Shown here: positions 1 through 64,000 of the stretch, in pieces
Numbering within the stretch: position 1 is the first letter of the stretch
Layout of the letters: every line of letters starts with the position of its first letter
NCBI GenBank assembly: GCA_037893245.1
Contig: JBAIAA010000536.1
Location: forward strand, 117,001 to 181,000
DNA length: 64,000 nt
DNA from: Crossaster papposus
Lineage: Eukaryota; Echinodermata; Asteroidea; Velatida; Solasteridae
Direction of reading: 5' to 3'
Translations under genes and position numbers: made by a program
Notes under the pieces: generated by a model
The model's database searches: none
Seen by the model: the letters and a program-made list of their open reading frames with translations, nothing else
What the model was told of the DNA's origin: nothing

Positions 1-199
1 ACTATGGCGCCCCTAATGCGTCCATGGCGATGTTACGGAGCTTCATGTACGTTCACAGTGCGACTATACTGCGATTATACTGCGTGTATAGTACGTTCTG
101 ACTTTGACATGCGTAATGGCCATAAATGGTATAAATGCAGCTTATATCCTCCACACAACATACTAATGTGCATCTCCTCTTCACCATGGATGTAGAGAG

Positions 200-930
200 G
201 CAGAACATATTAATTGTACAACAGATAGCAAATATCCAGCAACATCGAGCTCGCTGTATTGATAGTCGCCGCGCGAACGCGGTACAAACGCACAGAACGT
301 AGTGGGGACGTAGTGAGAGCGTAGTAAGGTCGTAGCGAGGTCGTAGAGAGGTCGCCTTGGTCGCAGCGAGATCGCGTAGAGCGTAGTGGGAACGCAGTGA
401 GAGCGCGGCGATTTTCAAACTGGGAACGCATAGGTCGCAGTGAGAGTGTAGTGAGCGCAGTGAGCGAGTCAAGAGCGTATTGTGAGCTACCTACCTCATA
501 GATTTCAGGATTTTTTGGGCAACCCCACTGCGTTTTTGATGAAGACTACATCGCAGTAAGGTCGCTGTGGGATTGCACACCGGTCTGACAGGGGTATCAG
601 TCGCAGATTGGGCAGACGGCGATACCAACTCGCTCTTGCTACGATCATGACACGCTCAGGTAGACTTCACTACGTCCGTAATACGTTCTTTGAGATCCCA
701 CTACGCTCTCATTGCGTTTTGGACCAGGTCGCCGACCCTCTGCGATGATTGTTTGGGGAAGGCTCAAAACAATCGCCGAGGTTAGGCGACCATGGAGACC
801 CTTCCACGACCTAGGTAGACTCCACTACATTCCCACTACGCTCTTGGCGATCATACTGCGCTTCTACTGCATTTTTCAACTTTTTTAGTCGCCGTGGGAG
901 CGCAACGGCAGCGTAGCTCCGGTGTGACAG
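200..930. repeat. GC-rich foldback-like block of short degenerate repeats
   Basis: About 290-480 is built of degenerate 9-11 bp repeats of the type cgtagtgagagcgtagt. About 650-880 carries the same motif on the other strand (cccactacgctctcattgcg). The two halves therefore form inverted arms around a spacer, like a Foldback element. Similar phrases (ggtctgacaggggta, ggtgtgacaggggta) close the spacer and the right arm. The block is much richer in GC than the array that follows. The long open frame on the minus strand here is a product of the repeat and not a gene. No target duplication was identified. Confidence 0.5.
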
Positions 931-1699
931 GGGTAGTAGATTGGCTACCTTGTGGTTTAGCGCTATTGTTCGTCAGTATCGATCGCTTTCCATTTTGCCG
1001 CATACATACCTACGTAGTTCATTAATCTTAGACACAAATCTTGGACCAAAATATACATTGTTTTTATCTGACGACCGAAACAATTTTGCAAATAATTGGG
1101 AGGTAACTTTCCACTAATAATACGAAAAATGTCGTATTCATATCGTGTATTGATCATAACAGTATTACATAGTTGGTTCTACATTCACTCGTACCTGTAT
1201 GCAACGAGAACTCAAACATGGCATAACACAAAGTCGTAAACAAAAATAAAGATCGTTCTGCCACTCTTCAGACTCTTTTTCCCCGGTAAATATGTTAGGT
1301 TTTCGTGCAGCATGGAAATGTTTCGGTTGCAACTTTAAAGCAGGTTGACAGTGAATTAATTACCATTCGTTTTAATGCATTCTACAATCGTTTTACAAGA
1401 CAGGATTTATGAGTGTACTTGACATTTCGTTAACATTGATTAACACTGTAGTTTAAAGTAGAGTTTGGTTTTGCACGACATCAAGTCAAAAGATATAATA
1501 TTGCAGCCCTGCAATTGACTTGAACAATGTGAGAGTTTATATGGAACATGGAACCAATGATTTTCAGGCAGATTTAAACTAACGACAAAAAATCGCATAT
1601 ACATTGATGACAGTATATCGACCAGATATGGCAAAACCGTAAAAATACGTATATGAACTCTGAAGTTAAACAGTAAAGGCAAATCGAATTTACAATTAC

Positions 1700-1708
1700 C
1701 TTTTTAAT
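1700..1708 (-). other. Putative 9-nt micro-exon, reads IKK
   Basis: On the minus strand the core lies between cgcaag and gtaattg. It is phase 0 and reads Ile-Lys-Lys. The usual acceptor position reads AT here (tttctttacat), so the AG 15 nt further on would serve. The donor GTAATT is the weakest of the set, so this copy may be inactive. Confidence 0.4.
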
Positions 1709-2128
1709 CTTGCGTGATGAGCCATGTAAAGAAACAAAACAGAAATGTTAGAAAAGCATTCATTGATAAAGTTTAATAGTGTGTATTAAGGGAATACAAA
1801 CCAAGCAAATGGCACAGGATTCAACACTTTGTCTTTATCTTACGTCTCAATGAATATATTATTACAAAGTTTCAACATTTTCTTCTGGATATTTCCTTCT
1901 TTCCTCTGGATTGTTTTTATTCCAATGACATGATTGTTTAAAGACGTTAAACCTGTAAAATCGCCCTCCGTGTAATGTCATTTCCTGACGGAGAGACATT
2001 CTTCTGAATTTTGAAATTATGTTAATGCCATAATTGGTGACAGTATATCGACCAGATATGGCAAAACCGTACAATATAGTTATTAACTTCAAAGTTAAAC
2101 AGTAAAGGTGAATCGAATGTACACTTAC

Positions 2129-2152
2129 CGAGGGCCCCGCGTCTAGTGGGCC
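2129..2152 (-). other. Putative 24-nt micro-exon, reads GPLDAGPS
   Basis: Minus strand: acceptor gtttctttacag, 24 nt, donor gtaagtgtac. It is strongly GC-rich (about 88%) inside AT-rich intron. Phase 0 is open and reads Gly-Pro-Leu-Asp-Ala-Gly-Pro-Ser. Both splice signals are good. Confidence 0.55.
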
Positions 2153-3513
2153 CTGTAAAGAAACAAAAGAGATGTTAAACAGTCATTGATAAAGTTTAAT
2201 TGTGTGTTTAAAGGAAAAACAATCAGGAAAATGGCACAGGATTCAACGCGTTAATAAACACCAAGAAAATGGCACAGGATTGAACACTTTGTCTCTATAT
2301 TACGTCTTTAACTGATACTTCATTAAAACAGATGAGGGAATAATTATAGACAGAAAACTCCTCATCGCCCAGAGACATTGTGTGTAAACAGCCGTATCGA
2401 GATAATCTCGGTCATTTTGACCCAGCGACATTCGTTGGATGTAGGTGGGAATTTCACTCAGTCCGTGGTTGCTTTGAACCTCAGTAAAAAATAATGCGAA
2501 ATCGCCCTTCAAGAAAACCTCAAATCTCTTCGTTTCCTCTGGAATTTTGTATAATTCCAATGACATAATTGTATAAAGAAGTTAAATCTGTGAAATCGCA
2601 GTCCAAGAAAAACGCAAAACTCCGCCGTGTAATGAAATCACGAAAACAGAAAGATTGAGTGAAGCAAGTTTTGAGGGAACAGTAATACTCAGAAGTGTTG
2701 TTGTTGTTGAAGAAAATTTGACTGGACTTGCTTTTTCTGGCTCGGGAGGTTAACTTCTTTCTTTTTTAAAGTTACACTTTCTTCCCTTCGCGTGCTGTTG
2801 GGTGATTTATAAGAGGGAGGGCCAGCCCATATTATCGTGAGTAAAAGTAACAAAAATCGGAAAAAGCACATTGGGTTCGTTTTTAGCCCATTCAATTTCA
2901 GTAGAAGGGAATGGAATGTGAGTCATACGTAGCTAAACCAAAAACAAACTATCAAAAAACAGGGGAAAAAACACTAGTTTTTAGTTACAAACAAGGCAGC
3001 TAGTCTGGTTTCCTGACAAAATCATTGATCGTGTATTGATCATAATAGTATTGCATAGTTGGTTCTATATTCACTCAAACATGGCATGGCAAAAAGTTGT
3101 GAAAAAAATTAAGATCGTTCTGCCACTCTTCAGACTTTTTTCCCGGTAAATATGATAGGTTTTTGTGCAGCATGGAAATGTTTCGGTTGAAACTTTAAAG
3201 CAGGTTGACAGTGAATTAATTACCATTCGTTTCTATGCATTCTTTAATCGTTTTACAAGACAGGAATCCATGAGTGTACTTGATATTTCGGAAACATTTA
3301 TTAACACTGTAGTTTGAAGTGGGGTTTGGTCTTGCACGACATTAAGTCAAAAGAAATAATACTGTAGCCCTGCAATTGACTACAACAATGTAAGAGTTTA
3401 TATGGAACCAATGATTTTCAGGCAGAGTTAAACTAACGAAGAAATATCGCATATACACTGATGACAGTAAATCGACCATATGAACAGTGAAGGTAAATCG
3501 AATGTACACTTAC

Positions 3514-3537
3514 CGGTGACTCTCTGCTACGTCCCCG
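3514..3537 (-). other. Putative 24-nt micro-exon, reads RGRSRESP
   Basis: Minus strand: acceptor ggttcatttacag, 24 nt, donor gtaagtgtac. Phase 0 is open and reads Arg-Gly-Arg-Ser-Arg-Glu-Ser-Pro. It has the same length as the copy at 2,129 but no similarity to it, although the flanks match. Confidence 0.55.
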
Positions 3538-3672
3538 CTGTAAATGAACCAAAGAGATGTTAACAAAACATTCATCGAACAAGTTTAATTGTGTGTATAA
3601 AGAGTATAAAAACCAAGAAAATGGCACAGGATTCAACACTTTGTCTTCGTATTATACGTCTCAATGAATATA

Positions 3673-3829
3673 TGTGACCCAGCGCGAGTAAATGAGACAC
3701 TTTGAGGCAAAAATGAAAATTGAGATTTTGATTTAATCATTTAAAGCTAAACAAGCTTTATATGATGAAATCAAAATCTCAATTTTCATTTTTGCCGCAA
3801 AGTGTCTCATTTACTCGTGCTGGGTCACA
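3673..3829. mobile_element. 157-bp palindromic MITE with TA target duplication
   Basis: The ends are tgtgacccagc and gctgggtcaca. Almost the whole element is an inverted repeat that folds on itself around aagctaaacaagctt. Sister units read aatgaatatattattacaaag at this place; here the element sits inside that phrase with TA on both sides, which gives an empty site within the same array. The TA duplication and hairpin form fit a Tc1/mariner-type non-autonomous element. It inserted after the unit was duplicated. Confidence 0.85.
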
Positions 3830-4950
3830 TATTATTACAAAGTTTCAACGTTTTCTTCTGGATGTTTCCTCCTTTCCTCTGGAATTCTTTATAATTCCAA
3901 TGACATAATTGTAAAAAGAAGCTGAATCTGTAAAATCGCCCTCCAAGAAAAACGCAAAACTCCGCCGTGTAATAAAATCACAAAAACATAAAGATTGAGT
4001 GAAGCAAGGCTTGGGGGGGGGGGGGGGGGACAGTAATCCTCAGAAGTGTTGTTGTTGCTGAAAAAAAAATTGACTGGACTTGCTTTTCTTTGTAAATATA
4101 TATTTCTGGCTCAGAAGGTTAACTTCTTTTCTTTTTAAAGTTACACTTTCTTCTTTTGGGCAATTGGGTGATTTATGAGAGGGAGGGCCAGCCCATAATA
4201 TTGCATGTAAAAGGAACAAAATATCGGGAAAAGCACATTGGGTTCGTTTTCAGCTCATTCAATTTCAATGGAAGGTAATGGAAAGTAAGTCATACGTAGC
4301 TGAACCTCTATGAGTAAAAACAAACTATCAAAGACAGGGAAAGAAACAATAGTTTTAATTAAAAACAAGGCAGTTAGTCGGATTTCCTAACAAAATAATT
4401 GATCATGTATTGATCATAACAGTATTACATAGTTGTTTCTATATTCACTCGTACCTGTATGCAACGAGAACTCAAACATGGCATGGCACAAAGTCGTAAA
4501 AAAAAATTAAAGATCGTTCTGCCACTCTTCAGACTCTTTTTCCCCGGTAAATATGTTAGGTTTTCGTGCAGCATGGAAATGTTTCGGTTGCAACTTTAAA
4601 GCAGGTTGACAGTGAAATAATTACCATTCGTTTTTATGCATTTTATAATCGTTTTACAAGACAGGATCCATGAGTGTACTTGACACTTCGGTAACATTTA
4701 TTAACACTGTAGTTTAAAGTGGAGTTTGATCTAGCACGACATCAAGTCAAAAGATATAATATTGCAGTCCTGCAATTGACTTGAACAATGTAAGAGTTTA
4801 TATGGAACCAATGATTTTCAGGCAGATTTAAACGAAGAAAAATCGCATATACACTGATGACAGTATATCGACCAGATATGGCAAAACCGTAAAGTATACT
4901 TATACGAACTCTGAAGTTAAACAGTAAAGGCGAATCGAATTTACACTTAC

Positions 4951-4959
4951 GTTTGCATC
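4951..4959 (-). other. Putative 9-nt micro-exon, reads DAN
   Basis: Minus strand: catcacgcaag, GATGCAAAC, gtaagtgtaa. The ancestral acceptor position reads AT, and the new AG lies 15 nt downstream after a conserved ggctcatcacgcaag. Phase 0 reads Asp-Ala-Asn. Confidence 0.5.
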
Positions 4960-6097
4960 CTTGCGTGATGAGCCATGTAAAGAAACAAAACAGAAATGTT
5001 AGAAAAGCATTCATTGATAAAGTGTAATATTGTGTATTAAGGGAATACAAACCAAGAAAATGGCACAATATTCAACACTTTGTCTTCATCTTGCGTCTCA
5101 ATGAATATTAGTATTACAAAGTTTCAACGTTTTCTTCTGGATATTTCCTTATTTCCTTTGGATTTTTCTTATTCCAATGACATAATTGTAAAAAAAATTG
5201 TACCTGTAAAATCGCCACCCCCCCAAAAAAAAAAGAAGATAAAAAACAAAAAAACAAACAAACCCGCAAAACCCCGTCGTGTAATGAAATCACGAAAACA
5301 GACAGATTGAGTGAAGCAAGGTTTGGGGAAACAATAATACTCAGAAGTGTTGTTGTTGTTAAAGAACATTTGACTGGACTTGCTTTTTCTTTGTAAATAT
5401 CTATTTCTGGCTCAGGAGGTTAACTTCTTTTCTTTTTAAAGTTGCACTTTCTTCTTTTCGCTTGCAATTGGGTAATTCATGAGAGGAAGGGCCAGCCCAT
5501 AATATCGTAAGTAAAAGGAACAAAATATCGGAAAAAGCACATTGGGTTCGTGTTCAGCCCATTCAATTTCAGTAGAAGGGAATAGAAAGTAAGTCATACG
5601 TAGCTGAACCTCTATGAGTAAAAATAGACTATCAAAGACAGAGAAAGAAACACTAGTTTTTAGTTACAAACAAGGCAGCTAGTCGGGTTTCCTGACAAAA
5701 TCACTGATCGTGTATTGATCATAATAGTATTACATAGTTGGTTCTATATTCAATAATATCTGTATGCAACAAGAACTCAAACATGGCATGGCGATCGATA
5801 CTGACGAACAATAGCGCTAAACCACAAGGTAGCCAATCTACAAGGCATCTTAAATCAGTGTATTTATAAAATAACAAAACTGATTTCATACTATTGTTGG
5901 TATCGCAAGGCAATCGTCTTAAAATGTTGTAAACATTTGGGGTAAACTTGGTTCTGCATGAACCCATGAAATCACACACATGCGCTTATGATAAAAAGTG
6001 AGAACGTGTGTTTTTTTTTTTGTAAACTGATAGTATGCTTACGTATACCCGCACATGCATATAAATCTCAACCTCTCTAATGACCGCATAAACTTAC

Positions 6098-6118
6098 CAT
6101 AGTAGTATCCATTAGCAT
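6098..6118 (-). other. Putative 21-nt micro-exon, reads MLMDTTM
   Basis: This copy has the second flank type: acceptor tttcatttccttgcag and donor gtaagtttatg. The 21 nt read Met-Leu-Met-Asp-Thr-Thr-Met in phase 0. The flanks match those of the copy at 54,145 while the cores differ. Confidence 0.55.
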
Positions 6119-7077
6119 CTGCAAGGAAATGAAAGAGATGTGAACATTACAATAGTAAGAAAACATCTATAAGAATATACATTGTTTTGATCTGACGATA
6201 AAAATAAACTTTAAAAAATGGCGGAAAACTTGTAACCAATAGAACGAAAGTTGGTTCTATATTCACTTATACCTGTATGCGAAATGAACTTATCTCTTTG
6301 TGGCTGGGGAGGTTAACTTATTTCCTTTAACAGTTACACTTTTTTCCTTTCGCTTGCAATTGGGTGATTTATTAATGCTTCGGTTACAACTTAAAAGCAG
6401 GTTGACAGTGAAATAATTACCATTCGTTTTAATTCATTCTATAATCGTTCTACAAGACAGGATCCAGGGGTGCACTTGGCATCTTAAAAAGGCACCCAGA
6501 GGCTCCTAACATGACGATTTTATATCGAAGCAACTATGTCATTTCCTGACAGGGAAAATTTCTTCTGAATTTTGAAATTATGTAAATGCCATAATTGATG
6601 ACAATATATCGACCAGATGGGGCGAAACCGCGAAATAAACGTGAAACAAGGGGCGTGAAATGGGTGGACGAGATAGCCTCGGAAATTTGTGTTGAAAAAA
6701 ATGTGACTGAACTTGCTGAAATATCTGGCTATAGGTAAATTACTTTTTTTTTTTTAAGTCATGTTTTCTTCCTTTCGATTGCATTGTGTGTGATTTATGA
6801 ATTAAAAATATGTGTCTATTGGCTGGAGATGAAATGCAATTCTTCTATATATTATTATGGTATCTACAAGTATACTTGGAAGGTTAAAACAACAAGTAGT
6901 AACCTATACATAACGAAAGTTTTGCACCGAGTCATATCAAGATAATCTCGATCATTTTGACCCAGCGACATTTGTTGGATGTTGGTAGCATTTTAACTCA
7001 GTCTGTGGTTGCTTTGAACCTCAGTAAAATAATCAATAAGAAGGAAATGATCGATAAATAACAACGCAGACGAAATA

Positions 7078-7330
7078 TTATGTAGGTCCACTGTATTACA
7101 ATGTATATTGAGGAGATCACAATTAAATAATACGTATAGCCTACGTAAATATCCGCGTAATACATAAGATTATCCGATTTGATAAGCCCGATATTCTTCG
7201 ACTGTTCTCACCCTTCCGAACAGGATTACGTTCCCAAACGGTACAGTGAGTTGAGGGGATTTGCACTGTACTGAGACGACTTGCATACACTAATCGCCTT
7301 GAGGACATTTGACCAAAGTTTGGACGTCTG
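7078..7330 (+). mobile_element. PIF/Harbinger transposase fragment, left copy
   Basis: This is the paralogue of the better copy at 55,967. It shares tgtattacaatgtatattg, gatttgataagcccgat and actgagacgacttgcataca. The protein reads as the N-terminal part of a Harbinger-type DDE transposase. Relative to the right copy it has lost several bases in the cttccgaacagg region, so its frame is broken. It lies inside a larger block shared by the two arrays (about 6,240-8,480 against 55,110-57,440). Confidence 0.55.
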
Positions 7331-7936
7331 GTTCTAATTTGGCATGAATTTCAGACTTTATAAAATCCGCACTCATTTTGTATAGTATTGCGCATGACTA
7401 AGTGGAGATAATTAGAAGAGTGACCGGTCACGTGAGAGGGTTTTACCTGGTATTCATATGGAACTCGCAAAATGAACTCTCACGAGTGATAAACAAAGTG
7501 ATTTAACTCCTTTTTTGATGACCATAATGAAACAGGTTGTCTAATCTGAACTAACCCTGGCCAAACCATGACAAATTGACTCTTTATAACAAATCCGACT
7601 AAGATTAATGAACTACGTAGGTATGTATGCGACAAAATGGAAAGCGATCGATACTGACGAACAATAGCGCTAAACCACAAGGTAGCCAATCTATACAAGG
7701 CATCATAAATCAGTATATTTATAAAATAACAAAACTGATTTCATACTATTGTTGGTATCGCAAGGCAATCGTCTTAAAATGTTGTTAACATTTGGGGTAA
7801 ACTTGGTTTTGAACACATGAAATCACACACATGCGCTTAAGATGAAAAGTGAGAACGTGTATTTTTGCTGGTAAACGGATAGTATGCTTACGTATACACG
7901 CACATGTATATCTTAACCTCTCTAATGACACCATAA

Positions 7937-7990
7937 ACTTACAAACCCACTGCTTGATGACATTTTGTTTGGTTCGGTTTACATTTTGTT
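7937..7990 (-). other. Micro-exon relic: donor kept, acceptor lost
   Basis: A donor of the second flank type (gtaagtttatgg on the minus strand) survives, but the pyrimidine tract and acceptor are replaced by an unrelated segment containing atgtcatcaagcagtggg. The same relic recurs near 56,872, 59,191 and 62,979 with almost no change. It serves as a control: the site next to the donor does not vary in copies that cannot be spliced. Confidence 0.45.
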
Positions 7991-8613
7991 TTCGGTAAAA
8001 TGAAGTAAGACTTAATTTAAAGTGGAGTTTCGTCAAAGGAAATCTTGCATTTCAGCGAACTAACGTTTCCTGGCAGAGAGAATTGCTTCCACAATTTACA
8101 ACTACACCCTAAAAACAGATTGGTTGGAAATAACTAATTGATTGGTGGATATGTGTCCTACCAATATATTGGTTAATTTTAACCTAAATATTTGTTTTTT
8201 TGACCAATATTTTTGTTAAAATGACCAATATCCTTGCGGGGGTTGCAACGTGGCACAAAGTCGTTTAAAACAATAAAGATCGTTTTGCCACTCCTCAAAC
8301 ACTTTTTCCGGTAAATATGTTTCGGTTGACAGTGAAGTAATTACCATTCGTTTCTATGCATTCTATAATCGTTTTACAAGACAGGGTCCATGAGTGTATT
8401 TGACATTTCGGTAAAATTGATTAACACTGTAGTTTAAAGTGAAGTTTGGTCTTGCACGACATTAAGTCAATGATTTTCAGGCAGATTTAAACTAACGATT
8501 AAAAATCGCATATACACTGATGATAGTATATCGACCAGATATGGCAAAACCGTGAAATCTACTTATATGAACTCTGAAGTTAAACAATAAAGGCGAATCG
8601 AATTTACACTTAC

Positions 8614-8622
8614 GCTTAAATG
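8614..8622 (-). other. Putative 9-nt micro-exon, reads HLS
   Basis: Minus strand: catcacgcaag, CATTTAAGC, gtaagtgtaa. Phase 0 reads His-Leu-Ser. The leader ggctcatcacgcaag is identical to that at 4,951 while the nine bases differ. Confidence 0.5.
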
Positions 8623-9306
8623 CTTGCGTGATGAGCCATGTAAAGAAACAAAACAGAAATGTTAGAAAAGCATTCATTGATAAAGTTTAATAGTGTGCAG
8701 GGAATACGAACCAAGAATATGGCACAGGATTCAACACTTTGTCTTCATCTTACGTCTCAATGAATAGCATAATACAAAGTTTCAACGTTTTCTTCTAGAT
8801 ATTTCCTCCTTTCCTCTGGATTTTTCTTATTCCAATGACATAATTGTATAAAGAAGTTGAACCTGTAAAATCGCCCCCCCCCAAAAAAAAAAAAATAAAA
8901 AAAAAAAAAATAAAAAAAAAAATAAAAAACCGCAAAACTCCGTCGTGTAATGAAATCACGAAAACAGACAGAAGTCGTTCTGCCACTCTTCAGACTCTTT
9001 TACCGGTATATATGTTAGGTTTTTGTGCAGCATGGAAATGTTTCGGTTGAAACTTTAAAGCAGGTTGACAGTGAAATAATTACAATTCGTTTGTATGCAT
9101 TCTATAATCGTTTTTTACAAGACCGGATCGATGAGTGTACTTGACACTTCTGTAACATTTATTAACACTGTAGTTTAAAGTTTGAAGTTTAAACTAACGA
9201 AGACAAATCGCACACTGATGACAGTATACCGACCAGATATGGAAAACCGCGAAATATACTTGAACTTCGAAGTTAAACAGTGAAGGCGAATCGAATGTAC
9301 ACTTAC

Positions 9307-9315
9307 CACAGCGTC
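9307..9315 (-). other. Putative 9-nt micro-exon, reads DAV
   Basis: Minus strand: catgtcttattcggctag, GACGCTGTG, gtaagtgtac. Phase 0 reads Asp-Ala-Val. If the exon started at the ancestral acceptor position, tag would be an in-frame stop; used as the acceptor it is harmless. This supports the short form. Confidence 0.5.
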
Positions 9316-11095
9316 CTAGCCGAATAAGACATGTAAAGAAACAAAAGAGATGTTAGAAAAACATTAATCTATACAGTTTAATTGTGTGTAGGCCTATAAA
9401 GGGAATACAAACCAAGAAAATGGCACATTATTCAACACTTTGTCTTTATCTTGAGTCTCAATAAATATATTATTACAAAGTTTCAACGTTTTCTTCTGGA
9501 TATTTTCTCCTTTCCTCTTCACTTTTGTTATAATTCCAATGACAGAATTGTATAAAGACGTTGAATCTGTAAAATCGCCCTAAAAAAACCCGCAAACTCC
9601 GCCGTGTAATGAAATCACGAAAACAGAAAGATTGAGTGAAGCAAGGCTTGGAGGAACAATAATACTCAGAAGTTTTGTTGTTGTTAAAGGAAATTTGACT
9701 GGACTTGCTTTTCTTTGTAAATATCTATTTCTGGCTCAGGAGGTTAACTTATTTTCTTTTTAAAGTTACATTTTCTTTCTTTCGCTTGCAATTGGGTGAT
9801 TTATGAAAGCTTGGATTACAACTTTAAAGCAGGTTGACAGTAAACAAATTAAGAAAACTCCTAATCGCCAGGGACATTGTGTGTAATCAGTCATATCAAA
9901 ATAATCTCGATCATTTTGACCGAGCGACATTCGTTATATTTTGGTAGCATTTTCACTAAGTCTGTGGTTATTTTGAATCTCAGTATATCAACTACATTGA
10001 TACACTCAAAACAAAATGTTATGCTGCGAATAAAAAACAAAATAAAAGAATAGTGAGAAAACGTATTTGACAAGAGTGGACAAATTAATACTTAATAATA
10101 ATAATACGACTGAACGAACACAACAAAACATGTGTGGCAAATTGCAATCTACGACACTTAAATTATCTCTATTCGAGTATTGATCATAATTAGATGGTGA
10201 ATTATATTTACTCTTAGTGTACGCAAAAGGACCTCAACATACAGGGGCGAACTGGGACACAAATTCGGCCCGGACGCTCATACATACGCACACACGCTCA
10301 CCACAGGGTTCCTGTAGTCATAGAGGGAGGGCCAGCCCATTATTATCGTGAGTAAAACGAACAAAATATCGGAAAAAGCACATTGAGTTCGTTTTCAGCC
10401 CATTCAATTTCAATGGAAGGTAATGGAAAGTAAGTCATACGTAGCTAAACCTCTATGAGTAAAAACAGACTATCAAGAACAGGGGGGGGGGACACTAGTT
10501 TTTAGTTACTAACAAGGCAGCTAGTCCGGTTTCCGGACAAAATAATTGATCATGTATTGATCATAACAATAACAGTATTACATAGTTAGTTCTATATTCA
10601 ATAATATCTGCATGCAACACGAACTTCAACATGGCATAACACAAAGTGGTTAAAAAAATTAAAGATCGTTCTGCCACTCTTTAGACTCTTTTCCCGGTAA
10701 ATATGTTAGGCTTATGTGCAGCATGGAAATGTTTCGGTTGCAACTTTAAAGCAGGTTGACAGTGAATTAATTACCATTCGTTTCTATGCACTCTTTAATC
10801 GTTTTACAAGACAGGATCCATGAGTGTACTTGATATTCCGGGAACATTTATAACACTGTAGTTTAAAGTGGGGTTTGGTCTTGCACGAAATTAAGTCAAA
10901 ATAAATAATATTGCGATTGACTTGAACAATGTAAGAGTTTATATGGAACCAATGATTTTCAGGCAGATTTAAAATAACGAAGAAAAATCGCATATACACT
11001 GATGACAGTATATCGACCAGATATGGCAAAACCGTGAAATATACTTATATGAACTCTGAAGTTAAACAGTAAAGGCGAATCGAATGTACACTTAC

Positions 11096-11104
11096 CCCCA
11101 AAAA
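11096..11104 (-). other. Putative 9-nt micro-exon, reads FLG
   Basis: Minus strand: catcacgcaag, TTTTTGGGG, gtaagtgtac. Phase 0 reads Phe-Leu-Gly. The leader is conserved as at 4,951 and 8,614. Confidence 0.5.
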
Positions 11105-11819
11105 CTTGCGTGATGAGCCATGTAAAGAAACAAAACAGAAATGTTAGAAAAGCATTCATTGATAAAGTTTAATTGTGTGTATACAGGGAATAAAACCCTA
11201 GAAAATGGCACAGGATTCAACACTTTGTCTTCATCTTACGTGTCAAGGGATATATTATTACAAAGTATCAACATTTTCTTCTGGATATTTTCTTCTTTCC
11301 TTCGGATTAATTTTGTTTAATTCCAATTACATAATTGTAAAAAGAAGTTAAACCTGTAATATCGCCCTCCCCCCCCCCCCCCCCAAAAAAAAAAAAAAAA
11401 AACACGCAAAACTCCGCCGTGTAATGAAATCACGAAAACATAAAGATTGAGTGAAGCAAGGCTTGGGGGAACAGTAATACTCAGAAGTTTTGTTGTTGTT
11501 GAAGAAAAATTTGACTGGACTTGATTTTCCTTGTAAATATCTTTGTCTGGCTCGGGAGGTTAACTTATTTCCTTTTTAAAGTTACAACTTTTTTTCTTAC
11601 GCTTGTCTTCACCTTACGTCTGAAGAAATATATTATTACAAAGTTTTAACGTTTTCTTCTGGATATTTCCTCCTTTCCTCTGGAATTTGTTTTAATTCCG
11701 ATGACATAATTGTATAAAGACGTTGAACCTGTAAAATCGCTCTCCAAGAAAAACGCAAAACTCCGCCGTGTAATAAAATCACGAAAACATAAAGATTGAG
11801 TGAAGCAAGGCTTGGGGGA

Positions 11820-14312
11820 AAAGTAATACTCTGAAGTTTTGTTGCTGTTGAAGGAAATTTGACTGGACTTGCTTTTCTTTGTAAATAATAATACAGTCTC
11901 AATTGTGTGTACGTACACGCATCCAAGTGGGTAAATGCCGTCAATAGGGGACGGGGCATTGTCCGACCGTCTTCCCTCTTTTGTTTGTACTCTAACGTTT
12001 TCGGATGATCGCCATAGGATTTGCACACGAGTCTGAATCGGGGACCTTTGCGGAATAGGGGACCCCATTGTTCCCTTTGTCATACGTCCCCTATTTCAAT
12101 CAAAAACAAACGCAACTGTACGACCATGCACGCTGACGGGGGTGTTTGAATAAAATCGGGACCTCAAGTTGCTGCTTTGCAGTCATGATGCCCTTTTCTG
12201 TCTCAAGAATATTGCAAGAAATTATCGGTCATCTACGTCTCATTTCCTTCCCCAAAATCAGTACAACTGCTTGTATTTTAATCCTAGACAATCCATCTTC
12301 CATGTTCATACCTTTTCCTGCCTATCCACATATACGAAAGCTCCTTTTTTAATATTAGTAGGCCTATTTGCTTCTTTTTCTTCAAGGTAGCCCCGAACCA
12401 ACCTTGAAAAATTTCGAGTAAATACTGCAAATCTGAAGCATTTACTCATTTGTAATCATACCAAATGGAGCAAATACTAACATTCTAGCAAATGACTAAA
12501 AGCAAAAAGTAAATACTTTTAGTCTTTAGCAAATACTTTCCAGTAAAACCTTTTGCTTCATTTTTATTCATACATATGCTAGTAAAAGCTTGCAAATTGG
12601 TAGTAAAAGCAAATGCTAGTTTTTATTCATACGACCGATTGTGTGTAAATAGTCATATCAAGATAATCTCGATTATTTTGACCAAGCGACATTCGTTGGA
12701 TGTTGGTAGCATTTTCAATCAGTCTGTGGTTGCTTTGAACCTCAGTAAAATAATGTAAAATAATACTCAGAAGTTGTGTTGTTGAAGAAAATTTGACTGG
12801 ACTTGCTTTTCTTACTTCGAAGTAAATGCTTTTACTTTTTGCTTGTACTTCATAGCATTTGCTAGTTTTTATTCATACGACCCATTGGGTTGGTTTTCAG
12901 CCTATTACATTTCGATAGAAGGTAATGGAAAGTAAGTCATACGTAGCTGAACCTCTATGACTAAAAACAGGAGAAAAACACACTAGTTTTTAGTTACAAA
13001 CAAGGCAGCTAATCTAGTTTCCTGACAAAATCATTGATCGTGTATTGATCATAATAGTATTACATAGTTGGTTCTATATATAATAATATCTGCATGCAAC
13101 AAGAACTCAAACATGGCATAGCACAAAGTCGTTAAAAAAAAATAAAGATCGTTCTGCCACTCTTCAGACTCTTTTCCCGGTAAATATGTTAGGTTTATGT
13201 GCAGCATGGAAATGTTTCGGTTGCAACTTTAAAGCAGGTTGACAGTGAATTAATTACCATTCGTTTCTATGCACTCTTTAATCGTTTTACAAGACAGGGT
13301 CCATGAGTGTACTTGACATTTCGGGAACATTTATTAACACTGTAGTTTGAAGTGAAGTTTGATCTAGCACGACATTAAGTCAAAAGAAATAATATTGCGG
13401 TCCTGCAATTGACTTGAACAATGTAAGAGTTTATATGGAACCAATGATTTTCAGGCAGATTTAAACTAACGAAGAAAAATCGCACACTGATGACAGTATA
13501 CGACCAGATATGGAAAACCGCGAAATATACTTGAACTTCGAAGTTAAACAGTGAAGGCGAATCGAATGTACACTTACCACAACGTTCTTGCCGAATAAGA
13601 CATGTAAAGAAACAAAAGAGATGTTAGAAAAACATTAATTTATACAGTTTAATTGTGTGTAGGCCTATAAAGGGAATACAAACCAAGAAAATGGCACATT
13701 ATTCAACACTTTGTCTTTATCTTGAGTCTCAATAAATATATACTATTACAAAGTTTCAACATTTTCTTCTGGATATTTCCTCTTTTTCTCTAGATTTTTT
13801 CTTATTCCAATGACATAATTTTATAAAGAAGTTAAACCTGTGAAATCGCAATCCAAGAAAAACGCAAAACTCCGCCGTGTAATGAAATCACGAAAACGGA
13901 AAGATTGAGTGAAGGAAGTCTTGAGGGAACAGTAATACTCAGAAGTTTTGTTGTTGTTAAAGAAAATTTGACTGGACTTGCTTTTCTTAGTAAATATCTT
14001 TTTCTGGCTTGGGAGGTTAACTTCGTTCCTTTTTAAAGTTACACTTCCTTTCGCTTGCAATTGGATGAGTTATGAATGCTTCGGTTGCAACTTTAAAGTA
14101 GGTTGACATCAGTTAAATAATTACCATTCGTTTTTATGCATTCTATAATCGTTTTACAGGACAGGATCCATGAGTGTACTGGACATTTCGGTAACATTGA
14201 TTAACAGTGTGGTTTAAAGTGGAAATTAGTCTTGCACGACATTAAGTCAAAAGAAATAATATTGCTGCCCTGCAATTGACTTGAACAATGTAAGAGTTTA
14301 TATGGAACCAAT
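11820..14312. repeat. Tandem duplication, copy 1
   Basis: This stretch and 14,845-17,340 are nearly identical, with an offset of 3,034 bp on the left part and 3,027 bp on the right part. The difference comes from small indels such as an extra ggcct before tatttgcttc. Both include the insertion at about 11,890-12,130 (caataggggacggggcattg), an AT-rich agtaaatact region and a micro-exon. Few differences are visible by eye, so the duplication is recent compared with the divergence among other units. Confidence 0.85.
13578..13586 (-). other. Putative 9-nt micro-exon, reads NVV (copy 1)
   Basis: Minus strand: catgtcttattcggcaag, AACGTTGTG, gtaagtgtac. Phase 0 reads Asn-Val-Val. It is identical to the copy at 16,605 because both lie in the recent tandem duplication. 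Confidence 0.5.
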
Positions 14313-14452
14313 TATTTTCAGACAGAGTTAAACTAACGATGAAAAATCGCATATACACCGATTACAATATCGACAAGATATGGCAAAACCGTGAAATATA
14401 CTTATATGAACTCTGAAGTTAAACAGTAAAGGCGAATCGAATTTACACTTAC

Positions 14453-14470
14453 CTGTACACCACTGCATGA
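14453..14470 (-). other. Putative 18-nt micro-exon, reads SCSGVQ
   Basis: Minus strand: catggctcaccag, 18 nt, donor gtaagtgtaa. Phase 0 reads Ser-Cys-Ser-Gly-Val-Gln. A second AG eight bases further on would give a 10-nt exon that breaks the multiple-of-three pattern, so the 18-nt form is preferred. Confidence 0.45.
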
Positions 14471-14844
14471 CTGGTGAGCCATGTAAAGAAACAAAACAGA
14501 AATGTTAGAAAAGTATTTATTGATAAAGTTTAATAGTGTGTATTAGGCCTAAGGGAAAACCCAGAAAATGGCACCGGATTCAAAACTTTGTCTTCATCTT
14601 ACGTCTCAATGAATATTAGTATTACAAAGTTTCAACGTTTTCTTCTGGATATTTCCTTCTTTCCTCTGGATTTTTCTTATTCCAATGACATAATTGTAAA
14701 AAGAAGTTGAACCTGTAAAATAGCCTCCCCCCCCAAAAAAAAAGAAAACAAAAAAGATAAAAAACAAAAAACAAGCAAACCCGCAAAACTCCGCCGTGTA
14801 ATAAAATCACGAAAACAGAAAGATTGAGTGAAGCAAGGCTTGGG

Positions 14845-17340
14845 GGAACAGTAATACTCAGAAGTTTTGTTGCTGTTGAAGGAAATTTGACTGGACTTGC
14901 TTTTCTTTGTAAATAATAATACAGTCTCAATTGTGTGTACGTACACACACACGCACCCAAGAAGGTAAATGCCGTCAATAGGGGACGGGGCATTGTCTGA
15001 CCGTCTTCCCTCTTTTGTTTGTACTCTAACGTTTTCGGATGATCGCCATAGGATTTGCACACGAGTCTGAATCGGAGACCTTTGCGGAATAGGGGACCCC
15101 ATTGTTCCCTTTGTCATACGTCCCCTATTTCAATCAAAAACAAACGCAACTGTACGACCATGCACGCTGACGGGGGTGTTTGAATAAAATCGGGACCTCA
15201 AGTTGCTGCTTTGCAGTCATGATGCCCTTTTCTGTCTCAAGAATATTGCAAGAAATTATTGGTCATCTACGTCTCATTTCCTTCCCCAAAATCAGTACAA
15301 CTGCTTGTATTTTAATCCTAGACACTCCATCTTCCATGTTCATACCTTTTCCTGCCTATCCACATATACGAAAGCTCCTTTTTTAATATTAGTATTTGCT
15401 TCTTTTTCTTCAAGGTAGCCCCGAACCAATCTTGACAAATTTCGAGTAAATACTGCAAATCTGAAGCATTTACTCATTTGTATTCATACCAAATGGAGCA
15501 AATACTAACATTCTAGCAAATGACTAAAAGCAAAAAGTAAATACTTTTAGTCTTTAGCGAATACTTTCCAGTAAAACCTTTTGCTTCATTTTTATTCATA
15601 CATATGCTAGTAAAAGCTTGCAAATTGGTAGTAAAAGCAAATGCTAGTTTTTATTCATACGACCCATTGTGTGTAAATAGTCATATCAAGATAATCTCGA
15701 TCATTTTGACCAAGCGACATTCGTTGGATGTTGGTAGCATTTTCAATCAGTCTGTGGTTGCTTTGAACCGCAGTAAAATAATGTAAAATAATACTCAGAA
15801 GTTGTGTTGTTGAAGAAAATTTGACTGGACTTGCTTTTCTTACTTCGAAGTAAATGCTTTTACTTTTTGCTTGTACTTCATAGCATTTGCTAGATTTTAT
15901 TCATACGACCCATTGAGTTGGTTTTCAGCCTATTACATTTCGATAGAAGGTAATGGAAAGTAAGTCATACGTAGCTGAACCTCTATGACTAAAAACAGGA
16001 GAAAAACACACTAGTTTTTAGTTACAAACAAGGCAGCTAATCTAGTTTCCTGACAAAATCATTGATCGTGTATTGATCATAATAGTATTACATAGTTGGT
16101 TCTATATATAATAATATCTGCATGCAACAAGAACTCAAACATGGCATGGCACAAAGTCGTTAAAAAAAATAAAGATCGTTCTGCCACTCTTCAGACTCTT
16201 TTCCCGGTAAATATGTTAGGTTTATGTGCAGCATGGAAATGTTTCGGTTGCAACTTTAAAGCAGGTTGACAGTGAAATAATTACCATTCGTTTTTATGCA
16301 TTCTATAATCGTTTTACAAGACAGGATCCATGAGTGTACTTGACATTTCGGGAACATTTATTAACACTGTAGTTTGAAGTGAAGTTTGATCTAGCACGAC
16401 ATTAAGTCAAAAGAAATAATATTGCGGTCCTGCAATTGACTTGAACAATGTAAGAGTTTATATGGAACCAATGATTTTCAGGCAGATTTAAACTAACGAA
16501 GAAAAATCGCACACTGATGACAGTATACGACCAGATATGGAAAACCGCGAAATATACTTGAACTTCGAAGTTAAACAGTGAAGGCGAATCGAATGTACAC
16601 TTACCACAACGTTCTTGCCGAATAAGACATGTAAAGAAACAAAAGAGATGTTAGAAAAACATTAATTTATACAGTTTAATTGTGTGTAGGCCTATAAAGG
16701 GAATACAAACCAAGAAAATGGCACATTATTCAACACTTTGTCTTTATCTTGAGTCTCAATAAATATATACTATTACAAAGTTTCAACATTTTCTTCTGGA
16801 TATTTCCTCTTTTTCTCTAGATTTTTTCTTATTCCAATGACATAATTTTATAAAGAAGTTAAACCTGTGAAATCGCAATCCAAGAAAAACGCAAAACTCC
16901 GCCGTGTAATGAAATCACGAAAACGGAAAGATTGAGTGAAGGAAGTCTTGAGGGAACAGTAATACTCAGAAGTTTTGTTGTTGTTAAAGAAAATTTGACT
17001 GGACTTGCTTTTCTTAGTAAATATCTTTTTCTGGCTTGGGAGGTTAACTTCGTTCCTTTTTAAAGTTACACTTCCTTTCGCTTGCAATTGGATGAGTTAT
17101 GAATGCTTCGGTTGCAACTTTAAAGTAGGTTGACATCAGTTAAATAATTACCATTCGTTTTTATGCATTCTATAATCGTTTTACAGGACAGGATCCATGA
17201 GTGTACTGGACATTTCGGTAACATTGATTAACAGTGTGGTTTAAAGTGGAAATTAGTCTTGCACGACATTAAGTCAAAAGAAATAATATTGCTGCCCTGC
17301 AATTGACTTGAACAATGTAAGAGTTTATATGGAACCAATG
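14845..17340. repeat. Tandem duplication, copy 2
   Basis: Sister of 11,820-14,312. After 17,340 the sequence returns to an older unit with its own micro-exon at 17,473, while copy 1 runs into the unit holding the 14,453 micro-exon. This places the right breakpoint between the ttatatggaacc landmark and the micro-exon. Confidence 0.85.
16605..16613 (-). other. Putative 9-nt micro-exon, reads NVV (copy 2)
   Basis: Identical core and flanks to 13,578, by recent tandem duplication. It is the only pair of micro-exons in the window with the same sequence. Confidence 0.5.
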
Positions 17341-17472
17341 ATTTTCGGGCAGATTTAAACTAACGAAGAAGAATCGCATATACACTGATGACAGTATATC
17401 TACCAGATATGGAAAATAAACTTATATGAACTCTGAAGTTAAACAGTAAAAGCGAATCGAATGTACACTTAC

Positions 17473-17481
17473 CGCCACAAA
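17473..17481 (-). other. Putative 9-nt micro-exon, reads FVA
   Basis: Minus strand: catcacgcaag, TTTGTGGCG, gtaagtgtac. Phase 0 reads Phe-Val-Ala. It is the last copy before the array ends near 18,130. Confidence 0.5.
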
Positions 17482-18169
17482 CTTGCGTGATGAGCCATGT
17501 AAAGAAACAAAACAGAAATGTTAGAAAAACATTCATTGATAAAGTTTAATAGTGTGTATTAAGGGAATACGAACCAAGAAAATGGCACAGGATTCAACAC
17601 TTTGTCTTCATCTTACGTCTCAATGAATATATTATTACAAAGTTTCAACGTTTTCTTCTGGATATTTCCTCCTTTCCTCTGGAATTTGTTTTAATTCCAA
17701 TGACATAAATGTATAAAGACGTTGAACCTGTAAAATCGTCCTCCAAGGAAAACGCAAAACCCTGCCGTGTAATAAAATCACGAAAACAGAAAGATTGAGT
17801 GAAGCAAGGTTTGGGGAAACAGTAATACTCAGTTTTGTTATGTAAGTTTTGTTGTTGAAGGAAATTTGACTGGAATTTCTTTTCTTTGTGAAGATTTATT
17901 TCTGGCTCGGGAGGTTTACTTCTTTCCTTCTTAAAGTTGCACTTTCTTCCTTTAGCTTGCAATGGGGTAATTTATTAATGCTTCGGTGTAATTTATTAAT
18001 GCTTCGGTGTAATTTGTAAATTACAAAAATGTGTCTATTAGCTTGGAGATAAATTGTAACTCTTCTATAGTATTATGGTATCTACATGAATACTTCTTGG
18101 TAGGTTAAAACAACAAGTAGTAACTTAACTTAATTGTACATGACAACATGTTGCACTGAAGATGAAACC

Positions 18170-18590
18170 TTTTAAGAGGGCTAATTGAGACCTATATACA
18201 GTTGCGTCCTCAAAAATACAAAAATAATGTTGTTTTCAGATGGAAATGACGAGTCCACTTCTGTGCTATTTTTCGACACAGAAGATTTGGGGCCTACGAA
18301 AGATTTGGAGCCTATGACAGATTTGGAGGCCTGCAAAATATTGGAGGGCATGTATGGTGGCCCTGGAGGGACAACGCAGATTGTGAATATTGACCTCAAT
18401 ATTTACGACAAATTTCACTTTTTCCAAAGTCGCGAATTTTGACGTCAATATTTGCGACAAAATTCACGACTTGCCCCCAAAGTCGCGAAACTTGCCCCCA
18501 AAATCACGACTTTGTTATCCTTTTTTTGTTTTTCGGAAGACCTCCATAAGATTTGTACAGGATTTGGAATCGTGGACCTTTTGTCAATAA
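18170..18590. repeat. Interspersed repeat truncating the NACHT exon
   Basis: The stretch at 18,525-18,590 (ttttcggaagacctccataa) resembles 12,000-12,050 and 15,035-15,085 (ttttcggatgatcgccatag), inside the array insertions. Within it, gcgacaaaattcacgac and cccaaagtcgcgaa recur two or three times. It starts where NACHT similarity stops, so it probably inserted into the gene. The open frames across it on both strands match no family I recognise. Confidence 0.45.
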
Positions 18591-18619
18591 TTGTAATAGT
18601 TTTAGCGAGATTTCGTGTA

Positions 18620-19304
18620 AATAGTGATAACATTTGTTTGGTGCGGATAAGTTGGCTGTATTTTCTATCGAGCGCTTTGAAGATAAAACCGAATGAGGCC
18701 GCATCGAGTGTTTTGGTCCTAATGTTATCGAAACCATTCAAAAGAATCAAGACCTCATTAGGGTTGGTAATGATGAATTTATCAAGTTCATCATTTGCTA
18801 TTCCCGAATCTTTGCCGAGAAGATGATCGAATGAGGAATCAACGAGATTAGATTCCTGCAACTTGGCACACATCTTTAAAAGAAAGACGAGTTTGAATCT
18901 GTTCAGGATTTCGTTTACTTCATCGGCCCAATCGTATACAATCTTGCCAAAAATGGTTGACTTACCGACCCCTCCCATACCCCACTAAACCAGGCGTTTG
19001 ATAAGTTCCCCGGTTCTTGATCTTAATATTTTGTCATACTCTGTTGAGTTTACATTTTCTCTTTTATGGCCAGTGACAACTGCTACCCCTTCCCGTGTTT
19101 CTAACTTTACTTTAGTGTGTACGCCAGCTATGTGCTTCTGGTCATTATCAACGTCAGGCAACAACTGTACGTAGCTGCCTGTTGTTTTATAAACTCTCTT
19201 CAAAATATCCCTGGTCTTGTTACTTACATCTTCAGGACAAGCAGCCGCCAACGCTGGCTCTTGGTCTGGTCTCTGACCAAGCTGAGGTATTGGTGCAGGA
19301 ATAC
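18620..19304 (-). pseudogene. NACHT exon with in-frame stop
   Basis: The acceptor tttggtttttaatag precedes GTATTCCTGC; in phase 1 this reads G-IPAPIPQLGQRPDQEPALA. About 106 codons of linker (including NKTRDILKRVYKTTGSYVQL and a charged stretch) run to LIKRLV, then TAG at 18,985-18,987, then WGMGGVGKST. Reading TTG for TAG would restore a Leu usual before the P-loop, so a single base change is the simplest cause. Downstream are the segment RFKLVFLLKMCAKL and NEVLILLNGFDNI; similarity then fades near SFGFIFKALDRKY. The Met at 19,350 is intronic and is not a start. Confidence 0.65.
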
Positions 19305-20150
19305 CTATTAAAAACCAAAACAAGAAACAAGTTTTGCTTCGATAATACATTGTTTCTGAAATGGATTGTGACTATAGTCTAGAATAAAATTGTATGTAAA
19401 AGAAATGACTCTGTGATCTATGGTGCTACACAAATAAGTTTGGTGCATAATATATACATGTTTTGGCAACTATAGCGCTGTTAGATGCAAACTTGTCAAG
19501 TGTTTTCTTAAGGTACATTCCAATTTTTAAAACCAACAAAAAGAAATCCAGACAAAAAGCTGGTAACTGCAGGTGTACAAACAAAATGACTGGACCTCAT
19601 TCTCCCAAGACTTACTGAGACGATAGAAAATTATCATCTTGTGGTTGTACATCATAAATAAGGCAAATATGGTTCCTCAAATTTTGATTAAAGATAAGTT
19701 GATGTTCGTCGCAGTGTACAAACTCACGCACCACCACGCACATTTATCATGATTATTTATTATTTTCCCCCACAATAGTGTCGTTAATTCATGTAATTCG
19801 TGCATGAATCCATTAATTAATGTACGCCTTAACCCTTTTTAGAAGTGGTACACATAGAGGGCGCTATCTGGCGTGGGTTCATAAAGGAACAAACTCTAAG
19901 ACGTCACCGCTATAAATACCGCATATTGTGTCCAGCATATCCAACTGGCTTGTAATATTTGCACCAACGAAAATGAATGACTCTTAATTAGCTTGCAAAC
20001 TGACAAAAACAATTTTTGTGTTTATGTTTATGTGGTTTACCACATACTCCTCCCAAATACATTTGAATTGATATAAAGCTACTTTCATTTTGACAAACAA
20101 GATTATTATCAGGTAGTTGTAATTATAATCAAGAAAGGTAATGTTGTTGC

Positions 20151-20201
20151 TACCACTGACTGTGTCAATGTTCTCGATGGTTCCAGTTTGTTGTGTGGAA
20201 T
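20151..20201 (-). pseudogene. Partial copy of the 108-nt linker exon
   Basis: After ttttag the sequence matches the first half of the duplicated exon (STQQTGTIENIDTVSGSNN), then diverges with no donor. It is a third, decayed copy on the 3' side of the two intact ones. Confidence 0.6.
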
Positions 20202-20405
20202 CTAAAATCAGAAGCTTGAATTTAGAAATAGCCTTAAATAAAGTAGCTAATCACATCCCCCAAATTTCTATTTTTGTAAAAACAAAGTATAGACTGAGTA
20301 GAAAAATAAAACAACACATCAAAGTTCACCTTGTCAGAAATAGAATAAGTGTACCTTACTGCAACCTTGAATGCTTACACCCGGTCTTATAATACCCCAG
20401 GTACA

Positions 20406-20425
20406 CCCCCCCCCCCCCCCCCCCC
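20406..20425. repeat. Poly-C tract
   Basis: An uninterrupted run of about 20 C, followed by a further interrupted C stretch. A shorter run stands at the matching place of the duplicated intron near 21,207. Confidence 0.9.
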
Positions 20426-20574
20426 ACCCCCCATTCCATGTACAACTGCCAAACCTTTCCATTTTAAAGGTGAAACGAACTAAACAAATAAGCTTCTTTT
20501 CGAACTTGGCTCCCAAACTATTATATTTGATATACAATTTGTTTAATGTTATTATCAAACATGATTGTATTTAC

Positions 20575-20682
20575 CTGGTCTCTCCATTGGGAAGTGAACT
20601 GCACTTGGACCAGCAATGGTAGGGTTCTGGCTACCACTGACTGTATCAATGTCCTCGCTGGTTCCAGTTTGTTGTGGGGAAT
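20575..20682 (-). CDS. Duplicated 108-nt phase-1 exon, copy nearest NACHT
   Basis: It is bounded by ag at 20,683-20,684 and gtaaat after 20,575. It starts and ends in phase 1 and reads SPQQTGTSEDIDTVSGSQNP then TIAGPSAVHFPMERP. It is a low-complexity Ser/Thr/Pro/Gly linker with no known domain. It matches the exon at 21,347 in all but a few codons. Surrounding intron is duplicated too (caccttggatgcacccggtc near 21,170 and its counterpart near 20,360). Confidence 0.7.
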
Positions 20683-21346
20683 CTAAAATCAGAAGCAAGA
20701 ATTAAAATATCCTTAAATAAAATAGCTAATCACATCCCCCAAATTTCTAATTTTGTAGAAACAAAGTATAGGACGAGTAAACAAATAAATAATTACATCA
20801 AAGTCAATTTTCTCAGAAATTGAATAAGACTTGTGCCCAACATTTCCAGCTATTCTGAATAGATCATTCAAATTTTATTTTTGTTGAGCTAAACATTGTG
20901 ATTGTATAAGCACCTGTTTCTTGTTTCCTTCAATCATTACCATTTGAAATCCTGTTCTGATAGCCGAGAGAAAGTTAACGTGTGAATTGGTCTAATGAGA
21001 AACAACAGAATTGGGCCATTGTTTTTCAATAGAAACATAAATGGTGTGTACATTTTTCGTTTTGTACTCGGCCTATACTTTGTTTCTGCAATGTAGACAT
21101 TTGGGGGATGTGAGTAGCAAGGTAGGGGTACCTTAAGAGATTGGTTAATTAAAGTACCTTGCTGCCACCTTGGATGCACCCGGTCTTAAAATACTCCAGG
21201 GACACCCCCCCCCCCCCCTTCCATGTACAAGTGCCAAACCTTTTGAAACGAATTAAAAAATAAGCTTCTTTTCTAACTTGTCTCCCAGACTATTACATTT
21301 GATATACAATGTCTTTAATGTTATTGACAAACATGATTGTATTTAC

Positions 21347-21454
21347 CTGGTCCCTCCATTGGGAAGTGAACTGCACTTGGACCAGCGATGGTAGGGTTCT
21401 GGCTACCACTGACTGTATCAGTGTTCTCGGTGGTTCCCGTTTGTTGTGGGGAAT
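21347..21454 (-). CDS. Duplicated 108-nt phase-1 exon, upstream copy
   Basis: It runs from ag at 21,455-21,456 to gtaaat after 21,347. It reads SPQQTGTTENTDTVSGSQNP then TIAGPSAVHFPMEGP, phase 1 in and out. It differs from the 20,575 copy at about four residues. Because the exon is symmetric, one or both copies can be included without changing frame. Confidence 0.7.
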
Positions 21455-21680
21455 CTAAAATCAAAATATCCTTAAATAAAGTACATGTACCTAATCACAT
21501 CCCCCAAATGTAAATTTTGTAGGAACAAATAAAGTATAGGCTGAGTTAAAAAAAAATTAAAAATTACATCAAAGTCAATTTTGCTCAGAAATATAATAAG
21601 TGTGCCCAAAATGTTCGGCTATTCGGAATATATCATTTAAATGTTATTGTTGTGGAGCTCAACATTGCGATTGTATTTAC

Positions 21681-21721
21681 CTGGCCCCTCTATTGGGAAC
21701 TGGGAAGTAAACTGTACTTTT
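21681..21721 (-). pseudogene. Partial copy of the 108-nt linker exon (3' end)
   Basis: The donor side (gtaaatacaatc) and the last part, including VYFPVPNRGA-like codons, match the duplicated exon. The 5' part and acceptor are gone at about 21,721, where unrelated sequence begins. A broken fourth copy. Confidence 0.55.
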
Positions 21722-22071
21722 CAATCGCGACTACACACAAAACACTCAACTACACGCAAAACTATAATACAAGTACAAACTAGAAAACAGAAGGATACAG
21801 AACCAGGACAACAACTAGAAATAGCAAATGGAATGCAACAATGAAATGACAAATGCACAAACAGAACATTCTATCTCTCAAGGGGGAATTATCGAATGGA
21901 AAGAGAATTGCACAAGTAAAGGGGGGGTGCATGTCGTGGGTATCTTTCAATTCTATCAAACAAAATAACAACCGAGGCCTCGGTCTGCGGCTGTCAATTG
22001 GGGCCTGTGACTGTTTTACCTCTGATATAGAATTTGGACCAGTTTCTGATTTTACATCACTACTTACTGAC

Positions 22072-22114
22072 CTGTTGCAGCAGAGGGGGTGGGCTGAGCC
22101 TCCTGTTCGTCCAT
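22072..22114 (-). CDS. Start exon of the NACHT gene, MDEQEAQPTPSAAT
   Basis: ATG at 22,112-22,114, then 14 codons reading MDEQEAQPTPSAAT, then G at the donor gtcagtaagt. The phase-1 end fits the phase-1 start of every following exon, which is why this ATG is chosen. It is short and acidic with no signal peptide. The long frame that reads on past the donor is intronic. Confidence 0.6.
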
Positions 22115-22293
22115 GGTACCTTAAATCACCCGCCAACAAATGCAAGTCCTGTAAACAATGATTGGTAGGTTAACTTCTAGCAGATTTGTTATCACATCTA
22201 TGACCTCTGACATGACATGACATGACAGAAGGCAAGGCAATGGTCTGAACAATTGGGATGTTCAATAAAATATGATTGACATTGCATCAGGGG

Positions 22294-23525
22294 TATAGTC
22301 CAGGCAAAATACATAATTTTGTTTTGTTGACCTCAAACAAATTGCAACAGATTGTTTTTCACCACAGTGCACTTCTATAAGGTCCCTAGAATGACATACT
22401 AAAAGTCTACAAAAATCCAAGTGGTGGAAATATGACTAATTTGCATAAATCGTTAATCCCTGCCGCGTAATATATGTATTCCCATATTTGGGTATATATA
22501 TATATTTTCATTTTTTGAAAAGTTTATTTTGGTGATTCTACTTACATATCCTTACTTTAAAAACATTTGCTAAATCATATAAGTGACTGAATAATAATGA
22601 GAACATAGTAATTATCAAAAATGACAACTTCGTGACCCTATAAATGTGCGCATATTACACTGTCTCCATATATCTTCAAGTAGTCCGTATTGACGTGCTT
22701 CAAATTCACCAAGTTGCTTACTGGCACAGTTATCATATTAAAACCTTATGGAAAATCATATAAACTATGATAACATTGTGATATTTAGCCCAGCAAACAC
22801 AAACTGGAAGAAAATGGTGTGTCCCTAAATTGGGCTAACAAGTAGGTGAAGGGTTGCCTAAGGTGAAACACTTGAACAAGTTCAAGGAAACCTCCCATAT
22901 TAAATATTGTTGTTGCTTACAATAATCCTATCTACGTTAAAATGTATTTTTGGTATTTCCTTGAACTTGTTCAAGTCTCCCAGTTAGGCAACCCTTTAAC
23001 TACTTTTTCGCCCAATTTATGGACACACCATTTTCCTCCAAATATCACAATGTTATCATTGTTCCTATGATTTTTCATAAGGTTTAAATATGATAACTGT
23101 GCCAGTAAGCAACTTGGTGAATTTGAAGCTCACCAATACTGACTACTTGATGATATCTGAAGACAGTGTAATGTGCGCACATTTATAGGGTCACGAAGTT
23201 GTCATTTTTGATAATTACTATGTTCTCATAATTATTCAGTCACTTATATGATTTAGCAAATGTTTTTGAAGTAAGGATATGTAAGTAGAATCACCAAAAT
23301 AAACTTTAAAAAATATTTAAAAAAAAAAATATATATACCCAAATATGGGAATAAATATATTACGCGGCAGGGATTAACGATTTATGCAAATTAGTCATAT
23401 TTCCACCACTTGGATGTTTGTAGATTTTTAGTATGTCATTCTAGGGACCTTATAAGAGTGCACTGTGGTGAAAAACAATCTGTTGCAATTTGTTTGAGGT
23501 CAAAACGTATTTTTACTGGACTATA
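22294..23525. mobile_element. 1.2-kb foldback element with long inverted arms
   Basis: The left arm begins tatagtccagg and the right arm ends cctggactata-like (tactggactata). Matching pairs along the arms include caaacaaattgcaacagatt with aatctgttgcaatttgtttg, tccctgccgcgtaatatat with tattacgcggcaggga, and cttgaacaagttcaaggaaa with tttccttgaacttgttcaag. The arms are about 590 bp each, leaving a loop of about 70 bp near 22,890-22,957. There is no coding capacity. The element is a non-autonomous foldback or MITE. A half copy lies at 29,470. Confidence 0.85.
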
Positions 23526-24454
23526 GTATGGATGACAGACAACCAATGCAGTTCAGGCACAAATCCTATGGAGACACTTGTGAACCAGTCATGCATTACA
23601 TTTTTCCATCATCAATTGAAGCAGAATAGTTTTCCCGGCTATTTTAAAACATTTTCTATTTAAATTCACCAACTCTCACATTCAATTTCGTCCCCTGAAA
23701 AAAATGTATACACGCTTTGACTAAACTATTTTAGTCTTTTACCATTTAATTTTTAATTTTGGTCAAACCAATTAAACATTTCTGGGTGAACATTCATCAT
23801 TACATATCAATTTCGTCTAAGCTGTTGCTGAAAGGCAGCATTTAGCGATCGAATTGCTCTTATATCAATCAATTTCAAACTTATGTTAAATAAATTAGTC
23901 TAAAATGTGTGATCGACTCAAATACACATCAAACTAATTTAATTGGAAATGAAATGGTAAATGACTAAAAATGGTTTGGTTAAAGCAAAAATAATTGTAA
24001 GAATCGGTGCATTTGAATAATGTTTTAAAATAGCCTGGAAACATAAATTGTAATGAGAAACATAAATGATTGTAAAATTCCCAAAGTATTATTAATGGTT
24101 CTGACAATATATATGCCTAATTTGCCTTTATTTTACGTAATACAGTACGCATGCAACAAATAAATGTTCAAACCAAAAACAAGAGTGATCCAATCTTCAT
24201 GTACAGTTTTACATATGAAGCACGATATGTGGCAGAGAAAACCCCCCCTCTTTTGTGTTGACCATTGTGTTCCCGGAATATCAGGAATTCCTTTTAGGTT
24301 TCAAGGGGGGGGGGGTGGGTTAGGTTACAATAGTGTTGAGTGCGTATAAAGTATAGGGATAAAAGGGGGGTACCCCTCTGCCACATATCGTGCTGGGTAT
24401 ACAATTTTAAGATTATTCAGAAGAAACACAAGTTTAACTGGTTCACAGCGCACC
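23526..24454. other. No gene seen
   Basis: AT-rich sequence with scattered short frames. It has a G run at 24,305-24,314 and gtatacccagcacgatatgt-like phrases on both sides (24,218 and 24,385), which may be ends of a small element. No domain or RNA gene was recognised. Confidence 0.5.
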
Positions 24455-24795
24455 ATAGGTTTGTGCACAAATTGGTTTCATTGTCATCCACACACAAATC
24501 GTGTGTGAGAGTCCAACAACCAGACAGCATCCCCCAATAAAAACAAGTTGTCTAAAGTTTGTGCTGCGAAAAAATCAACAACGTGTCTTAAATATGTGGA
24601 CTTTTATAATCCAGTATTACTCACTGCAATTTGTTGAATAATGGCCCTCTAAACTGTCGTCTTGCCGAGCTGTTGTGAGACCTAGCTACACCTTCGAAAT
24701 TGTAATTGTTGATCACAAGTTTACTGATGTCTAAATAATTAGTTAAAAGTTATTTCCTGGACTGCGTGCTCGTAATGTGCACACAGAGCAAGTTC
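24455..24795. repeat. Dispersed duplication, copy A
   Basis: It matches 34,240-34,535 in order: aggtttgtgcacaaa, acaagttg-caaagttt, ttactcactgcaattt, ggccctctaaactgtcgtct, gccgagctgttgtgag, ttatttcctgg. The copies differ by several indels and are therefore old. Function unknown; it might be a gene's 5' exon or a repeat. Confidence 0.65.
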
Positions 24796-24837
24796 GGGTG
24801 CGGTTGAACTAATCCCTTTTGTCAATTTCACGCATTA

Positions 24838-25003
24838 GTGTAGGCATATTTGCAATTTCGTGTATTTTTTTTGTTAAAAGCAAAAACTCACTTGATTTTG
24901 TAAGAAGGCATCATAAGCTTTAAAAAAAATTAGGGTGACATTTTTTCTGAACATTCTAAGGGTATGAAATCCAAGATGGCGTCCAAAATGGCCGCCAAAC
25001 ACT
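24838..25003. repeat. Left member of an inverted repeat flanking the BEL/Pao fossil
   Basis: Phrases tgtaggcatatt, cgtgtattttttttgttaaa, actcacttgatttt, attagggtgacattttt, ttctgaacattcta and tgaaatccaagatggc recur in reverse at 29,197-29,354. Identity is high but not complete, with small indels. Confidence 0.75.
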
Positions 25004-25259
25004 AATAATGCGATATCTTTGCGAATACATGTGATACAATTACAAATAAAGTGTCTAAATATGTTTTCTGAGACCAGGAATCTAATAGAATCATCAAATT
25101 TATGTTATATGTATGATCTTCATAAAAGGGTAGGCACAAATTTAGATAGCAGGAAGGACCTGCGTTACATCCCGGCCCCTTAAATGTAGGATTAAACTTA
25201 CATTTACCAAAACTATCGTGAACACGTGAACGCATGCTAATTTACAATGAAATAAGGAA

Positions 25260-28200
25260 CTGTGGAGGTGTAAGTATATGACTTGGAGACAACTACTCCA
25301 GGACGCCTTCCAGGATGAACAGCTAAGTGATAGGCCTCACAAGGCTACCAGCAGCTGTCTTCAATTCGACAGAGCGGACAAGCCCATCTCCTCCGGGGAA
25401 AGTCTTGATCACCCTTCCAAGCGGCCACTGGTTTCAGTTCAGTTTGTCATCCCGCACCAGCACTATATCCCCCGTCCGAAAATTTATCTGAGGATGGATC
25501 CATCGTTGTCGACGCTGCAGTGTAGGAAGATACTCCCTGATCCAACGTTCCCAGAACTGACAGGCCAAGTACTGGACATGCTTCCAACGTTTGCCATACT
25601 TGTCAGTTCCCTTCATACTATGGAGTGGGACTGGGTGACTAGCTAGCTCTCAGCTTCAGGAGATGATTTGGTGTAAGAGCCTCTAAGTCTTTTGGATCAT
25701 CAGAAACGGCTGTGACTGGTCTGTCGTTGACAATAGACTCGACCTCGCAGAACAGAGTGAGTAGTTTTTCGTCATCCAAAACTTGGTCATGCATAAGTGA
25801 GTAGAGAACCTTGCGGACTGTGCGTATCTGGCGCTCCCAAACCCCGCCCATATGGGACGCCGCTGCAGCGCGCTGGTGGGTTGAACTCCCACTCTATCTC
25901 CGTGCTCGGGAAAAAGCCCTGTGTCTGCTTATTTTCCGCAAGATGTTTGATCGCTGCTCTGAGTTTCTTTTTCCCACCGACGAAGTTTGTACTGTTGTCA
26001 GAGTGGACCCTTGTTAGTGTCCCTCGCCTTGCAGTGAACCGTGAAAGCATTCAGAAGGAATCTGCTTCCAGCGAATGTAGCATCTCAAGTGGGTAGCTCT
26101 TATGGACATGCATGTGAATAAACATCCGTATCGTTGTACTCTGCTATGGCCTTGTTTGACGTAGCACGGCCCGAAACAGTCCACTCCAACATATGTTAAT
26201 GGTGGTTCACCGGGGGTAACTACTCTGCAGCACGCGGAAAGATTAGCCATGCGCTGCTCTCCAGGTGATCCTCGCAGCCTCTTATTAAGAAGAGGACATG
26301 CTCTTTGCCAGAATAACCAGACAAGGACTCATGTGCATGTCGAACCAAGCTTGATAGGTGGTGATCTCGCGGTAGTGTCGCTGGGTACTTGCTATTCTCC
26401 TCAATTAGTGCAAGTCGAATCCTACCTCGAAGCCTGAGTGTACCCCTCTCATTAAGATACGACTTAAGGCTGTGGATTGAGCTTTGTCTCTGTACTGAGG
26501 TCTTGCCCATCTGTAGGTCGTGGAGTTCATGTAGATCTTTCTCTGGACATATCTCACCAAGACTAGTTCCGCTTCTCGCAACTCGACGACCGTCAGTCTT
26601 ATTGTGCCTTCATCACCACCCAGAGTCTGAGGCTTATGATCAAGGAGCCGTTGCTTGAATCGAAGGAGCCATGCCAGAGCTTTTCTGAGACGGTACCAAG
26701 ATGATAATCTATTGATCAGTCCGTCTATGATGTCATCTTGTTCAGCCGAGTCAATTGCTCTGGATACTGCTTCCTTCTTCACCTCCTTGTTCCTCTCAAA
26801 TAGATTTGGAGCTTCCTGTGTCATCGGTCATGTGGCCTCATCCTGCCAAAGGAAGTCGGACCCTCTCTCCACCTATCTTTGTTAATCATGTCCCGAGCAT
26901 CACGACCTCTGGATGCGTCGTCAGCAGGATTTAGCTCAGATTGCACGTACCTCCATTGACTTGCTGTTGAACCGTCGTGGATAACAGCTACCATGTTTGC
27001 CACAAACGTATGGAAACGCTTTGTTTGGTTGTTGATGTACTGAAGCACCAACATGCTGTCAGTCCAAAACGTTGACTCCTGTACCTCCAGTCTTAATTCT
27101 CTTCAGCATCTTTTCCATCCTAACTGCTACTACAGCTGCAGACAACTTCTTGGGTGTTAACAAGACGCAAGTTCGAAACGCTACCGTATGCGTCTTGTGA
27201 GGCATCGGATAAGTGATGGAGTTGGCACTCGCAAATCTGCCCAAACCAGTCTGGAACAAGACACCTATCCATGGTAAACCTATTCATCATGGAAAGATCT
27301 TCCAACCACCTGACCCAGTGCCGTTCGGTGGTGAGGCAGGAACCAGGTTGCACCGGGAAAATTGTTCAGCTGTTCGTCTGCCACCTTCTCGGCGTAGCCC
27401 TTCTCAACCAGCTGGTTCATCTCTTTGGTATATCTTATTTTCCGGAGTTTTTATTTTTTCGTTAATCTCTTGCCGAGAGACGAAAGACGCCTCTCTGCCA
27501 TTATCTTGTTGTTAGGCAGGTCTGGGGGGTCGCGCTTAAAGGGAATGGCTAGCTGGTAATGGCCATTGACTATGCTTATTGACCCTATGCTTATTTGTTA
27601 CCGCCCTCATATCGTCAACTGACATAGCAGGCAAGTCACTTGCCAAGGATAGGCAGATATCCAACTTCCAAAACTTCTCTACCTGAGCCTCGAGGTTTCC
27701 TTGGACAAAGTTAGATACAGCACTACCTGTTCCCTTGTAACCCAACGGACCATTAATAGTCCACCCGAGTAATATTTTGACAGCATAGGGATCCCCCTCT
27801 TTGCCATGTTGTACCTCAAGAAGGACTAATATATCGGGTACATCTTGGCCATTTAACATGGTGACACCTTCCTTAGATATACGAGGAAACGGGATGTACT
27901 TTAGGTCCTTGTGAGGGCTCAAATCTTTGTGAGTGGCATAGCTGTCTCGCAGGGTAGGAAAGTCTTTCAAGGCGTAGACTCGTGGCAGGTGGAACACTTT
28001 TCCTGTGTTGTTGCCGGATATGTTCAGAGCGACCGCCAGTGTCTCCACCTGTGATCCCTTGTTCAGCGTGTCGAGGGACAGGGCTTGTGGACTACCCTGT
28101 AAGTCAAGCATTCTCACCAGATATACGGAGCAGAAACTCTTGTTACTACCAGGGTCGAGTAGCGCATGAGTCTTGATGCTGTCACTTTTGCCGACACCCT

Positions 28201-28750
28201 TCACGATTACCGCAACGATAAGCAAAGCCACCTTGTTAGTAACCTGGTCTACTCCGCATGCAAGACGGTAGCTCCCATGTTCTGGCTGTCAGTTGACCGT
28301 AGCTCTGTCGGGGCTTGAACGTTGATACTGGAAGACTGGAACACATCGTGCAGTAGTTTTGAGTATCTCACTTTGCAACCTCCAACTCCACATGCACCCT
28401 GATCACATCTCCTGGCAAAGTGGCGTCTAGCCGTCAGGCAATTGAAACATAACCTGTTCTTTCGGGCTACAACGAGACGATCATGTGGACTCATCATAGC
28501 GAACTGGCTACACTCAACTAACGGATGCCCTCCAGAGCACAGGGGACAAGACTGTTTCTGAGCATGCTGGTATCCATTTCCTTTGCTCGGTCGGGTTCTT
28601 TGAGTAGATGGCTGTGATGTAGTCTTGGCTTGGACGTTGAAGTTTGATTCCTTCTTGGATTCCCTGCTGCTTCTTTCCTCAAACCCATACACAGGATCGC
28701 TGGCCTCCCTGGCAGCCCTTCCAATAAATTCAACAAGCTTCATGATGTTG
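25260..28750 (-). mobile_element. BEL/Pao LTR-retrotransposon fossil
   Basis: A degraded BEL/Pao-family retroelement in minus orientation. Recognised parts, from its 5' side, are a gag-like region with zinc knuckles (about 28,250-28,745), an aspartic protease region (about 27,950-28,230), remnants of the polymerase/RNase H part (about 26,400-27,500), and the integrase with its zinc-binding, catalytic and C-terminal parts (about 25,430-26,510). It is clearly broken, with at least half a dozen breaks, and no pair of terminal repeats was recognised, so it is probably an old insertion. It lies between inverted repeats at 24,838-25,003 and 29,197-29,354. Confidence 0.9.
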
Positions 28751-29196
28751 GGGATAGCGGCCTGTTTTGTCGAGGTGATCTATAGCCTTTGAACGCCATT
28801 TTCCGGCCGCCATGTTAAAATAAAAGGGCAGCCTCTATCTCAAATTGTGCAAAATAAAAAGATTATATTAAATAAAAGGATTAGTAGTCAGGTGAAAGTT
28901 ATTGTTATTATATATCACCTCTATATACAAGTTCTAAGCCAAACTCATTCACAGTGATTACGGCATGATCTAACGATGAATTTATTAAGCTCCACCACAT
29001 CCAAGCCTTTCCCGGAAAAACCTCTATGCATTATTCTATTATACAGCGAGATAGTTTTATCGGAAGATTTTGCGGTGATAGTAAAACAAAATGGTTCGGG
29101 TCTTGTTTAGAGTGGTTCCAAGCAGTTCATGCTGAAAAAAAAATTAAATCACATTAAGTTAATTTTAGTGTCAAATTTAGGGCGTTTTGCTACGGT

Positions 29197-29354
29197 GGCG
29201 GCCATCTTGGATTTCAGGCCGTTAGAATGTTCAGAAAAAGTGACACCCTAATTTGTTTTCATGTTCATAGTATCATCTACCAAAATCAAGTGAGTTTTTG
29301 CTTTTAACAAAAAAAATACACGAATCTTTTTTTTCATGACGAATATGCCTACAC
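29197..29354. repeat. Right member of the inverted repeat flanking the BEL/Pao fossil
   Basis: Reverse complement of 24,838-25,003, including gccatcttggatttca, gaatgttcagaaaaagtg, atcaagtgagtttttgcttt and gaatatgcctacact. Together the pair may be the ends of an older element into which the retroelement inserted. Confidence 0.75.
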
Positions 29355-29469
29355 TACATGGGAGGTCTGTGTGTTCACTCGAACGTCTATAGTCTATCGA
29401 TGAGGTCAAATCTAGTTTATGAGCAGACAACAGGCCTTCACGTTTAGTCCAGAGAAAATACTTCATTTA

Positions 29470-30058
29470 GTTTTGGGGGATTTTCTTGAACTTGTTCAAG
29501 TCTCCCATGTTAGTCAACCCTTTAACTATTGTTTCGCCTAATTTATGGACACACCATTTTCCCCAGTTTTGTTTGCTGGGCTGAATATCAAAATGTTATC
29601 ATTGTTCATATGATTTTCCATAAGGTTTCAACATAATAACTGTGCCAGTAAGCAACTTGGTGAATTTGAAGCTTAATACTGACTACTTGATGATATCTGC
29701 AGACAGTGCAATGTGCGCACATTAAGGTTTCCAAAGTTGTCGTTTTGAATAATTACTTTGTTCACATAATTATTTAGTCACTTATATGATTTATAAAATG
29801 TTATTGAAGTAAGGATGTGTAAGTAGAATCATCAAACGAAACTTAAAAAAAAAAAATAATAATAATAATATACCCAAAGATAGGAATAAATATAATACGC
29901 GGCAGGGATTATCGATTTTTGCAAATTAGTCATATTTCCACCACTTGGATTGTTTGAGATTTTTGTATGTCATTCTAGGGACCTTATAGAAGTGCACTGT
30001 GGTGGAAAATATTCTATTGCAATTTGTGTGAGGTAAAAACTTATTTTCCCTGGACTAG
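29470..30058. mobile_element. One-armed copy of the foldback element
   Basis: It matches the right arm of 22,294-23,525: cttgaacttgttcaagtctc, ggacacaccattttcc, gtgccagtaagcaacttggt, tacgcggcagggatta, agggaccttata, ending ccctggactag. The left arm is absent. It carries a short taa microsatellite at 29,857-29,871. Confidence 0.8.
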
Positions 30059-30440
30059 TTGTTATAGAAGCAAAATGTTAGCCCGTAATTTTTATTTGTT
30101 AAATGATTCATTTTCATTAGTTCCTCCACTTAATTTAGTGCAATAAATAATTATTTTATTGCAAAGCGTTATCGTCATTGAAGAAATTTATCATAACCTT
30201 TTGCAAAGCTTGTCCCAGTTTACTTTTCCTCCATCTTAAAACCGTGACGTAACTCGCGAGTGACTAGATAAACCATGGTCCTTGGCTAGGTTTAGCTAGT
30301 CAAATCACGCAGTGTTGGAGTGACAACTAGATTGACTAATAAATGGTTAAGTCTAGTTGATATAGTCCCCCAACCGAACTTGTTCCTAGATATAAGCCTG
30401 TGATACGCAAAAGATTAAACACACATGAATCAGTAAGTAT

Positions 30441-30550
30441 TATAATACCTCACCCACGGGTTCTGTGTCTTGATTGGCCAATAGCTAGTCGCGTGGCATT
30501 TTCTATTGTTACTATCTTTCTGAGCACGGCCAATTCCGAAAGTGTGTATA
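30441..30550. mobile_element. Fragment of the CACCTCACTCACAG-type MITE
   Basis: tataatacctcacccacggg followed by tgtcttgattggccaatagc corresponds, on the opposite strand, to the right end of the element at 35,958-36,410. Only one end is present. Confidence 0.55.
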
Positions 30551-33288
30551 AATGCATACATGTACGTTTTTTTTTTTAAATCGAATGATATATAATATAA
30601 CGAGATTCAGTATGTTTTTGGCAGAATTATTGATTATATATTTCCCCCCTCCTGTTTATCACCAGATTCAACCTTTTTATGCAGTTGCTAATTAAGAAAC
30701 GAGCAGTGATGATGGCAGATCTCTAAGCATTTACTCAGATCCAGTGCCAGCCTACCATCTATAAGCCCCAAAGTTCGAAGCACGTCCTACCAGCCATGTA
30801 CATCATCTGCCAAATATCGCATGGGTTGTTAAAATTGTAAATTAAAATTAATGTTCTAACTTCAGTGATTTTTTTATTTGTTCTAACGAAAAGTTGAGAG
30901 AATTATGCTCGAACTGGTTATGATTAAACTGGTTGATGATATATAAGACACGTCAGGAGCATTTCTTTTTGACACTTTTAATTATTTTCAATTAGTTAAC
31001 TGAATTTGTTTTCAACGCTCTTTCTAATTGAAAAGCGTAACCCAGTTTAAACTTATTAGAACTACACACTGAAACATCCATTATGGAGTATGAATATCCC
31101 CGTTTTTGAGAAAATATTGACTAATTGTACTAAAAAATTGGCATTCACAGAAATTTATTCAAATTGTGCATACAATTCACTCTTTCTGTCATTTTAAATG
31201 TTATTGCAACATTGACTTTTAATCACAATAATTGTTCAGAGACAATTCAGTATGCCATTGATTACAGTATGCCCAGTAAGGTTAATACAGATCCAGTGTC
31301 AAATAAAGCTGTAGGGTGGGTCAGGCACTATCACTGGTGGACCACAGCAACCAACATGTGGGTACAGGGCCACAAATTGTGAACATTTATTTGTTAATCC
31401 TCAATTGTCGTGTGATTCTGTTTATTTTAATGTCACTTTGCAATGTTATGTTCCATAAGTGAGCACAAAAGATTGTGTAGTGCTGACAAGAATATGACAA
31501 ACAATAGATTGTGTGTGGATTTTTTTTGATTTTTGTTCTATATGTGATTCATTACAAGCTTGCCTTACATATGAAACCTATTCAATTGACCCCTTTAAAC
31601 AAAACAGCTGATTACCCATCCCCCCTCCCTCCAAAAATATTAATAATAATATTTTTTTTCTTTTTAAATTTAAAATAATGCAGATTGAATAAGCCATTTT
31701 ATTTATCAATCAAATATAAAAAAACGTATTTAAATAGATAAATCTGTGCACCCATCAAGCCAAAAGGAGTGATTTACAATTACATGTAAACAGGGGTAAA
31801 AAGTTATATTTGTCACAAAAAAAGCGTTGATGTCCTGTGATGTACATGTGTTGTTATACGGGGCAAGTTGGTTTAAGTCAATATACATTAAGTGGGGACA
31901 AAAAGTATGGCTTTGGGGCAAAATTGTTATGAAAACTAAGCGAGAAAAACCAACTCGCCCCATGCTAGTTTCGCCCCATTACATTTTTAAAGTGAATAAC
32001 TGAAGTTCGACTGGATATTTTTTGGAGAACTTTTAGCATAGTATTTTAAATAGCTACTAGAAACTATATATGCCTTCAAAAAGTAGACCCATGGGGGTCG
32101 AAACGAAAATCGTTTTCTAGGCATCTTTTCAGTTACACCATACGGCCTACATGGTCATGCCCACAGCAGCCATTGCAGCCACGCTAGCATGTCGGCCGCC
32201 TCTCTACGGGTACGGGTATCACTATCACCCACTGACCTCTAAACCACCTATCATCACGAAGCCCTTTCAATTACGTCATTTTCGACCAATAAGTGCGCAG
32301 GAAGACGATGGACTGTCATGGCGGGATATTCCGTTCGTTATTTTCTTGTGGACGTTAGAATTTTCTGCGCCCTGACTGGACTAAGTTAAAATCAACCCCA
32401 AATCGACAGTGTTTTTATAGAATATGAAATTATCTTTAACATCAGTGTGAAATTGGGTTGTGGCCACAGCCAGAAAATGGGAAAATCTCGTCGTTTTTAA
32501 AGGTCAATTTGTTGGTTCGGAAGCTTTTTTTACGTTATAAATTTCACCCTCTAAATGTCATATAATTTCTAATATAATTGTATAATATACAAGAATGTTT
32601 TCTTATCCAAAGGAAAATATACATAATATGGACAGTCGGTAATTAAAACGGATGTTTCGGACCAAATTCCAGGCGTCGTCGCCAGCTCATTAGGTATTCA
32701 AAAACGAGGTCACGCACAAAGTGCCATGCATAAAGCGCACATAAAATGAACGGCTTTTCAGTGCGCTGCGGACTGACTGCCAGGGTCCGATGGTAACAAC
32801 CAGTTCAACTTAAGATCACTAACACAGGGGTCAGCAATCCTAGTTATAACCGGATCTACTGAGGATCTGTATGCCAGTTATATTATAATTGTTGATGTTA
32901 CAACGGACTCGACTCGATCCCAACTTCAATCGTTTTAGTTTCCTTTGAAATCTTCCTAAGAACTTTATCATGTCACGTTTTCAAGAAGTTTTCCTTTATT
33001 TCCTAGCCATATATATGAGCAGACATACTTCACTGCAAATCGAGATTGATGAGGGTATAGAAACACTAGGATTGTGTAGCTGCTAAGTATTGACTTTTTC
33101 GTTATACATGTACCTTCACAAAAAAAAAACATTGCCCCATATTATGAGAACAAACGGGCCACAATATTGCAAAATTAATCTACTGACTACAATTATGCAA
33201 TAATGCATCCAAACACTAAAATGTAAGTTTGTTCATTCATCACTGACGTGTTAATCTATTTAGCCTCTGCAGAGTTATGGCCCGTGCA
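30551..33288. other. Gene-poor stretch
   Basis: AT-rich sequence with no convincing gene on either strand. The open frames at 31,164-31,382 and 32,151-32,375 are short and show no family features. A small inverted-repeat element lies at 31,860-31,961. The 32,140-32,380 piece is richer in GC. Confidence 0.5.
31860..31961. mobile_element. Short inverted-repeat element (MITE-like)
   Basis: The ends ggggcaagttggttt and aaccaactcgcccc pair with one mismatch over about 100 bp, and gccccat recurs just outside. No clear target duplication. Confidence 0.4.
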
Positions 33289-33293
33289 CTTAA

Positions 33294-33685
33294 AGGGATC
33301 GTATACGTTTGGTAATTGGAACCCACTGTTTGTTTCAATTCTATATTTCAATTTTATACCATAAAACTAACCTGTATAAACTTCATTTCAGGTGGTAGCG
33401 ATTTTGAGATATTGCCAAAAATCTAGAGCGGTTATGTCCACGCAGGAAGAATAATCTGCATTGGAATACACAATCTGAGAAACGTCAATGCACGGTAACC
33501 GGCTTCTCAGATTCAAATTTGTTGGGGATAAAAAGTGATATCTTTTTTAATAACCGACCGCGGTACTTCAAAGTGAAAAGTTTCTAAAAATGCATTATAC
33601 TATCCAAAGCTGCTGTATACTTCTTACCAAGTAAGTTTTTATTGCCATTAATGTTTGGAGTAATTACCAAACGTATACGATCCCT
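33294..33685. mobile_element. piggyBac-like MITE flanked by TTAA
   Basis: Terminal inverted repeats agggatcgtatacgtttggt and accaaacgtatacgatccct are perfect, and TTAA stands on each side (33,290-33,293 and 33,686-33,689). It is 392 bp with no open frame. The TTAA duplication is the piggyBac signature; the terminal sequence itself is not one I can assign. Confidence 0.75.
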
Positions 33686-34239
33686 TTAAGGACTTTTCAT
33701 TATCAGCTAGATTTCTCATTTTGACGAACTTAATTGGAGAATTAAGATTGATTTTCTTAATTTGAGTGTGCAAATGTATTATACAGAAGTTAAATTTAGT
33801 AATTTGACTTAGCTGGGGTCATTGATAGTTTTTTTTCGATCCATATTTTATTGTAATATTATTTCTCTGGTATTACCACTTCTTGGTTCATATTATTAGA
33901 TTCTTGCTTTAAGTATAAAATCCTATAGTTCAGTCATTATTTTGTTCTGTGCCAAAGTCCATAGTGTGTATGTCACTGTGTGTGTACATGTACAGTTCCC
34001 TATGCTAGTTACTAGGGCGTTGTTCGCGCGGCACCCGCTAGCTGTATAGTTTGGATTGTTGAGTAGTTAGTCCAAGTAAAAAGGAAGTTGACTTTAAAAA
34101 TGAATACATAACTTTCCTTTATTACAAGTTACTGTACACAATACACGCACCAATTTGGGAAAAAGATTATCGCTCAATTCTGTATGTACAATAAAGAAGC
34201 ATTCACAATCACAAGAAAGTTACAATTTAGTTCAATATA

Positions 34240-34535
34240 TAGCCTAGGTTTGTGCACAAAATGTCTCCACACGTAGTTCCAACATGCCCCCAACGACAAA
34301 AAAACAAGTTGGACAAAGTTTGGGCTGCGAAACTATTATAGGCTATGCTTCTTATTACTCACTGCAATTTCCTGAATAGCGGCCCTCTAAACTGTCGTCT
34401 AGCTTGGCGAGCTGTTGTTGTGAGCACTGCACCTTCAAAATTGTAATTTTATATTCCAATTTTCGAGAGTTAGTTGTTGACGTCCAAATAAATTGAGGTT
34501 ATTTCCTGGTGTGCGTGCGCATACAACAAGGTGTG
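34240..34535. repeat. Dispersed duplication, copy B
   Basis: Counterpart of 24,455-24,795 in the same orientation and order. It lacks some of the internal stretch present in copy A. It ends shortly before the poly-G tract. Confidence 0.65.
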
Positions 34536-34562
34536 TGTTTATGACGGACCCTAGCCTCAGCA

Positions 34563-34564
<2 letters not shown>

Positions 34565-34612
<48 letters not shown>

Positions 34613-34643
34613 TAGTGGGGGGGGGGGGGGGGGGGGTGGGGGG
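34565..34643. repeat. Long poly-G tract
   Basis: A run of 46 G, then catagt, then 20 G, t and six G. The proline-rich frame on the other strand is a by-product. Such tracts are prone to slippage and assembly error. Confidence 0.95.
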
Positions 34644-35795
34644 CTTCGAGGCTGCGATTGCGAAACGCTGTGGTACCGTCCATTCTAAAAATAGGAGGGA
34701 ACCTAATTTTCTCACGCGAAAACAGTGACAAAAATTGTATTGAAAATGAAAAAAGCAGTCGCAACAAATTAACGTTGACGTACCGTTGCCGCACGTGGAG
34801 ATTGGTGCACAAATACCCAAACAAATACCTCCCCTAGAAAGGGCAATAATAATCGATACATTGTGGACAATTCTGCTTCGAACCCACTCAATTGTTTTCC
34901 ATGGATACGTTTAAAAAGGAGTGTAGCAGTGATATACTGGATTTCAAAAAAATTGTCTGTGAACCCCATGCGTTTTATCGTCTTATTTTCGAAAGAAAAT
35001 GGCCGACGAAATGGCATCTCCCCCAAAACATTCGTGTAGATCGGGACTGTTTCTGGCTTTGCGGACGTGTGAGAAATCACTGAATTCGGGGAGCGATGCA
35101 CGCAGCTCATCGAGTTATAATTTGTACGTGTTTCAATGCTGCGCTTCGAGGTAGCGATCTATACGTATTTTGAGATGTGCGGCTCGTGGGGCGTGGAAGA
35201 ATGAATTAGATACATTTCAACGTTGGTGGCGCACTTTTCACCCCCACCCCCCCCCCCCCCCCCCCCCCCCCCCCAAGCCTTAGTACTTTTCCATGCTCTG
35301 GTTGTGTAGATGATGAAAAAACGGCCTATTGTTGTTAGAATTGTATATACCCACTTCCAAAATTACGGTGGCCCAAAATTAACATGGCTGCACGGGGAGG
35401 AATTAATGTAGACACCGTGTATTAACAACGTTGATTACCATTGTTGTGACGTATGTTAAATGTTTCGCTATAACGGGGAACTATAAAAGTCAAGTGGATG
35501 GATCTCATTGCATTAGCAGACAGGTTTAGTTTGTAATCAAAATGGCGAACAGCGAGGTTCGTGAATTACGTAACAGCGTTAAAACTGGGTAATTAAAATA
35601 TTAAACGAATGAAATGAAGTTTAATTATAATTATACAGATTAAATTACCGACACTGAAGGACTTACATGAAGAGTCGTACAGTATTTAAGAGTTCATTTC
35701 TCATGGTCCTGTTATTTAATTGGAAACAACGTTGCTTTGCAACTTTTATCAGTGTCAGCCAGTTTCTGATTTACTGTTGTACAAATATATTATAC
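34644..35795. other. No gene seen
   Basis: A mixed-composition stretch with a poly-C run of 28 at 35,247-35,274. Frames on both strands at 34,770-35,110 are overlapping and show no domain. Confidence 0.5.
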
Positions 35796-35953
35796 AAATA
35801 TTGACTGCTCTGAGTGGTAAGTAAAACTAGCCTCCCGAGGTGATCCATGGAGCATTCTATTTTCCCGAGGCGAAGCCGAGGGAAATAGAATGCTCCATGG
35901 ATCACCGAGGGAGGCTAGTTTTACTATACCGCGAAATAAAGCAGTCAATATTT
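35796..35953. mobile_element. Hairpin MITE, 158 bp
   Basis: The left arm aaatattgactgct with taaaactagcctcccgaggt pairs with cgagggaggctagtttta and gcagtcaatattt. The inner arms (gatccatggagcattctatt) also pair, so almost the whole length folds. It directly abuts the next element. Confidence 0.7.
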
Positions 35954-35957
35954 GTTT

Positions 35958-36410
35958 TATAACACCTCACTCACAGATTCTGCACAATTTAAGCTTCCTG
36001 AAAGTATAGTAATGACAAAAAATCTCCGAATTCAGTGTCAACCTACGTGCAAGCAGTGCGTTGTTTACGAAAGAAATGTACGTTAAATTTGCGTTTTGAA
36101 AGGGCACCCGACTATTTGTATCTTCGTTCCCTTTTTCTCGATCATACGTGTACTTTGTTGCCTTGATGAACGGGTGCGAGGGTGATAGAGCAATGTTTAC
36201 GCAATGCACCGAAACACACGTCTGGGTTTCAGTCACGCTTTCGTTGCTATGCGCATAGTACGTGTGTTGCTATGGGCATAGTACTTTTTCAGAACGAGGC
36301 TGCGTGGTATAGTCTTTTTGGAGCGCAAGTAAAAAATAGTAAAAATAGCAAGTGACACGTAACGCGCTCTCGGCCAATCAAGACACATAATCTGTGAGTG
36401 AGGTGCTATA
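35958..36410. mobile_element. Non-autonomous DNA element with 22-bp inverted ends
   Basis: Ends tataacacctcactcacaga and tctgtgagtgaggtgctata pair with one mismatch. The 453 bp between have no recognisable protein. A partial relative lies at 30,441. Confidence 0.7.
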
Positions 36411-37678
36411 ATGTAAAACATTGACCGAAAAGAAATGTTTCTGTATAACCGTTTAGAAACTGCACAATTAGAAGCCTATTTTACTCCCCAATTTAATACG
36501 CCGTCAGCAAACTTCTGACTGATTGGTACAATAGTTGTATTATAAAACTTGACAAAAGTACTACCACTTGCCCATTGGGCAGTGGTCAGTATGACATCCA
36601 AAGGAATTCCTCTCTGGAAAGCTGCACTACACGCCGGATCGAGTACCATAATATGCGCCTTAATTTAAACCTACTTATGTCGATACCTGCATATCCGTTC
36701 GTATGCGAAACCTCTCTATTAATAAAGAAAATCCGGAACTAATCGATGATCGAACAGACTGCGGTGGAATAAAAGATTATGCATCGATTATGCAGTGCGT
36801 AGCAACACGGCCGCTGTAGCTCAGCTATACTGGCCGGCCAACCAGTTCCCAAACGTACGTCACGATTGTGCCAATTTTCTTTGCTAATGATGAAGTACCA
36901 TTCTAAGGGCGGGGCCATTTCCCCAAAACACTTTATGATTTTGTTTACATATTCATTAATCAAATTAATAATGCTTACATACTGAAAATCACTCATTTAA
37001 AAATAATCTTTCATTTAAGCTAATAACAAAACACATTACATATAGACCCTTTAATTAAACAATAATTATACGTTATATTTCTTACAAAAATAGTAAGGAT
37101 CATTGATACACTAGCCTGAAGGCGTTGACTTGCATTGTTCAGGTCTACGTTTCCATTTTAACCAGTTCGCGCTGGAGAACGTATATACATGCACAGTTTT
37201 CTCCAGATTTAAAACGGATGACGCATAAACACGTTACGGGCAAGGCCGGAAATTCATGGGTGTGCTTTCAGGTACCATCAGCCTGAACTCGCCTCGGATC
37301 AAGTTTTGTTAAAAATAATCCCGCGCCTCGGCTCGTTGATGTTAAAATAATCCCGGCGCGAAATTAACACAGACTTGTTTTGTGGCAGTCGACACAGGAA
37401 TAAACTGTGACATAACGTTTTGTTAATAACGTGGTTTGAAGCGGATATGACCAGTATGTATATGTACATGTAAATGAACCAGTATCTGAAATATATGAGA
37501 TTATTTAATTTGGTATAATGTTTAGTGATCCGTTAAGGTAAATATTTAATAAGCCCTCGCATTTTATGGACGATTTTGTATTCCTTATTTACCCTGGGGA
37601 AACCTTTCAGTGGATCGCTGTTTTTCCAAAGATGCCCAGCAGCACTAACATTTGAAAGTATAACATTACAAATAGAGT
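36411..37678. other. No gene seen
   Basis: AT-rich spacer with only short frames and no domain. ttaaaaataatcccgcgcct and gttaaaataatcccggcgcg near 37,310-37,360 are two copies of a short repeat. Confidence 0.5.
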
Positions 37679-37942
37679 CCTTCCAATAGGGTCTTCCTGT
37701 CTAACTCACTTAATCGCTTGGAAAGTTCCGAGCAGAATTGTGTCGCCTTTGCTTGCGAGTGTGACGTTTCATGCATAATTAAGTGACGACGTGGCAGAAA
37801 GTTGGCCAATGAGTCAGCGATTATGCATGTTACCTCACGCGATTATTCACGCAACGCCACAAGCACATGCAAATGCGACACAATCCTGCTCGGAATTTAC
37901 AGAGCGAATTAGATGAGCTAGACAAGACGACTTATTGGAAGG
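37679..37942. mobile_element. MITE with about 39-bp inverted ends
   Basis: The left end ccttccaatagggtcttcct and the reverse of the right end (gtcgtcttgtctagctc then ccttccaataag) match for most of 39 bp. It is 264 bp long, GC-rich inside, and non-coding. Confidence 0.7.
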
Positions 37943-39334
37943 CCTTGGCGTGGTCTGCGGCGTACGTTAGAGAATGCCCGCATTATACCACCCTGTATAG
38001 CCAATAATAAACAGTAAACGAATGACTCAATTAACCGTTCATTTGCACCCCAAAAAAATCTAGTATTACTTGTTAGTATTACTTGTTAAGTTGTTAGTAA
38101 TTACTTTAGTATTAATTATACGCACAATGTAGTATTACTTTAAAAAAATCCAACATCCAATAACATAACATCAACAAATAATAACTGTATATTTTTGTAT
38201 AAGTGAAATCAACAAAAGATTGCCAAAATCACATTCAAATGCTCCAAAATTTACATTTTCAGTCAAAATTCATACCCTGGTTTATAGTCGTTAGAATCCA
38301 AATTATGAATTTGTGACCCCCAATTAACCCTTTAAACTCGGGCCTGTTTTCGAAGATTTTGTACGTGTTGCTAGTTTCTATATACAAATATCATTTGCAG
38401 TGTACAAATCCCATATAATTATGTATCATTGGAAAGCTTACAAATAGGGCTATATTTTGGGGGAATATTTGGACCCCATGAGCTTTTAAGGGACTTATAA
38501 GTCAGATGTAGCGCGTGGCTGAGTGCAAAGGGTTAAGTTCATCAGGTTTTTTTTATTCTGGTGCGCTGTGTATTCATGGGAGAGTCGGGCGATTACATTG
38601 GATTTAATGCAAACTCCGTATACGGTCGATTATTGATATGCAGTGCGGGAATTATATTCACAAAAGCGAGTGGACCGTGGACAGAACATGTTCACGTCGC
38701 CTTGAGGGACGCGGCTGTGAATAACAATGTACACGTACAAGGTATGCAGCTCATCGCAGATGAAACAGTTGGCAATATATCGAACGTTGCTATTGGTCTC
38801 TTTTTTTATCTCAAAGTACGGCGCGTTTTTTCGGACTAATCAACAGGATTCTTATATCACATTGGAGGTTAGGATCTCAATTATTCGATTGTTTTTCCCC
38901 GCAAAAACAATCGAATATTCCGTTACTCCAGTGCAAGGATAGGGCGTTCGATTACTCACCCCAGCTTACCCGTGCCTCTAAATCGGGGAACGGTTGTACA
39001 TGCGCAGTACGCGAGAGTAAACGAACAATCTCGGATTGGGTCACTCGACTTAACCAGTGACGTTCATACGAACTACGACTAGAGGGGAGAACAACTGCGC
39101 GTTTTCACGAAGAAACTAGCGTGGATTCACATTTTCAGGGTAAAAAGTACGACGAAATATTAAATTGTCAAACACAAATAGTTAAAATGAAATGAATTAA
39201 ACTTGATATTACCGTTCGCCCTCGTCAAATCGACTGAACTGTTCTCAAATTATGGACAAGAAAGTGGTAAAACGGGCTAATCTCACACCGTTTTTGGTAC
39301 GTAACTTAAACAGAACAATGCTTACATTAATTAA
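37943..39334. other. No gene seen
   Basis: Short frames only. A perfect short hairpin (attcgattgtttttc around cccgc) lies at about 38,881-38,916. The frame at 38,561-38,839 has no recognisable domain and no splice context. Confidence 0.5.
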
Positions 39335-39672
39335 AGGTAGGATACACCATTTGCAGATATCAAAATCTTACTCATTTGAAAGTAAATAATGATTCTAGGC
39401 ATCCAGCAAAAAGATTGCGGTAGATACCCTGTAATTATTCCGTAAAATAGAATGTTATAAACAAAATCGCGATCGCCAGGAGGCGATCGCGATTAATATA
39501 AGAATAATGCTTGACGCCTGTTGAAAGCAAACGCTGTTTTTCGTGCTTTTCTCTGCATCAATTACTGTAAAACTTTGGACAGGTCAGTTAAACAGTATTT
39601 ACTATAAAACACAACCCCACAAATCTACCCATTCATAATAATTCAAGCAATTACCAATGGTGTATCCTACCT
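39335..39672. mobile_element. piggyBac-like MITE, second family, copy 1
   Basis: TTAA stands on both sides (39,331-39,334 and 39,673-39,676) with ends aggtaggatacaccatttgc and the reverse of accaatggtgtatcctacct. It contains an internal palindrome, aatcgcgatcgcc/ggcgatcgcgatt. Confidence 0.75.
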
Positions 39673-40138
39673 TTAAGCACAAATTCATCTATCATTTTGG
39701 ATGTGATTTTGGAAATCCTTTGTTGAAATCACATCCTGTCCGCTTTGAATGCAAAATCACATTATGCCATTTCCTATAGTGTAGGCCTAACGATTTATTT
39801 CTGAAATCCACGCAGAATATTTGATTAGGGAAGTCCAGCTGTATCGGTGCATCAATATGCTTTGCTTGTAGAAACAACTCACACATAAATAATGGACGTG
39901 TCCTGCTGGTTCGTATTTTCTGTAAAAAAAATACAAAAAAAACACCAAATAAATAATTGTGATCAAGTAATTGCTGTGTATTTTGTAACAGTTACATGAA
40001 CTAATGTTGATAACTTAAAGATGGAATGTAGTGGAACACGGTTTTACGAGCCTCAGTCGCGATAATATCAGCTCCAAATAAACCCGATGAAAAGCCCTTT
40101 GCGGACTTTCTTGGGATAATGGGATTGTTATCACATCT

Positions 40139-40140
<2 letters not shown>

Positions 40141-40170
<30 letters not shown>
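40141..40170. repeat. Poly-G tract of 30
   Basis: Uninterrupted run followed by tctggggctggggctggggg. Confidence 0.95.
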
Positions 40171-40171
<1 letters not shown>

Positions 40172-40399
40172 CTGGGGCTGGGGCTGGGGGAAGGTCGATC
40201 CAAGATTACGGGCGATTCACAGTACTTACTACACACTGTGGTGCCAAAGACGACAGTAGGCGATATGTTGTATTTATAACAACGTACAATGCAGTGCGCC
40301 ACCAAGAGTTTGCCACAGAGTATCCGTCGACAAAACAAAATATATAGATTTTTAGATATAGGAAATGCCATGTAGGTTCCAACCGGCTGTTCAAACAAT

Positions 40400-40790
40400 T
40401 CTTCCCGCCATCAGAAGCATGGTCAGGGATGAGGTGAGGGGTGAGGTGAGGGGCGAGGTCGGTGCGGTCCTTGAGGTCCTTGAGGGTGGGGTTTGCTTGA
40501 AGTCTGTCCTTGACCGATGGTGTTTGCATCGGACCTGGGGACATTGATAAGGAGGTAGACGACGTCGAAGCTGACCATGGTGTCGTTCGGCTGGAGAGGG
40601 TGATGCTTTGGAGGATGGTGGTAAACTGGTAGAAGTTATTGGTGTGGTGTTCGGTGTTGGCTATACCAGGGGGGTGAACAATTGGCGAGATGGGGTCTTC
40701 CTGGAAGCAAAGTTTAAGCCCAACGACAGCACTTTGGTGTCATCCGGGGATAGGATACGTTGGCTCATTGTATAGGTGATCCCATTACCT
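40400..40790 (-). mobile_element. Penelope-like element fragment
   Basis: On the minus strand LSPDDTKVLSLGLNFAS, then about 60 residues later MVSFDVVYLLINVP, then KDRLQANPTLKDLKDRTDL. These match the order and spacing of the N-terminal reverse transcriptase region of Penelope-like retroelements (LS-GLNFAP, then LVSFDVVSLFTNVP, then a run ending in DRT). It is a short broken remnant with no GIY-YIG part and no terminal repeat seen. Confidence 0.75.
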
Positions 40791-41189
40791 GGGACAGGGG
40801 CTGCAGGCGTGGGAGTACAGGTAATCCCATTACCTGGGTCTAGCGCTTGGAGATGTTCAGGAATGTCTTGATCTGGTGGCTGCGGGATTCATGAAAGGCG
40901 TGGCTACTAGAAGATGAGCGAGCTGCCGAATCGAACGCAGCGCAATACGTGCACAACGCACTGTGTGCACAACGCACTGTGTGCATGTGCACCCGGATTT
41001 ACGACCCCAAGCCAATAATATGGACCTTGTCGTCATAATACTTATAGATTTTTACAAGTGGCGCAAGGAACACTAGGTGATTGTATTTTGTCAAAGCTTA
41101 TTTTCAATAACTTGCCTATTGATTTTGGACAGGAGGACTTATGATTTAGCTTGCAAGCGATTTTAACTTACAATAAGCTATTTTGTGTA

Positions 41190-41420
41190 GGGGATTCGGG
41201 CTGGTGTAGCGGTTCTTCCCGCGCCTTTTACCACTATAGCCTGGCTTCGAGTCCCGAATCCCGCTCGGGTACATCCGTGGGTTTCCTTCAAAATATTCTT
41301 CTTGGGTTTTTCTCCAACCTCTACTGTAACTGTAACTTCTTCTACAGTGTGCACAGTAAGTATAGCTCGAAAGCCTGAAGAAACCTTTAGAGTGCGTAGT
41401 GGCGCTTTTTTAGGGATCCT
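41190..41420 (+). mobile_element. tRNA-derived SINE
   Basis: An A-box-like ctggtgtagcggtt lies near 41,200 and a B-box-like ggcttcgagtccc near 41,242, spaced as in a tRNA gene, followed by a body with gtgggtttccttcaaaatat and ttcttgggtttttctcc. The internal pol III promoter and non-tRNA body are the hallmarks of a SINE. No poly-A tail or target duplication could be fixed. Confidence 0.65.
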
Positions 41421-41499
41421 TGTTGGTTTCCTTACCAGAAAAAACGTGATTAAATATATATACAAAAATATGGTATTCGCCGGATAATATAAATCTCAC

Positions 41500-41755
41500 C
41501 TTCGAACTGCTGTGCCAGATTATGTAGCCCAACCTTTTTCAAAGCCCCAGCTAAGATGCTTTTATCCAACTTTCCACATCGCTGCCTCCACTGCACAAGC
41601 ATTTTAAATATCTGTTCATCGACGTCATTTTGGTTGTTCTCTTTTATCTTGTACAGGTTCGCGAGAGTGAAGCCTAATTCTGTGGCCAGTAGCTCCCACT
41701 CTATTCCCAATTTCTCTGCAAGCCGACGGAAACATTTCTCGTCAGCAATTTCCGA
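41500..41755 (-). CDS. Exon: Death domain
   Basis: It runs from ttttcttttcag to donor gtgagat, phase 0 in and phase 1 out, 85 codons. The run FRRLAEKLGIEWELLATELG, then YKIKENNQNDVDEQIFKMLV, then QWRQRCGKLDKSILAGALKK and VGLHNLAQQFE follows the six-helix Death pattern, with the usual W of helix 2 and the W-R of helix 4-5. If the donor is ignored the frame closes 18 codons on, near 41,450; otherwise a short last exon in phase 1 lies further downstream and was not found. Confidence 0.85.
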
Positions 41756-44700
41756 CTGAAAAGAAAACAAATAATAAAGCTAAAGAGACCTGGGAACAAG
41801 AAAAGAGACGGATTACATAAAAGAGCGAAAAACAATCATCGCAACTGATCATTATCTGTCCGTAATGATTGACCAAAATGGAGCGTTGTACATGTACGTT
41901 TCCTCTTTATATAGACCAGTTGAAACTGTCAAGCATAACACTCACGACTTGCATTTCCGTCGATATGGAGCCCCCTTCAGGCAAAGTTTCTAGAGCAAGA
42001 GCAAATAAAACAATAATTAGTCTTGTATACAACATATGAAACAATATTGTATTTTGTTATTCCGGTGAACCAGCTCTAGGCTTTTATTTTCCCTGACACT
42101 AATTTTGTCTAGGTCAAAAACGGAGAAATGTCATTTTCACCCGATATTTTTTTCTATATACCTGTCACTCGAAGTTTCTTCGAAATGGGCATGGCGATTT
42201 CAGGAGACGAATCCAGCAGACGCTTAATGGATTTCCCGTCTTCGCAGCCATGCGCCCTTTGACGTGCAAAGAAGATCTTTAAGGAATCCTCTGTTTTTAT
42301 GGAGTTGTGGTCGACACCTGCTAGCTCCGCCAGCGCTCTGGTCGTGTTTGGTTGTCGACAGAGAGCTCCCTCCATCTCCTCTGACAAGCCTCCATAATCA
42401 CCATCCATCTTGCGAATTTGAACATACTTCATTTTCTCCTAAAAAGATAATCAGTCAACATACGTACGTTATCAGTAAATATATACACTTTAAAAGTGTT
42501 TAACTTTTGAGCTCATAAATAAACGCCTTTTGCAACAATTTATACATAATTGTCACGCGTTTAAGGGCTCACGTTCGGTGGGTTTACAGTGTTTTGTTGC
42601 TTCTAGGTATGTCTAAGACTATCAAGAATGTAACAAATTCAAGAAAACAGATTCGATATGTTATAGAACAATGTAGCAGAGATAATTAGTAGAAATAAAA
42701 CAAAAAAACATTTAGCGAAAGGTGACAAAACCGTCTGAAACAAAATGTCTGATTTAATTCACCTTACAGGAAGGGCAGATTTCGCGGGCTTCATCCTGGA
42801 AACAAAACAAAATAAATAAGTTTAGGATCCAAGAAGTTCAGCCCAGTTGTATCAATAAACATGATCGATAGCTATGCAAATACAAGTATGCATCGCAAAA
42901 GTTTAGCTTTTACCGTAATACAAATACAACTTGTGTACAAACGGAAGATAGTTTGTCTTGAACCCTTCTAAAAACTGATATTCCTCTCCCTAGAAAATTG
43001 CTATCGATAACAGATAATTTTGATGTAAGTGTATACTAAATAGTCACAAAATAATGATATCTAAACCTGGGGCCAATTTCATGAAGCTGCTAATAAGCAA
43101 AACAAAATTGCTCAGCATGGTGAACATTCTTCTTTGGCAAAAACAGGGTGACCAAACAAATTTTCCGGTAATTCATGTTGTTTGTGACTGGTAGTCAGCT
43201 TATTTGTGCTTAGCATAAAAAGCACGTAGAGTTTTGGCTGGTAACCTGTTTTTTCGGAGCAAGACTTTTTGGTGCCCGGCAATTTTGTGTGCTTAGCAAT
43301 TCCGTTAAATTGGGCCCTGGTTTCTCACCCTGTTATTCGAAAGATTGTTTGGATATGCATGCAAGTTAGGTAAAGTCGGGTGCCGGTTTTTTTTGGGTAA
43401 AATTAGTGATTGTAGTAAACATACTTAGTTCGTCGCGCGTGAGATCAGCCAGTATTCATTATCACATTAAATAATTAATCTAAAAGCAAACTGGACAAGT
43501 GGGGATTGTTTTGAAGTGAAGAGAACGTGCTAATTGACATCGCATATTCAAATTCGTGTGCGCGCATCGTTGTCAAAATATCAACGGCGCGCCGTTGTTG
43601 TTTTGAATCAAGATAATGGGCAACAGTTTCTAATTACTATTGGAAACGAGGTTGAAAATAATGGGGACGAGGTTGGGTGCTTCTGCTCAAAAAAATTACT
43701 ATTTACGGTTATTAGACTTCCGAATACTTTATGTACTGTAAAGAAAGACGTACTTATCCAACCGGCGGGTAACCGGCGGGGTACCGGCAGTTGTCCAGTG
43801 TCTGAGCATTTAAAAAATGTTTGTATATGCAATAGGTCATCCAGATTAACTATAGAGAGCCAGCATGGTGTACAATATAGAAACCATAACTTTGATATAA
43901 ACTTTACCTGAATACATCCATTATGTCTACCAGAGAGATAAGCCGGGATTATTGGGAAGCAAAACACGTGTAGTTGTCTCTTTGTTTGCCCTGCAAAAAA
44001 AACCTACTGCCAGGCAGAGTCGTGCATAACCCTCGGCGCCGGGTGGTGAGGGGGTATCGGGCGGTCATCCGATGCCCCGGCTACTGGACACAAATCCCAG
44101 ATGTCTCAAGTTGCACTTGGTCACGGTCACATTAGATACGGGCGCCGCACGGCCACAAATTAGATTCCCACTGATTAAGTCGTGCGGACAACGGACGGAG
44201 ACCGTAGGGTGGCCCTATGAACATTGTCCAGGCACGGTACGGAGGCCTTGAGGCACCCGGTCGATGGCGGAGCCCGCCAGGTGAACGAGAGGAGGCCGGA
44301 CGTATCCCGTACGATTACACTTCGGCGCCCATAAGGCCATCGGGAGGACCCCCGGACACCGTACGGTCCAGGTGGCCCCCAAGCCTTTCCTGATCTCCTA
44401 ATTTGGGGTGGCCGTTAGGCTATCGGACGGCTCCCTTATACGGGTCCCGTGCGGTTAATTTGCGATGAGTTGGGTCGAAAAAAAAGTCTGCCGGCCATCG
44501 GAAAATTATAACTCTGCGTTAAAAGTTGGCGGCGGCCCGTGCGACGTGTTTTAATCGGCCGATAGCTCTAATTGATCCGCCGGTGACCGAAATATTTCCC
44601 CGATTTCCCGGGCGCATTTCCCACAATCGGCGTAAATGTGACTAGGACATAACGAGGTCGAAGCCATTTTGCCACAAGTCAATATCTCTCCAATCTGTTA

Positions 44701-47700
44701 AACTTACCTTTTGGCAAATGTTGCACAGACGCTGCTTGTTTGACTGTTGTGTCGATCCGTTCTGTTTTGTAAAAAATTGATAAAATATACCCTTTTTCAG
44801 CACGAGGGACATATGTTTTACACTTTTAGACTTAATTGTTCATAAGCCAAAGTAGGTGTACACAATCAAGCATTATATTGCAAGTGTCATGTGGACTAAA
44901 ACCATTATTGTAGTGGTAGCTAAACGCTGAAAAGCTGAATTGCGAAGTAAAGTGCCTAATATAGAAAGAAGTGAAAACATAATGGAAGCATCAAAAGGGG
45001 TCCGCTCGTAAATCCGACACCTCATAGGTTCGACAAAATTTCACCCCAATTAAATATTAAGGCTTACAGGCCCGACGCCCCAAAGGTCCGGCGCCTCATA
45101 ATTCCGAAATTATTTTGGACTTAAGATACGGTCCGACCTACGATACGGCCCCGTTCTAAAAAGCTTCAAAAAATGTACACCGAATGCATGTTACAGTTTT
45201 AGTTTGTATCTGATTCCTCCCTCAAGTCGTACCTTTGGTGGTCTAATGGTAAATCGAAAGCTGTCTCCACTCGATTCGTCTTCCGTTCCGGTGCCACACT
45301 GGGAAATGAAACTCTCGCAATAAGGATCCTCGTTCCAATTTTGACGCTCCAGGTTGAAGGTCACCGAGTCCATTGGTAACTCCCAGATTCTTTCGACAGG
45401 TATTATCTGTTTCTATTTTGTAGAGGAAAAAGACCATTTTGTTCAAGTGTTCTTTTAAAAAGGGAATAATTTGAAAACCAATTGCAATACATGCTGTATA
45501 AACGTTGTGATCCTTTACTTTACGTGCTTCAATTGAAAAAATTACACACACATGTATTAACTATACAGTTTGTGTTTCTATTATATATTTATATCTGGAG
45601 TTTCAATAATACATTGTGGGTCAAAAACATTTGATATTTGCGTCAACACAGTCACAGCGCAGCGTACTCGATAATGACGTACACAGCAAAGTTGTACTAA
45701 TTGCAGTTGGCAGTCTCGGGCGTTAGAGAGAGAATTTACGAGATTTAATCGAGAGCTCGGAAGTTAATCTCGAAAAACGGACATAAAATCTCTTCATGTG
45801 CATTAACGTTCGTAACACTTAAAATGTATACAAATATACTAATATATACATCAAATTAAAGCCTGTAATAAAACAAAGAAGATAACGAAAACAAAGTAAT
45901 TAAAAACAAGCTTGTATTAAAAAGTTACATCTCTTAAAATGTTGCAATATGTTCAATGTAGTCCCGATCGAGTGATATTAGTATGTTCAGCCATCCTGCA
46001 CTCAATGCACGCTGCCACAATGTAGTCCCTCGACTTTTTATAATTTCACTCGGTGCCATAGGCTATACTTCGGACATGAGAAAGTGCTCAAACTATAATA
46101 CTCTGATCTGCGGGTATACTACCTTTTTTCCCAGTTCCCAGTCAGGCTTGATATTCCTGATTTCAGCTTGTACGTCTCCTGATCTGCCCACTTTCAGATA
46201 TCGGTAAACGTCCAACCGCTTGGAGCCAGTTTCGTTTTCCATCTCCGTTACTTTCTGAGCAGCACAAATAAAGCAAATTATAGTTAACAGGATATGTTCA
46301 CTATTTATTTGCTGCCTACGAATTACTCCATGTAATGTTCAAATTTAACTCGGTTTTAAGTTACAAGTATGGGCCTAGATGTGTTAATGCTCAATCCCAT
46401 TAGTCGGTTTTATACCGATGGAATTATATATTTAATACAGGCCAAACACATTTTTTTCTATTCATAAAAAGTCAAAACAACTAAAAAGATAAGTTCAACA
46501 AAAACACATTCATAGTCAGGCGAGGACGGCATGATGTCTGTAGGCACATGGTATTTCAGGGACTTACTGGTGAACAAGGCGGCTCCTCCTCCAAGTTTAA
46601 GAGAGCGCGCGTGAGGAATAAAGGTCATAACGGGTCATGTTGACATAAGGACGAGGACTTTCTTTGAACCAAGTTTCGGGGAAACCAAGTACAGAAAATG
46701 AATGAGAAAGACAGGAAAGGTAATCTTGGACTCCTGGAATTCTTGTAAAAGATAGAAAAAGAATTGCAGTCAATATCCAAGTTGTTAAAGCTATCTATGA
46801 ATAAGTTTAGGCAGGCAGTGTCATCACTATCGTCCACATTAAAATCAGGCAACATTATAAACAACAAATTAGGGGAAAGACATTTGAAATAAATACTTGG
46901 ATAAAAGAAGTAATAAAAACAGACAAGAGGCAAACTGTATGAAAACAAAACGAAGTGCCTTAGGTACAAACCAAACTCGGGCCAAATAGATCAAATAACG
47001 GTCATTGTCACAAAATAACGTTTGAATGTAAACGACAGAAACATAATCAAACGACCAAAATTATAAAACAAACAGATTTAGATACAGAAATCAATACAGG
47101 CAAGCTTAACTGTGATGCATGGAGACACAATAAATTAACCAGAATATGCCACGAGAGGGCGTGTCAATGAAAGAAAAACAAAACAATTTAATTAGACTAA
47201 TTTATCAAAGAACAAAACCAAAACAGTTACAAGATCAAGAAAATACAACACAACGATGATACGTAATGAAATAACGGGTAGACAAAAACATTAAAATCAT
47301 GCAAAATTTTCAATAAAAAAGGCAACAATTAAGGTTAGAAACGCAAAATGTTCGGAAAAAAGAAAAGATAAAAGAATATATATAATAGAAAATAAAATAA
47401 TATATATAATAGAAATATAATAGAAAACTAAACACCGAAAATGCAAAAACAAGCTTAAAACAAAAGTACCGAATCAACACCACAAGCGTGCGGCCATCAA
47501 CCACTCCCTGAAGGCCCCAAAAAGTCGGAACCCCAAACATCAAACTGACAAACTCAACACTATGAATGTTGAGTCCGTCAGCCCAATACAGCCGACTCAA
47601 CACTCTGCTACAAACTTGGACCAAATAGACATAACAATAAAAGAGAATCTCCGTCAGACAAAAAAAACCGAGTAATCAAATAGCAACAAGGACGTAAAAT

Positions 47701-50700
47701 AAACAACACCAAACTATTTATTCTTAAAATCAAATTCTTAAAATTGGGATATAAAATCAACTCATAGCTGAAGCAACATTAAGAGATGGAAGCGTGCAGG
47801 CTGATGTTATCGGATTGGTGATAGAAGGGGGCTCCTCCAGGGCCTCTCCACTTACCACCCACCAACAGGTACTTCCTTCCATCCCTGTACGTTGCCGAGA
47901 CTTGTGATGACCACTTCCTCTTTTCATGAAGATCGAGTTTGGTGACGTCCTCGACGCAATAGAAGGGGTCACTTGACAGGGCTTGTCGTTGCTGCTGCAA
48001 GATCTTGATTTCGTCTTGGTATTAATTTAGCTTTATCGGGAGATGTGGCTTCCCGTCAATTTTGAGGCCATCCCGGTGCGCTCTCTTAAGCTTAACGTCT
48101 ACCATGTTGAACTTCTCGCTGATGAGATTTTTGGCTAATAGCAGGCAATCTTCACCCTTTTGCTGGGGGAGACCAATTACCCGCAGGTTATTCCTCCTGG
48201 GAATCTCTCGAGTTTGTTTATCAGTTCGGGTGTTCTGCCATTGCTTTCTCACACTCGGACATACGCATAGCCATCGGATCAAAGTCGTTAACCTTCGATT
48301 CGAGTGCATCGATGCGTTTGTTAGATGCGTTTAAATAGATTGATTTATTGATGTTTGATTCAAGCAGTTAAATGCGATTACGTGACTCCACCTGTCCTTG
48401 TCGTATTTCAATCAGAGCTTCGCGCACAAAGCTTTCGAACTGCTCTATTTTGGTGTCGGAAAGATACGTCGCACTGCCAGGGGTCACAGCCTGAGGTGAT
48501 AGTGTAGGTGGCAAGTCAGTATCACCTATCGGTTGTATTCCTTTCATTGGCATGACTTTACCGGTGTCAATCCTGACTGGTCTCAAAGTAGGAGCTGGCC
48601 GATCGCAATGGAATAAACAAATCCAGAACAGGTGGAGACGGAAATAACCGCCGCCGAGTTGTGGGACCTCTTGCACCCGGCCTGTCAACTTCACCCACTC
48701 ACACGCCATCTTGGTTCAACCAGCTATAGGTATGTACCTCACGCATGTGTCATTATGACGCGCGCGTTCCACCTGATGCTCAATATATAGTGATGTGTGT
48801 TGCAGAGTAATTATGGACTATTAATATATGGACTAGAATTGCGCATGGTTGTGTGAGGCTTCAACAAATGAAAGGGTCATGGACCAAACTTCATAGTAGT
48901 TCAAATTTGACCTGACACCAAAAATGCGTTTAAAACTTGATGGGCCATGTTTTATCGGTCGTTTAAACATACCGACGTGTCGAGCTCTTGACCAATACGA
49001 ATGGTTATTGTCTCAGGCATTTATGAATGAATAATAATGTCAGTGTGTTTTCCTTTACCCAGTCTCTCGGCTTCCTCTCACCTATATACACTTTAGCTGT
49101 GTAGAGATATAGGACAAAGAGATACTCTAATTGTGTTTTTTTACACGGGCTGTCTCTCTTTGAAACTCTTTGCCAAGTAGTTATTTTTCCCCTTCTTATG
49201 ATTTGGCCTCTTTTAAAGGGGGGATACACCATTTGCACATATCGAGAAAACCAATTACTACCAAATTACTAAAACATATCGTAGTTATTTGAAAGTAATT
49301 AATGATTCCAGGCATCCAGCAAAATTATTGCACTAGATATCCTGTAATTATTCTGAAAAATCTTTTGTTTTGCTTTTTTTCAAAATACAACCCCCAAAAT
49401 CCACCCATTCCTGAAAGTTGAAGCAATTACCAATGGTGTATCCTACCGCTAAGAGAAATATCAATTCCTTTTTTCAGTTTTCCTGATTTGTTTTCTTTTT
49501 TCTGTAGCCCTTTGCCTAGAGTGGCTTTTTTTTGCTTGGGGCGATATTACATTTACAAAAATACCAAAATAGTCCCGACGCTCGCATTGTGCCCCCAAAA
49601 TATAGATACAAAGTGTCAACCCTTAAAACAAAGAAACAGGGAGTTACCTCTTTTACAACTGGTTCATCGTTCCAGAGGTGGATCCGGAAGGGATAGTGAT
49701 TTTCAGACGGATCAAAGGGGCTCCCAAACACTCCTGCCTCCATTATTTTGGTGCTGGTTTCGGATGGTTCGCCAACTAAAGCTGCCCCTGTGAAATGCTT
49801 CATCAGGAGTACGACGGTCTGGTCTTTGGTAGACACCAGCATGCCGTCGCCGTCTGCATCAAGAGTCTCCCAGGATTTTGGCGAGCCTCCTTCGTCATTG
49901 CACAACTGTACGTTCAACTTCCACCCGCTCCCCTCCTGGGCAAAGTGTGGGTAAGACAGCACCACGCTGTCCAGAAACTTCAGACCTGTTGGACCGCACT
50001 GGATCATCGGCGACAGGACACAGTCCGACGGACCGACCCCATCAACTGTCGGCGCGTTGGGGTTGACGTAGATGAACACCTGCTGCAGTCGACCTTTGGG
50101 TAGTGCCCTACGGGGGATATACAGGTGGACTTTGTACTCGTTCAAGGACAGGCTCCCACCCCACTGGTCGAAGTAACCGATTGCAATGCACATCAACTGG
50201 AAAGTGTTCTTCCTCAGCGTCTCTTCGCTGCATCCTTTGGCAAATTGGTCGTGTTCCTCGAGGATCCGTTTTAGGAGAGTTGGCAGAGTGGACGAACTGT
50301 CTGTAATACAAATCATGATGCATGTACGTTAAGCCCGGTTCATACTCTGCGCAAAAAGCCAACGCGACCCGGGATTCATGGCGTCAGTCTTCGCGCTGCC
50401 AATTCGCCAACAGTTGAACACATTTCAACACCGGCGAAATTTCCAGCAAATGTTTTATTATGACGTCAAATTCGCAACGCATTCGCGTTTGCATAAATTA
50501 TGAACCACGACCTTTAAAAGTGTATTAAACCACTAAGTAGAATCACTCTGTTAGTGATTTAAGTGGCCTTCTGTTCAAAATTCGCCTCGTACATTGTAAA
50601 CAAGTTGACAATTTTTACTAGACAATCTTGCCTCTAAAATTGGTGACATTGCATTTTAACGTAATACACACTGCATACAGGGTGTCTCTAAAAAAAGTAT

Positions 50701-51959
50701 AACCATTTTCAAATTCATATTATTGCAAAACTACTGAATATTTCAGTGCTGATTTCTGTACATTTCATAAATGCCTTGTTTGTTCAGTCATCCATGACAA
50801 TGACATAATTAACATTATACCATTGGACAGAGAACATTCTACCTTTTTCACAGACATTTTGCTTTTTCTAAAATATTCAGTAGTTTTGCAATACACATTT
50901 TTAAATGGGTATATACTTTTTTTAGAGACACCCTGTAGAACATTCCACCAACATTCGACGCATACCAATCAGCGTATAGGTAAATATTATCCATGGATAT
51001 ACGTACCTGGAGATGATTGTAAATTCACAGATTTCTCCGCTGTGAGAGCAAAGCTGGTTTCCTGAAAACAAGAACGAGGAACTGCAAAATGTGGTGGTTT
51101 TTTTTCATTCTTAAACGTGCACCAAAGAAATTGACTGGAGCGGGGTTTGGACCTGTAACCTCCGAATTGCAGTTACGGTGCTCTACCAACTGAGCTCTCA
51201 AATAGGCAATATATTTGTGTTTATGTGAGAGCTTTATAATGATAAAATGAACAATTGTGCTGTTTTTTTAATCGATACGTCAATTATCAAGCCACAATCG
51301 TTGGAATTATTTACGATAACAACTTTGAGATGAGCTATTTTAGGTACCAACATGCCATATATACCCCCCTTTCAATGCACAGAGGCGGTCCTTTTTGAAA
51401 ATCCGGGGTAGCATTAATTTCAGACTCCATGGAATTCAGACTCATTGGTAGTATTGCGCATGATTAATGAGAGATAATTAGGAGCGTCATCTGTCGCGTG
51501 AGAGGGTTTAACCAATAATACGAAAAAAGTCTGATTTTCATAGGAGTCTGATTTTCATATGACACCAGCCTCTCAAAGGGATTTAAAAACAGTCATCTTG
51601 ACAACATGACTGGTTATAGTAATCAAATAGCTGATACATATTGTACGTAGCCCATGGTGATACGCAATTGCATATCACTTGATAGTGGACTACCAACACC
51701 GTGTTCCAATAACTATCCCAAAAGCCAGTCTTCTGCAGGCAGTAGGCCTATCTGCCCCTGCTGCCATCCAAAAAAGTATTACTTACTTACCCGTAAACAT
51801 AATTGACCATGTAATTTCAAGATGGAAAATATGCTACATAATTATATAGACATCCTATTGTAGCGAGTCTTTGAAACAAACTATTGAATCTAAGACAAGT
51901 TTGCAAAGGAATGCGAATCGTACACTTACCTCAGTCGATGGCCGTAGGCTTCCGCTAAA
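41500..51959 (-). CDS. ZU5-UPA-zinc knot-Death-like-Death protein gene (ten exons)
   Basis: Ten exons with GT-AG junctions and agreeing phases give at least 569 residues. From the first recognised residue: linker 1-69, ZU5 about 70-200, UPA about 215-348, CX2CX8CX2C at 361-376, Death-like helices about 395-460, and Death domain 485-569. ZU5-UPA-Death is the layout of UNC5, UNC5CL and PIDD proteins, where ZU5/UPA fold back on the Death domain and release it for signalling. No transmembrane segment was found, so a cytoplasmic adaptor role (as for UNC5CL/PIDD) is inferred. The extra zinc knot and Death-like module between UPA and Death are unusual. The true start and last exon are not identified. 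A micro-exon array lies upstream in phase 0, and the first listed exon has the array's donor flank. The frame is unbroken. Confidence 0.85.
41946..41989 (-). CDS. Exon: short linker
   Basis: Acceptor ttgctctag, 44 nt, donor gtgagtg. Phase 1 in and phase 0 out; reads E-TLPEGGSISTEMQV. It joins the two Death-type modules. The phases on both sides agree with the neighbours. Confidence 0.75.
42162..42438 (-). CDS. Exon: Death-like module
   Basis: Acceptor attatctttttag, 277 nt, donor gtatatag; phase 0 in and phase 1 out. It reads EKMKYVQIRKMDGDYGG, then ALAELAGVDHNSIKTEDSLK, then IFFARQRAHGCEDGKSIKRL and LDSSPEIA. The LAELAGVDHNSI / SLKIFFARQ / IKRLLDSS spacing resembles helices 2-6 of a Death-fold domain, but the first helix is unclear. 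It could also be a diverged CARD. Confidence 0.75.
42763..42795 (-). CDS. Exon: second half of zinc knot (33 nt)
   Basis: Acceptor gttttgtttccag, DEAREICPSCK, donor gtgaat. Phase 0 at both ends. Carries the second CX2C pair. The donor lacks the usual gtaag but is a valid GT. Confidence 0.7.
43070..43317. mobile_element. MITE in intron
   Basis: Ends ggggccaatttcatgaagct and the reverse of ttccgttaaattgggccc are inverted repeats with mismatches; cttagcataaaaagca-type phrases repeat inside. It is non-coding. Confidence 0.6.
44020..44660. other. GC-rich block inside an intron
   Basis: About 640 bp with markedly higher GC than the flanking AT-rich intron, starting near cataaccctcggcgccggg and ending near ccacaatcggcgtaaatgtg. 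It is rich in ccgtacgg, cggcgccc and aggcc-type words. No open frame of note, no RNA gene fold recognised, no clear inverted ends. It is probably an inserted element of unknown type. Confidence 0.5.
44708..44761 (-). CDS. Exon: first half of zinc knot (54 nt)
   Basis: Acceptor ttacaaaacag, NGSTQQSNKQRLCNICQK, donor gtaagtt. Phase 0 at both ends. With the next exon it forms LCNICQK-DEAREICPSCK, a four-cysteine zinc ribbon or knuckle. The 2-kb intron between holds the GC-rich block and a MITE. Confidence 0.75.
45000..45160. repeat. Degenerate GC-containing repeat
   Basis: Imperfect copies of tccgacacctcataggttcg (ccgacgccccaaaggtccgg, cggcgcctcataattccg, ggtccgacctacgatacgg) run across about 160 bp. 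Likely a mobile-element remnant. Confidence 0.45.
45233..45406 (-). CDS. Exon: UPA domain, second part
   Basis: Acceptor atagaaacag, 174 nt, donor gtacga; phase 0. Reads IIPVERIWELPMDSVTFNLE, then RQNWNEDPYCESFISQ and ending SFRFTIRPPK. The F-LER pattern and closing F-F-I beta strands fit the end of a UPA domain. Without the donor the frame would close 12 codons on. Confidence 0.8.
46123..46254 (-). CDS. Exon: UPA domain, middle part
   Basis: Acceptor tgctgctcag, 132 nt, donor gtagta; phase 0. Reads KVTEMENETGSKRLDVYRYL, then KVGRSGDVQAEIRNIKPDWE and LGKK. It continues the HLWNDEPVVKE of the preceding exon, the conserved opening of UPA. The poly-A stretch before the donor is prone to slippage. 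Confidence 0.8.
46800..48715 (-). mobile_element. LINE remnant with ORF1-like protein, in intron
   Basis: At 48,020-48,240 the minus strand reads RRNNLRVIGLP, then GEDCLLLAKNLISEKF, then VKLKRAHRDG, the signature of the RNA-binding part of L1-type ORF1 proteins. A following frame (47,760-48,000) reads DLHEKRKWSSQV and RDGRKYLLVGGKWRG, its C-terminal part. Near 46,860, LPDFNVDDSDDT resembles an endonuclease strand (GDFNVD). Order and strand agree with one minus-strand LINE, rearranged and with frame breaks, its reverse transcriptase missing. It lies in the intron between the ZU5 and UPA exons. Confidence 0.55.
49217..49449. mobile_element. piggyBac-like MITE, second family, copy 2
   Basis: TTAA at 49,213-49,216, then aggggggatacaccatttgc; right end accaatggtgtatcctacc, where the target repeat has decayed. 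It is an internally deleted relative of 39,335-39,672, sharing gattc-aggcatccagcaaa. Confidence 0.7.
49648..50300 (-). CDS. Exon: ZU5 domain and start of UPA
   Basis: Acceptor tgtattacag, 653 nt, donor gtaact; phase 1 in, phase 0 out. ZU5 landmarks are GGSLSLNEYKVHLYIPRRAL, SPMIQCGPTGLKFLDSVVLS and YPHFAQEGSGWKL, matching the family pattern S-P-x-CGP-x-GL-x-F-x-PV-x-L-x-PH. It ends with PFRIHLWNDEPVVKE, the first strand of UPA. The helical stretch LPTLLKRILEEHDQF before ZU5 is not recognised. Several long plus-strand frames here are shadows. Confidence 0.9.
50678..50935. mobile_element. Tc1/mariner-type MITE
   Basis: Ends cagggtgtctctaaaaaaag and ctttttttagagacaccctg are inverted repeats extending to tata, flanked by TA on both sides (50,676-50,677 and 50,936-50,937). 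258 bp, non-coding; the inner parts (aaaactactgaatatttc / aaatattcagtagttttgca) also pair. Confidence 0.85.
51007..51061 (-). CDS. Exon: N-terminal linker (55 nt)
   Basis: Acceptor ttcttgttttcag, ETSFALTAEKSVNLQSSP plus one base, donor gtacgt. Phase 0 in, phase 1 out, as the ZU5 exon requires. Because it starts in phase 0, any whole-codon micro-exon can be spliced ahead of it. Confidence 0.75.
51130..51210 (-). mobile_element. tRNA-like SINE head
   Basis: The minus strand reads a tRNA-like A box (gagctcagttggtagagca), an anticodon-arm-like stem around actgcaa, and a B-box-like caggtccaaaccc. The anticodon position would be TGC. The acceptor stem does not close well, so it is more likely a SINE head than a functional tRNA. 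Confidence 0.45.
51410..51560. repeat. Array-unit fragment inside the first intron
   Basis: ggtagtattgcgcatgatta, gagataattaggag and cgtgagagggtttaacc match array sequence near 7,385, 56,300, 58,695 and 62,445. It shows that the unit family extends into the gene's own intron. Confidence 0.65.
51930..51959 (-). CDS. Exon: 30-nt micro-exon, FSGSLRPSTE
   Basis: Acceptor tttcttaatacag, ten codons, donor gtaagtgtacgattcg. Phase 0 in and out. The donor-side intron is a diverged copy of the array flank gtaagtgtacattcgattcg, which ties the arrays to this gene. It is the first exon I can place; upstream exons are candidates in the 54-64 kb array. Confidence 0.65.
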
Positions 51960-52261
51960 CTGTATTAAGAAAATTAAACAGTTCACATGTTCAATCGGAA
52001 ACAAATTCAAAAATTGCTTCACGAATCAGAACCACGGTATTCTCATGTAAAGTGGAACGCCGCCAGCGAACATCACAGGATCCATATATTTTGTTCGGTA
52101 TATCGGTCGTTCGGTACCCAGATAGCACAAGTCGTTATATTAACGTTGACAAATGGTTCATATGGTTCATCTGGTTGATATATGGTTTTGGTTTAATAGT
52201 TACGTTAATACATTTGTAATTCGTTGATTTACGTACGTTGTTTTAACGTAGAATTTATGTT

Positions 52262-52950
52262 TCATGTTATCAGCGTCTTATGCATTATGGAGGATTGGTA
52301 AAATACTTAACCTGCTTGACCGGAATTCAACTGAGAAATTAATCCATGCTTTTGTTACTTCAAGACTTGATTATTGCAACAGTTTGCTTTTTGGCTTGCC
52401 CGAGTTTGAATTCAGGAAATTACAGGTGATTAAACATTCAGCTGCACGCCTTGTCACTAGGATGAAAAAAATCTGAGCATATTACTCCAGTGCTGAACAG
52501 TTTACATTGGCTTCCAGTAAATAAGCGTGTGGAATTTAAAATTGCGTGTCTTGTTTACATAATTATGAAAGGAATAGCTCCAGGTTATTTATGTGAATTA
52601 CTAAGTGTTAAACCGAGTACACGCACTCTGCGCTCGACAACCTCTGACGTGGTATGTTTAAAGCAGCCACTTGGCAAAACTAAATACTATGTAGATCGAT
52701 CATTCACAATATATGCCCCTCGTCTGTGGAATAGACTTCCAGCAACAACCCGATCTGCTGATAGTTTTGAAATTGTTAAAGCTAATTTGAAAACTAATCT
52801 TTTTAAGCTGTACTTTTTATCACCTAATTGATAGTTTTAGATTACTTTTTGTTTTTATTATTATTTTGTTATATCTTTGTACAGCGCTTTGGGATGTCTT
52901 TGTGACATGGAAAGCGTGTTTTAAATGATTATGATATCATTATTATTTAC
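52262..52950 (+). mobile_element. 5'-truncated L2/CR1-like LINE
   Basis: It reads the C-terminal end of a non-LTR reverse transcriptase: EKLIHAFVTSRLDYCNSLLF, LQVIKHSAARLVTRMKK, a frameshift near 52,472, then LNSLHWLPVNKRVEFKIACL and SFTIYAPRLWNRLPATTRSA. The 3' tail gtacagcgctttgggatgtc ending in attattattt is typical of L2/CR1. Only about the last 190 residues are present, as expected from 5' truncation. It inserted on the strand opposite to the ZU5 gene, upstream of its first recognised exon. Confidence 0.85.
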
Positions 52951-54080
52951 TGTGTACTTAGAAGTTAATTTATAAACGTTGATCGAACGTTGCTGTTAGT
53001 ACCAACGATTAATTTCCCGTCATGCTAGTTTCAAAGTTATAAACGCGTTTCAATTCGGTAATAGTTGGGGGAGGTTAGTGAGGTTGGTTAAACCAAGGTT
53101 TAATAAAGAACGTTAAAGCGTTTGCACTATAAACGTTAATACTAATAGTTTATTTCAGCGACCCACTGCGGGTTATTTGTCGACTATATAAATGTGAACT
53201 GCTACAATATATTTGTGACATTTTCAGTATAACCATGCCAACGGTGGTCCAATATATTAAAGAGTGAAATAACTTCATTTTGTAAACTATGATATTGGTT
53301 ATTTAACATGTAAGTAATAATTGGGTTATCGCTAATGTACCTATTTTGTTTTCAAAATTTCCGTGTTGGTTATTTTCCGATTTATCATCGTTTAAAAAAC
53401 GTTACACTGAAAGGTTACAATAACGTTGTTGTCACGTTATCCTGTTACCTTGTCAACGTTGATGCAACATAATATTAATGAGCAAACTTAAACTACAACG
53501 TTGACGTTTAACGTTAAAGTAATAATGCGCTAAACGTTTATGTAACGTTGCTTCTACGTTTGCGTGCTACGGAGGAACCACCAATCTACTGACTTTGGAT
53601 CCTTTTGCTGAACAAACATTGATTTATAGTTAACGACCATTCAACCAACCTTGCTTACATTCTATAAACGATGCTACATGTATATAACATTGTTCGTAGA
53701 ACCCCCAACAATCTCGCTATTACCTACTAATAACGATGTGTTTACGTTGCAGTTAACCATCATTCAACCGACCTCCGTTTACATTCAGCAAACTACGTGT
53801 TTACGTTACTCAGGTAACACCTTAACCACCATTCAACCAACCGTTCAACAATAATCTCCCTAACAAACTGTAAACAATGATTTATACAACCGCTGTTCAA
53901 CTAACCTCGTTAACCTACTAAAAACGATGCCTTAACCTTTTCAGTTAACTACTATTTAATTGATCATCATTACATTTAGCAAACTATGCTTTATCGTAAT
54001 ACAATTAACTATAATTCAACCAACCTTGCTAACTTGTTAAAGTGAACCACCGTTCAATCAGCCTCGCCAACCTCCAGACA
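52951..54080. repeat. AACGTT-rich degenerate repeat region
   Basis: The left part has many aacgtt and acgttg words on one strand. The right part (about 53,620-54,070) has about four to five diverged tandem copies of roughly 110 bp built on ttaaccaccattcaaccaac and aaacgatg. Similar aacgttg words occur before the LINE at 52,130-52,260, so the LINE may have inserted into this element. No genes. Confidence 0.55.
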
Positions 54081-54144
54081 AAGCAACATTCTATTGCATT
54101 CGGAAATTATGTAAATGCCATTAATAATGACGGCATAAACTTAC

Positions 54145-54162
54145 CTTTGCTGATGAATACCC
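54145..54162 (-). other. Putative 18-nt micro-exon, reads GYSSAK
   Basis: Acceptor ctttatttccttgcag, 18 nt, donor gtaagtttatg. Phase 0 open, Gly-Tyr-Ser-Ser-Ala-Lys. It is the array member nearest to the gene body and has the second flank type. Confidence 0.55.
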
Positions 54163-55966
54163 CTGCAAGGAAATAAAGGAGATGTAAACATTACAATTGT
54201 GAGAAAACATCTTGGACAAGAATATACATTGTTTTTATCTGACAACCAAAACAGATACAAAGTTAAAAGCAAACTGGGGATTATTTTGAAATAAACAACA
54301 ACAGACTTGCGCTGATTTATATTTGCGACAAAACATACAGATTACATGAAACAAGGGGTGTGGGAAAAGTGGTATATTCAGATATTTTTGTTGAAAGAAA
54401 TATCTTATTTCTGACTATAGGTAAATCTCTTTTCGTTTTTAAAGTCATGTTTTCTTCCTTCAGTATGCAAGTGTGTGACATTTTAATTTTAAAATGTGTA
54501 CACTGGCGGGAGGTGAAATGTAACTGTACTATGACATTTACATGCTTAAACCTTATTTTTAACATTGGCATTTTAAGGTTTAATTTTAAAGCCAGTTTTA
54601 ACGTTCACATAATGAGATTTTTCACCGAAATGAAATGTCTTGACATGGTTTACTGAGATACATGGGCAGTTGCACACTCCAAAGAAATTCAACTGAAACC
54701 CTATCTTTGAGAAACGTTTCATGTTTGGTTCGATTAGAGATTTGTTTAAAGTGGAGTTCGGTCAAAAGAAATATTCCAGCCCTAGCCTTTAATTCAACAG
54801 TGTAAGAGTTTTATAGCGAGCCAACATAAACATGTCCAGGCAGATCAAGAGAAGCTTTCTGAATGTTTACTTTGCTTTGAGCACAATATCTCCATGGCGC
54901 CCGATGCCAAACATAACAGTTAAAACTATAAACCATACTTTAGTACGTTGGGAAAGTAGAGGAGTTGTTATAATTACTTCATTATGTATGAAATAAAACA
55001 AGATGAGGAAATATGTTTAGATCCTAAACTCCTCATCGGAGTCGTTGTGTAAACAGTCATTCGTTGAACGACATTCGTTGGACGTTGGTGGTATTATCGT
55101 GTATATTTGTGTTATCATATTAGATAGTTGGTTGGTTCTATATTAATTTAATACCTGTATGCAGAATGAACTTTGTAAATATCTATTTCTGGCTCGGGAT
55201 GTTAACTTCTTTACTTTTTAAAGTTATAGTTTCTCCCCTTTGCCTACAATTGGGTGATTTAAGAATGCTTCGGTTACAACTTTAAAGCAGGTTGACAGTG
55301 AAATAATTACCATTCGTTTTAATGAATTCTATAATCGTTCTACAAGACAGGATCCAAGGGGTGTACTTGGCATCTTAAAAAGGCACCCAGAGGCTCCTAT
55401 CATGTATTGACGATTTTATATCGTAGCAACTATGCCATTTCCTGACAGGGAACATTTCTTCTGAATTTTGAAATTATGTAAATATCATAATTATAGACAG
55501 TATATCGACCAGATGGGGCGAAACCGTGAAATAAACGTGAAACAAGGGGCGTAAACGAGGGGTGGGAGAAGTAGCCTCGGATATTTGTATTGAAAAAAAA
55601 TGTGACTGAACTTGCTGAAATATCAAATTTCTGGCTATAGGTAAATTACTTATCTTTTTCAAAGTCATGTTTCCTTCCTTTTGATTGCATGTGTGTGATT
55701 TGTGAATTAAAAATATGTGTCTATTGGCTGGAGATGAAATGCAATTGTTCTCTATATTATTATGGTATCTACAAGTATACTTCTTAGAAGGTTAAAACAA
55801 CAAGTAGTAACCTATACAAAAACGACAGTTTTGCACCGAGTCATATCAAGATAATCTCGATCATTTTGACCCAGCGACATTAGTTGGATGTTGGTAGCAT
55901 TTTCAGTCAGTCTGTGTTTGCTTTAAACCTCAGTAAAATAATCAACAAGAAGGAAATGAGCAATAA

Positions 55967-56235
55967 ATGACAACGCAGAAGAAAATATTATGTAGGTCCA
56001 CTGTATTACAATGTATATTGGGGAGATCACAATTAAATAAATACGTATACGTAATTATCCGCGTAATACATAAGTTCATCCGATTTGATAAGCCCGATGT
56101 TCTTCGACTGTTCTCATCATTAGGACTTCCGAACAGGATTACGTTCCCAAACGATACAGTGGTTGGAGTTGAGGGGATTTGCACTGTACTGAGACGACTT
56201 GCATACACTAATCGCCTGGAGGACATTTGACCAAA
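55967..56235 (+). mobile_element. PIF/Harbinger transposase fragment, right copy
   Basis: An 87-codon frame includes IRVIHKFIRFDKPDVLRLFS, LPNRITFPNDTVVGVEGIC and TVLRRLAYTNRLEDI before a stop. This matches the N-terminal region of metazoan PIF/Harbinger transposases (F-x-K-x-DI-x-RL, then G-x-EALC-x-x-LRRLAYP-x-R). No DDE catalytic part, no Myb-like partner and no terminal repeats were seen. It is duplicated together with the array unit. Confidence 0.65.
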
Positions 56236-57614
56236 ATGTCGACGTCTGGTTTTAATATGGCATGAATTTCAGACTTTATAAAATACGGACTTATTGGTAT
56301 AGTATTGCGCATGACTAAGTGAAGATAATTAGGAGAATGACCGGTCACGTGAAAGGGTTTAACCTGATATTCATATCACACTGGCATCATGAACTCTCAC
56401 GAGAGATAACAAAGTGGTTTAACTCCTTTTTGATGACCATAATGGAACAGGTTGTCTAATCTAAACCAACCCTGGCCAAACCATGAGAAATTGACTCTTT
56501 ATGACAAATCTGACTAAGATTAATGAACTACGTAGGTATGTATGCGGAAAAATGAAAAGCGATCGATACTGACGAACAATAGCGCTAAACCACAAAGTAT
56601 ATCTAATCTAGTACAAGGCATCATAAATCAGTGTATTTATACAATAACAAAACCTGATGATTTTATACTATTGTTGGTATTCCAAGACAATCGTCTTAAA
56701 ATGTTGTCAACATTTGAGTTAAACTTGATTTTAAACACATGCAATCACACACATGCGCTTAAGATGAAAAACTGAGAACGTTTCTTTTTTGTTGGAAAAC
56801 TGATAGTATGCTTACGTATACACGCACATGCATACGTTGTAAAATCTCAACCTCTCTAATGACAGCATAACCTTACAAACCCACTGCTTGATGACATTTT
56901 GTTTGGTTCGGCTTACATTTGTTTTCGGTAAAATGAGGTAAGACTAAATTTTAAGTGGAGTTTCGTCAAAGGAAATCTTGCATTTCAGCGAACTAACGTT
57001 TCCTGGCAGAGAATATGCTTCCACAATTTACAACTACACCCTAAAAACAGATTGGTTGGAAATAACTAAATGATTAGTGGATATGTGTCCTACCAATATA
57101 TTGGTTAATTGTAACCTAAATATTTGTTATTCTGACTAATATGTTTGTTAAAATGACCAATATCATTGCGGGGGTTGCAACGTGGCACAAAGTCGTTTAA
57201 AACAATAAAGATCGTTTTGCCACTCCTCAGACACTTTTTCCCGGTAAATATGTTTCGGTTGACAGTGAAGTAATTACCATTTGTTTGTATGCATTTTATT
57301 AATCGTTTTACAAGACAGGGTCCATGAGTGTATTTGACATTTCGGAAAAATTGATTAACACTGTAGTTTAAAGTGGAGTTTGGTCTTGCACGACATCAAG
57401 TCAGAAGATATAATATTGCAGCCCTGCAATATTGACTTCAACACTGTATATAAGAGTTTATTTGGAACCAATGATTTTCAGGCAGAGTTAAACTAACGAA
57501 GAAAAATCGCATATACACTGATGACAGTATATCAACAAGATATGGCAAAACCGTGAAATAAACTTATATGAACTCCGAAGTTAAACAGTGAAGCAAATCG
57601 AATAATACACTTAC

Positions 57615-57635
57615 CGATTCCGAAACGATTCTGGG
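57615..57635 (-). other. Putative 21-nt micro-exon, reads PRIVSES
   Basis: Acceptor ttgtttctttacag, 21 nt, donor gtaagtgtat. Phase 0 open, Pro-Arg-Ile-Val-Ser-Glu-Ser. Strong splice signals of the first flank type. Confidence 0.55.
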
Positions 57636-59932
57636 CTGTAAAGAAACAAAAGAGAAAAACATTCAATAATAATGTTTAATTGTGTGTATAAAGGGAATAC
57701 AAACCAAGAACAATAGCACAGGACTCAACACTTTGTCTTCATCTTACGTCTCAAGAAATATATTATTACAAAGTTTCAACGTTTTCTTCCGGATATTTCC
57801 TCCTTTCATCTGGACTTTTTTTATAATTCCAATGACATAATTGTATAAAGAAGTTAAACCTGTAAAATCGCCCTTCAAAGAAAAAACGCGAAACTCCGCC
57901 GTGTAATGAAATCACAAAAACATAAAGATTGAGTGAAGCAAGGCTTGGGAAAAAAAGTAATACTCAGAAGTTTTGTTGTTGTTAAAGGAAATTTGACTGG
58001 ACTTGCTTTTCTTTGTAAAGATATATTTCTGGCTCGGGAGGTTAACTTCTTTCCCTTTTAAGGTTACACTTTCTTCATTTCGCTTGCAATGGGGTGATTT
58101 ATGAATGCTTCGGTGTGATCTGTAAATTCCAAAATGTGTCTATTATAGTATTAGCTGGAGGTGAATTGTAACTGTTCTATATTATTATGGTATCTACATG
58201 TATAATTCTTGGTAGGTTAAAACAACAAGTAGTAACTTTTACATGACAAATTGTCGTACTGAAGATAATGCAAGGAAATGAAAGAGATGTGAAAATTACA
58301 ATAGTAAAAAAACATATTTAAGAATATACATTGTTTTTGTCTGACGATAAAAATAAACTTTAAACTTGTTACCAACAAAACGAAAGTTGGTTCTATATTC
58401 ACTTATACCTGTATGCAAAATGAACTTTGTAAATATCTCTTTGTGGCTGGGGAAGTTAACTTATTTTCTTTTTAATAGTTACACTTTCTTCCTTTCGCTT
58501 TCAATTGAATGATTTATGAATGCTTCAGTTACAACTTAAAAGCAGGTTTACAGTGAATTAATTACTATTCGTTTTAATACATTCTATAATCGTTCTACAA
58601 GACAGGATCCAGGGGGTGCACTTGGCATCTTAAAAAGGCACCCAGAGGCTCCTAACATGTATTTTAGACTTTATAAAATCCGGACTCATTTGTATAGTAT
58701 TGCGCATGACTAAGTGAAGATAATTAGGACACGTGACCGGTCACGTGAAAGGGTTTAACCTGATATTCATTTGACACTGGCAAAATGAACTCTCACAAGT
58801 GATAAACAAAGTGATTCAACTTCTTTTTGATTATCATAATGGAACGGGTTGTCTAATCTGAACCAACCCTGGCCAAACCATGAGAAATTGACTCTTTATA
58901 ACAAATCCGACTAAGATTAATGAACTACGTAGGTATGTATGCGGCAAAATGGAAAGCGACCGATACTGACGAACAATAGCGCTAAACCACAAGGTAGCCA
59001 ATCTACAAGGCATCATAAATCAGTATATTTATAAAATAACAAAACTTGGTTTTGAAAACATGATATCACACACATGCGCTTAAGATGAAAAGTGAGAACG
59101 TGTCTTTTTTGTTGGTAAACTAATAGTATGCTTACGTATACACGCACATGCATACGTTGTAAAATCTTAACCTCTCTAATGACAGCATAACCTTACAAAC
59201 CCACTGCTTGATGACATTTTGTTTGGTTCGGCTTACACTTGTTTTCGGTAAAATGAAGTAAGACTAAATTTTAAGTGGAGTTTCGTCAAAGGAAATCTTG
59301 CATTTCAGCGAACTAACGTTTCCTGGCAGAGAATATTGCTTCCACAATTTACAACTACACCCTAAAAACAGATTGGTTTGAAATAACTAATTGATTGGTG
59401 GATATGTGTCCTACCAATATATTGGTTAATTTTAACCTAAATATTTGTTATTTTGCCAATATTTTTGTTAAAATGACCAATATCATTGCGGGGGTTGCAA
59501 CGTGGCACAAAGTCGTTTAAAACAATGAAGATCGTTTTGCCACTCCTCAGACACTTTTTCCGGTAAATATGTTTCGGTTGACAGTGAAGTAATTACCATT
59601 CGTTTTAATGCATTCTATAATCGTTTTACAAGACAGGGTCCATGAGTGTATTTGACATTTCGGTAAAATTGATTAACACTGTAGTTTAAAGTGGAGTTTG
59701 GTCTTGCACGACATTAAGTCAGAATATATAATATTGCAGCCCTGCAATATTGACTTCAACACTGTATATAAGAGTTTATTTGGAACCAATGATTTTCAGG
59801 CAGAGTTAAATTAACGAAGAAAAATTGCATATACACTGATGACAGTATATCGACAAGATATGGCGAAACCGTAAAATATACTTATATGAACTCCGAAGTT
59901 AAACAGTGAAGGCGAATCGAAGGTACACTTAC

Positions 59933-59941
59933 ATTTTCCCT
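59933..59941 (-). other. Putative 9-nt micro-exon, reads REN
   Basis: Minus strand: catgtcttattcggcaaag, AGGGAAAAT, gtaagtgtac. It carries one extra base in the leader compared with 13,578, yet the distance from the downstream AG to the donor is still nine. This supports the downstream AG as the real acceptor. The exon ends in T, so its donor is weaker. Confidence 0.45.
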
Positions 59942-61211
59942 CTTTGCCGAATAAGACATGTAAAGAAAAAAAAGAGATGTTAGAAAAACATTCATTGATA
60001 AAGTTTAATAGTGTGTATAAAGGGAATAAAAACCAAGACAATGGCACAGGATTCAACACTTTGTCTTAATCTTACGTCTCAATGGATATATTATTACAAA
60101 GTTTCAAAGTTTTCGTCTGGATATTTTCTCCTTTCCTATGGATTAATTTTGTTTAATTCCAATGACATAATTGTAAAAAGAAGTTAAACCTGTAATATCG
60201 CCCCCCAAAAAACCCAAAAAACCCCGCAAAACTTCGCCGTGTAATGAAATCACGAAAACAGACAGATTGAGTGAAACAAGGTTTGGAGAAACAATAATAC
60301 TCAGAAGTTTGGTTGTTGTTAAAGGAAATTTGACTGGACTTGCTTTTCTTTGTAAATATATGTTTCTGGCTCGGGAGGTTAACTTCTTTTCTTTTTAAAG
60401 TTACACTTTTTTCCTTTCGCTTGCAATTGGGTGATTTATGAGAGCGAGGGCCAGCCCATATTATCGTGAGTAAAAGGAACAAAATATCGGAAAAAGCACA
60501 TTGGGTTCGTTTTCAGCCCATTCAATTTCAGTAGAAGGAAATGGAATGTAAGTCATACGTAGCTGAACCTCTATGAGCAAAAACAAACTATCAAAGACAG
60601 AGAAAGAAACACTAGTTTTTAGTTACAAACAAGGCAGCTAGTCTGGTTTCCTGACAAAATAATTGATCGTGTATTGATCATAATAGTATTACATAGTTAG
60701 TTCTATATTCACTAATATCTGTATGCAACAAGAACTCAAACATAGCATGGCACAAAGTCGTTAAAAAACTTAAGATCGTTCTGCCACTCTTCAGACTCTT
60801 TTCCCCGTAAATATGTTAGGTTTTTGTGCAGCATGAAAATGTTTCGGTTGAAACTTTAAAGCAGGTTGACAGTGAAATAATAACAATTGGTTTGTATGCA
60901 TTCTATAATCGTTTTACAAGACAGGATCGATGAGTGTACTTGACACTTCTGTAACATTTATTAACACTGTAGTTTAAATTGGAGTTTGGTCTTGCAGACA
61001 TTAAGTCAAAAGAAATAATATTACGGCCATGCAATTGGCTTGAACAATGTAAGAGTTTATATGGAACCAATGATAGTCAGGCAGAAGTAAACTAACGAAA
61101 AACATTCGCATAATCACTAATTACAGTATGTCGACCAGATATGACAAAACCGTGAAATATAGTTATGAACTCCGTAGTTAAAAAGTAAAGGCGAATCGAA
61201 TGTACACTTAC

Positions 61212-61232
61212 TATTGGCCTTATGGGTAGGAA
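61212..61232 (-). other. Putative 21-nt micro-exon, reads FLPIRPI
   Basis: Acceptor ctttacagttctttacag (the acceptor region is duplicated), 21 nt, donor gtaagtgtac. Phase 0 open, Phe-Leu-Pro-Ile-Arg-Pro-Ile. Confidence 0.55.
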
Positions 61233-61454
61233 CTGTAAAGAACTGTAAAGCACCCAGGGGCTCCTAACATGCATTGACAATTTTATATCGAAGCAACTAT
61301 GTCATTTCCTGACGGGGAGACATTCTTCAAAAGTTTGAAATTATGTTAATGCCATAATTGGTGACAGAATATCGACAAGATATGGCGAAACCGTGAAATA
61401 AACTTATATGAACTCCGAAGTTAAAAAGTGAAGGAGAATCGAATATACACTTAC

Positions 61455-61475
61455 CGGTAACGACAAGCATAGGGG
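61455..61475 (-). other. Putative 21-nt micro-exon, reads PLCLSLP
   Basis: Acceptor tttatttctttacag, 21 nt, donor gtaagtgtat. Phase 0 open, Pro-Leu-Cys-Leu-Ser-Leu-Pro. Only about 220 bp separate it from the next micro-exon, much closer than other pairs. Confidence 0.55.
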
Positions 61476-63172
61476 CTGTAAAGAAATAAATGAGATATGA
61501 AAATAACATTATTTGATAAAGTTTAATTATGTTTATATAGAAACGAAATATCAAGAAAATAGAATTGAACACTTTGTATTCATCTTACGTTTTCAATTGA
61601 TACTTCATTAAAACAGATGAGGAAATGATTCTAGACAGAAAACTTCTAATCGCCCAGAGACATTGTGTGTAAACAGTTGTATCAAGATAATCTTGATCGT
61701 TTTGACCCAGCGACATTCGTTGGATGTTGGTAGCATTTTCACTGAGTCTGTGGTTATTTTGAATCTCAGTATATCTACTACATCGTATCGATGTGTATCA
61801 CTCAAAACAAATGTTATGCTGCGAATAGAAAACAAAATTAAAGAATAGTAAGAAAACGTATTTGACAAGCCTGGACAAATTATTACCTTAATAATAATAC
61901 GAACGAACGAACACAACAAAACATAGGTGGCAACTTGCAATCTACGACACTCAAATTATCTCTATTCGAGTATTGGTCATATTAGATGGTGGATTCTATT
62001 TACTCTTAGTGTACACAAAAGGACCTCAACAGGGGCGGACTGGGATACAAATTCGGCCCCGGACGCCCATACATACACACGGACGCTCACCACAGGCTTC
62101 CTATAGTCAGAGAGGGAGGGTCATCCCATATTATCGTGAGTAAAAGGAACAACATAGCGGAAAAAGTACATTGAGTTCGTTTTCAGCTCATTCAATTTCA
62201 ATGGAAAGTAATGGAAAGTAAGTCATACGTAGCTGAACCTCTATGAGTAAAAACAAACTATCAAAAACAGGAGGGAAAAAACACTAGTTTTTAGTTACAA
62301 ACATGGCAGCTAGTCTGGTTTCCTGGCAAAATCATTGATCGTGTATTGATCATAATAGCATTACATAGTTGGTTCTATATTCAATAATATATGTATGCAA
62401 CAAGAACTCAAACATTGCATGGCGGAAATCCGGACTCATTTGTAAAGTATTGCGCATGACTAAGTAAAGATAATTAGGAGAGTGACCGGTCACATGAGAG
62501 GGTTTAACCTGATATTCATATGACACCGGCATCATGAACTCTCACGAGTGATAAACAAAGTGATTCAACTCCTTTTTGATGACCATAATGGCACAGATTT
62601 TCTAATGTGAACCAACCCTGGCCAAACCATGAGAAATTGACTCTTAACTACGTAGGTATGTATGCGGCAAAATGGAAAGCGATCGATACTGACAAACAAT
62701 AGTGCTGAACCACGAGGTGGCCAATCTTCAAGGCATCATAAATCAGTATATTTATAAAATAAAAAAACTGATTTCATACTATTGTAGGTATCCCAAGGCA
62801 ATCGTCTTAAAATGTTGTCAACATTTGAGGTAAACTTGGTTTTGAAGGCATGAAATCACACACATGCGCTTAAGATGAAAAGTGAGAACGTGTCTTTTTT
62901 GTTGGTAAACTGATAGTATGCTTGTACGTATATACACGGACATTGTAAAATCTCAACCTCTCTAATGACACCATAAACTTACAAACCCACTGCTTGATGA
63001 CATTTTGTTTGGTTCGGCTTAAATTTGTTTTCGGTAAAATGAATTAAGACTTAATTTAAAGTGGAGTTTCGTGAAAGGAAATCTTGCATTTCAGCGAACT
63101 AACGTTTCCTGGCAGAGAGAATTGCTTCCACAATTTACAACTACACCCTAAAAACAGATTGGTTGGAAATAA

Positions 63173-63833
63173 TCACCGTTTTCACGAAGGGGCGAATTTC
63201 ATGAAAAATCGTCTATTTATCGAAATTATTTTTGTGTGTGAAAACGATTAAATATTGATATTTCTACAACCTGGTGAAGTTATACATCAAAAAATCATTA
63301 AAATCCTAATTAACCTAATTAACGAATGGGCGAATTGGTCCTCAAGTGCCCTTTTGCGTTTTCACGAAGAGGCGAATTCGAAATAACGTTGACTTCAACG
63401 TGTTTATGAAGGGGCGAATTGGTCCTCAGGTGCCCTTTTGCGTTTTCACGAAGAGGCGAATTGGGCGAATTGGGCGCGTAATGCCTTTTAGCGTTTTCAC
63501 GAAGAGGCAAATTAGGGGCGCAATGGGGAAATGTATACATTCTGACTCTCACAGCCACGGGCGAATTTGCTAATGTATCGTTTTTTCGTTTTCACGAAGA
63601 GGCAATTCTATTAATTGATTAATTCTGCAAAACTAATCACCTATTTTTCTTAACGTTTGCTATATTCAAAAAGATTGGAATCTCTTCTTTCCCATGATAC
63701 CTTAATCTTGTATATTCTATGGATATTTATGGTTGAAACTGCCAAACGAAAAAAGGACGAACTTTACAAGCGATTTTCTCGAAAGTTTGTTCAGACCGTG
63801 AAAGGCTCAATTTGCCTCTTCGTGAAAACGATG
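63173..63833. mobile_element. Insertion with inverted ends and internal copies of the end motif
   Basis: The left end tcaccgttttcacgaagggg and the reverse of the right end (tcatcgttttcacgaagagg) match. Inside, cgttttcacgaagaggcgaa occurs several more times in direct orientation (near 63,357, 63,441, 63,493, 63,586). Sister units read straight through here (aaataactaattgattggtg), so the insertion is defined by a within-array comparison. No protein; frames in it are repeat translations. Confidence 0.75.
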
Positions 63834-64000
63834 ACGATATGATTGGTGGATATGTGTCCTACCAATATATTGGTTAATTTTAACCTAAATATTTGTTATT
63901 TTAAGCAATACTTTTGTTAAAATGACCAATATCATTGCGGGGGTTGCAACGTGGCACAAAGTCGTTTAAAACAATAAAGATCGTTTTGCCACTCCTTAGA

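What the first reader, a model, noticed from the sequence alone, without database searches (positions are those of the whole stretch)
1698..17483. Array of hypervariable micro-exons between near-identical intron flanks
Twelve sites on the minus strand have conserved sequence on both sides (a pyrimidine tract with AG, and gtaagtgtacattcgattcg) but a core of 9, 18, 21 or 24 nt that differs at every copy except one recently duplicated pair. Variation is confined to the interval between AG and GT. With the five right-hand sites, 17 of 17 cores are multiples of three and none of 83 codons is a stop in phase 0, where about four would be expected by chance. Introns more conserved than exons is the reverse of normal and suggests diversifying selection or a local mutational mechanism. 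The nearest known analogy is the micro-exon genes of schistosomes; I know of no description linked to ZU5/Death genes.
Basis: partly seen in the sequence, partly recalled or inferred. Interest (0 to 1): 0.93.

Follow-up and report, generated by a model that had tools for sequence, protein, structure and literature searches.

The report
Fast-changing tiny exons before death-domain gene
In an animal-like genome, a long row of copied DNA cassettes each carries a tiny, apparently coding piece whose protein-changing letters differ almost completely between copies while its silent letters and surroundings stay more alike, which suggests that evolution keeps rewriting the front end of a cell-death or immune-type protein.

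Summary
All 18 micro-exon cores checked (9-30 nt, minus strand, between splice-like AG and GT) are multiples of three with no stop in phase 0 (0/93 codons; other sense phases 5/91, 4/91). In five close copies the 9-nt core needs at least 13 changes in 9 columns, the flanks 32 in 226. A profile search found no unpaired full-length copy of the main family. New here: (1) the family reaches a ZU5-UPA-like-Death gene; its 30-nt member continues in frame through ten hand-placed exons to the Death domain. (2) Over seven exon rows, third codon positions agree (64/105) while first and second are at chance (27/105, 26/105), favouring diversifying selection over a mutational hotspot. (3) The 9-nt cores look like remnants of 24-nt exons that lost their AG; the 15 nt so excluded are invariant in five copies while the remaining 9 nt vary. 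(4) Four identical candidate start exons (MSSSSGF) lie in the arrays. Function is inferred: a hypervariable tail on a ZU5/Death sensor, perhaps a CARD8/NLRP1-like bait. No transcripts or relatives could be tested; the organism is unknown.

The parts
17473..17481 (-). 9-nt micro-exon core FVA (AT-type cassette)
   Evidence: flanks
16605..16613 (-). 9-nt core NVV
   Evidence: inside a recent ~99% duplicate tract with 13578-13586
14453..14470 (-). 18-nt core SCSGVQ (acceptor ambiguous; alternative 10 nt)
   Evidence: ambiguity read from sequence
13578..13586 (-). 9-nt core NVV (identical copy)
11096..11104 (-). 9-nt core FLG
9307..9315 (-). 9-nt core DAV
8614..8622 (-). 9-nt core HLS
7943..7963 (-). 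candidate start exon ATGTCATCAAGCAGTGGGTTT (MSSSSGF), upstream in-frame TAA, donor gtaagt
6098..6118 (-). 21-nt core MLMDTTM, second cassette family (tttccttgcag/gtaagtttatg)
4951..4959 (-). 9-nt core DAN
3514..3537 (-). 24-nt core RGRSRESP, AG acceptor intact
2129..2152 (-). 24-nt core GPLDAGPS, AG acceptor intact
1700..1708 (-). 9-nt core IKK (donor gtaatt)
62983..63003 (-). candidate start exon MSSSSGF, right array
61455..61475 (-). 21-nt core PLCLSLP
61212..61232 (-). 21-nt core FLPIRPI (different acceptor flank)
59933..59941 (-). 9-nt core REN (second AG would give 7 nt)
59197..59217 (-). candidate start exon MSSSSGF (donor gtaagg)
57615..57635 (-). 21-nt core PRIVSES
56877..56897 (-). 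candidate start exon MSSSSGF (donor gtaagg)
54145..54162 (-). 18-nt core GYSSAK, second cassette family
51930..51959 (-). 30-nt micro-exon FSGSLRPSTE; donor is the family donor minus 4 nt; first exon of the frame-continuous ZU5/Death model
51007..51061 (-). linker exon ETSFALTAEKSVNLQSSP
49648..50300 (-). ZU5 exon; holds KHFTGAALVG at the autocleavage position of related proteins
46123..46254 (-). UPA-like exon 1
45233..45412 (-). UPA-like exon 2
44708..44761 (-). 54-nt exon with CxxC (LCNICQK)
42763..42795 (-). 33-nt exon with CxxC (ICPSCK)
42162..42438 (-). exon without a Pfam match
41946..41989 (-). 44-nt exon
41500..41755 (-). Death-domain exon

Best explanation
The arrays are tandem copies of an intron/micro-exon/intron cassette that builds the N-terminal tail of a ZU5-UPA-like-Death protein. 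Each core is a symmetric phase-0 coding exon, so cassettes can be added, lost or skipped without breaking the frame. The main-family cores probably descend from one ancestral exon of about seven to ten codons. Strong diversifying selection keeps replacing their amino acids, while silent positions and introns drift at the ordinary rate or are homogenised. When a cassette lost its AG (ACAG to ACAT), the splice site would move 15 nt downstream to the next AG, leaving a 9-nt exon; the 15 nt that became intronic largely stopped varying. Repeated start exons suggest several promoters or first exons feeding the same downstream exons. Most likely role: a hypervariable, probably unstructured bait or recognition tail on a cytosolic death-domain sensor evolving against pathogens. 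Shown: anatomy, frame, third-position signal. Inferred: splicing, promoters, protein role.
For: 18/18 lengths are multiples of three and phase 0 is open, 0/93 stops. The 30-nt member carries the family donor minus 4 nt, and from it ten exons, borders placed by hand at AG and GT, form one open frame through ZU5 (5.5e-17) and Death (7.4e-11). First five codons of seven rows (five intact-AG or main-family exons and two fossil segments): third-position matches 64/105 (row-shuffle P 2e-5), positions 1 and 2 27/105 and 26/105; each of seven leave-one-out P values is 0.0004 or less. Three 21-mers: 16/21 third positions against 3/21 and 7/21. The 30-mer matches the 21-mers at 18/21 third positions, P 0.0017. 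Within-clade column shuffle P 0.0016; with all classes pooled P 0.008. Five-copy group: core at least 13 changes in 9 columns, flanks 32 in 226; the ex-exonic 15 nt invariant. The start exon is identical in 4/4 copies with an upstream in-frame TAA, so exons here are not variable in general.
Against: No transcript or second genome was available, so splicing is inferred from sequence. Across the eight distinct 9-mers pooled, third positions are barely better conserved (30/84 against 28/84 and 22/84). In the five-copy group third positions (18/30 identical) are still less alike than the flanks. The two 24-mers show little contrast (4/8 third against 5/16). Without the two fossil rows the five-codon test weakens to 26/50, P 0.004. 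One pair of the five-copy group (17472/11095, core 7/9) is no outlier: 105 of 515 flank windows are as low. Over 300 nt the upstream flanks of that group are 83-91% identical, less than near the core. In the second AT-type clade the excluded stretch has one substitution (9306) and one inserted base (59932) in four copies, and in 14452 it is rearranged. The third-position pattern was seen by eye before it was tested, so P values are post hoc. The left array has no ZU5 or Death exon inside the window that tblastn could find, so its gene is not shown.
Confidence: 0.72

Rival explanations
1. Local mutational mechanism: the stretch between AG and GT is hypermutated or replaced (copying, conversion, editing) without regard to codon position.
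For: In the five-copy group cores between 94-99% identical upstream flanks (last 120 columns) share only 1-7 of 9 bases; third positions of that group are also more diverged than the flanks; pooled 9-mers show no clear codon contrast.
Against: Third positions stay alike where positions 1 and 2 are at chance; the invariant start exons and the invariant 15 nt beside the 9-nt cores show no general hotspot. The one recent duplicate pair has identical cores, but it is too young to tell.
Confidence: 0.1
2. Decaying cassettes: the arrays are multiplied intron debris with relic micro-exons that are rarely or never spliced, so cores only look exonic.
For: No transcripts; left array without a ZU5/Death exon in the window; one second-family copy lost its core; 10 of 14 main-family acceptors lost the canonical AG; an NLR-like gene next to the left array has an in-frame stop.
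Against: Relaxed decay would make cores about as divergent as flanks, not about ten times more, and would not spare third positions; 15/15 main-family donors keep GT and none of the 18 lengths breaks frame.
Confidence: 0.15
3. Protease bait: the variable tail mimics cleavage sites of pathogen proteases; cutting it destabilises an autocleaved ZU5 fragment and frees UPA-Death, as in NLRP1 and CARD8. (A more specific form of the best explanation.)
For: Same domain order as the CARD8/NLRP1/PIDD module: tail, ZU5, UPA-like, death fold. KHF-T puts Phe on UNC5B Leu-677, where CARD8 has SF/S and PIDD HF/S (PMC3210808 passages). Cleavage of NLRP1B by a bacterial protease and of the CARD8 N-terminus by a viral protease is stated in the abstract starts of PMC7857732 and PMC10359095, seen in a listing.
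Against: Thr instead of Ser; UPA below its cut-off (16 against 27 bits); no test of cleavage; the structure model failed.
Confidence: 0.2
4. Mutually exclusive or first-exon choice (Dscam- or protocadherin-like, names recalled): only one or a few cores per transcript, chosen by promoter or splicing. (Compatible with the best explanation.)
For: Four copies of an identical start exon, three of them in the right array; symmetric cassettes, nine of 18 with equal length.
Against: Inclusion cannot be read from sequence; cores also fit cumulative splicing.
Confidence: 0.3

Closest known systems
Schistosome micro-exon genes (MEGs)
   Same: Short symmetric exons; the PMC5825161 passage gives 6-36 bp for about 80% of the coding region and suggests protein variation by alternative splicing.
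   Different: Here micro-exons form only a tail before a long constant ZU5/Death part; the start MSSSSGF shows no obvious secretion signal by eye; cores are paralogous copies with conserved introns.
Conotoxin genes with conserved introns and fast toxin exons
   Same: PMC3862624 passages: introns conserved within a superfamily (for example over 84% identity) while mature peptides differ in cysteine scaffold; positive selection is tested.
   Different: There, separate genes with few exons; here, an array of 9-30 nt exons upstream of one signalling gene.
CARD8 / NLRP1 / PIDD1 (ZU5-UPA-death fold, FIIND)
   Same: Domain order, and an HF-hydroxyl residue at the autocleavage position.
   Different: Thr not Ser, weak UPA match, two CxxC pairs and an extra exon before Death; tail built of repeated micro-exons.
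UNC5B / UNC5-like ZU5-UPA-Death proteins
   Same: Best solved relative, 3g5b, E 3e-14 over ZU5 and part of UPA.
   Different: No ectodomain in the model; tail replaced by the micro-exon array; Phe where UNC5b has Leu-677.

Membership tests
Micro-exon genes (schistosome MEG) | short symmetric exons | tested here: met
   18/18 cores of 9-30 nt are multiples of 3
Micro-exon genes (schistosome MEG) | most of the coding region (about 80%) made of micro-exons | tested here: not met
   The model has 561 aa after the last core against 40 aa in the six right-array cores seen; the array runs on past the window edge, so the share is a lower bound
Micro-exon genes (schistosome MEG) | secreted or membrane-anchored product | tested here: inconclusive
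   Start exon MSSSSGF shows no hydrophobic leader by eye; no predictor run, full N-terminus unknown
CARD8/NLRP1/PIDD FIIND-type proteins | ZU5 domain | tested here: met
   Pfam ZU5 5.5e-17
CARD8/NLRP1/PIDD FIIND-type proteins | UPA domain | tested here: inconclusive
   Pfam UPA E 0.01, 16 bits against cut-off 27; UNC5B alignment runs into UPA
CARD8/NLRP1/PIDD FIIND-type proteins | autocleavage site SF/S or HF/S | tested here: inconclusive
   HFT at the aligned place; Thr is named among nucleophiles of such reactions in PMC3210808 (passage); cleavage not testable here
CARD8/NLRP1/PIDD FIIND-type proteins | C-terminal death-fold domain | tested here: met
   Pfam Death 7.4e-11
Genes with positively selected exons and conserved introns (venom type) | exon divergence above intron divergence, protein-changing sites above silent sites | tested here: met
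   the pooled 9-mers do not show the codon contrast
Mutually exclusive exon clusters (Dscam type) | one exon chosen per transcript | not testable with these tools
   no transcripts available

The most novel reading that the evidence does not exclude
A germline combinatorial diversity system for a cytosolic death-domain sensor: arrays of hypervariable micro-exon cassettes with repeated start exons supply many alternative N-terminal baits to one ZU5-UPA-Death effector, and splice-site loss and gain switch codons in and out of the selected peptide.
Probability: 0.25. Interest if true: 0.95.

Novelty: new variant of a known kind. Interest (0 to 1): 0.8.

Why it matters
It would be a case in which the smallest exons of a gene are its fastest-evolving part and the silent-site skeleton of one ancestral exon can still be read through saturated amino-acid change. 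Loss of an AG gives an internal natural experiment: 15 nt largely stopped varying once outside the exon. If the tail is a pathogen bait, it makes the question of how invertebrates diversify intracellular sensors without recombination directly testable with cDNA and population sequence.

Tried and rejected
No whole genome is held, so other loci of the organism could not be searched; the 20-base donor motif has no exact match in viral contigs or in prokaryote genome contigs. Rfam: no match at gathering scores. AlphaFold of the ZU5 exon alone gave mean pLDDT 33.5, so it was not used for a fold search. ZU5/Death exons elsewhere in the window: no tblastn hit below E 0.7 outside the model's own exons. 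A stop-free phase alone was rejected as proof because one antisense frame is stop-free too. Paper searches (listings only) showed no account of hypervariable micro-exons in ZU5/Death genes; subscription papers are not covered. The organism was not identified; an invertebrate deuterostome is a guess from recall.

Rows dropped before counts: 54144, 6097 and 51929 from the alignments and so; 13577 (identical core) also; 13577, 59932 and 14452 from the groups; 14452 from the length classes; 61211, 54144, 6097 and 51929 when building the profiles; 54144, 6097, 14452 and the single 9-nt cores from the five-codon test, where the AT-type copies enter only as two 15-nt fossil rows. 51929 is added only in the eight-row version, with the offset chosen.
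Full report
Observation. The window is probably eukaryotic: no whole genome is held for it, and ZU5, Death and NACHT coding stretches sit between GT-AG borders. The donor motif GTAAGTGTACATTCGATTCG occurs 14 times with up to 3 mismatches, all on the minus strand, none in 100 shuffles. I re-extracted 18 cores: 12 in the left array (1700-17481) and six on the right (51930-61475). Lengths are 9 (nine copies), 18 (two), 21 (four), 24 (two) and 30 (one), all multiples of three; 17 of 18 are distinct. Profile searches with the acceptor and donor flanks over the 64 kb gave 14 full-length acceptors and 15 donors of the main family; each acceptor has a donor, and the donor at 61211 has an unrelated acceptor flank. 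Three fragments also scored (acceptor piece 2253-2281; donor pieces without the GT end at 6612-6642 and 55508-55538), as did weak second-family hits. A second cassette family (tttccttgcag / gtaagtttatg) gives 6098-6118 and 54145-54162, and one acceptor at 58269-58289 that has lost its core.

Confinement of variation. For the five cassettes with the same acceptor (cores at 17473, 11096, 8614, 4951, 1700), the last 120 alignment columns upstream are 94-99% identical and the 400-nt downstream flank 87-94%, while the 9-nt cores share 1 to 7 of 9 bases; over 300 nt upstream the identity is 83-91%. In a five-way alignment 8 of 9 core columns vary with at least 13 changes, against 30 of 226 flank columns with at least 32 changes (Fisher P 2e-6); the 26 nt just before the core do not vary. 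Not every pair is extreme: 17472/11095 share 7/9, and 105 of 515 flank windows are as low; 4950/1699 share 4/9, with 37 of 532 windows as low; 11095/4950 share 1/9, and 0 of 503 windows are as low.

Reading frame. The 30-nt core at 51930-51959 (FSGSLRPSTE) has the family donor minus 4 nt and is followed by nine exons whose borders I placed by hand at AG and GT. Together they give one open frame of 571 aa with ZU5 (5.5e-17), a sub-threshold UPA match (0.01), two CxxC pairs and Death (7.4e-11); the best solved relative is UNC5B 3g5b (3e-14). This fixes phase 0 for the terminal micro-exon independently of the other cores. In phase 0 the cores have 0 stops in 93 codons; phases 1 and 2 have 5 and 4 in 91; one antisense phase also has 0 in 91. 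The Death exon either ends by reading into the following bases or has a further exon that I did not look for further.

Third positions. Seen by eye and then tested. The three main-family 21-mers agree at 16/21 third positions but at 3/21 first and 7/21 second; with letters shuffled within rows (composition kept) P is 0.0001, 0.94 and 0.58. The 30-mer, slid over the 21-mers with one common offset, agrees at 18/21 third positions (P 0.0017; positions 1 and 2 not significant). The first five codons of two intact 24-mers, three 21-mers and the two 15-nt fossil segments agree at 64/105 third positions (P 2e-5) against 27/105 and 26/105. Leaving out any one row keeps P at 0.0004 or less (5,000 shuffles each), and adding the 30-mer gives 88/140 with no shuffle of 20,000 reaching it. 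Without the fossil rows it is 26/50 (P 0.004). Column shuffling gives P 0.008 for third positions over all length classes and P 0.0016 within clades; five sister pairs have 32 differences, 15, 12 and 5 at positions 1, 2 and 3 (binomial P 0.022). Against: the eight distinct 9-mers pooled show 28/84, 22/84 and 30/84, perhaps saturation between clades; the 24-mer pair shows little contrast (2/8, 3/8, 4/8); and third positions of the five-copy group (18/30) are still less alike than their flanks. The P values are post hoc. The pattern fits diversifying selection on amino acids with roughly neutral silent sites; a base-blind hotspot should scramble third positions too.

Origin of the 9-nt cores. 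In the four main-family cassettes with an intact AG (61454, 57614, 3513, 2128) the exon is 21-24 nt. In the other ten the same place reads TTTACAT, and in nine of these the next AG lies 15 nt on (16 in 59932): 15 + 9 = 24. The 15 nt carry the third-position skeleton of the 24-mers (CAACG and CACCG against CAACG in 2128 and GATCA in 3513) and are invariant in five copies while the adjoining 9 nt are randomised. In the other clade of four they show one substitution (9306) and one insertion (59932); in the tenth copy, 14452, the stretch is rearranged and the splice choice ambiguous. So variation largely follows what would be spliced. This is inference from sequence; the use of the downstream AG is not shown.

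Start exons. ATGTCATCAAGCAGTGGGTTT followed by gtaagt or gtaagg, with an upstream in-frame TAA, is present four times with no change (62983-63003, 59197-59217, 56877-56897, 7943-7963). Three lie in the right array. If they are first exons, transcripts starting at different copies would carry different sets of cores. The joined tail (MSSSSGF plus right-array cores plus linker) is 66 aa with 16 Ser and 7 Pro, which suggests but does not show disorder.

Mechanism. Best supported: cassette duplication, frame-neutral symmetric exons, and selection for new peptide sequences in front of a ZU5/Death effector. The most specific functional guess is a bait tail like that of CARD8 or NLRP1: in the printed alignment the Phe of KHF-TGAALVG falls on the UNC5B Leu seven residues after Cys-670, that is Leu-677 (numbering from PMC3210808). 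That paper (passages) puts the SF/S cleavage of CARD8 and the HFS motif of PIDD and Nup98 there and names Ser, Thr or Cys as possible nucleophiles. I give this 0.2. Whether cores are all included or chosen one by one cannot be decided here.

Comparison and novelty. MEG-like in exon size and symmetry (PMC5825161 passage), venom-like in conserved introns with fast exons (PMC3862624 passages), FIIND/PIDD-like in domain order. Membership in MEG fails on the share of the coding region seen; membership in the autocleaving family is open. Searches of the paper library (listings only) showed nothing like it. I rate it a new variant of a known kind.

Noticed in passing
window 18445-22114, minus: NLR-like gene with a NACHT stretch (2.4e-10), repeated 108-nt phase-1 exons and an in-frame TAG just before GMGGVGKST; the NACHT frame stops near 18445, so it looks like a pseudogene beside the left array.
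   Followed up: partly
window 15060-17350 and 12020-14325, minus: Recent duplication or conversion tract of about 2.3 kb at about 99% identity carrying the identical NVV core; identity drops sharply at both ends.
   Followed up: yes
window 26014-28779, minus: Retroelement-like frames (only weak Pfam matches); the BEL/Pao label is recalled, not tested.
   Followed up: no
window about 22380-23400: Long inverted repeat seen by eye (the ATATTACGCGGCAGGGATTAACG stretch appears on both arms).
   Followed up: no
window about 3670-3830, minus: Short palindromic insert (GTGACCCAGC...GCTGGGTCAC) inside one cassette intron, MITE-like by eye.
   Followed up: no
window 63322-63464: 42-nt tandem repeat, 3.4 copies, inside a block that seems inserted in the start-exon cassette of the right array.
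   Followed up: no
window 937-1030, plus: 94-nt fragment of the start-exon cassette in inverted orientation at 99% identity, suggesting a rearrangement at the left end of the array.
   Followed up: no
window 41946-44761, minus: The ZU5/Death gene itself has small exons of 33, 44 and 54 nt, two of them encoding CxxC pairs.
   Followed up: no
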